Assembly: GCF_009834365.1 (NCBI RefSeq)
Contig: NZ_CP041351.1
Coordinates: 1-31,012 of the forward strand
Direction: 5' to 3'
Source: Komagataeibacter xylinus
GTDB taxonomy: Bacteria; Pseudomonadota; Alphaproteobacteria; Acetobacterales; Acetobacteraceae
Length of the DNA: 31,012 nt
This document shows positions 1 to 31,012 of the stretch, in pieces. The notes under the pieces were generated by a model. That model did not search any database. It was not told the origin of the DNA and was given only the letters and a program-made list of their open reading frames with translations. The position numbers and the translations under genes were made by a program. Within the stretch, counting starts at the first letter, position 1; every line of letters begins with the position of its first letter.

Positions 1-1
1 C

Positions 2-380
2 TACCATTCTGACCGATAACGGCATCCAGTTCGCTGATCAGCCCCGTAACCGCAATACGGCCTGGTCGTGTCCCATGCGCTTTGACATGATCTGCGAAGC
101 TCACGGGATCGAACATCGTCTGACGAAACCCAATCATCCCTGGACGAACGGTCAGGTCGAGCGGATGAACCGGACAATCAAGGAAGCAACCGTCAAACGC
201 TTCCATTACGACAGTCATGAGCAGTTGAGGACACACCTCAACGACTTCATGACAGCCTATAATTTCGGGCGAAGGCTCAAGACCCTCAGTGGCCTTACCC
301 CTTACGAATATGTCTACAAAATATGGACTTCAGAGCCAGAAAGATTCATCATCAATCCAATCCATCAAAACACGGGACTA
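2..380 (+). pseudogene. IS481-family transposase, 3' part of a split copy
   Basis: The reading frame is already open at base 3 and runs through the catalytic core of an IS481-type DDE transposase: the second Asp in LTDNG and the Glu in NGQVERMNRT. It matches the second copy of the element (3937-4948, opposite strand) almost residue for residue. Its 5' part lies at 26695-27328; the two halves join across the window ends if the Tn3-family transposon and one TACCA copy are removed. The normal stop has been lost because an IS630 element sits in the terminal repeat at 381, so the frame runs on to a chance stop at 408-410. The element cannot encode an intact transposase. Confidence 0.88.
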
Positions 381-1548
381 ATACCAATTTGTTTTTGCTA
401 TGACCCATGAGCCCAGTCGCGCAATCCGAGGGACATAATGCGCCATGGCTGCTCGGTGAGCTGGTTCCACGCATGGCAGGCGATATCGACGATATCGTCA
501 TAGGTTCTGAAGATTCTGTTTGAGAGCCATGTATTGCGCATAAACTGCCAGACGTTTTCCACAGGATTGAGTTCGGGAGAGCGTGGCGGGAGCGGCATGA
601 TGGTGATGTTGGGGGGAACCGTCAGTTTCAGACTGGTATGCCATGCTGCCTGATCCAGGATGAGGACGGCGTGACTTTGCGGTGCAACGACCTGGGCGAT
701 TTCCTTGAGATGGAAATTCATCGCATGAATGTTGCACACGGGGAGAACAAGAGCAGCCCCTTTTCCCTGAGCGGGGCAGATTGCCCCGAAAATCCAGGCG
801 GATCGGGTCCTTAGGTCGGCTGTCGCCCGGGGGCGGGTTCCCCGCTTCGCCCAGCGCCGTGTCAGCTTCGTTTTCTGGCCGATCCTTGCTTCATCCGCCC
901 ACCACAGTTCGATATTTTCTCCGGGGTGACAGGCGCTGATTGCGGCAAGGGCATCAGGAAAATCTTTTTAAAAATGTCCTGGGCATCCGGGTTCTGGGCA
1001 TAATGCCGGGGGCGTGGCGTCAGCAGACGAAAATTCTCACTGCGGACAATCCTGCTCAACCAGGAAACAGACAGGCTGACCCCGTGCTCTTCATGAAGCC
1101 AGGCGCACAGATCACGCAATCGCCAGCGCACCACGCCATGAGCCGAAGGAATGGGACCGTCTTCAATCCGCTGCGCCAGAGCCTCCATGACGGAAGGTGT
1201 GATGCGGCGGGCAGCACCCCCACCATGACGATCAATCAGCCCCGCAGGCCCTTGCGCGTTAAAGCGCAAAACCCAGTCCCGAACGATCTGTCGATCCGTT
1301 CCCGCAAGACGGGCCGCCTCGCCACGCGTTGCCCCGTCATAAATCGCGGCAAGCGCCAGAAGGCGCCGCGACTGGGCCGCATGTCTGCTTCGTCGCGCCA
1401 GACCTCGCATGCTCGCTGCATCATAATCTTCTCGGAGTGCGACCGCCTTGCTCATCAGGGATACCTTCCTTCAATGACGGTATCCTGTGAATCACAATTC
1501 AACGCCTATGTGTACCCCCCCCTGAGTCACAGCCAAAACAAATTGGTA
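381..1548 (-). mobile_element. IS630-family insertion sequence inside an IS481 terminal repeat
   Basis: The element is bounded by inverted ends: ATACCAATTTGTTTT at 381 and the complement of ACCAATTTGTTTTGGCT ending at 1548. It is flanked by TA at 379-380 and TA at 1549-1550, the target duplication expected for IS630/Tc1-mariner elements. Removing it restores GGGACTAAACAC, the end of the neighbouring IS481 copy, so it inserted into that copy. It carries one transposase gene in two overlapping frames on the minus strand. The left end has one extra A compared with the right, so the outermost base is uncertain. Confidence 0.85.
398..1455 (-). pseudogene. IS630-family transposase, two frames
   Basis: The first frame (1455 to about 965) begins MSKAVALREDYDAA and holds the N-terminal helix-turn-helix region (GEAARLAGTDRQIVRDWVLRF). 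The second frame (about 968 to 398) gives the DDE core: Asp in WWADEARIG, Asp in LILDQAAWH, and Glu in NPVENVWQF. Together they make about 350 residues, the usual IS630 length. The switch lies at TTTTTAAAAA (965-974). It could be a one-base loss in a homopolymer or a -1 ribosomal frameshift, as some IS630 members have two overlapping frames. The run is not a perfect slippery heptamer, so I do not claim programmed shifting. Confidence 0.8.
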
Positions 1549-1559
1549 TAAACACCTAG
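1549..1559. repeat. Residual IS481 end plus CTAG target
   Basis: TAAACAC (1549-1555) is the outermost end of the IS481 copy, separated from the rest by the IS630 insertion. CTAG (1556-1559) follows, the same tetranucleotide that flanks the other IS481 copy at 3933-3936 and 4949-4952. IS481 of Bordetella is known to target NCTAGN, so this marks the element boundary. Confidence 0.7.
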
Positions 1560-1891
1560 GCGGCCTTGCCCATTTTACTGGTCTGCCGCTTATCGATCTG
1601 CGGGGTGACGTCGCGATTGTCACATCCTACCTCATGATTATTCATCTTGACCATGAAGGTCATCGACGCGAACTGCCAAATCATGGGGCCTCGACGGGAT
1701 ACCGCATTCACCGCGTGGTCGTGAACCGTTGGGAGCTTGAACGGCACAAAGGTCGCTGGATGATTGCCAGGCGCACCCTTCTGCCCGTCGACGGGTCGGC
1801 TGAGCAGCAGGAGCTGCTGCGCAGGGGTTTGAATGGGGTGTATCGCAGATCATTGGGATCTGAAGAGAACGAAGACCCGATCGACGGATAG
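1560..1891 (+). pseudogene. SnoaL/NTF2-like protein, 3' fragment
   Basis: An open frame runs from the IS481 boundary (about 1562) to the stop at 1889-1891. A later ATG at 1634 would give only 85 residues. The sequence GYRIHRVVVNRWELER followed by GRWMIARRTLLPVDG resembles the last beta strands of SnoaL-like/NTF2-fold proteins, where a polar strand is followed by a GxWxIxxR motif. The N-terminal half is missing, cut off by the IS481 insertion at CTAG 1556-1559. No matching 5' half was recognised on the far side of that element (before 26695). The family call is moderate because only the C-terminal strands are present. Confidence 0.55.
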
Positions 1892-1929
1892 TTGATGGTG
1901 TCGCAAAACGCCGCAGGTTGGTCAGTTTC

Positions 1930-3047
1930 TTACAACGATGGCCGACCAGAGACAGCAACGCCGCCCAAAGCCAGAATAATGGCGGCTATGAAGGCAGAAC
2001 TTATATTGCCAGGGAGATATTCCAAAAACGATGACAGGAATTGCCCCATAAAAATGGCAACAGACAGGTAGGCAAGTGCTGAGCCGCGTTCGACAGAGTG
2101 GGTGCGTTCGATCGTCAGGTGATTGACGAGGGGAACTGTCAGTCCGAAACCGGTCCCGAGCATGATTGCAGCGCCAATCATCGGGACTGCCGTCATCATG
2201 GAAGCAAAAAGTGCATGGGCGGCTGCATAGGCCAGAAAGCCCGCCCGCAAAGTGTTTTGCTCCCCGATACGCCGACAGATTTTTGGGAGAAACCACGCTG
2301 CTCCTACAGCGACAAGAGAGACGAATGACAGAAAATACCCTGTTTGCGCCTCGGAGAAGTGCATGCCTTCCAGCCGTCTGGGCAAGGAGATGATCGCTGT
2401 GAAGAACACGGTCATGGAGAGGAGAGCGGCTATATATATTCGCGCCAGTTTTCCCAGAACAGAACCTCGATCTGCTTCTGTTTGGGGTGACGCAACGGGT
2501 TTGACTGGCGGATACGGTACGAACAGTTCGACGAGGACGAGAAAGACCCAACTCATCAGATAGAGCGAAAACGGCCATTGCCATCCCATACTGGCGAGGA
2601 GTCCTCCCAGAGACAGGAAGATGACGCCTCCCAGTTCAATGGCCATGCCCTGGAGTGCGATCATCTTGAGCCGCGCGTGTCCCTCAAAAAAATCGGATAA
2701 AAGCCCTGTGCCCGAAGCCATCACGATCGCTGTTGCTCCCCGAGCAAAAGCCGGTCAGAAAAGATCAATACTGCGTTGCTCAGCCATATACATGCCAGCC
2801 CGAGCGCTCCGTACAGAGCGAGGCCAATACGCAAGGCCTGGCGAGAGCCAAGGCGTGTAATCAGGTGGCCGGCAAAGGGGCCAAAGATCACTACGCCGAG
2901 TGAGGGCAAGGTGACCAGCCAGCTTGCTTCCTGGGAGAGACCGAGAGCCGTCGCGATGCCGGGCAGGCCAGGTACGATAACGCAGCCGACCATGATCGTC
3001 AGACATGCGACACAGAGCAGAGCAAAGACGCCCCTTCGCTTTAACAT
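1930..3047 (-). pseudogene. MFS drug/solute efflux permease, one frameshift
   Basis: The N-terminal part (3047 to about 2740) starts MLKRRGVFALLC after an AGGAA ribosome site and contains the first helices and a GHLITRLGSRQALRIG loop typical of the MFS helix 2-3 signature. The frame then shifts at a run of four C (2738-2741 on the plus strand) and continues as GATAIVMASGTGLLSDFF to the stop at 1930. One extra base in this run would restore about 370 residues with roughly 12 membrane helices, the normal size of a DHA-type antiporter. The gene is divergent from a TetR regulator 73 bases away, the usual arrangement of a repressor-controlled efflux pump. It may be intact in reality if the missing base is a consensus error. 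Confidence 0.8.
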
Positions 3048-3099
3048 GGACATTTCCTGTTTGGGCAATCTAAATACGAGACTAAGGTATCATAATATA

Positions 3100-3114
3100 T
3101 ACGAGACCGTCGTA
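3100..3114. promoter_or_regulatory. Probable TetR operator between efflux gene and regulator
   Basis: TACGA-GACCG-TCGTA is a perfect 5-base inverted repeat just before the tetR start. A second TACGAGAC lies at 3075-3082, giving a direct repeat of the half-site. The position between divergent genes suits a repressor that controls both; the binding itself is inferred. Confidence 0.5.
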
Positions 3115-3119
3115 CCGCA

Positions 3120-3731
3120 ATGACGAAAATGACAACCTCTACTCGCTCTCCGGGGCGCCCGCGCGATAATAAAGTTGGGCCAAGCCTGTTGGCGGCAGCC
3201 CGGCAGCTCGTCCTGCAACACGGATATTGCGGTGTCAGCATCCAGATGATTGCGACAGAGGCTGGTGTTGGCAGGCAGACGCTCTATCGCCGATGGCCGA
3301 GTAAGGCTGAACTCGTTCTGGCCGCGTTCCTGGAAAGCGCTGGTGATGCGGACGTTCTATCGGACGGCCGCGCCGAGAAGCGGTTGCTGCATTTTCTGGT
3401 CAACGTGTTCAGGAACTTGCAGCAGGATGGACCTGCGATCAGGAACCTGATTGCGTCCGCGCAGGACGATCCCGAATTTCTAAAGAGTTTCCGGGCCGGT
3501 TTTGTTGAGCCAAGAGCGGAAATCGTCGCCACCATTTTTCGTGACGGCATTGCAAACGGAGAAATCCTGGAAGATGCCGATGTGGAAATGGCGGTCGCCG
3601 CGTTTCATGGTGCATTTTGGTATCACCTTCTTCTGGGAGGCAAACTTGATGCTGAATTCGCGCAGCGCCTTACGAGGCTCATTATGAAAAGTATTTCAAA
3701 AGAGCCTCGTGAAGAGGAACTATTGAAATAG
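3120..3731 (+). CDS. TetR/AcrR-family transcriptional regulator
   Basis: The protein has 203 residues, normal for the family. The N-terminal helix-turn-helix is clear at about residues 40-62 (MIATEAGVGRQTLYRRWPSK), preceded by the basic SPGRPRDNK segment common in AcrR-like repressors. The rest is the variable ligand-binding domain. It is transcribed away from the MFS permease at 1930-3047 and probably represses both genes through the dyad at 3100-3114. There is no good ribosome site before the ATG at 3120; an in-frame ATG at 3129 is an alternative. The inducing ligand cannot be read from the sequence. Confidence 0.9.
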   Translation: MTKMTTSTRSPGRPRDNKVGPSLLAAARQLVLQHGYCGVSIQMIATEAGVGRQTLYRRWPSKAELVLAAFLESAGDADVLSDGRAEKRLLHFLVNVFRNLQQDGPAIRNLIASAQDDPEFLKSFRAGFVEPRAEIVATIFRDGIANGEILEDADVEMAVAAFHGAFWYHLLLGGKLDAEFAQRLTRLIMKSISKEPREEELLK

Positions 3732-3774
3732 TTCATTCACCATGTGGACAGCGTCCAGATAAAATTATTTGAAT

Positions 3775-3932
3775 TTATTCATCTATGTTTGACCGTATCG
3801 CCTGAATGGGAGCCATCGTGCCGAAGACTCTATCCCGGCGGATGAGCGCGTGGAACAAAGCGGCTGCAATATGAGCGAGGATATCTGCTGAAGTTCTGCG
3901 GAAGTCGATCAGACCGTTTGCTGATTCAGTCT
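3775..3932 (-). pseudogene. Cytochrome b561-like protein, 3' fragment
   Basis: From the CTAG at 3933-3936 the minus strand reads TESANGLIDFRRTSADILAH and on to a stop at 3775. The segment AHIAAALFHALIRRDRVFG resembles the last helix of bacterial cytochrome b561, with the conserved His pair spacing and the HHFxxRDxVLxRM-like end. Everything upstream was removed by the IS481 insertion. I could not convincingly recognise the other half beyond 4952, where only a short frame ending FPLANQSPLN reaches the element. The call is tentative because fewer than 55 residues remain. Confidence 0.5.
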
Positions 3933-3936
3933 CTAG

Positions 3937-4948
3937 GTGTTTAGTCCCGGGATTTAATGGGTTGGATTGATGATGAATCTTTCTGGCTCTGAAGTCCATA
4001 TTTTGCAGACGTATTCGTAAGGTGTGAGGCCGTTCAGGGTCTTGAGCCTTCGCCCGAAATTATAGGCTGCCATGAAATCGTTGAGGTGTGTCCTTAACTG
4101 CTCGTGGCTGTCGTAATGGAAGCGCTTGACGGTTGCTTCCTTGATCGTCCGGTTCATCCGTTCAACCTGACCGTTCGTCCAGGGATGGTTGGGTTTTGTC
4201 AGACGGTGTTCAATCCCGTGGGCTTCGCAGATCATGTCAAAGCGCATGGGACACGACCAGGCCGTATTGCGGTTACGGGGCTGATCAGCGAACTGGATGC
4301 CGTTATCGGTCAGAATGGTATGGATCCGATAAGGAATGATGCTCAGGAGATATTCGAGGAATTCCCAGGCTGTCTTCCGATCGGCTTTCCCGACGAGTTG
4401 TGTGACAGCGAATTTGCTTGTCAGGTCGATAGCAACGAAGAGGTGCAGCTTGCCCTCAGCAGTCTGGACTTCGGCAATATCGATGTGAAAAAAGCCGATG
4501 GGAGTGCGTTTGAAACGCTGTCGTTTGGGCTTGTCTCCCTCGATATCCGGAAGCCGGGAGATCCCGTGACGCTGAAAGCAGCGATGCAGGGCCGAACGTG
4601 TCAGATGAGGAATGCTGGCCTGCAGGGCATAAAGGCAATCATCCAGCGGCAGCAACGTATCCGGCGAAAAGCGACTGCCATGGCTTCTTCGGTTTCTGTC
4701 AGGCTCGTTGAGCGAGGCTCTTTAGGGCCAGTTTTCTGATCTTCGACAGTCTCACGCTTCCGCCATTTTGCAACTGTTTTCGGGTTGATCCCGAACTCCT
4801 TGCTCAACGCCGCGAGCGAAGCCTGCGATCGCTGTATTGCTGCTCATACGGCGTGCGTGGTCGTGGCGCTGCCATGACGTATCTGTCCCATAAGGCTTCC
4901 TTCCACTCTCGTGAAAATAATACCCCATCAAAACACGGGACTAAATAC
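3937..4948 (-). mobile_element. IS481-family insertion sequence, complete ends
   Basis: The ends are inverted: GTGTTTAGTCCCG at 3937 and the complement GTATTTAGTCCCG at 4948. They extend with some mismatches to about 25 bases. CTAG flanks both sides (3933-3936 and 4949-4952), matching the known CTAG preference of IS481. The element is 1012 bp, a typical length, with one minus-strand transposase gene that carries a nonsense codon and a frameshift. A second copy, broken by two later insertions, lies at 26695-27328 plus 2-380 and 1549-1555 in the opposite orientation. Confidence 0.9.
3954..4891 (-). pseudogene. IS481-family transposase with nonsense codon and frameshift
   Basis: From the ATG at 4891 (after GGAAGG) the frame meets TGA at 4846-4844, where an arginine CGA would fit (HAV-stop-AAIQRSQ). 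It continues with the helix-turn-helix SKEFGINPKTVAKWRKR. A second defect near 4655 (after AVAFRR) shifts into the frame LLPLDDCLYALQ, which runs to 3954. The DDE core is intact in that frame: Asp in FFHIDIAEV, Asp in LTDNG, Glu in NGQVERMNRT. Both defects recur at the same positions in the other copy, so they predate the spread of this lineage or reflect an unusual expression mode. Confidence 0.88.
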
Positions 4949-4952
4949 CTAG

Positions 4953-5181
4953 TTGAGCGGGCTTTGGTTCGCCAAGGGAAAGATCGCGCTGTTCTTGACG
5001 GTCGGATTGCTAAATAATCATCCAGAACAGGATGGATGCGAGCGGAAGCTGCAGAAGATTCCGCTCGATGACGGCAACAGATACTTTAACCGCTTATCCC
5101 AATTAGACTATAGTCATATTGGGACAACCCGGAACCACGGTGTATCAAGGGCTGCATGGTGGTTTTTCCGAGAGGGTTCAA
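4953..5181. promoter_or_regulatory. Resolvase upstream region with dyad (possible res/operator)
   Basis: No convincing gene is seen here. The notable element is a 26-base imperfect dyad at 5098-5123: CCCAAT and ATTGGG arms around the perfect palindrome GACTATAGTC (5106-5115). It lies about 60 bases before the resolvase start. Serine resolvases usually bind a res site next to their own gene and repress themselves there, so this is a candidate subsite. That assignment is inference. Confidence 0.45.
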
Positions 5182-5778
5182 ATGGGACAGCGCGCGGTCA
5201 TCTATTGCCGGGTTTCCACGGCCGATCAGTCCTGCGTGCGGCAGAAGGACGAGCTGAAGCGGTTTGCTGAACGCGCGGGCTATGAAGTGTCAGGCATTTT
5301 CATGGAGACAGGTTCTGGCATCCGGGTGGATCGGGCCGAGCGTCGCAAGGTCATGGCACTGGCCCAGGCCCGTGAAATTGACGCCATTCTGGTGACGGAG
5401 CTGTCCCGCTGGGGGCGCTCGACCATTGATCTCATCTCCACGCTTCAGGAACTGGAGAGTTATCGTGTTTCCCTGATCGCCATGACGGGGATGATGTTCG
5501 ACCTGGCGACGCCACATGGGCGGATGCTGGCGACGGTTCTGGCCGGGATTGCGGAGTTTGAGCGGGATTTGATCAGCGAGCGGGTGAAGTCTGGTCTGGC
5601 TGCTGCCAGGGCGCGCGGGAAGGTTCTCGGCCGACAGAAAGGAGAGCGGCCGAAGTCTGACCGTCTGGCTCCGAAGGTTCTGGCGCTGGTGGCGGAAAAG
5701 CGGAGTTATCGGTGGATCGCCCGTGATCTGGGGATCAGCAAGAACACTGTTGCTGCCATTGTGCAGAGAGAAAGATAG
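5182..5778 (+). CDS. Serine recombinase (plasmid resolvase)
   Basis: This 198-residue protein of the resolvase/invertase family has the catalytic serine in YCRVSTADQ (Ser12). It also has the active-site arginine region LSRWGRSTIDL, the core ending GIAEFERDLISERVKSGLAAA (E-helix) and a C-terminal helix-turn-helix (SYRWIARDLGISKNTVAAI). The start at 5182 is preferred because GAGAGG precedes it and the catalytic domain then begins normally. Its likely job is resolving plasmid multimers. Before the 5838-10158 element inserted, it lay roughly 200 bases upstream of parA, so it belongs to the stability backbone rather than to a transposon. It differs clearly from the two Tn-type resolvases elsewhere in the window. 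Confidence 0.9.
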   Translation: MGQRAVIYCRVSTADQSCVRQKDELKRFAERAGYEVSGIFMETGSGIRVDRAERRKVMALAQAREIDAILVTELSRWGRSTIDLISTLQELESYRVSLIAMTGMMFDLATPHGRMLATVLAGIAEFERDLISERVKSGLAAARARGKVLGRQKGERPKSDRLAPKVLALVAEKRSYRWIARDLGISKNTVAAIVQRER

Positions 5779-5780
5779 CG

Positions 5781-5820
5781 TGTCATCATGTTTTTATGTT
5801 AACATAAAAACATGATGACA
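5781..5820. repeat. Perfect 40-bp palindrome downstream of resolvase
   Basis: The 20 bases TGTCATCATGTTTTTATGTT are followed directly by their exact reverse complement, with centre TTAA. A long perfect palindrome with no loop suits a protein-binding site or a cruciform better than a terminator. The right arm resembles the sequence just before parA: both contain TTAACA, then AAACATG, then TGRCA (10264-10285). A ParA/partner binding site is possible. Confidence 0.85.
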
Positions 5821-5837
5821 TTTTATAGGTGCTATCA

Positions 5838-5875
5838 GGGGAGCGGTGAGAGGATGTTCGAAAACGTACGGTAAG
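5838..5875 (+). repeat. Left 38-bp terminal inverted repeat
   Basis: It starts GGGGAGCGGTGAGAGGATG and ends CGAAAACGTACGGTAAG. It differs from the right repeat at only two positions (A/T in the middle, G/C near the inner end). The inner CGAAAAC and TAAG are shared with classical Tn3 ends. Confidence 0.9.
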
Positions 5876-5954
5876 CGATACCGTATGTAAGACGTTGATT
5901 TCGATACGGGTTACGTGACCGAAATTCAGCTATTTTCGGGGCATCTCGACGCAG

Positions 5955-5978
5955 TCACATAAACGCTCGTATAAGTGA
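5955..5978. promoter_or_regulatory. Possible res subsite / tnpR operator
   Basis: TCACATAA and ATAAGTGA form an imperfect dyad immediately before the tnpR start, in the 100-base gap between the terminal repeat and the gene. Tn3-family res sites have this layout. The rest of the gap (5876-5954) has further partial repeats of CGATAC but no gene. Confidence 0.4.
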
Positions 5979-5983
5979 CAACT

Positions 5984-6616
5984 ATGATTGGATATGCCCG
6001 GGTCTCGAAGGCCGACGGGTCGCAGGTACTGGATCTGCAACATGACGCTCTGGCAAAAGCCGGGGTCAGGCCCGAGCATATCTATGAAGATACCGCATCT
6101 GGACGGCGCGATGATCGCCCTGGTCTGAGGGCATGCCTCAAAGCCTTACGATCTGGCGATACCCTTGTGATTTGGAAGCTGGACCGCCTCGGACGTGATC
6201 TGCGTCATCTCGTTAACCTGGTCGGGGACCTGACCAAACGCTGTGTCGGGTTGAAGGTGCTGGCGGGCGAAGGAGCCTCGATCGATACCACCACAGCAAA
6301 TGGTCGCTTGATCTTCGCAATCTTTGCCGGACTGGCGGAGTTCGAGCGGGAATTGATCGTTGAACGGAAACGCGCAGGTCTGGCTTCTGCACGTGCCCGA
6401 GGACGACAGGGTGGCCGTCCCTTCAAGATGACCTTAGCCAAACTTCATCTGGCTCAGGCCGCCATGAGTGATCCTGAAACCCAGGTTGGAGATCTGTGTT
6501 CTGAACTGGGGATCAGCCGCCAGACGTTGTATCGACATGTCACTCCCGAGGGTAAAATCAGGCCGGATGGGGAAAAACTTCTGGCGCAGAAAACACGAAA
6601 AATCTCTCAAAACTGA
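5984..6616 (+). CDS. tnpR: Tn3-family resolvase (TnpR type)
   Basis: The 210-residue serine recombinase starts MIGYARVSKADGSQ, with catalytic Ser8. It continues with VIWKLDRLGRDLRHL and FAGLAEFERELIVERKRAGL, then a C-terminal helix-turn-helix (DLCSELGISRQTLYRHV). A GTG nine bases upstream is an alternative start. It is closely related to the resolvase at 27357-27971 of the complete Tn3-family transposon, sharing most motifs and the SKADGSQ-LDLQHDAL segment. With no tnpA in this element, it would act only in cointegrate resolution after transposition in trans. Its stop is three bases from the convergent end of the 6620-7771 gene. Confidence 0.92.
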   Translation: MIGYARVSKADGSQVLDLQHDALAKAGVRPEHIYEDTASGRRDDRPGLRACLKALRSGDTLVIWKLDRLGRDLRHLVNLVGDLTKRCVGLKVLAGEGASIDTTTANGRLIFAIFAGLAEFERELIVERKRAGLASARARGRQGGRPFKMTLAKLHLAQAAMSDPETQVGDLCSELGISRQTLYRHVTPEGKIRPDGEKLLAQKTRKISQN

Positions 6617-6619
6617 GAT

Positions 6620-7771
6620 TTATGGCTTATCTCTGGTCTGCGTAACGTGAGGATCAATCGACACCAGCAGAAACGGTTGGTGACTGCGGGCTTGCCCCTG
6701 ATGGAACTGCGGAAGACGATCCAGTTGTGCGATAGGCAACCAGAGACGACCGTCCGGAGCAAGACAAGGTGCATCCGCCCAATGCAGACGTGGGTCCGAG
6801 ATCAGTCTCGTGATCTTCCCGGAAAAGTCTCTCCGATAAACGCCATTATCCCTCAGGTTGGTGAAATAAAGATTTCCTGCGGTATCCATGGCGCTGCCCC
6901 CGATGGGAGGTAAATCAGACCAAGGCTGAACAGCAGCAGACAAATCGGTTGACGACACATTAGAATCATCAAGCAAAGCTGTCGGGACGCGGGACCACGG
7001 CCCTTCAAGCGGCCCGAAATACAGCCATTTCCCGTCTGGACTGACTTCCAGCGGATCGACATTCACCAGTAACGGCTGATGAGGATGACTCTCCACGACG
7101 TGTCCATCCATGACAATCGGTCGATCTGTCCGTGCGCGTGTGGAAGCGTCCTTGTCCAGGACGCGGCGTGCCTGGCCGGTTTTGATATCAAGAACAATCA
7201 GCGCCGCCTTGCCCGCATCCGTTAGATAGGCATGCGTCCCGTTGAAACGGATATCGTCGATATAGCTTCCTGCCTGCGCGATCTCTGGACCCAGAGGATA
7301 TATCCGCAGCACATGACCTGTTGCCGGATCAATGCGGACCAGTTTGGCTCCGGCAGATACGGGGCTGCCTCCAAAAGAGGGAGTTCCAGTATCAACAACC
7401 CAGAGCATTCCATCAGGAGCAACATGGAGGGCATTGACGCTGACAAACCGATGCGTCGCATCCTGCCCGGGTTTCCAGCCATTCCAGTCAGCGTCCGGAA
7501 ACGGCTCTATTTCTTTGCTCTTCGTCAGAAGACCCACGGCAGGCCCGGAAAATCCGGTCCAGCGAGGGCCTGCGACAAACACATGACCACCAGCAAGCGC
7601 CACGGCGTTCCAGTCCATTGACTTAGTGGTCGCTTCGATCCTGATGGTCTGGGCATGCACAGGTTCGAGGTGCGCGCACGCAGCAACGAGCCCCATGAAA
7701 GCGGCGATTGCGCTTTTGTGCAGAGTTCTCTTTGAACAATCCTGCCGTCGTATCTGTTTCATGAACTCCAT
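6620..7771 (-). CDS. MRJP/yellow-family (dopachrome-tautomerase-related) exported protein
   Basis: The protein has 383 residues. The N-terminus is basic, then hydrophobic, with possible cleavage after VHA (residue 40). LVAAC at residues 28-32 also fits a lipobox, so it may be a lipoprotein. The mature part looks like a six-bladed propeller of the major royal jelly protein/yellow family (SMP-30-like): VSVNALHVAPDGMLWVVDTG, IDDIRFNGTHAYLTDAG, LIVLDIKTGQARRVLD, LEVSPDGKWLYFGPLEG and AMDTAGNLYFTNLRDNGVY. The start at 7771 lies four bases after the cupin stop, so it is the last gene of the operon 9638 to 6620. Bacterial members have no firmly assigned substrate; a lactone, sugar acid or quinone-like ligand is conceivable. 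Confidence 0.82.
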   Translation of the reverse strand: MEFMKQIRRQDCSKRTLHKSAIAAFMGLVAACAHLEPVHAQTIRIEATTKSMDWNAVALAGGHVFVAGPRWTGFSGPAVGLLTKSKEIEPFPDADWNGWKPGQDATHRFVSVNALHVAPDGMLWVVDTGTPSFGGSPVSAGAKLVRIDPATGHVLRIYPLGPEIAQAGSYIDDIRFNGTHAYLTDAGKAALIVLDIKTGQARRVLDKDASTRARTDRPIVMDGHVVESHPHQPLLVNVDPLEVSPDGKWLYFGPLEGPWSRVPTALLDDSNVSSTDLSAAVQPWSDLPPIGGSAMDTAGNLYFTNLRDNGVYRRDFSGKITRLISDPRLHWADAPCLAPDGRLWLPIAQLDRLPQFHQGQARSHQPFLLVSIDPHVTQTRDKP

Positions 7772-7775
7772 GATG

Positions 7776-8210
7776 TCAGATTCTCGCAATAAAACCGGAC
7801 GGCGTGCCGGCGGCAGGATCGACGAATACCACGTCGTCCGGTGCACGACGCGGTGTATCAATGGCGAGAAAAACGACAGGATGGCTCAGAATGCGGGGCA
7901 CGGCATGCACAGCCCGACGGGGGAACACCAGAAGATGGCCGGGTGCAAACGGGGCTTCGTCAGCCGGATCATCTATCCAGAATGTGCCTGTCCCGGAGAG
8001 GACATGGAGTACTTCATCGCACTGGGTATGATAATGCGGCGGCACATCCCGATAAATCCGGAAGACCCGTATACTGGCTTCAGGCTTGTCGGTCAGGTAG
8101 GTGTCCAGCAGCATTGTGTCCGCCGTTTCCGGGAACGCTGCGGCAATTTCATTGAGGTTGAACCGTCCACCCGTCTGGTTGAGGGTCATCAGATGTTCTT
8201 CGTCATTCAT
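7776..8210 (-). CDS. Cupin-domain protein
   Basis: The 144-residue single-domain cupin has the first motif PHYHTQCDEVLHVLSG at residues 58-73 (metal ligands His59, His61 and Glu66) and a second motif around PGHLLVFPRRAVHAVP (His102). The metal site looks complete, so an enzyme (oxygenase, isomerase or epimerase) is possible rather than a degenerate binding protein. It overlaps the upstream SnoaL-like gene by ATGA and is followed after four bases by the MRJP gene, so translation is likely coupled. Its substrate cannot be told from sequence. Confidence 0.85.
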   Translation of the reverse strand: MNDEEHLMTLNQTGGRFNLNEIAAAFPETADTMLLDTYLTDKPEASIRVFRIYRDVPPHYHTQCDEVLHVLSGTGTFWIDDPADEAPFAPGHLLVFPRRAVHAVPRILSHPVVFLAIDTPRRAPDDVVFVDPAAGTPSGFIARI

Positions 8211-8593
8211 AACACCTGTCCTCCACTTTCAAGAAGTTTCTGTATGGCGGCAGTATCGGCGACCTGATGCAGTGCCGTGATCTCTCCGTTTTCCACGGTC
8301 CAGAGATGCGCAAAGGCAATATCACCTGACTGCCCACGCGTTGTTCGCACGCGGTAGACACCTGTCGTCGCGACACTCTTTCCTTCGGCGGTGACGCTGT
8401 GTGGAAGTGTCACGTAATCCGAAAAATGTTTCATGATCCTGGTGAAAAACTGCTCTTCCACAGCTTTTCGTCCCACATACTGCCCACCTTCAGGGAAGGT
8501 CGGAAGAACACTCCAGACAATTCCCGCAGAAAGGAGTGTCGTATCACCGGTCCTGTACCAGGTTTCCACGAGCGTTTTAGCTGTTTCAGTCAT
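8207..8593 (-). CDS. SnoaL-like / NTF2-fold protein
   Basis: The 128-residue protein starts MTETAKTLVETWYRTGDTTLL. The N-terminal helix, the central GRKAVEEQFFTRIMKHFSDY and the C-terminal strand pair FAHLWTVENGEITALHQVAD fit the SnoaL-like ketosteroid-isomerase fold. Members act as isomerases, cyclases or dehydratases, or bind small hydrophobic molecules. It overlaps the upstream oxidoreductase by 8 bases and the downstream cupin by 4 bases, placing it firmly in the operon. This gene is absent from the second copy of the hxlR-oxidoreductase module at 24141-25648. Confidence 0.8.
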   Translation of the reverse strand: MTETAKTLVETWYRTGDTTLLSAGIVWSVLPTFPEGGQYVGRKAVEEQFFTRIMKHFSDYVTLPHSVTAEGKSVATTGVYRVRTTRGQSGDIAFAHLWTVENGEITALHQVADTAAIQKLLESGGQVL

Positions 8594-9638
8594 GATCTTC
8601 TCCGTTCAGGCCCAGTGTGCAGGCAGGAAAACCTTCAAGCACGATCTTACCTTTAGCTTGACCGCTCTCGATCAGGGCGTGAGCCTCTCGCAGATTGGCG
8701 GCGGTGATCGCGCCAAGATTTTTGCCGAGGGTCGTACGGAGACGACCTTCGTCTATAAGGCGCGACACGTCGTTCAGGAGTTTCCCTTGTGCGCTGATAT
8801 CTGCCGTTCCGAACAGTGAGCGGGTGAACATCAGTTCCCAGTGCAGGGACAGGCTTTTGCGCTTGAGGGGTACAGCATTGAGTTCAGCCGGATCATCAAT
8901 CAGGCCGAAATGTCCCTGAGGGGCAAGGAGTTCGACGATCTCTGCCAGGTGGCGATCCGTCTGCGTCGTCGAAAAGACAAAACCGGGAGCCCCCGTAGGA
9001 AGGCCAGCAACCTGTTCCGCCAGAGGCTTACTGTGATCGATCACGTAATCTGCCCCGAGAGATGTGACCCAGTCCTGCGTTTCGGGGCGCGAAGCCGTAG
9101 CAATGACCGTGATATTAGTCAGAACCTTGGCCAGTTGGATTGCTATTGAACTGACTCCACCTGCGCCTCCAATGATCAATATGGACGGCGTCGTTCCCGG
9201 GACAGACCGACGAATGTCCAGGCGATCGAAAAGCATTTCCCAGGCCGTGATTGCGGTCAGTGGTAAGGCTGCGGCTTCGGCCCAGTTCAGAGAGCGGGGT
9301 TTGTGACCGACAATCCGTTCATCGACCAGATGAAACTCGGCGTTGGTCCCCGGGCGATTGATCGCGCCCGCATAAAAGACCTCATCGCCGACAGAGAAAC
9401 CCGTCACGTCCGGTCCGGTTCCAACAACAATGCCTGCGGCATCCCAGCCCAGAACGCGCCACTGACCCGCCTCCGGTGTTGCGCTGCTGCGGACTTTCGT
9501 ATCAACCGGATTGACCGACACCGCCCTGATTTCCACCAGAATATCCCGACCCGTGGGGACAGGTTTTGGAAGATCAATGTCCTGAAGAGAGGCCGGATTT
9601 TCGATGGGAAGCGGCGTCTGATAACCGATGGCCCGCAT
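8586..9638 (-). CDS. Zinc-type alcohol dehydrogenase / quinone oxidoreductase family (copy 1)
   Basis: This is a 350-residue MDR-superfamily protein. The N-terminal GroES-like domain includes EIRAVSVNPVDTKVR, WDAAGIVVGTG and DEVFYAGAINRPGTNAEFHL. It is followed by a Rossmann domain with IIGGAGGVSSIAIQLAK and the NADPH-binding ATASRPETQDWV. No structural or catalytic zinc cysteines are seen, so it is more like quinone oxidoreductases than true alcohol dehydrogenases. The start follows AGGAG. It is the first gene of the operon and divergent from hxlR. A near-identical paralogue lies at 24629-25648; copy 1 has a longer C-terminus (about 11 extra residues after EGFPA) that runs into the SnoaL gene. 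Reduction of quinones or enals with NADPH is the expected reaction. Confidence 0.9.
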   Translation of the reverse strand: MRAIGYQTPLPIENPASLQDIDLPKPVPTGRDILVEIRAVSVNPVDTKVRSSATPEAGQWRVLGWDAAGIVVGTGPDVTGFSVGDEVFYAGAINRPGTNAEFHLVDERIVGHKPRSLNWAEAAALPLTAITAWEMLFDRLDIRRSVPGTTPSILIIGGAGGVSSIAIQLAKVLTNITVIATASRPETQDWVTSLGADYVIDHSKPLAEQVAGLPTGAPGFVFSTTQTDRHLAEIVELLAPQGHFGLIDDPAELNAVPLKRKSLSLHWELMFTRSLFGTADISAQGKLLNDVSRLIDEGRLRTTLGKNLGAITAANLREAHALIESGQAKGKIVLEGFPACTLGLNGEDHD

Positions 9639-9718
9639 GATATCTGCTCCTGTGTTGAGTCAGGAGAAGCGTGAGCGCTATGATGCTTTCAGACAAGAAC
9701 GCACTTTTAACGCCCATA

Positions 9719-9734
9719 GTATCGGAAATGATAC
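9719..9734. promoter_or_regulatory. Probable HxlR operator
   Basis: GTATC-GGAAAT-GATAC is a perfect inverted repeat in the 100-base gap between the divergent oxidoreductase and hxlR genes, ending four bases before the hxlR ATG. The second module keeps GTATC but has GACAC in place of the other arm. HxlR-type repressors bind such dyads; the role here is inferred. Confidence 0.5.
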
Positions 9735-9738
9735 CGTT

Positions 9739-10125
9739 ATGCCCCGCATCCGCCATAAGTCCCTTGATTGCAGCCCCGGCTGCGCTGTTGAAGCAACGCT
9801 TCAGCTCATCGACGGGAAATGGAAAGGGGTGATCCTCTATCATCTGCTTCAAGGGACATTACGTTTCAACGCCATCCGCAAACGTCTGCCCAACATCACC
9901 CAGAGAATGCTGACGACCCAGCTTCGCGAGCTGGAGCGTGACGGGTTCGTGTTACGGACGGTTTATCCCGAAGTCCCGCCAAAGGTGGAATACAGCCTGA
10001 CCCCACGCGGACTGACACTCGAACCTGTCATTCTGGCTCTCAAGGCCTGGGGCGACGAGCACACGACGTTCGGGCATGTTCCTGATATCTGCGCAGATAT
10101 GAAAGGTTCTCCAACAAACTCTTAG
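9739..10125 (+). CDS. HxlR-family transcriptional regulator (copy 1)
   Basis: The 128-residue winged-helix protein starts MPRIRHKSLDCSPGCAVEAT and continues WKGVILYHLLQGTLRFNAIR, NITQRMLTTQLRELERDGFV and a wing (VPPKVEYSLTPRG), the standard HxlR layout. Cys11 and Cys15 sit where redox- or quinone-sensing HxlR proteins (QorR/YodB type) carry their reactive cysteine. It is divergent from a quinone-oxidoreductase-like gene, as in the yodB and qorR loci, which suggests quinone or electrophile sensing. An upstream in-frame start at 9628 is rejected because it overlaps the divergent gene. No ribosome site precedes 9739, so the mRNA may be leaderless. The stop codon lies inside the right terminal repeat. 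Confidence 0.88.
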   Translation: MPRIRHKSLDCSPGCAVEATLQLIDGKWKGVILYHLLQGTLRFNAIRKRLPNITQRMLTTQLRELERDGFVLRTVYPEVPPKVEYSLTPRGLTLEPVILALKAWGDEHTTFGHVPDICADMKGSPTNS

Positions 10126-10158
10126 CGTACGTTTTCGAACAACCTCTCACCGCTCCCC
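10121..10158 (-). repeat. Right 38-bp terminal inverted repeat
   Basis: It begins CTTAGCGTACG and ends in CCGCTCCCC, complementary to 5838-5875 except at two positions. TATCA follows at 10159-10163. The hxlR stop codon (10123-10125) is part of the repeat. Confidence 0.9.
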
Positions 10159-10163
10159 TATCA

Positions 10164-10284
10164 GCACCGGTCTGAGGCATACAAAATGTTTGGTTCGATT
10201 AAATAGTCGGTTTTTTGAGGAAGACATTGAGTTATCAAAATAACATGGTAATGGGTTAATGTGTTAACACGGAAACATGGTGGC
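10164..10284 (+). promoter_or_regulatory. parA upstream region, possible partition site
   Basis: This 120-base AT-rich stretch has no gene. It contains ATGTGTTAACACGG (10259-10272, centre GTTAAC) followed by AAACATGGTGGCATG, which matches one arm of the 40-bp palindrome at 5781-5820 with few changes. GTGTTAA/TTAACAC words also recur in the origin (12490-12550). A shared binding site for ParA or its partner is a reasonable guess. Confidence 0.45.
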
Positions 10285-10944
10285 ATGAAAACAATCGCGA
10301 TCATTAGTCAGAAGGGAGGCGCTGGGAAGACGACGCTTGCCCTACACTTGGCTACTAGTGCCAGTGCCGCTGGATACGTTTCTCTGATCCTCGATACCGA
10401 TCCGCAGGCGACTGCAAGTTCATGGAAAGCGTGGCGGGGGGATGTCGAGCCTGATGTGGTGGATTGTGCGGCTCATGCCCTGTTATCAAAAAAGCTGGAG
10501 CAAGCGTCCGAACTGGGTGCAGAACTATCGATAATAGATACCCCTCCACATGCCGATATTATGGCGCGTGAGGCGTGTCGTGTCGCTGATTTCTTGTTAA
10601 TTCCATGCAGACCACGTGCTTTCGATATGGACGCTGTCAGAACAACGGCAGAACTTGTGCGAGCCAGTGGTAAGCCTGCCTTCGTAATCTTTACTGCGGG
10701 CCCTCCTCGTGCGCCCCAAGTTTATAAGGAGGCGGCTGAGGTCGTGGCGCAGTTTGGTATCCCTGTTGCTCCTGTTGTTTTGCCAGAGCGTGCAGTTTTT
10801 CATCATAGCGTTGGTTCCGGTCGTACTGCGCAGGAAACGGAGCCTGAAAGCAAGGCTGCTGCTGATATAGCACTGTTGTGGAATTGGGTGTGTGATCAAG
10901 TTAACATGCCATCACACAAACAAGATGACACAAAAACGCGTTAG
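10285..10944 (+). CDS. parA: ParA-family partition ATPase
   Basis: The 219-residue protein begins MKTIAIISQKGGAGKTT, with the deviant Walker A at residues 10-17. It has the second lysine/Asp region LILDTDPQATASSW and Walker B-like LSIIDTPPHAD. It lacks an N-terminal DNA-binding extension, so it is the short type Ib ParA. The start at 10285 is preferred over the ATG/GTG further upstream because the Walker fold begins at once. The ribbon-helix-helix gene follows 27 bases later, forming a two-gene partition operon that would segregate the plasmid along the nucleoid. Its promoter region is separated from the backbone resolvase by the 4.3-kb insertion. Confidence 0.93.
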   Translation: MKTIAIISQKGGAGKTTLALHLATSASAAGYVSLILDTDPQATASSWKAWRGDVEPDVVDCAAHALLSKKLEQASELGAELSIIDTPPHADIMAREACRVADFLLIPCRPRAFDMDAVRTTAELVRASGKPAFVIFTAGPPRAPQVYKEAAEVVAQFGIPVAPVVLPERAVFHHSVGSGRTAQETEPESKAAADIALLWNWVCDQVNMPSHKQDDTKTR

Positions 10945-10971
10945 CACTTTTCTAAGTTAAGGATATACGGC

Positions 10972-11229
10972 ATGAGTCGGTTTGCTGGTCTCAAAAAGAC
11001 AGTCGCGCCATCGGTTGTGGAACCGGCTGCGCAAACGGTGGTAGAGAAAGGCCGCCCACGTAATCCGAGAGAAGGTAAGCGGGCGGTGGTGGGGTATTTT
11101 TCTCCAGCAGTTAGCAAGGGGCTACACCAACTTGCGCTTGATACCGATACAACTATTCAGGGTTTGATTGGGGAGGCCATTGATGACTTGATGCGTAAGC
11201 ACGGTCGTCATCCTTTTGGAGAGCGCTGA
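10972..11229 (+). CDS. Small ribbon-helix-helix partition partner (ParG/ParB-like)
   Basis: The 85-residue protein follows AAGGA at a good distance. A flexible basic N-terminus (KGRPRNPREGKRAVV) precedes a compact C-terminal domain (GYFSPAVSKGLHQLALDTDT, then TIQGLIGEAIDDLMRKHGR) that fits a ribbon-helix-helix dimer. Small RHH proteins of this kind act as centromere-binding partner and autorepressor for type Ib ParA. The assignment rests on position after parA plus the fold pattern. Confidence 0.8.
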   Translation: MSRFAGLKKTVAPSVVEPAAQTVVEKGRPRNPREGKRAVVGYFSPAVSKGLHQLALDTDTTIQGLIGEAIDDLMRKHGRHPFGER

Positions 11230-11245
11230 CTATCTATGTAGATAG
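11230..11245. terminator. Hairpin between convergent genes
   Basis: CTATCTA-TG-TAGATAG is a perfect 7-base stem in the 39-base gap between the partition gene and the convergent rep gene. It lacks a strong T run, so termination is likely but weak evidence. Confidence 0.4.
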
Positions 11246-11268
11246 ATTATGCCTGCGTATTTGTACAA

Positions 11269-12324
11269 TCAGGGTTGACCACGCTTAGCAAACCACGTCT
11301 CGCAGAATTTGATGAAATGCCGCTCAGGGTTCTTCGGAGCGATCTCGTTATCACCCAGCCACATGCGCCATTCTCTTTCGAGATGATGCACATCCCACCC
11401 TGGCGCGATGTTTCGAGCGTCCCCGTAAATATCAGGATCAAGCGCACCCATCCAAGCCTCGGTTGCTGGCTCGGCAGCTTTCATTGTGCCGCGATTGATG
11501 AATGTTACCATGTCTTTCTGAGGATCGAATTCGACACGGTAATCCGGTAGATGATCGCTTGCAGCGAGGTTTTTTATCATCTGTCGGAACAATTTTTCTG
11601 GGCTTTGAGAGCCTGATTTTTTCAGTAGGATCTCAAGAGAGGCTTTCCATGCCACTTGTTGACCGCAATGTTTGCGGGCTAGTTCGTAAACGCGTCGTTC
11701 CAGCGGTTTGCGTAGCCGGAAATAATCACGATGCAGTGTCAGAACATCATTACTCTTAATTGCATTAAAGACCCAATCCGACAGCTTGATCTCGCAATGC
11801 AACAGGCGACCGTCGAGGCCAAGTTTGCGGCGGATGGATGAAGCGTCGATCAGGCCAAAACCGTCTACCTGTTCTTCGTCGCCTGTGACAATGTTAGTGC
11901 GGATACGTGTGCCTTCAAGGCGGTCGAGGGCTTCGATAAGGGCTTTGTAGTCCTTACCTGCCGTACCGCGATTGGTGAAAATGAGTAAGTCACGGCTGCT
12001 AATCCGTACCCGTTGCGATACTTTTTCCCCGGCCTTTAGTTTCGCCATAATCTGCGAAATACAGTAGATCAGAATATCTTTATCGTAGATTGTAGCAAGG
12101 CCCTTCACGCTTGGCGTGATTTCCAGCCATTGCCCGTTATGTTCATAGCGACGAACGGAAGTCTCGGGTTTTTTCGATAAGGAATAGAACGGATGCTCCA
12201 TTTGCGGCATCACGTCCTTAAGCACGGCATCTGCCACGTCGCAGATGAATAAGTCATGCTGCGGATGACGCTCCGGCAGGAGGGCCTCATGGACAACAGG
12301 CAGATTCGGGGTTTCAGATACCAT
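11269..12324 (-). CDS. repA: Replication initiator (RPA/RepA family)
   Basis: The 351-residue protein contains the hallmark segment of the alphaproteobacterial replication initiator protein A family (RPA): MEHPFYSLSKKPETSVRRYEHNG followed by WLEITPSVKGLATIYDKDIL and then IYCISQIMAKL. Winged-helix regions follow (RDLLIFTNRGTAGKDYKAL; DYFRLRKPLERRVYELARKH). Such proteins bind iterons next to their own gene and open the origin. Here six iterons lie directly upstream, the first overlapping the start codon, so the protein probably also represses itself. It is convergent with the par operon. The length is usual for the family. Confidence 0.9.
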   Translation of the reverse strand: MVSETPNLPVVHEALLPERHPQHDLFICDVADAVLKDVMPQMEHPFYSLSKKPETSVRRYEHNGQWLEITPSVKGLATIYDKDILIYCISQIMAKLKAGEKVSQRVRISSRDLLIFTNRGTAGKDYKALIEALDRLEGTRIRTNIVTGDEEQVDGFGLIDASSIRRKLGLDGRLLHCEIKLSDWVFNAIKSNDVLTLHRDYFRLRKPLERRVYELARKHCGQQVAWKASLEILLKKSGSQSPEKLFRQMIKNLAASDHLPDYRVEFDPQKDMVTFINRGTMKAAEPATEAWMGALDPDIYGDARNIAPGWDVHHLEREWRMWLGDNEIAPKNPERHFIKFCETWFAKRGQP

Positions 12325-12453
12325 ATCTCAAGTTCGGGGTTTTACATACTTGCGTCAAGTGATTCGGGGTTTTAAATACCGAATACCGAGATTCGGGGTT
12401 TTAAATACCGAGATTCGGGGTTTTAAATACCAAGATTCGGGGTTTTAAATACC
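12304..12453 (+). repeat. Six iterons upstream of rep
   Basis: ATTCGGGGTTTTAAATACC occurs at 12362, 12391, 12413 and 12435. Diverged versions are at 12304 (overlapping the rep start) and 12331. The last three start exactly 22 bases apart, two helical turns, so bound Rep molecules would lie on one face of the DNA. This is the expected layout for an iteron-controlled origin. Confidence 0.93.
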
Positions 12454-12600
12454 AAACTGGGAAAAAACTGAGAAATTCCCATTTTATATCAATGTGTTAA
12501 ATGGATACTAAAATCGCTTAACACAGAATCTAACACCTATTTAACACCTTCTTTGCCCATCTTATCTGTGGATAACTTTTTATTCCCTAAAATTTGCAAC
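12454..12600. other. Replication origin: AT-rich region, DnaA box, TAACAC repeats
   Basis: Next to the iterons is an AT-rich stretch with five copies of TAACAC or its complement GTGTTA (12492-12547) and a perfect DnaA box, TGTGGATAA, at 12567-12575. This is the probable duplex-opening site. The TAACAC words echo the sequence before parA. Confidence 0.8.
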
Positions 12601-13131
12601 CAAATTGAACTCAAACACCGCCTCTTGGGGGCTCCGCCCCCACCGGCTCGCGGCCTACGGCCGCCCCGATCGTGCATAGCACGATCTCCCACCCGGCATC
12701 CCCCAGCTCGCCCTTTCAGGGCTGCGCTAAACGGACACGCCTACGGCGCGAAATCATAATCTGACGATGCATTCCACATCATCTCTCCATCAGCACCTAC
12801 CTTTCCCACGTCGGCGCCTTCGGCGCTCCCGCTCCACGCTCGCCCGACACCTGGAACACCAGAAGAACCGGGCAAGACCGCAATCTGCTCAAGGCACACC
12901 CGCGTTCAGGCGATCTTTCGGCCGCTCACGTGTCGCAACATACCCTCCAGACGGCACAGGATGGCCGTACAGGCGTTATCATGCGTTGTGACTGGTTGGT
13001 GTCCCGTAATAGGAATTGCGCCTTGTACGCTCCTCCCAGAGGGTTTGCCGCCATCATTGATGTATTCCAGCGCGAAATTCAAAGGGAACACTGTGGGAAC
13101 GAAACGGGGACCATTGGGTTCTAACCGTGTT
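12601..13131. other. Gene-free region with three tandem hairpins
   Basis: No supported gene was found in this 530-base GC-rich stretch. Three perfect short-loop stems follow each other: TGGGGGC/GCCCCCA at 12626-12642, GCGGCC/GGCCGC at 12650-12664, and GATCGTGC/GCACGATC at 12668-12686, each with a 3-base loop. A fourth, weaker one (GGCGC-CTTC-GGCGC type) is near 12813. They may mark a priming or single-strand origin, or stop transcription entering the origin. Confidence 0.55.
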
Positions 13132-13158
13132 GCATTTGTGTAGACAAATGCCTATCTT
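13130..13158 (+). promoter_or_regulatory. brnTA promoter with overlapping operator
   Basis: TTGCAT, a 17-base spacer and TATCTT form a plausible sigma-70 promoter (13130-13158). The perfect inverted repeat GCATTTGT-GTAG-ACAAATGC (13132-13151) lies across it. The predicted start of transcription is almost at the brnT ATG (13165). BrnA is known to repress its own operon, so this is its likely site. Confidence 0.55.
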
Positions 13159-13164
13159 CCCTAC

Positions 13165-13449
13165 ATGAAGATTGCGGGTTTCAACTGGGATGACGGCAAC
13201 TGGCCGAAATGTGGCAAGCATGGTGTCTCCCGTGCGGAAATCGAGCAGGTCCTGCTGGGAGAACCTGCCGTCATGGCTGATCCGCATCCAGGTGAGCCCC
13301 GGATGCGGGCCATTGGCCGGACTGAAGCCGGACGTTACGTTTTTCTGGTCTTCATGTTCAGGACAATCAGCAGCCAGACCCGGTTACGTCCCATCAGTGC
13401 CCGTTACATGCATCAGAAGGAGATCGATTACTATGAGCAGCAAAAATAG
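13165..13449 (+). CDS. brnT: BrnT-family toxin (ribonuclease)
   Basis: The 94-residue protein of the DUF497/BrnT family starts MKIAGFNWDDGNWPKCGKHG and has the typical EQVLLGEPAVMADPHPGEPR and IGRTEAGRYVFLVFMFR strands. It ends with the conserved RPISARYMHQKEIDYYE helix. BrnT folds like RelE-type RNases and stalls translation by cleaving RNA. The gene precedes and overlaps its antitoxin by 17 bases, the toxin-first order normal for BrnTA. It should stabilise the plasmid by post-segregational killing or stress response. Confidence 0.92.
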   Translation: MKIAGFNWDDGNWPKCGKHGVSRAEIEQVLLGEPAVMADPHPGEPRMRAIGRTEAGRYVFLVFMFRTISSQTRLRPISARYMHQKEIDYYEQQK

Positions 13450-13696
13450 ATCCATGCCCTCGCTGCACAGTGACGAAGCGGTCGAGGATTTCGTCGCGAC
13501 CGCCGATCTGACCCAATATGACCTGTCCGGTTTCAAGCCCATGCGTTTTGAGATCGAACCCAAGGCGGCCGCCCTCAACATGCGCCTGCCAGCGTCCCTG
13601 CTGGACGCCGTGAAAGCCAGGGCGAAGGCAAAGGGCCTCCCTTACACACGCTATGTCCGGATGCTGCTGGAGACCGATGTCGCTCAGGCGCGGTAA
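13433..13696 (+). CDS. brnA: BrnA-family antitoxin
   Basis: The 87-residue protein starts at 13433 after AAGGAG inside the brnT end. It begins MSSKNRSMPSLHSDEAVEDF. The linker DLTQYDLSGFKPMRFE that wraps the toxin is followed by a ribbon-helix-helix DNA-binding domain (LNMRLPASLLDAVKARAKAK, then GLPYTRYVRMLLE). BrnA neutralises BrnT and represses the operon, probably at 13132-13151. Its length and order are standard. Confidence 0.92.
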   Translation: MSSKNRSMPSLHSDEAVEDFVATADLTQYDLSGFKPMRFEIEPKAAALNMRLPASLLDAVKARAKAKGLPYTRYVRMLLETDVAQAR

Positions 13697-13781
13697 AGCT
13701 GTATTCCGACCAGAACAGAGGAGATCGGGCGATGTAGGTACGCTCGGAAATCACTCCGCGCGTCATGGAAGGAAATCTCCC

Positions 13782-14036
13782 ATGTCTCGCACCTATCATC
13801 ACAGCCGCAAACACGGCCGTGATCATCGTTGGGCCAACCGGCCGGATCGCTGTGGCTATGGAGGCTCGCGTGAAGCCTCTGAATCCCCCAACTGGTACAG
13901 CCATCTGCATGATATCCGTCCTGGTCGTCATCATGATCGGCATATTGCCCGCCTGATTATCAAGGGCAACCTTGATCCTTTCGAAGCGGTCTTTCCGTAT
14001 ACCGGAACCCGGCGGCCTCACGAATATTACTGGTAA
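13782..14036 (+). CDS. Small His/Arg-rich protein, unknown function
   Basis: The start at 13782 follows AAGGAA; an earlier in-frame start would overlap brnA. The 84-residue product begins MSRTYHHSRKHGRDHRWANR and is very rich in His, Arg, Tyr and Trp, ending RRPHEYYW. It has no membrane segment. The composition suggests a nucleic-acid-binding or structural protein. It lies between the brn module and the transfer operon. I do not recognise a named family, although the even spread of basic and aromatic residues argues that it is a real gene. Confidence 0.6.
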   Translation: MSRTYHHSRKHGRDHRWANRPDRCGYGGSREASESPNWYSHLHDIRPGRHHDRHIARLIIKGNLDPFEAVFPYTGTRRPHEYYW

Positions 14037-14260
14037 TCTTCAGCACGGGAACGATCTTTCGTTCCCGTGTCCCGCGAGGCCATCAGGGACGTGGAATGAG
14101 GGGGAGGAAGGGCGTCAATGGCCGCCTGAATCCGGGCCAGATCGGCGTCCAGAAGAGCAAGGACCTGATCGGCCGGGACTGCGGGTTGCGTGCTGTTACG
14201 CGCCTTGCAGATTGCAGCCCTTTTGGCAGCCCGTTCGTCAGAAAAATCCGTTATAGTCAT
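14027..14260 (-). CDS. Hypothetical protein, last gene of tra-side operon
   Basis: The 77-residue product starts MTITDFSDERAAKRAAICKA and continues with a Leu/Ala-rich helix (VLALLDADLARIQAAIDAL). The start overlaps the stop of the preceding 110-residue gene as ATGA, which supports coupled translation. The 3' end overlaps the end of the 13782-14036 gene by 10 bases. No family is recognised. A perfect hairpin sits in its last codons. Confidence 0.5.
   Translation of the reverse strand: MTITDFSDERAAKRAAICKARNSTQPAVPADQVLALLDADLARIQAAIDALPPPHSTSLMASRDTGTKDRSRAEDYQ
14044..14069. terminator. Strong hairpin between convergent units
   Basis: CACGGGAACGA-TCTT-TCGTTCCCGTG is a perfect 11-base stem with a 4-base loop. 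It lies where the plus-strand 13782 gene and the minus-strand operon meet. No long T run follows on either strand, so it may terminate weakly or stabilise the mRNA ends. Confidence 0.55.
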
Positions 14261-14589
14261 GTCTTCATCGCCTCGTGTTTAGCGACAGGGGCAGGGGCAG
14301 AAATCCGCCATGCATAATCGCAGACATTATCCAGCAATTCTGCCCGTTGTGTCTGACTGTAAGCTATGACGAAATCAGCGACGATTTTTTCTGGCACACC
14401 TTCCCGAAGAAGATTGGCAGCCGTTTCCGCTATTTCCAGATTGACCGCTTCATTGAGCAAGACCAAGGCATCCGTATCGGTCATACGCTTTGCCGCCCGT
14501 GCAACGAACCGGGCATTCAGATTCCACATCCATTGATGCCGGTTGAGTGTATTAGAAAACCATTCTGGAGAAGGGTATTCCGGAGCCAT
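14257..14589 (-). CDS. Hypothetical protein in the traC-traD operon
   Basis: The 110-residue, mostly helical product starts MAPEYPSPEWFSNTLNRHQW and includes ALVLLNEAVNLEIAETAANL and VPEKIVADFVIAYSQTQRAE. It follows traD after about 100 bases and is joined to the next gene by ATGA overlap. No family is recognised. Position suggests a plasmid-transfer accessory protein, but that is only context. Confidence 0.6.
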   Translation of the reverse strand: MAPEYPSPEWFSNTLNRHQWMWNLNARFVARAAKRMTDTDALVLLNEAVNLEIAETAANLLREGVPEKIVADFVIAYSQTQRAELLDNVCDYAWRISAPAPVAKHEAMKT

Positions 14590-14690
14590 CAGGTATCCTC
14601 TTGAAGTATGTGATGATCAGTTTTCAGGCCATAAAATTGTTCTGCGGCCGAGATTACAGTCTGTCCGTTCTGGAAGACCGTATTTCGTCA

Positions 14691-15116
14691 TCAGTCATGA
14701 TCACGGTCTGCATCGAAAACATGAAGCCCCGCACGTCTCCAGCGTGTTTTCAGGTCAGTCGAAGCGGTATCATTTTTTCCCTGAAGCTGCGCCGCAATAT
14801 CCAAAAACGCCCCGAGCATGGTGGCGCGGTCATCATCGGTCAGATCGACCAGTCCCGCCTTCTGGACCAGCCCACCCAGTTCGATCAGATGATGGGTGCG
14901 TTCCCGTCGCGCCTTTGCCCAGTCGCGCATGTCGGTGCGTGCCTTTCGTGTCTGATGGCGATGGATCAGGGCTGCCTGCTTCCTGATTCGTCTTTCAAGC
15001 GCCAGCAGTTCCGTTCTGATCGTTTCCGGTTTCTTTCCGGCTACCCTTTTTTCCGCCGGCCTGAAAGAAAGATTCCCCGCGTTCGGTCCACCTCGCGACG
15101 GCTTCAGGTTTGCCAT
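14691..15116 (-). CDS. traD: Conjugal transfer protein TraD (Ti-type)
   Basis: The 141-residue product contains the conserved block HHLIELGGLVQKAGLVDLTD followed by DDRATMLGAFLDIA, typical of the small TraD proteins encoded next to traA and traC in Ti/Rhizobiales-type systems. A basic, coiled N-terminal part (ELLALERRIRKQAALIHRHQ) precedes it. The ATG at 15116 gives a 122-base overlap with traC, unusually long. The true start may be later, or a base may be missing in the A-rich run near 15050. TraD assists relaxosome processing; it is not the large coupling protein of the same name in F. Confidence 0.8.
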   Translation of the reverse strand: MANLKPSRGGPNAGNLSFRPAEKRVAGKKPETIRTELLALERRIRKQAALIHRHQTRKARTDMRDWAKARRERTHHLIELGGLVQKAGLVDLTDDDRATMLGAFLDIAAQLQGKNDTASTDLKTRWRRAGLHVFDADRDHD

Positions 15117-15288
15117 CCGCCTGTTCGACAGCCGCAAGCAGAACCCCGGCCAGCGCCTCGATCGTCAGGGTATCTGCTCCCGTCGCCTCGACCAGTTCGC
15201 CGAGCTGAAGAGTTCTTTGTGCCTTAAGCTGCTTCGTCTTTTCCTGAAGAGCCTTCAGTTCCGCATCAATGTCCCGTGGTTTGCGCAT
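14995..15288 (-). CDS. traC: Conjugal transfer protein TraC (Ti-type)
   Basis: The 97-residue product starts MRKPRDIDAELKALQEKTKQ, a helical N-terminus, followed by LKAQRTLQLGELVEATGADT and LTIEALAGVLLAAVEQADGK, matching small TraC relaxosome proteins. The start at 15288 is preferred over one 11 codons upstream by comparison with the family's usual beginning. It is transcribed away from oriT and traA, the same divergent arrangement as in Ti plasmids. Confidence 0.8.
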   Translation of the reverse strand: MRKPRDIDAELKALQEKTKQLKAQRTLQLGELVEATGADTLTIEALAGVLLAAVEQADGKPEAVARWTERGESFFQAGGKKGSRKETGNDQNGTAGA

Positions 15289-15392
15289 TTCTGATCCCCT
15301 GTTTTTCGCAATCTGTGCCATACTCTACCACACACGCGAGAACCGCGTCACTTATCCAGACAGATCAATTCCTGTAGCGCAGTAAAATGTGA

Positions 15393-15430
15393 GTGCGCGC
15401 TTATACGTCACTGCGTGACGTGCGCTTGAA
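15393..15430 (+). other. oriT: Origin of transfer (oriT), Ti/MobQ type
   Basis: Between traC and traA lies GCGCGCTTATACGTCACTG followed by CGTGACGTGCGC. The TTATACGTC core and the ACGTCA/TGACGT inverted repeat closely resemble the nick region of Ti-plasmid oriT (GCGCAATTATACGTCGCTG). Position between divergent traCD and traA fits. The exact nick base is not determined here. Confidence 0.8.
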
Positions 15431-15451
15431 TGGTGTGATAGGATCGCGTTC

Positions 15452-18400
15452 ATGGCGATTTATCACCTTCATGCAAAGGTCATCAGCCGCGCTACCGGTA
15501 GGAGCGCCGTGGCAGCGGCGGCCTATCGTGCGGCCTCACGCCTGCATGACGTGCGTCTGGATCGTGACCATGATTTTTCCAATAAGAGCGGCGTGGTGCA
15601 TTCCGAGATCCTGCTACCCAATGGCGCACCGGATCGGTTTCTTGATCGGTCTGTTCTGTGGAACGAGATCGAGGCGATCGAGAAGCGTAAGGATGCGCAG
15701 CTTGCCCGCGAGGTGGAGTTTTCAATCCCGTGCGAAATGACCCAGACGCAGGGGATCGCGCTGGCACGGGATTTTGTGCATGAGCAGTTCGTGGAACGCG
15801 GCATGGTCGCCGACCTCACTGTGCATTGGGATATCGGTGCAGACGGGCAGATGAAGCCCCATGCGCATGTGATGCTGTCCACGCGATCAGTGGACGAGAA
15901 CGGATTTGGTGCGAAAGAGCGTCTGTGGAACGACAAGAAATTCCTGCTGACGTGGCGGGAGCGGTGGGCGTCTCTTGCCAATGAACGGCTGGCCGAGCTG
16001 GATCTGGATGTGCGGATCGACCATCGGTCATTTGCCGCGCAGGGGATCGACCTTGAGCCGCAGAACAAGATCGGTCCGGCCGGGATGCGCCGGGAGGAGC
16101 GGGGCGAGGACGCGGAGCGGGTTGCCGACCATCTGGAGATCGCGCGGCGCAATGGCGAGAGGCTGCTGGCGGAACCGCATGTGGCGCTGGAGGCGCTGAC
16201 GCGGCAGCAGAGCACCTTTACCCGGCAGGACCTGGCGCGGTTCGTGGACCGACATACGGCGAATGCTGAACAGTTTACGGCCGTCATGGTTCGGGTGGAG
16301 GCGTGTCCGGAGCTGGTCGCACTTGGGAAAGACGGACATGGGCGGGAGCGGTTCTCCACGCGAGAGATGATCGGGGTCGAGCAGCGGCTGGAAGAGGTGT
16401 CGCTCGCGATGGGGCAGTCCCTGGGGCATGCGGTGCCGCTGGCGGTGCGGCGGGCGGCGATGGTGCGGGACGGGCTTGGGGACGAGCAGGCGCTGGCCGT
16501 GGGCGAGGTGACGAAGTCCCGTGACCTGTCCGTGGTGGTGGGCTATGCCGGGACGGGGAAGAGCACCATGCTGGGTGTCGCCCGCGCGGCGTGGGAAGAG
16601 GCCGGGTATCGGGTGCGCGGGGCGGCGTTGTCGGGGATTGCGGCGGAAGGGTTGCAAGGTGGGGCTGGGATTGAGAGCCGTACCCTCGCATCGTTAGAGC
16701 TGGCCTGGGCGAAAGGGCGGGACCGTCTGGAGCGCGGGGACGTGCTGGTGGTGGACGAGGCCGGCATGGTGGGGTCACGGCAGATGGAGCGGGTGCTCTC
16801 AGCTGCGCGTGAGGTTGGTGCCAAGGTGGTGCTGGTTGGCGATCCCGAGCAGTTGCAGGCGATCGAGGCGGGTGGTGCATTCCGGGCGGTGGCCGAGCGG
16901 GTCGGGTCGGTGGAGATCACGACGGTGCGTCGGCAGCGTGAAGGCTGGCAGCAGGCCGCGACGAAGGAACTGGCGACCGGGCGCACCGGTGAGGCGCTGG
17001 GGCGCTATGAGGCGGCTGGCCTTGTACGCGGGCATGAGACCCTGGAAGAGGCGCGGGCCGGGGTGGTGGTCGGGTGGGATGAAGCCCGTCAGGCTGCGCC
17101 GGAGGACAGCCAGATCATGCTGGCGCACCGGCGTGTCGATGTACGGGCGCTGAACGAGGCGGCGCGCGAGATCCGCAGGGACGCGGGTGAGCTGGGCGAG
17201 GATGTTCTGGTGCCGACTGCGCAGGGCGAGCGGGTGCTTGCGGACGGGGAGCGTGTCTACTTCCTACGCAATGACCGGGAGCTGGGGGTGAAGAATGGCA
17301 CGCTGGGTACGGTGCGGGGCATCACGGGGTCGGTCGAGGCCGGGGATCTGGCGCTGTCGGTGCAGCTTGACGGGCCGGGTGGTGCCGGAACTGGGCGGAT
17401 CGTACCGGTGCGCGTGGCGGACTATGACGCGCTGGATTATGGCTATGCGGCCACCATTCATAAATCGCAGGGTGTGACGGTGGATCGGGCCCATGTGTTG
17501 GCGACGGGAAGCATGGACCGACATGGGGCCTATGTGGCGCTGTCGCGGCATCGGGAGAGTGTGTCCGTTCATTGGGGTCGGGATGATGTGGGCGACCGGG
17601 ACGGGCTGGTGAAGCGGCTGTCGTGCGAGCGGCTGAAGGATACCACGCTAGATTACCCGCAGGTCCGGGATCGGGATGCCGGGTTCGTGCGGCGGCGCGG
17701 GCTGCATGTCCCCGAGAGCGAGATCGTGGTGGAGCGCGGCAAGGCTGCCTCTGGTCCCCGGCAGGACAGGCAGGCCGAAGCGTTTCCTGTGCCAGAGCCT
17801 GCACCGGCACAGCAGAAACGCGGGATGTTCGACGGGCTGGACCTGTCCGTGCGGCCTGGTCGTCGAACATCAGAAAAAGACGTTCCGGCCGGGATGGAGG
17901 CTGAGGCCGGCAAGCGGGAGAGTGGGGTTGAGCGTGAGGTTCCTGTTTCTCCCTTTGCGGGTTTGAGGCTGCCCCGTGTGAAGCGCGAGCAGGTGCCGGT
18001 CGGGCTGGGTGGGTTTGTGCCAGGGAGTGACCCGCTTCAGCAGGCGGTGGAGCAATATGCGCGGGCTTGGGTGGATGCCGAGCGCATGGTGCGTCAGGAG
18101 CTGCCGGTTCTGGAGCACCAGAAGAAGGCGCTGTTTGAGGCCGGGCGGGATCTGGAGCGGGTCCGGCGTGGGAGTGAGGCGGATCTGCGGGCGGCGCTGA
18201 AGCATCAGCCGGAGATCCGGCAGGTGCTGTATGGTCTGGAAGGTCCGGCACGGGCGCGCAGGCTGGTCGAGGGGCTGGAGCACGAGGACAGGGTGCGGAA
18301 GAGTCCGGAATTGCGGGCGGCGCGGTTTGTGAGGACGTGGGACGGGCTGAGCCGGGAGCAGCAGGGTGTGGCGCTGAAGGAACTGAAGCGGGATGCGCAG

Positions 18401-18538
18401 CTTGAGTCCATCCTGCGGGAGAAAAGCCGCGAGCTGGGCATCCGGAAGGGATCGACGCTCGATCACGGGCTGCATCCCCATCAGCGGGAGCACTCCCTTT
18501 CACGCTCCAGGTCGCGCGGTATGGATATGGGGATGTAA
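15452..18538 (+). CDS. traA: TraA relaxase-helicase (MobQ family)
   Basis: This is a 1028-residue bifunctional mobilisation protein. The N-terminal relaxase has Tyr25 in AAAAYRAASRLHD and the metal-binding histidines in KPHAHVMLSTR (137 and 139, with His125 upstream). A TraI/RecD-like helicase follows, with Walker A GYAGTGKST at about 364-372, Walker B VVDEAGMVG at 433-441, and the C-terminal motif GYAATIHKSQGVTVDRAHV. The last 250 residues are a charged, helical tail without a known motif. The start at 15452 follows AGGA. TraA nicks oriT and unwinds the transferred strand. With no coupling protein or type IV secretion genes here, it must use a helper system. The gene is markedly GC-richer than the par/rep region. 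Confidence 0.96.
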   Translation: MAIYHLHAKVISRATGRSAVAAAAYRAASRLHDVRLDRDHDFSNKSGVVHSEILLPNGAPDRFLDRSVLWNEIEAIEKRKDAQLAREVEFSIPCEMTQTQGIALARDFVHEQFVERGMVADLTVHWDIGADGQMKPHAHVMLSTRSVDENGFGAKERLWNDKKFLLTWRERWASLANERLAELDLDVRIDHRSFAAQGIDLEPQNKIGPAGMRREERGEDAERVADHLEIARRNGERLLAEPHVALEALTRQQSTFTRQDLARFVDRHTANAEQFTAVMVRVEACPELVALGKDGHGRERFSTREMIGVEQRLEEVSLAMGQSLGHAVPLAVRRAAMVRDGLGDEQALAVGEVTKSRDLSVVVGYAGTGKSTMLGVARAAWEEAGYRVRGAALSGIAAEGLQGGAGIESRTLASLELAWAKGRDRLERGDVLVVDEAGMVGSRQMERVLSAAREVGAKVVLVGDPEQLQAIEAGGAFRAVAERVGSVEITTVRRQREGWQQAATKELATGRTGEALGRYEAAGLVRGHETLEEARAGVVVGWDEARQAAPEDSQIMLAHRRVDVRALNEAAREIRRDAGELGEDVLVPTAQGERVLADGERVYFLRNDRELGVKNGTLGTVRGITGSVEAGDLALSVQLDGPGGAGTGRIVPVRVADYDALDYGYAATIHKSQGVTVDRAHVLATGSMDRHGAYVALSRHRESVSVHWGRDDVGDRDGLVKRLSCERLKDTTLDYPQVRDRDAGFVRRRGLHVPESEIVVERGKAASGPRQDRQAEAFPVPEPAPAQQKRGMFDGLDLSVRPGRRTSEKDVPAGMEAEAGKRESGVEREVPVSPFAGLRLPRVKREQVPVGLGGFVPGSDPLQQAVEQYARAWVDAERMVRQELPVLEHQKKALFEAGRDLERVRRGSEADLRAALKHQPEIRQVLYGLEGPARARRLVEGLEHEDRVRKSPELRAARFVRTWDGLSREQQGVALKELKRDAQLESILREKSRELGIRKGSTLDHGLHPHQREHSLSRSRSRGMDMGM

Positions 18539-18543
18539 TCTGC

Positions 18544-18590
18544 TTGAGAGAGGATGTGTTGATGTGTATAATATTTATTGGAGATACACA
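18544..18590 (+). promoter_or_regulatory. vapBC promoter with operator
   Basis: TTGAGA (18544-18549), a 17-base spacer and TATAAT (18567-18572) form a near-consensus sigma-70 promoter. TGTGTAT (18563-18569) and ATACACA (18584-18590) form an inverted repeat over the -10 box and the start point, a natural place for VapB-VapC autorepression. Confidence 0.65.
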
Positions 18591-18592
18591 TT

Positions 18593-18787
18593 ATGCGAAC
18601 CAACATCATTATTGACGATACCCTCATGACAGATGCGCTGAAAGCGTCTGGCGTCAAAACCAAGAAAGAAGCTGTCGAACTCGGATTGCGGACGCTGATC
18701 AAGTTGAATCAGCAGCGGCAACTGCGTTCTATGAAGGGCAGGCTGGAGTGGCGGGGTGATCTCGACGCCATGCGTTCTGACGCATGA
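18593..18787 (+). CDS. vapB: VapB-type antitoxin
   Basis: The 64-residue protein starts MRTNIIIDDTLMTDALKASG after a GGAG site. An N-terminal ribbon-helix-helix (VKTKKEAVELGLRTLIKLNQ) is followed by the toxin-binding tail LRSMKGRLEWRGDLDAMRSD, exactly the VapB/DUF2191 pattern. The stop overlaps the vapC start (ATGA), so the two are co-translated. Unlike the neighbouring Fit-type pair, this one is intact. Confidence 0.92.
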   Translation: MRTNIIIDDTLMTDALKASGVKTKKEAVELGLRTLIKLNQQRQLRSMKGRLEWRGDLDAMRSDA

Positions 18788-19176
18788 TTCTGGTCGATTC
18801 ATCGGTCTGGATCGATTTTTTCAGGGGTACCGTGACGCCACAGGTTGATGCTCTGGACCGGTTGCTGGGAGAGGAACTGGTCGCCATTGGGGATCTGATG
18901 ATGACGGAAGTTCTTCAGGGATTTGCGAGTGAGCGGGATTTCAACAAGGCACGGCGGATGCTTGGCGCTCTGGATCTGGTTGAGATCGGGGGGCGTGATG
19001 TCATGATCGAGGCGGCACGGTATTTCCGTGACCTGCGCGCCAGAGGCATCACCATTCGGAAAACCATTGATACCCTGATTGCCACACGGTGCATCGTAAG
19101 CGGATATCGGCTTCTTTACAGTGATCGGGACTTTGATCCGTTCGTGACATATCTGGGGCTGGAACGGGTTGTCTGA
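18784..19176 (+). CDS. vapC: VapC-type PIN-domain toxin
   Basis: The 130-residue PIN ribonuclease has the acidic residues in place: Asp5 in MILVDSSVWIDFF, Glu42 in MMTEVLQGF, Asp96 in RKTIDTLIATRC, and Asp114/116 in LYSDRDFDPF. Length and layout are normal. VapC toxins cleave tRNA or rRNA and are held inactive by VapB. The pair lies directly after traA and probably stabilises the plasmid. Confidence 0.93.
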   Translation: MILVDSSVWIDFFRGTVTPQVDALDRLLGEELVAIGDLMMTEVLQGFASERDFNKARRMLGALDLVEIGGRDVMIEAARYFRDLRARGITIRKTIDTLIATRCIVSGYRLLYSDRDFDPFVTYLGLERVV

Positions 19177-19201
19177 TTTCAGCGTGGTGACTGGAGAGGA
19201 C

Positions 19202-19339
19202 ATGCAGAAAAAAGAAGCGACCGTTCGGCTGGGATCACTTCTGGGGGCCATCGGTCGTGAGGTCAGTGTGCGTGATCAGGATGTCGCGGTCTTGCAGACC
19301 CGCGATCAGACCCCGGCCGAGGCAATGACCTTCGAATGA
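19202..19339 (+). pseudogene. FitA-type antitoxin remnant
   Basis: The short frame, 45 residues, starts MQKKEATVRLGSLLGAIGRE after a GGAGAGGA site and ends QTRDQTPAEAMTFE. The end resembles the toxin-binding tail of FitA-like antitoxins (TPAE-x-M-x-F). The N-terminal DNA-binding domain is missing or reduced, so it probably has an internal deletion. The stop overlaps the next gene as ATGA, keeping the antitoxin-toxin order. Confidence 0.55.
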
Positions 19340-19473
19340 TCCTGCTGCTTGATACCAACGTGATCCTGGAGACGTGGAGGCCTGTCCCGGAGCCGTGTGT
19401 TCTGGCCAGCCACGACGTGTCGCCTTTCGAGGCAGCCGATGTGCGGGTTTTTAATCCATGGGAGGACGTCTGA
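19336..19473 (+). pseudogene. FitB/VapC-type PIN toxin with internal deletion
   Basis: The 45-residue frame joins a PIN N-terminus (MILLLDTNVILETWRPVPEP, with the first Asp) directly to a PIN C-terminus (VLASHDVSPFEAADVRVFNP, then WEDV). FitB-type toxins have about 140 residues, so roughly 95 central residues including the other acidic positions are lost, in frame. It cannot be a working nuclease. It still overlaps its neighbours on both sides (ATGA and TGATG), so the reading chain to the DUF6118 gene is preserved. Confidence 0.75.
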
Positions 19474-20144
19474 TGTCAGAGGAAGGTTCGGCGCAGCGCG
19501 CGTTTGATGATCTGCGTGCTGAAATATCGGTGCTCCGGCGCAGTATGGAAGCATTGCCGCAGGCGTGGCGGGAGAACCGGCCGCCGGATTACACGGAGGA
19601 TCTGGCCCGCGTTGTAAAAGCCATGAACGCGGTTAGTACGCGGATGAAGGCGATCGAGGACACTCCAACGCTGAAAATGACGCCTCAGGCGTATGGGCAG
19701 GGAATACGTCAGGCAGGGCTTTCTGCCAGTCAGGAGATACAGGCAACGTTTCAGAAAGCGATAGGTGAGGTTCAGGAGGAGCGTCAGGAACTTGCCCATA
19801 TTATTGGGCAGTCCCGTCAGCAGGATCGTCAGAACTGGTGGCTGTTAGGGGTGGGTCTTGCCTGTCTTGTTGTAGGGATCGGGTTATCGCCTGTGCTGGC
19901 GTATCTCCTGCCTTCTTCTATCGGGACGCGGGTGGCATCCTTTATTGTCGGGGAGAAAGATCGCTGGAACTCTGGGGCCATGATGATGGCAGTCAGCAAT
20001 CCTGAAGGCTGGCAACGTGTACGTGAGGACAGCCAGTTGGTTGAGGCCAACAGAGACAGGATTACAGCTTGCCAGAAAGCGGTATCGGGTCAGGAAAAAA
20101 CTCAGAAATCCTGTGTCATCACCATTTCGGCACAACAGGAATAG
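19473..20144 (+). CDS. DUF6118-like membrane protein
   Basis: The 223-residue protein begins MSEEGSAQRAFDDLRAEISV with an N-terminal coiled region (residues 8-65, VLRRSMEALPQAWRENRPPD). Next come an LKMTPQAYG motif, a helical stalk rich in Gln/Glu, one membrane span at about 122-147 (WWLLGVGLACLVVGIGLSPV) and a C-terminal domain with two Cys. This matches the DUF6118 proteins seen on alphaproteobacterial plasmids. Function is unknown. A GGAGG site in the collapsed fitB gene serves it, and its ATG overlaps that stop, so it depends on the toxin-antitoxin transcript. Confidence 0.75.
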   Translation: MSEEGSAQRAFDDLRAEISVLRRSMEALPQAWRENRPPDYTEDLARVVKAMNAVSTRMKAIEDTPTLKMTPQAYGQGIRQAGLSASQEIQATFQKAIGEVQEERQELAHIIGQSRQQDRQNWWLLGVGLACLVVGIGLSPVLAYLLPSSIGTRVASFIVGEKDRWNSGAMMMAVSNPEGWQRVREDSQLVEANRDRITACQKAVSGQEKTQKSCVITISAQQE

Positions 20145-20180
20145 TTTTGAGGGATAAAAGCCGACAGCAGAATATGACAT

Positions 20181-20205
20181 GTCAAAGAAACCGGATTTCT
20201 TTGAC
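20181..20205 (+). terminator. Hairpin after the DUF6118 gene
   Basis: GTCAAAGAAA-CCGGA-TTTCTTTGAC is a perfect 10-base stem with a 5-base loop, 36 bases after the stop. It is AT-rich and has no long T run, so it may be a weak terminator. Confidence 0.5.
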
Positions 20206-20260
20206 GGATTGTTCTGACGTGTTAGAAAAAACGCATATTGCTACCACGTTGGGATGTCAT

Positions 20261-20577
20261 GTTAACGCCAACTTACCCGTCCGACGCTGCTTGCGGGGAA
20301 CCAGTTTGCTCGGACGCTCTGATGCGCTGAAAATTGGCTCAATCGTGTCTGCCCGAAGATATTTCCGGATCGTGTTCCGCGACAGGCCCGTTCGACGCTC
20401 GATTTCGCTGATTGGCAGAGCATCTCGATGATGCCAACGATACACGACACTTAATAAATTCATGCTGATCACTTCTCCATAGAGCTCCGGTCAATAAAAC
20501 CGGAGTAGTGCCCAGCATGGGTCAATTCTCAGTGGAAATTTATATCTCTCCTTGGTCAGCTCTCAACTAAAATCAAC
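20261..20577 (-). pseudogene. IS21-family element relic: end plus istA start
   Basis: On the minus strand MNLLSVVYRWHHRDALPISE (from 20463), followed by IERRTGLSRNTIRKYLRAD, is the N-terminal helix-turn-helix of an IS21-type IstA transposase. It is cut soon after ERPSKL, jumps to a short RKQRRT-like piece, then stops. Upstream are the repeats GGTCAATTCTCA (20520) and GGTCAGCTCTCA (20554), the multiple terminal repeats typical of IS21 ends. The rest of istA and all of istB are gone. Confidence 0.7.
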
Positions 20578-20776
20578 AATAGAGGTCAGTCCTGTTCAGA
20601 AAACTGCCCTGACCGCATCAGACGACAAGCCTCAACATCTATGCCCATCCTCTAATGCGCGCCGACGATCACGCTCGAACCAGCACCGCCGAATATAGCG
20701 GTACAGGCTAATGGTGGTTGGGAGTAATTGCCTTCGATGACGGTCTCATGATGCAGATGCGTGTCCTCAAACATTC
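20578..20776. other. Intergenic, nothing recognised
   Basis: This stretch between the IS21 relic and lrgB has stops in all frames at short intervals. It contains a piece reading HDETVIEGNYSQPP on the minus strand that may be old transposon sequence, but I cannot assign it. Confidence 0.3.
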
Positions 20777-21496
20777 CTATTTCAAGAAAAGTGTTACGAT
20801 CCATGGAAGGATTAATGCGGTGACGACGGCGTTCAATCCCATAGCGATTGCGGCGAACAATCCAGCGACTGTACTTACTGAGAAGGCGCGTGCTGTCCCT
20901 ACACCATGGGAAGCAAGGCCAACGGCAAAGCCACGCGCAGCATAATTCCTGATACCTAAGAAGTTCATCAAAGGGGTGACCACGACCGCCCCGAAAATAC
21001 CGGTGAACATGACCAGTAACATCGTGATTGATGGCGTGCCACCCATCTGCTTGGTAAGAGCCATCGCAACTGCGGCCGTCACGGACTTCGGGGCCAAATC
21101 GATCAGTAACTCGCTAGGCAGACCACACAAGGTGCCGATGCCGAGAGCGCTTATCATGGCAACTATGGCACCGACGAAGAGCGCCCCAGCCATCGGCACA
21201 AGGACCTGCCGTAAAACAGCGCGGTGACGGTAGATTGGAACTGCGATCGCGACTGTAGCCGGCCCCATCAAAAAATTAACGAATTGCGCCCCCTCGAAGT
21301 AGGCCGAGTAGGAAGTTCTCGTCTTGAGCAAAACAATAATAATCAGACTTGAGGCGAGTAGGATGGGGTTTGCCGCAGGGTGACTATTGAGCATTCGCGC
21401 AAAGCGCAAAGCTACCGCATAGCTTATGATCGTCAGTGACAACCAGAACAGTGGGGTCGTGGAGAGATAAACCCACAGGTTGACTGGATCAGTCAT
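20777..21496 (-). CDS. lrgB: LrgB-family membrane protein
   Basis: The 239-residue protein has about seven hydrophobic helices. It carries the LrgB/CidB signature region FLMGPATVAIAVPIYRHRAV, then LIDLAPKSVTAAVAMALTKQ and FAVGLASHGVGTARAF. It overlaps lrgA by 8 bases and follows the haloacid dehalogenase gene. LrgAB-type pairs were first linked to murein hydrolase control; later work gives B. subtilis PftAB as a pyruvate transporter and plant PLGG1 (an LrgAB fusion) as a glycolate/glycerate transporter. Next to a dehalogenase, a hydroxy- or oxo-acid transport role is the best guess. Confidence 0.92.
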   Translation of the reverse strand: MTDPVNLWVYLSTTPLFWLSLTIISYAVALRFARMLNSHPAANPILLASSLIIIVLLKTRTSYSAYFEGAQFVNFLMGPATVAIAVPIYRHRAVLRQVLVPMAGALFVGAIVAMISALGIGTLCGLPSELLIDLAPKSVTAAVAMALTKQMGGTPSITMLLVMFTGIFGAVVVTPLMNFLGIRNYAARGFAVGLASHGVGTARAFSVSTVAGLFAAIAMGLNAVVTALILPWIVTLFLK

Positions 21497-21878
21497 GATA
21501 TTCTCCGCTGTGACCCATCAGGCGTGAAAGGCCAATGAAGACCACAACGGTTGAGACGAGCGCTAGGATTGTAGAGCCCGCCACGGCAAGCAACAAACCT
21601 CCTCCGTAGCGGGACAGCACATCTGCTGTTTGAATGACACCTACTGTCGCAGGGACAAAGAATAGGCCTAACGAGCCGAGCAGAACATCTGACACACGCT
21701 CGATGGGGAGCGCTTTGGGACGATCCTCTGACACTTTGCTGCGCGTGCCGACAGCGAAAAGAGCCAAAAGGAGAACCAATAAGCCAACGACTGGTCCGGG
21801 CACCGGAGGAACAAGCGATCGGGATACAATCTCGCCCAATAACTGGCACGCTAGAACAATCCCGATCGCGGCGATCAT
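21489..21878 (-). CDS. lrgA: LrgA/CidA-family membrane protein
   Basis: The 129-residue protein has four hydrophobic helices and the CidA/LrgA core VPPVPGPVVGLLVLLLALFA followed later by GSLGLFFVPATVGVIQ. The start follows AGAGG. It lies 45 bases after the dehalogenase stop and overlaps lrgB, forming a three-gene operon. It is the small partner subunit of LrgB. Confidence 0.92.
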   Translation of the reverse strand: MIAAIGIVLACQLLGEIVSRSLVPPVPGPVVGLLVLLLALFAVGTRSKVSEDRPKALPIERVSDVLLGSLGLFFVPATVGVIQTADVLSRYGGGLLLAVAGSTILALVSTVVVFIGLSRLMGHSGEYHD

Positions 21879-21923
21879 AGATGACCTCTGTTATCAGTCA
21901 TGGTGTGAACTCTGTTCCGTGCG

Positions 21924-22652
21924 CTACTCGCAGCCGAGGGCATCGGCTGCTTCGACGAGGGATTCGACAACGATATCCCAGTCCTGCTCCGCTTTGAGGT
22001 CCTCGGTCTGGTGAGGGCCATGCTCATGAGGGCGTCGCACGAACACCGTGCGAAGTCCCGCGGAGCGGGCCGCTTCCAGGTCGCTGTTATGTGCTGCCAC
22101 AAGTGCCACCTGTCCCGGTAGAAAGCCCACCGCTTCCGCAGATTTGAGATAGGTCTGAGCTTGAGGTTTGTAGCTTTTGGATAGCTCAGCGCCGGTGATG
22201 ACATCCCAGGGGAGTCCGCCGAACCTCTCCAGCGCGAGCATCCACGCGATGTGCCCGTTCGACAACGGCCCAATCGCAAACTTCTTTTTGAGCCTGGTCA
22301 GTCCTTCAACCGAATCTGGCCACGGATCAAGCCTGTTCCAGGCTTCGTTGAGATCATTCAGTTCAGCGTCTTCGATCTGGTTGGCATCAATGCCATTGTT
22401 GTTGAGGACCGTTTCGAGGCTTTCGCGGTTAAGAACGTCGAGTTTCACCCAGTTGCGCTCTCCCTGCCGAATCTTTTCCATCGAAGGTTGGTAGAGTGCT
22501 CGCCACTGATCCGCGAAGTCATAAGGATCGAGCGCGATGGCGTGCTTGTGCAGGAACGGCTCAGACGCCCGTGCGATGCCGGATCGCCAATCGACGACCG
22601 TTCCATAGGTATCGAAACCCAGATACCCGACGGAGTCAAAGTTCGTGGACAT
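21924..22652 (-). CDS. Haloacid dehalogenase, type II (L-2-haloacid)
   Basis: The 242-residue HAD-superfamily protein starts MSTNFDSVGYLGFDTYGTVV (22652) after a GAGG site. The FDTYGT motif gives nucleophile Asp14, LSNG supplies the motif II serine, KSYKP the motif III lysine, and HNSDLEAARSAGLRTVFVRR motif IV. The cap segment lies at residues 20-100. This is the (S)-2-haloacid dehalogenase pattern, which converts 2-haloacids to 2-hydroxyacids by an aspartyl ester. The SHNSD-type motif IV differs from the SSNAWD of L-DEX, so the substrate may differ. It heads the operon with lrgA and lrgB and is divergent from a LysR gene. Confidence 0.88.
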   Translation of the reverse strand: MSTNFDSVGYLGFDTYGTVVDWRSGIARASEPFLHKHAIALDPYDFADQWRALYQPSMEKIRQGERNWVKLDVLNRESLETVLNNNGIDANQIEDAELNDLNEAWNRLDPWPDSVEGLTRLKKKFAIGPLSNGHIAWMLALERFGGLPWDVITGAELSKSYKPQAQTYLKSAEAVGFLPGQVALVAAHNSDLEAARSAGLRTVFVRRPHEHGPHQTEDLKAEQDWDIVVESLVEAADALGCE

Positions 22653-22796
22653 AGTGATGGACCTCTCAAGGAAACAACAGATGGAACCGATCACGCGCTC
22701 TTAAGGGTGGGATGCGTTCGGAGCACATCCCCTCTTGCCCTCAGTAGAGTCTAATAGTAAAATTATTAATATTGCATATATTAAGTAGAAATAGTT
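22653..22796. promoter_or_regulatory. Divergent promoter region, lysR / dehalogenase operon
   Basis: The 144-base gap is AT-rich near lysR (ATTATTAATATTGCATATAT at 22764-22783), as expected for a LysR-type binding site with interrupted dyads and overlapping promoters. I could not fix a single T-N11-A site. Confidence 0.45.
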
Positions 22797-23669
22797 ATGA
22801 ATGTGTTTCGCTCTGGGGTGGCTACCTTCGACCTGCAATTGCTCCAGACTTTTGTGACCGTCGTGTCCTGCGAGAGCTTCACTGCTGCCGCCAAAGAGCT
22901 TTGTCAGACACAATCCACGATCAGTCAGCAGGTTCGACGCTTGGAGACGCGGCTTGGTAAGCCGTTGTTCGATAGGACGACACGCTCTGTGGTGCTCACC
23001 GCAGAAGGGTTCTTGTTGCTTGACTATGCCCGTGCAGTCCTTGCCTTAGCTCAAGAAGCCTACGAGAAGATCAACAGCGGAAGGCTGACTGGGCGCATCA
23101 AAATTGCTGCGTCTGATGACCTAGCGACCCATCGACTCCCATCTTTGCTACGTCGCTTCCGGCGGCTGCATCCGGAAGTCGCCATCGAAATTGAGGTCGG
23201 TCTTACCGAGATCATGCTGGGTGAACTGTACGCCCAGAATTTCGATTTGGTGCTGGGGAAAAGGATGCTTGGCAGTACACATGGGGAGGCGTTTGGCGAA
23301 GACCATCTGGTCTGGGTCGGTGATCTGGGCGAACGATCTGTAGTTGACCGACGCTCTTTGCCGCTCGCTCTGTTCCCTGATGGATGCCTGTATCGTCGGG
23401 CAGCAATCAAGGCGCTTCAAGACTCTAATCTGCCATGGGAGGTTGTTTGCACCAGTCCGAGCCTTGCGGCGATCCATGCGGCTGTCCAAGCGGGAATCGC
23501 CATTTCCCCCTTGGCGAAGGGCCTTATAGGCGACCTGCCGATTATGAACTCCAGCGAACTACCCGCTTTGCCGATCATCGAGTTTGCCGTCTTCCTGCAA
23601 GCAAAAGAGCAAGTCAGCCAGCCCGCAGCGATCTTTCGCGATCTTCTCTGTGCCGAGTCGTCACCATGA
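22797..23669 (+). CDS. LysR-family transcriptional regulator
   Basis: The 290-residue protein has an N-terminal winged helix-turn-helix (LQLLQTFVTVVSCESFTAAA, then TQSTISQQVRRLETRLGKPL) and a substrate-binding domain beginning GRIKIAASDDLATHRLPSLL. It is of the LrhA-like kind, in which the C-terminal domain is short. It is divergent from the dehalogenase-lrgA-lrgB operon and probably activates it in response to a haloacid, hydroxyacid or pyruvate-like ligand. The ATG at 22797 gives a slightly long N-terminus; a later start is possible. Confidence 0.92.
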   Translation: MNVFRSGVATFDLQLLQTFVTVVSCESFTAAAKELCQTQSTISQQVRRLETRLGKPLFDRTTRSVVLTAEGFLLLDYARAVLALAQEAYEKINSGRLTGRIKIAASDDLATHRLPSLLRRFRRLHPEVAIEIEVGLTEIMLGELYAQNFDLVLGKRMLGSTHGEAFGEDHLVWVGDLGERSVVDRRSLPLALFPDGCLYRRAAIKALQDSNLPWEVVCTSPSLAAIHAAVQAGIAISPLAKGLIGDLPIMNSSELPALPIIEFAVFLQAKEQVSQPAAIFRDLLCAESSP

Positions 23670-23671
23670 TG

Positions 23672-23925
23672 TTTGGACGCCTATCTCTAAGGAGTGTTCG
23701 ATATGGAGCTCCCCTGCAAAGACGTCATGGACGAGTTGATCGGCCTGCTGGCGAGCACGGCGCACCAAGGCTTCAATGACAGTGACCGACGGTAGAAGAA
23801 GGCTTCGGCGATGCATCTCGGCAATCAGGACCGCAGCCTGGCAGGATGGCTGGATCACATGATGTGCAGTTGGCATAGCGAAACCGATTATGTCATGAAA
23901 TGCCGACTGATCAAAGGTTTGGTAG
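23672..23925 (-). pseudogene. Tn3-family transposase fragment
   Basis: The minus strand reads YGYQTFDQSAFHDIIGFAMP and later LIAEMHRRSLLLPSVTVIEA followed by LVRRARQQADQLVHDVFAGE. This is the region of Tn3 TnpA about 100-180 residues in, with the LxxRxxLLPxxxVIExL motif. It is cut on both sides: downstream at about 23695, upstream by fusion to a tyrosine-recombinase fragment. It is not the missing part of the tnpA at 28097-30985, since that copy has its own version of this region. Confidence 0.6.
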
Positions 23926-24117
23926 CCATAACCCTTCATCATGCTTGCCAATGAGGTGCCCGCCGCGTTCTGTGCGATCTGGAACTGGCGCAAATCTTCG
24001 GCTGTTACCTATGGGGGAGCGGCCCAGAAACGTGGCGAAACGGCCGACATCGCGAAGGTAATTGCACTGCGCCTCCCGGGAGAACCGCCGCACCGCCATG
24101 TCATCAAGGTTGGCGGG
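23926..24117 (-). pseudogene. Tyrosine recombinase (XerC-like) N-terminal fragment
   Basis: LPANLDDMAVRRFSREAQCN followed by YLRDVGRFATFLGRSP is the SAM-like core-binding domain of a phage-integrase-type recombinase. After a small frame-changing lesion near 24008 it continues EDLRQFQIAQNAAGTS. The catalytic domain is absent. On one side it abuts the truncated Tn3-type repeat at 24121, on the other the TnpA piece, so the three fragments were joined by successive rearrangements. Confidence 0.65.
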
Positions 24118-24120
24118 AAG

Positions 24121-24145
24121 AGGTTGTTCGAAAACGTACGCTAAG
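24121..24145 (+). repeat. Truncated Tn3-type terminal repeat (inner 25 bp)
   Basis: AGGTTGTTCGAAAACGTACG followed by CTAAG matches the inner 25 bases of the 10121-10158 repeat. The outer 13 bases are replaced by recombinase-fragment sequence. No partner end or target duplication is found for this copy, so the second module is no longer mobile through these ends. Confidence 0.85.
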
Positions 24146-24527
24146 AGTTTGTTGGAGAGCCTTTCATATCTGCGCAGATATCAGGAACATGTCCGAACTC
24201 TGTGTGCTCGTCGCCCCAGGCCTTGAGAGCCTTGATGACGGGCTTGAGGGTTCGCCCGCGCGGGGTGAGGCTGTATTCCACCTTTGGCGGGACTTCCGGG
24301 TAAACCGTCCGTAAGACGAACCCGTCGCGCTCCAGTTCGCGAAGCTGGGTCGTCAGCATTCTCTGGGTGATATTGGGCAGGCGTTTGCGGATGGCGTTGA
24401 AGCGCAGGGTCCCCTGAAGCAGGTGATAGAGGATCACGCCTTTCCATTTTCCGTCGATGAACTGAAGCGTTGCCTCAACAGCGCAGCCGGGACTGCAATC
24501 AAGCGACTTATGGCGGATGCGGGTCAT
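24141..24527 (-). CDS. HxlR-family transcriptional regulator (copy 2)
   Basis: The 128-residue protein is nearly identical to copy 1 (9739-10125); the start reads MTRIRHKSLDCSPGC, and changes near the C-terminus include KALKAWGDEHTEF for LALKAWGDEHTTF. Cys11 and Cys15 are kept. It is divergent from the second oxidoreductase gene. The operator-like dyad in its promoter has one altered arm (GTATC-N6-GACAC), so binding or cross-regulation between copies may differ. The stop again lies in the terminal-repeat remnant. Confidence 0.88.
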   Translation of the reverse strand: MTRIRHKSLDCSPGCAVEATLQFIDGKWKGVILYHLLQGTLRFNAIRKRLPNITQRMLTTQLRELERDGFVLRTVYPEVPPKVEYSLTPRGRTLKPVIKALKAWGDEHTEFGHVPDICADMKGSPTNS

Positions 24528-24628
24528 AACGGTATCATTTCCGACACTATGGGCGTTAAAAGTGCGTTCTTGTCTGAAAACATCATAGTGTTCACTCTTC
24601 TCCTCATTCAACAGAGGAGCAGACAATC
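24528..24628. promoter_or_regulatory. Divergent promoter region, hxlR copy 2 / oxidoreductase copy 2
   Basis: This 100-base gap corresponds to 9639-9738. The dyad GTATC-ATTTCC-GACAC is at 24532-24547, imperfect compared with copy 1. GAGGAG precedes the oxidoreductase ATG. Confidence 0.5.
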
Positions 24629-25648
24629 ATGCGGGCCATCGGTTATCAGACACCGCTTCCCATCGAAAATCTGGCATCCCTTCAGGACATTGATCTGCCA
24701 AAACCTGTCCCTACAGGACGGGATCTTCTGGTGGAAATCAGGGCCGTATCGGTCAATCCGGTTGATACCAAAGTCCGTCGCAGTGCGACACCGGAGGCGG
24801 GTCAGTGGCGTGTTCTGGGCTGGGATGCCGCAGGCGTTGTTGTGGGAACCGGACCGGACGTCACGGATTTTTCTGTCGGCGACGAGGTCTTTTATGCGGG
24901 GGCGATCAATCGCCCTGGGACCAACGCCGAGTTTCATCTGGTTGATGAACGGATTGTTGGTCGCAAACCCTGCTCCCTGAACTGGGCCGAAGCCGCAGCC
25001 TTACCACTGACAGCAATTACGGCCTGGGAGATGCTTTTCGATCGTCTGGATATTAGCCGATCTGTCCCAGGAGTGACCCCGTCCATTCTGATCATCGGGG
25101 GCGCTGGCGGAGTCAGTTCCATAGCGATCCAGCTAGCCAAGGTCCTGACCGACATTACAGTCATTGCCACAGCTTCGCGCCCCGAAACGCAGGACTGGGT
25201 CATATCTCTCGGGGCAGATTACGTGATCGATCACAGCAAGCCTCTGGCCGCACAGGTTGCCACTCTTCCCACGGGTGCTCCCGGCTTTGTTTTTTCCACG
25301 ACGCAGACGGATCAACATCTGGCAGAGATCGTCGAACTTCTTGCCCCGCAGGGACATTTCGGCCTGATTGATGATCCGGCTGATTTCAATGCTGTCCCTC
25401 TCAAAAAGAAAAGCCTGTCCCTGCACTGGGAGCTGATGTTCACCCGTTCACTGTTCGGAACGGCAGACATCGGCGCGCAGGGGACGCTCCTGAACAATGT
25501 GTCGCGGCTCGTAGATGAAGGTCGTCTTCGCACGACGCTCGGCAAAAATCTCGGGCTCATCACCGCCGCCAATCTGCGGAAGGCTCATGCCCTGATCGAG
25601 AGCGGTCAGGCTAAAGGCAAGATTGTGCTCGAAGGTTTCCCTGCCTGA
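24629..25648 (+). CDS. Zinc-type alcohol dehydrogenase / quinone oxidoreductase family (copy 2)
   Basis: The 339-residue MDR protein is almost identical to 8586-9638 up to EGFPA, where it stops. Domain layout is the same: GroES-like N-terminus and Rossmann motif IIGGAGGVSSIAIQLAK. Substitutions are scattered (for example RRSATPEAG for RSSATPEAG, and DFNAVPLKKK for ELNAVPLKRK), showing that the copies have diverged for some time. The SnoaL, cupin and MRJP genes of copy 1 are absent; an SDR gene follows instead, 79 bases downstream. It probably shares the NADPH-dependent quinone or enal reduction expected for copy 1. Confidence 0.9.
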   Translation: MRAIGYQTPLPIENLASLQDIDLPKPVPTGRDLLVEIRAVSVNPVDTKVRRSATPEAGQWRVLGWDAAGVVVGTGPDVTDFSVGDEVFYAGAINRPGTNAEFHLVDERIVGRKPCSLNWAEAAALPLTAITAWEMLFDRLDISRSVPGVTPSILIIGGAGGVSSIAIQLAKVLTDITVIATASRPETQDWVISLGADYVIDHSKPLAAQVATLPTGAPGFVFSTTQTDQHLAEIVELLAPQGHFGLIDDPADFNAVPLKKKSLSLHWELMFTRSLFGTADIGAQGTLLNNVSRLVDEGRLRTTLGKNLGLITAANLRKAHALIESGQAKGKIVLEGFPA

Positions 25649-25727
25649 AGGCATATTTTGATGACCTTACACAAAGACAAAACCTTGCCACTTTTCTGAA
25701 ATTCGAAATCTCAAAACGGAGACCAAC

Positions 25728-26486
25728 ATGAAACTGACAGATAATACCATATTGATTACTGGAGGTGGTTCCGGGATCGGTCGCGCCCTTGCCGAAGCAT
25801 TTCATCAGAAGGGCAACAAGGTAATTATTGCCGGGCGTCGCCGTTCAAGGCTTAATGAAGTTACAGCAGCCAATCCTGGCATGGAGGCCATTGAACTAAA
25901 TCTCGAAATTCCAGCTGATATCCAGAACGTCGCGGAACAAATTCAACGAGATTACCCATCGTTGAACGTACTTATCAATAATGCCGGAATCATGTTGCCA
26001 GATACGGCGGACGGGCAAATAGATGACAATCTTCTGATATCAACGTTCACTACCAATTTTGCTGCTCCAATTCGACTGACTTCTGCGCTCATGCCACATC
26101 TTAAGGCACAGTCTCAATCAACCATCATCTACAATACTTCCGGACTGGCCTTTATTCCGCTCGCAATGACAGCAGTTTATTCTGCATCTAAAGCAGCTCT
26201 CCATTCTTACGTAATGTCGCAGCGTTTCCTGCTTAAGGATACGAACATCGACGTCATCGAAATCGCACCGCCATGGGTTCGGACCGAACTGATGAACAGT
26301 CAAGAAGCAGAAGCCGCTGTCCCTCTAAATAAATTCATTTCCGATACTATGGCTCTCTTGGCCACAGAGGAGAACGAAATCATCGTTGATGAAGCGAAAA
26401 TATTTCGTGATTCTTCCGGCCCACAAGAATATGGATTCGTCGAAAGTTTTAATCAGAAAATGCGGGCCCTTTTCCAAAATAGATAG
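25728..26486 (+). CDS. SDR-family NAD(P)-dependent oxidoreductase (DltE-like)
   Basis: The 252-residue short-chain dehydrogenase has the cofactor motif TGGGSGIGR (11-19), NNAG at 84-87 and the catalytic triad Ser138 (NTSGLAF), Tyr151 and Lys155 (YSASK). The arginine after the second beta strand (AGRRRSRL) favours NADP(H). It resembles the DltE-type SDRs that lie next to quinone- or HxlR-controlled genes. A CGGAG site precedes the ATG. Codon use is clearly more AT-rich than in the preceding oxidoreductase gene, which suggests separate origin. Confidence 0.9.
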   Translation: MKLTDNTILITGGGSGIGRALAEAFHQKGNKVIIAGRRRSRLNEVTAANPGMEAIELNLEIPADIQNVAEQIQRDYPSLNVLINNAGIMLPDTADGQIDDNLLISTFTTNFAAPIRLTSALMPHLKAQSQSTIIYNTSGLAFIPLAMTAVYSASKAALHSYVMSQRFLLKDTNIDVIEIAPPWVRTELMNSQEAEAAVPLNKFISDTMALLATEENEIIVDEAKIFRDSSGPQEYGFVESFNQKMRALFQNR

Positions 26487-26529
26487 GAAGGGGTACATCT
26501 TTCCTGTCTGGCAAATAAAAAAGGCTATC

Positions 26530-26560
26530 ATACGGCACGTTATCTGTTTGCGTGCCGTAT
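26530..26560. terminator. Hairpin after the SDR gene
   Basis: ATACGGCACG-N11-CGTGCCGTAT is a perfect 10-base stem 43 bases past the SDR stop. A run of six A lies upstream on the plus strand, so it looks like a terminator for minus-strand transcription and may work both ways. The rest of 26487-26694 holds no supported gene. Confidence 0.5.
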
Positions 26561-26694
26561 AAACCCTGTTGCCACAAATAGGGTCACAATTGCTAATGAC
26601 GGTCATGAGAGCTTACGGCCCTGCCTGAAAAACGGGGCCACCCCATATTGCGTCCAAAATAGCTCGTAAATGCGTTGCCGAGTTCGTTCTCGAG

Positions 26695-27328
26695 GTGTTT
26701 AGTCCCGGGGTTTGATGGTGTGGTATTTGTACGAGAGTGGAAGGAAGCATTATGGGGACAGATACGTCATGGCAGCGCCACGACCACGCACGCCGTATGA
26801 GCAGCAATACAGCGATCGCAGGCTTCGCTCGCGGCGTTGAGCAAGGAGTTCGGGATCAACCCGAAAACAGTTGCAAAATGGCGGAAGCGTGAGACTGTCG
26901 AAGATCAGAAAACTGGCCCTAAAGAGCCTCGCTCAACGAGCCTGACAGAAACCGAAGAAGCCATGGCAGTCGCTTTTCGCCGGATACGTTGCTGCCGCTG
27001 GATGATTGCCTTTATGCCCTGCAGGCCAGCATTCCTCATCTGACACGTTCGGCCCTGCATCGCTGCTTTCAGCGTCACGGGATCTCCCGGCTTCCGGATA
27101 TCGAGGGAGACAAGCCCAAACGACAGCGTTTCAAACGCACTCCCATCGGCTTTTTTCACATCGATATTGCCGAAGTCCAGACTGCTGAGGGCAAGCTGCA
27201 CCTCTTCGTTGCTATCGACCTGACAAGCAAATTCGCTGTCACACAACTCGTCGGGAAAGCCGATCGGAAGACAGCCTGGGAATTCCTCGAATATCTCCTG
27301 AGCATCATTCCTTATCGGATCCATACCA
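26695..27328 (+). pseudogene. IS481-family element, 5' part of the split copy
   Basis: It starts with GTGTTTAGTCCCG, the IS481 end. The transposase start region has one extra G after ATG (ATGGGG instead of ATGGGA), then the same TGA codon and the same frameshift after AVAFRR as the copy at 3937-4948. It runs to YRIHT at 27328, where the Tn3-family transposon begins; the rest is at 2-380. The outer flank is CGAG, not the CTAG seen at the far end (1556-1559), so the flanks may have been exchanged by recombination or mutated. Confidence 0.88.
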
Positions 27329-27366
27329 GGGGTCGTTTGCGGGAGGGGGCGAAATCCTACGCTAAG
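27329..27366 (+). repeat. Left terminal inverted repeat of the Tn3-family transposon
   Basis: 38 bases, GGGG at the outside and CTAAG at the inside. The tnpR stop codon is within it. It is identical in complement to the right end. Confidence 0.92.
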
Positions 27367-27971
27367 CTGAGAACGCGCTTCCCATAATCCCTGAGCTCGC
27401 CCTTCGGTCCGACATATCTGTATAGAGTGACGCGCTCGATCCCGAGTTCCTTGCACAGATCGGAAACAGACGTGTCGCGCTGCGCCATGGCGGCCTGGGC
27501 GAGACGCACCTGTGCTTTGGTCAGGGCGAATTTTCGCCCTCCCTTTCGTCCGCGCGCTCTGGCTGCGGCAAGGCCAGCCATGGTGCGCTCGCGGATCAGA
27601 TCCCGCTCGAACTCGGCCAGAGTGGCAAAGATACCGAACACCATGCGGCCGGATGCGGTCGTGGTGTCGATCTGAGCGCCTTTTCCGGTCAGCACACGCA
27701 GGCCGATCCTGCGGTCTGACAGATCCTTCACGGTGTTGACCAGGTGGGCGAGCGAGCGCCCGAGGCGATCGAGTTTCCAGACCACCAGCACATCGCCGTC
27801 GCGCAAGGATTTGAGGCATGCAGCTAAGCCGGGCCGATCATCGCGGCTACCGGATGCACGATCATCATAAATATTACCTGGCTCGATACCGGCGGCACGC
27901 AGGGCGTCGTGCTGGAGGTCGAGGGATTGGGAACCATCGGCTTTGGAGACGCGGGCATATCCGATCAGCAT
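27357..27971 (-). CDS. tnpR: Tn3-family resolvase
   Basis: The 204-residue serine recombinase starts MLIGYARVSKADGSQSLDLQ, with catalytic Ser9. It has VVWKLDRLGRSLAHLVNTVK, then FATLAEFERDLIRERTMAGL, and a C-terminal helix-turn-helix (VSDLCKELGIERVTLYRYV). The start at 27971 is preferred over one 27 codons upstream because it places the catalytic serine normally. It resolves cointegrates at the res site between it and tnpA. It is a close relative of the resolvase at 5984-6616. Confidence 0.93.
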   Translation of the reverse strand: MLIGYARVSKADGSQSLDLQHDALRAAGIEPGNIYDDRASGSRDDRPGLAACLKSLRDGDVLVVWKLDRLGRSLAHLVNTVKDLSDRRIGLRVLTGKGAQIDTTTASGRMVFGIFATLAEFERDLIRERTMAGLAAARARGRKGGRKFALTKAQVRLAQAAMAQRDTSVSDLCKELGIERVTLYRYVGPKGELRDYGKRVLSLA

Positions 27972-28096
27972 GTTTCTTAAACGTTGGTTTGAAGCGGTGA
28001 CGAACATGAGCACATAAGCTTGCACTATTGTGTATCTTAACCAGCATCGCAATCAAACTATCTCAAACCTTACCTTGGAAAGAATAAGGAGCATGT
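27972..28096. promoter_or_regulatory. tnpR/tnpA intergenic region (res)
   Basis: This is 125 bases between divergent genes, the expected place of the res recombination site and both promoters. GAGCACATAAGCTTG and TATTGTGTATCTTAACC provide imperfect dyad halves. AAGGAG serves tnpA. Exact subsites are not resolved by eye. Confidence 0.5.
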
Positions 28097-30985
28097 ATGC
28101 CGCGTCGCGTGACCCTGACCGATCGACAGCGCGAGGCGCTGTTTCACTTACCGGTCGATCAAGGTGATCTGCTGCGGCACTATACCCTTAGCGATGAGGA
28201 TCTCGGGCATATCCGCCAGCGCCGGCGCGCCCACAACCGTTTCGGCTTCGCGCTGCAACTGTGCGTCCTGCGCTACCCGGGCCGGGTACTCACCCCTGGC
28301 GAGCTGATCCCGGCACAGGTATCGGATTTCATCGCGGCCCAGCTCGGGCTGAGCCGTGACGATCTACTCCTCTATGCCGCGCGCGAGGAGACCCGGCATG
28401 AGCATCTGGCGGACCTACGCCGGATCTACGGCTATCGCTCCTTTTCGGGGCGGGGCGCACGGGATTTGCGCGATTGGATCGCTCGGGAAGCCGAGGCGGC
28501 GACATCGAATGAGGATCTTGCCCGTCGCTTCGTTGCAGAGTGTCGCCGCACCCGCACAATCCTTCCCGGTTTCTCAACGATTGAGCGCCTTTGTGCCGAT
28601 GCACTGGTCAAGGCCGAACGCAGGATCGAAGATCGTATCGCCCATCGCATAACACCAGCCCTGAGCGAGAATTTGGCTCATCTGTTAGAGAATCGGTGGA
28701 TGGTCGCATCACCCGCTTCGTATGGCTGCGACAGTTCGAAGTTGGCGCAAATTCGGCGGCGGCCAATCGGCTGATGGATCGACTGGAATATCTCCACAAG
28801 TTCGATCTTCCGGCAGATTTGCTGGACGGCGTTCCGCGCATCGTGTGACCCGCCTTCGCCGGCAGGGCGAGCGCTATTACGCCGACGGCATGCGCGATCT
28901 GCCCGAAGGCAGGCGGCTTGCAATCCTCGCTGTCTGCACCATGGAATGGCGGTCATCTCTGGCTGATGTCATCGTGGAGACCCACGATCGCATCGTAGGC
29001 CGTCTCTATCGGGTCTCCGAACGCCTTTGCAGCACCAAGATCGCCGACGAAAAGGCGGCCGTTCGGGACACGCTGAAGTTTTTGCTGAAATCGGTGGTGC
29101 TTTGCTTGGAGCGCAGGACGATGGCGCATCCCTGGACGGGATAATCACCACCGGTCCAGGCTGGGAACGGTTCAGAACCCTTGTCGCCACGGCCTCTGCG
29201 TTGACCAATGTGCTCGCTGCCGACCCGCTCAGCCGTGTGCTGGACGGCTATCATCGCTTCCGCCTCTATGCGCCCAGGATGCTGCGCCTGCTCGACATGC
29301 AGGCGGCGCCGATTGCCAAGCCTCTTCTGACGGCTATCGCGCTGCTACAGAGCGGGATCAAATCCGATCCTCCTATGGATTTTCTACGTCCCAACTCCAA
29401 ATGGCATCGCCATCTTCGCGCTGCGCCCGCCGGCGACTACCGACTTTGGGAAATCGCGGTGCTGTTCCATATCCGCGACGCTTTCCGGTCCGGCGACATA
29501 TGGCTGGCAAAATCGCGCCGCTATGGCGACCTCAAGCAGATCCTGGTCCCGCCACAGGCGATAGAGCAGACCGCGCGGTTCGCTGTGCCGCTGCAACCCG
29601 GCGAATGGCTTGCCGAGCGCAGGGCTCGACTGGATACACAACTGAAGGCGCTTGGCCGCGCGGCGCGAACCGGTACGATCCCAGGCGGCATCATCGAGAA
29701 CGGCAAGCTGCACATCGACAAGCTGAAGGCTGACACACCCGAAGGCACTGAGGATCTCGTACTCGATCTCTATCAACAGCTCCCGTCCACGAGGATCACC
29801 GATTTGTTGCTGGAAGTCGATGAGCGAACCGGATTCTCCGAGGCTTTCACGCATCTGCGCACTGGCGTGCCTTGCCGCGACCAGATCGGCCTGATGAACG
29901 TGTTGTTGGCGGAAGGCGTCAATCTTGGTCTACGCAAGATGGCAGCGGCGACCAATACGCACAGCTTCTGGGAATTGCTGCGGATCGCACGCTGGCATGT
30001 CGAAGGCAGCGCCTATGATCGGGCGCTCGCCATGATCGTGGAAGCCCATGCCGCTCTGCCTATGTCCGCCTTCTGGGGACAAGGGAAATCCGCATCCAGC
30101 GACGGGCAGTTCTTCCTTGCTACCGAGCAGGGCGAAGCGATGAATCTGATCAACGCGAAATATGGCAACGTCCCAGGCCTCAAGGGATACAGCCATGTGT
30201 CCGATCAATATGCACCCTTCGCTACCCAGGTCATCCCGGCAACGGTCAGCGAGGCACCTTATATACTCGATGGGCTGCTCATGAATGACGCAGGCCGCCG
30301 CGTCCGCCAGCATTTTGCCGACACGGGTGGCTTTACCGATCATGTGTTCGCCGCCAGCTCCTTGCTCGGCTACAGGTTCGCACCGCGTATCCGAGATCTC
30401 TCTCAGAAAAGACTCTATGCCTTCACGCCCAACGCGACGCCCGCCAATGTGCGAGCGCTGGTTGGCGGCAAAATCAATGAACCGCTCATCGAGCGCAACT
30501 GGCCCGACATCCTGCGCGTCACGGCAACGATCGCAGCGGGCATCGTCGCCCCCAGCCAGATTCTTCGCAAGCTCGCTTCCTACCCGCGCCAGAATGAGCT
30601 GGCCCTCGCATTGCGGGAGATCGGTCGCATCGAGCGCACCCTGTTCATGATCGACTGGATTCTCGACGCCGGTCTCCAGCGCCAGGCTCAGATCGGTCTC
30701 AACAAGGGCGAGGCCCATCATGCCCTCAAGCGCGCCATCAGCTTCCATCGTCGAGGTGAGATACGCGACCGCTCAGGCGAAGGGCAGCACTATCGTATTG
30801 CCGGCATGAACCTGCTCGCCGCCATCATCATCTTCTGGAACACCATGAAACTCGGGGAGGTCGTGGACAGACGCGCCGTGGACGGCATCATCATCCCGCC
30901 TGATCTCCTCGCCCATGTCTCACCGCTGGGATGGGAACACATCAACCTCACCGGCGAATATCGCTGGCCTAAATCCTTAGCGTAG
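28097..30985 (+). pseudogene. tnpA: Tn3-family transposase with three one-base shifts
   Basis: The start MPRRVTLTDRQREALFHLPV follows AAGGAG. The reading continues in frame until about 28690, shifts to a frame reading SVDGRITRFVWLRQFEVGAN, shifts again at about 28838 (GVP to AHRVTRLRRQGERYYAD), and returns to the first frame at a run of five T (29079-29083). Each step fits loss of one base, and together they restore the frame. The remaining 650 residues hold the DDE core (GYSHVSDQYAPF; GGFTDHVFAASSLLGY; FWNTMKLGEVV). The full length would be about 963 residues, normal for Tn3. The stop is inside the right terminal repeat. It is either dead or a product of consensus errors. Confidence 0.9.
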
Positions 30986-31012
30986 GATTTCGCCCCCTCC
31001 CGCAAACGACCC
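30976..31012 (-). repeat. Right terminal inverted repeat (37 of 38 bases in window)
   Basis: It starts CTTAGCGTAGG and runs to the last base. The final C of the repeat is base 1 of the window. The tnpA stop codon lies within it. Confidence 0.92.

Follow-up and report, generated by a model that had tools for sequence, protein, structure and literature searches.

The 31,012-nucleotide stretch of Komagataeibacter xylinus plasmid DNA analysed here (the window) carries at positions 5838-10158 a 4,321-bp non-autonomous Tn3-family unit with cargo and a regulator, which raises the question of how an element that encodes no transposase came to be assembled and to move. The Tn3-type ends and the TATCA duplication of the original prediction, which took them as marks of a unit that had moved, are confirmed. 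The two 38-bp inverted repeats (IRs; 5838..5875 on the plus strand and 10121..10158 on the minus strand), identified by IR comparison and pattern search, are of the GGGG...TAAG type and match at 36 of 38 positions, differing at two; directly outside both lies TATCA (5833..5837 and 10159..10163), the 5-bp target duplication expected of the Tn3 family. Allowing up to three mismatches, the IR pattern was matched twice in the window and never in 100 shuffles. The related backbone of A. pomorum plasmid pApBDGP5C (96-97% identity) runs through the empty site with a single TATCA, and TATCA is therefore a true duplication; at the corresponding site of N. hansenii, which has diverged, TATCA is not conserved. 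Of 249 family genomes, just two, one of them the genome of the window, contained a 28-base end pattern searched with one mismatch; the ends are therefore rare at the level of species representatives. A 19-base end pattern matched 29 stretches in the genome contig collection.

As predicted, the unit contains a resolvase and no transposase. A TnpA with the Tn3 DDE domain is absent from it, and tnpR (5975..6616, plus strand) encodes a serine resolvase (PF00239) with 97.6% identity to TnpR of pKNA08/pKNA09, preceded by a putative res site recognised by its site-I dyad. Pfam domain matches likewise bear out the metabolic genes that had been proposed. On the minus strand these encode an MRJP/yellow-type propeller protein (6620..7861, the start likely internal to the ORF; PF03022, best solved relative 2qe8) that is putatively exported, judging by eye, a cupin protein (7776..8210; PF07883), a SnoaL-like protein (8207..8593; PF12680, SnoaL_2) and a quinone-oxidoreductase-like enzyme of the zinc-type ADH family (8586..9638; PF08240, PF00107 and PF13602, TIGR02817 above cut-off, 4dvj). 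Divergent from them lies the gene for an HxlR-type regulator (ORF 9628..10125, plus strand, likely start 9739), which belongs to the HxlR fold family by its PF01638 domain and by its match to 4a5m (E 8.9e-36), its best solved relatives being 4a5m/4a5n and B. subtilis YybR. Cys14 and the cysteine at residue 49 of HypR are presumably the redox-sensing residues in HypR/YodB-type HxlR regulators; Cys52 of the regulator aligns with residue 14 of 4a5m, the N-terminal cysteine of this type, and the place of the second is taken by Leu87, as counted on the ungapped alignment. Between the divergent genes, inspection revealed a GTATC-N6-GATAC dyad (9719..9734), a candidate operator that is also perfect in two non-transposon relatives (L003 and L092) and reads GTGTC-N6-GATAC in the remaining copies examined. 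On the basis of the fold match and general background, we regard the cargo as an operon that most likely responds to redox state or electrophiles and is controlled by the HxlR regulator.

The closest complete relatives of the unit are tnpA-bearing transposons with near-identical ends and the same cargo, the finding by which the original prediction was to be checked: one of 7,303 bp on K. nataicola pKNA09 (target duplication TCGTA) and one of 7,313 bp in G. cerinus NBRC 3267 (TTATG), each inserted at a site of its own. The TnpA of the parent-type transposon (P0001) carries PF01526. The two transposons share tnpR, the cargo genes, their order and the right IR with the 4,321-bp unit, and differ from it in possessing tnpA, a left arm of their own and a GA centre of site I. 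Beyond what had been predicted, the sequence comparison shows the unit to be a mosaic, its left arm and its remainder having different source elements; tnpA was not simply deleted from such a transposon. The left 130 bp of the unit (5838..5967, plus strand), comprising the IR and the left part of res, are 97% identical (126/130) to a Tn3-derived miniature element (TIME) of 231 bp in G. kondonii (L047:3962-4192), and at element positions 39-130 the unit matches this TIME at 89 of 92 positions versus 44 of 92 for pKNA09. From about base 131, parent-transposon sequence begins: directly past the switch, 93 of 101 positions are identical to pKNA09, and element positions 117-4321 show 90.5% DNA identity to it. 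The best single breakpoint between TIME and transposon falls after element position 130 or 131, at the centre (5966-5967) of the dyad GTCACATAAACG-CT-CGTATAAGTGAC (5954..5979, plus strand). We read this dyad as the putative res site I, a site that is located directly before tnpR in 12 related transposons.

We propose, with a probability of roughly 0.7 for the explanation as a whole, that the unit is a hybrid that arose by resolvase exchange with a TIME arm at res site I and was later mobilised in trans. The right part (tnpR, operon, regulator and right end) would derive from a 7.3-kb Tn3-family transposon organised as IR-tnpA-res-tnpR-cargo-IR, and the left arm from the 231-bp TIME. Recombination by a serine resolvase at site I of both res sites would have put the TIME arm in place of the tnpA arm, leaving a hybrid with two ends, res and tnpR, which a TnpA of the parent kind could then have moved as a unit into the plasmid at TATCA.

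Several observations count against this explanation. The centre of site I is CT in 8 of 8 TIMEs and in the unit versus GA in 12 of 12 transposons (counts of loci with a site I found; five more scanned loci gave no site). Serine resolvases disfavour unequal overlaps, and the explanation therefore has to suppose either a parent transposon with CT or a rare exchange despite the mismatch. Placing the breakpoint at 116-118 adds just two mismatches; the sharp position of the switch depends on positions 122, 129 and 130. The TIME-by-transposon hybrid was observed once, and its reciprocal counterpart, a tnpA arm joined to the right arm of a TIME, was found neither among 397 family genomes nor in plasmids, of which 10 records gave a match. 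The CT/GA difference also lends some weight to a fusion of the tnpR arm to a TIME arm by illegitimate or RecA-mediated recombination, for which the similar layout of the res regions would have permitted an in-register join. We nevertheless consider such a chance or homologous join quite improbable: the switch is in register and at the dyad centre, and within positions 85-145 in-register sharing between the two parents does not exceed 6 bp, which leaves little substrate for homologous recombination. Moreover, the TIME at L071 shows another exchange at this point.

The TIMEs themselves carry signs of such exchange. One TIME locus is present in two genomes of the host genus, K. xylinus and G367, with 97.6% identity over 1,286 bp of left flank and 130 of 131 positions in the left half of the TIME; the right half matches at 66 of 101 positions and the right flank differs, the right half from G367 being closer to the G. 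kondonii TIME (91/101). By sequence, this difference appears to be a natural exchange at the same point as the switch in the 4,321-bp unit. Across seven TIMEs, left and right halves are discordant (r -0.27 between halves; 0.60 and 0.66 within halves), a signal that is weaker when G367 is left out (r -0.12; 0.27 and 0.50), this weakening counting against the exchange explanation. The arms being homologous, the direction of descent is not directly readable, and TIMEs could in principle be derivatives of elements like the 4,321-bp unit that lost tnpR and cargo. This is extremely improbable, since the TIMEs carry a distinct type of right half: outside the IR, that of L071 is 89% identical to G. 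kondonii, 81% to G. sphaericus and 72% to A. oryzoeni, whereas all four are just 42-49% identical to the corresponding stretch of the unit. TIMEs and complete transposons also occur in several genera, as opposed to the single hybrid. One TIME, that of G. kondonii, has perfect AAGAA duplications; five of the six two-ended TIMEs compared have no matching target duplications. No further TIME copy was found in the window's own genome.

The matching TATCA bears on the order of events. As a plain res exchange swaps the flanks too, the intact duplication implies, in our interpretation, that the hybrid transposed after the exchange. An identical junction and a matching TATCA would also result if a TIME and a complete transposon, adjacent and in direct orientation, had first moved together as one, TnpR then deleting the segment between the res sites so that the hybrid itself never moved. 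TIME-bounded composites (TIME-COMP) are known, as parts of PMC4133298 and PMC13367494 describe, which gives this order of events some standing. However, no TIME-plus-transposon composite of this kind was present among the loci examined and one additional unobserved intermediate would be required, and we therefore regard it as unlikely. The unit itself is no TIME-COMP, with a TIME copy at each end: its right end is that of the transposon and contains no TIME half.

If exchange was followed by transposition, which transposase moved the hybrid? The original prediction placed the helper on an element in the same cell other than the Tn3-type element at 27329-31012. The ends of the two do differ, and the same ends are indeed borne by tnpA-carrying transposons elsewhere; the element at 27329-31012, though, is not the complete transposon it was taken for, its tnpA frame being interrupted (ORFs of 225 and 652 aa, with the intervening part matching in another frame). 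A helper in the present cell is not supported: a search of the host genome, whose 4 contigs are rated 100% complete, with the pKNA TnpA as query turned up no cognate TnpA, and its sole match was this interrupted tnpA at no more than 43% identity. The same query matched in 11 of 19 same-genus genomes (own included), with a best near-full-length match of 43% and shorter fragments of up to 67%; K. nataicola DS12 possesses the parent-type tnpA. Because no cognate TnpA was found, the unit seems to be stranded in its present host. Elsewhere in the window, a second, incomplete copy of the right end (24108..25648; 89-91% inverted match) consists of a third, decayed end (24108-24145, five mismatches to the IR), HxlR on the minus strand and ADH on the plus strand.

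Loss of tnpA has also taken another route. In line with a check proposed alongside the original prediction, a relative with 5-bp duplications exists at another site: 3,794-bp tnpA-less elements in G. oxydans H24, Gluconobacter sp. Dm-62 and G. kondonii (GTACC) share with the unit the right end, the cargo genes, the loss of most of tnpA and matching duplications. Unlike the unit, they underwent an internal deletion that also took the start of tnpR, and their left arm is the transposon's own.

A single res exchange with a miniature element would be a precise and testable route by which a transposon may lose its transposase while keeping cargo, ends and resolution system. The exchange model predicts such junctions at res site I, offers a reason for the two-ended TIMEs without matching duplications, and points to the TnpA encoded by the pKNA09 and G. 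cerinus transposons as the likely helper; its setting is food bacteria, and the partners for testing it are named. More tentatively, and with somewhat less than even confidence, TIMEs may serve acetic acid bacteria as a circulating stock of spare arms, swapped by resolvases via res between TIMEs and between TIMEs and transposons. If so, cargo transposons would repeatedly become helper-dependent, with their flanks rearranged, by site-specific recombination and not by slow deletion.

Among the matches listed in open-licence titles, none dealt with TIMEs in acetic acid bacteria or with TIME-by-transposon exchange with cargo, and the relevant part of PMC4686929 mentions MITEs merely within a general list. 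The supposition that such units are seldom noticed holds only in part, since a published Tn3-type element, the 1,186-bp TIME-RES, already combines the lack of tnpA with a resolvase, carrying tnpR/res only (Szuplewska 2014, PMC4133298). In the part of that paper describing it, TIME-RES, like our unit, is a tnpA-less hybrid with Tn3-type ends, one TIME-type end region (for our unit, by the yardstick of the acetic-acid-bacterial TIME and not of Pseudomonas TIME sequences), a 5-bp duplication and a tnpR-res module, ours coming from an autonomous Tn3-family transposon, as the 97.6% TnpR identity indicates; unlike our unit, it has no metabolic cargo, and the description proposes no exchange at res site I as its origin. 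TIME244, for which the part of Gomi and Yano (2026, PMC13367494) concerned proposes TnpR-mediated rearrangement, resembles the TIMEs described here as a short element that lacks tnpA and bears IRs together with a putative res site, and differs in its Tn21-subgroup ends, its Enterobacteriaceae hosts and its two-TIME composites, TIME-by-transposon hybrids not featuring in that part. The exchange that we propose has a parallel in resolvase shuffling of Tn3-family transposons, in which res sites from distinct elements recombine; there the CinH-RS2 system reportedly acts on other res sites (Kholodii 2001, via PMC9501444), and the citing sentence does not name TIMEs as partners. TIME-RES and resolvase shuffling are thus kinds already known, and the 4,321-bp cargo hybrid is a variation on both.

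The tnpA-less Tn3-family unit that carries tnpR, a cargo operon and an HxlR regulator (5838–10158; 4,321 bp) lies in the window, which is a complete contig (C4; 31,012 bp) of a four-contig genome. The unit is bounded by 38-bp inverted repeats (IRs; 5838–5875 and 10121–10158) that show two differences and are each flanked on the outer side by TATCA. No such IR site arose in 100 shuffles of the sequence, and A. pomorum plasmid pApBDGP5C has the same backbone without the insert, with a single TATCA at the empty site. The unit is therefore a real element that arrived by transposition, in good agreement with the original prediction that it moved as a whole; the predicted gene content was likewise confirmed on gene and domain inspection, and no tnpA is present among the genes of 5838–10158. 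The unit sits between a serine recombinase gene (5119–5778) and parA (10261–10944), adjoins a perfect 20+20 bp palindrome (5781–5820) and is inserted in the context GGTGC-TATCA-GCACC (left part at 5828–5837). The plasmid's own res region may have been its landing place.

C4 is circular, since a second Tn3-type element (27329–31012 and 1) spans the contig ends and has TACCA on both sides once these are joined. This transposon had been considered complete, but its tnpA frame is interrupted; its ends resemble those of Tn5393. The plasmid also contains a truncated second copy of the HxlR-ADH end (24108–25648; 89–91%) with a decayed IR, followed by an SDR gene (25728–26486) in place of the remaining operon. 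Two identical 574-bp copies in inverted orientation (4316–4889 and 26755–27328), both part of an insertion-sequence-like transposase region, are separated by 21.9 kb.

By megablast the unit matched 22 plasmid records, and in four of them a single locus covers 80% or more of its length. The same tnpR and cargo are preceded by a full tnpA in K. nataicola pKNA08 and pKNA09 (order IR-tnpA-tnpR-cargo-IR). The tnpA-bearing transposon with the same ends, the search for which had been proposed as a check, was thus found with matching 5-bp target duplications (TSDs) in pKNA09 (7,303 bp, TCGTA) and G. cerinus (7,313 bp, TTATG), while the flanks of the pKNA08 copy do not match. Besides this complete transposon, pKNA08 has a replicon region 87% identical to that of the window. 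A 3,794-bp deletion form without tnpA is flanked by GTACC in G. oxydans H24, Gluconobacter sp. Dm-62 and G. kondonii, probably reflecting one old insertion. Matching TSDs also flank remoter transposons, whose ends are 2–4 mismatches off and whose TnpA shows about 73% identity: GAACC in Acetobacter aceti, TCCTC in Methylorubrum populi and GTTGT in Sphingobium baderi. Altogether, the 5-bp flanks are identical in 9 of the 14 IR-bounded elements above 1 kb that were compared, a set that takes in the unit itself and a weak Kozakia pair; the GTACC form accounts for three of these nine. Sphingomonas AAP5 p150 carries a related transposon with the same end type, unmatched flanks, and hydrolase, carboxymuconolactone decarboxylase and LysR genes (10001–16330 of the compared stretch L057).

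The cargo genes (a TIGR02817 medium-chain oxidoreductase, a SnoaL-like protein, a cupin and an MRJP-type protein) are transcribed away from the HxlR regulator. The closest solved relative of the latter is B. subtilis YybR (4a5m), also named HypR, with functional cysteines at residues 14 and 49; one N-terminal cysteine of the regulator aligns with residue 14, and residue 49 is replaced by leucine. Between the divergent genes lies a GTATC-N6-GATAC dyad, perfect in the window as well as in two relatives from outside the transposon; the other transposon copies examined have GTGTC-N6-GATAC instead. The HxlR-ADH-SnoaL-cupin order recurs on a K. oboediens plasmid, where the annotated neighbours include no MRJP and no sequence within 12 kb comes closer to a transposon end than 16 mismatches; the cargo thus resembles a local module acquired by the transposon. 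Its role may be in a redox or electrophile response.

The left 130 bp of the unit differ in origin from the left arm of the parent transposons. They are identical at 126 of 130 positions to a 231-bp G. kondonii mini-element, beyond position 129 of the unit (counted from 5838) identity falls to 39/102, and the match to pKNA09 is 93/101 right of position 130 but 44/92 in positions 39–130. The best single breakpoint falls after position 130 or 131, although breakpoints at 116–118 cost just two more mismatches and the sharp placement depends on positions 122, 129 and 130, where mini-elements and transposons differ. At this point lies the midpoint of a 26-bp dyad, GTCACATAAACG-CT-CGTATAAGTGAC, whose relatives are found directly ahead of tnpR in 12 related transposons and mid-element in the mini-elements. 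As PMC13367494 states that Tn3-family strands are exchanged at the middle of res site I, we read the dyad as a putative site I. Its central dinucleotide is CT in the unit and in all eight mini-elements, and GA in 12 of the 12 transposons in which the site was found; a scan of five further loci did not find it.

The mini-elements fit the description of Tn3-derived miniature elements (TIMEs) in PMC4133298. Elements of 231–232 bp with both ends detected occur in A. pasteurianus 386B, G. sphaericus, K. xylinus, G. kondonii, A. vaccinii and G367, a genome of the host genus, with decayed ones in A. oryzoeni and another host-genus genome (G060). Of the six two-ended elements only that of G. kondonii has a perfect TSD (AAGAA); used as a query, it matched 12 of 397 family genomes (E 1e-5), mostly at or near the ends only. 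The K. xylinus TIME is present without any difference in the same-genus genome G354, which makes Komagataeibacter the probable host genus. It shares one locus with the TIME of G367 (the pair stands at L071:1495–1726 and L030:4670–4901 in the compared stretches): the left flank is 97.6% identical over 1,286 bp and the left half matches at 130/131, but the right half matches at only 66/101 and the right flank is different. The G367 right half is instead 91/101 identical to the G. kondonii TIME. Here, right half and right flank were swapped at, or a few bases from, the site-I centre. Across seven TIMEs, the pairwise identities of left halves show no correlation with those of right halves (r −0.27), but quarters of the same half are correlated (r 0.60 and 0.66, values that 40 and 8 of the 5,040 label permutations reach). 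Leaving out G367 gives −0.12 between halves and 0.27 and 0.50 within them, which means that this signal depends largely on the K. xylinus/G367 pair. For this reason we hold only tentatively, at a probability of roughly 0.4, that TIMEs in acetic acid bacteria serve as spare arms swapped by resolvases via res sites.

The unit probably originated when a TIME and a 7.3-kb transposon underwent exchange at site I, which would replace the arm with tnpA. A plain exchange swaps the flanks too, yet TATCA matches, suggesting that the hybrid subsequently transposed with TnpA supplied in trans. Alternatively, a TIME-plus-transposon composite may have moved first and then been resolved in place. A helper transposase elsewhere in the cell had been expected, but the host genome search found neither a cognate TnpA nor a free TIME; the exchange therefore probably took place elsewhere, leaving the unit stranded in its present host. 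The main difficulty for an origin by exchange is the CT and GA centres: serine resolvases disfavour unequal overlaps, so either a CT parent transposon or a rare mismatched exchange must be assumed. Formed apparently at res, the unit resembles TIME-RES but differs in bearing metabolic cargo, and thereby adds a TIME-RES-like hybrid with such cargo to the known kinds of element.
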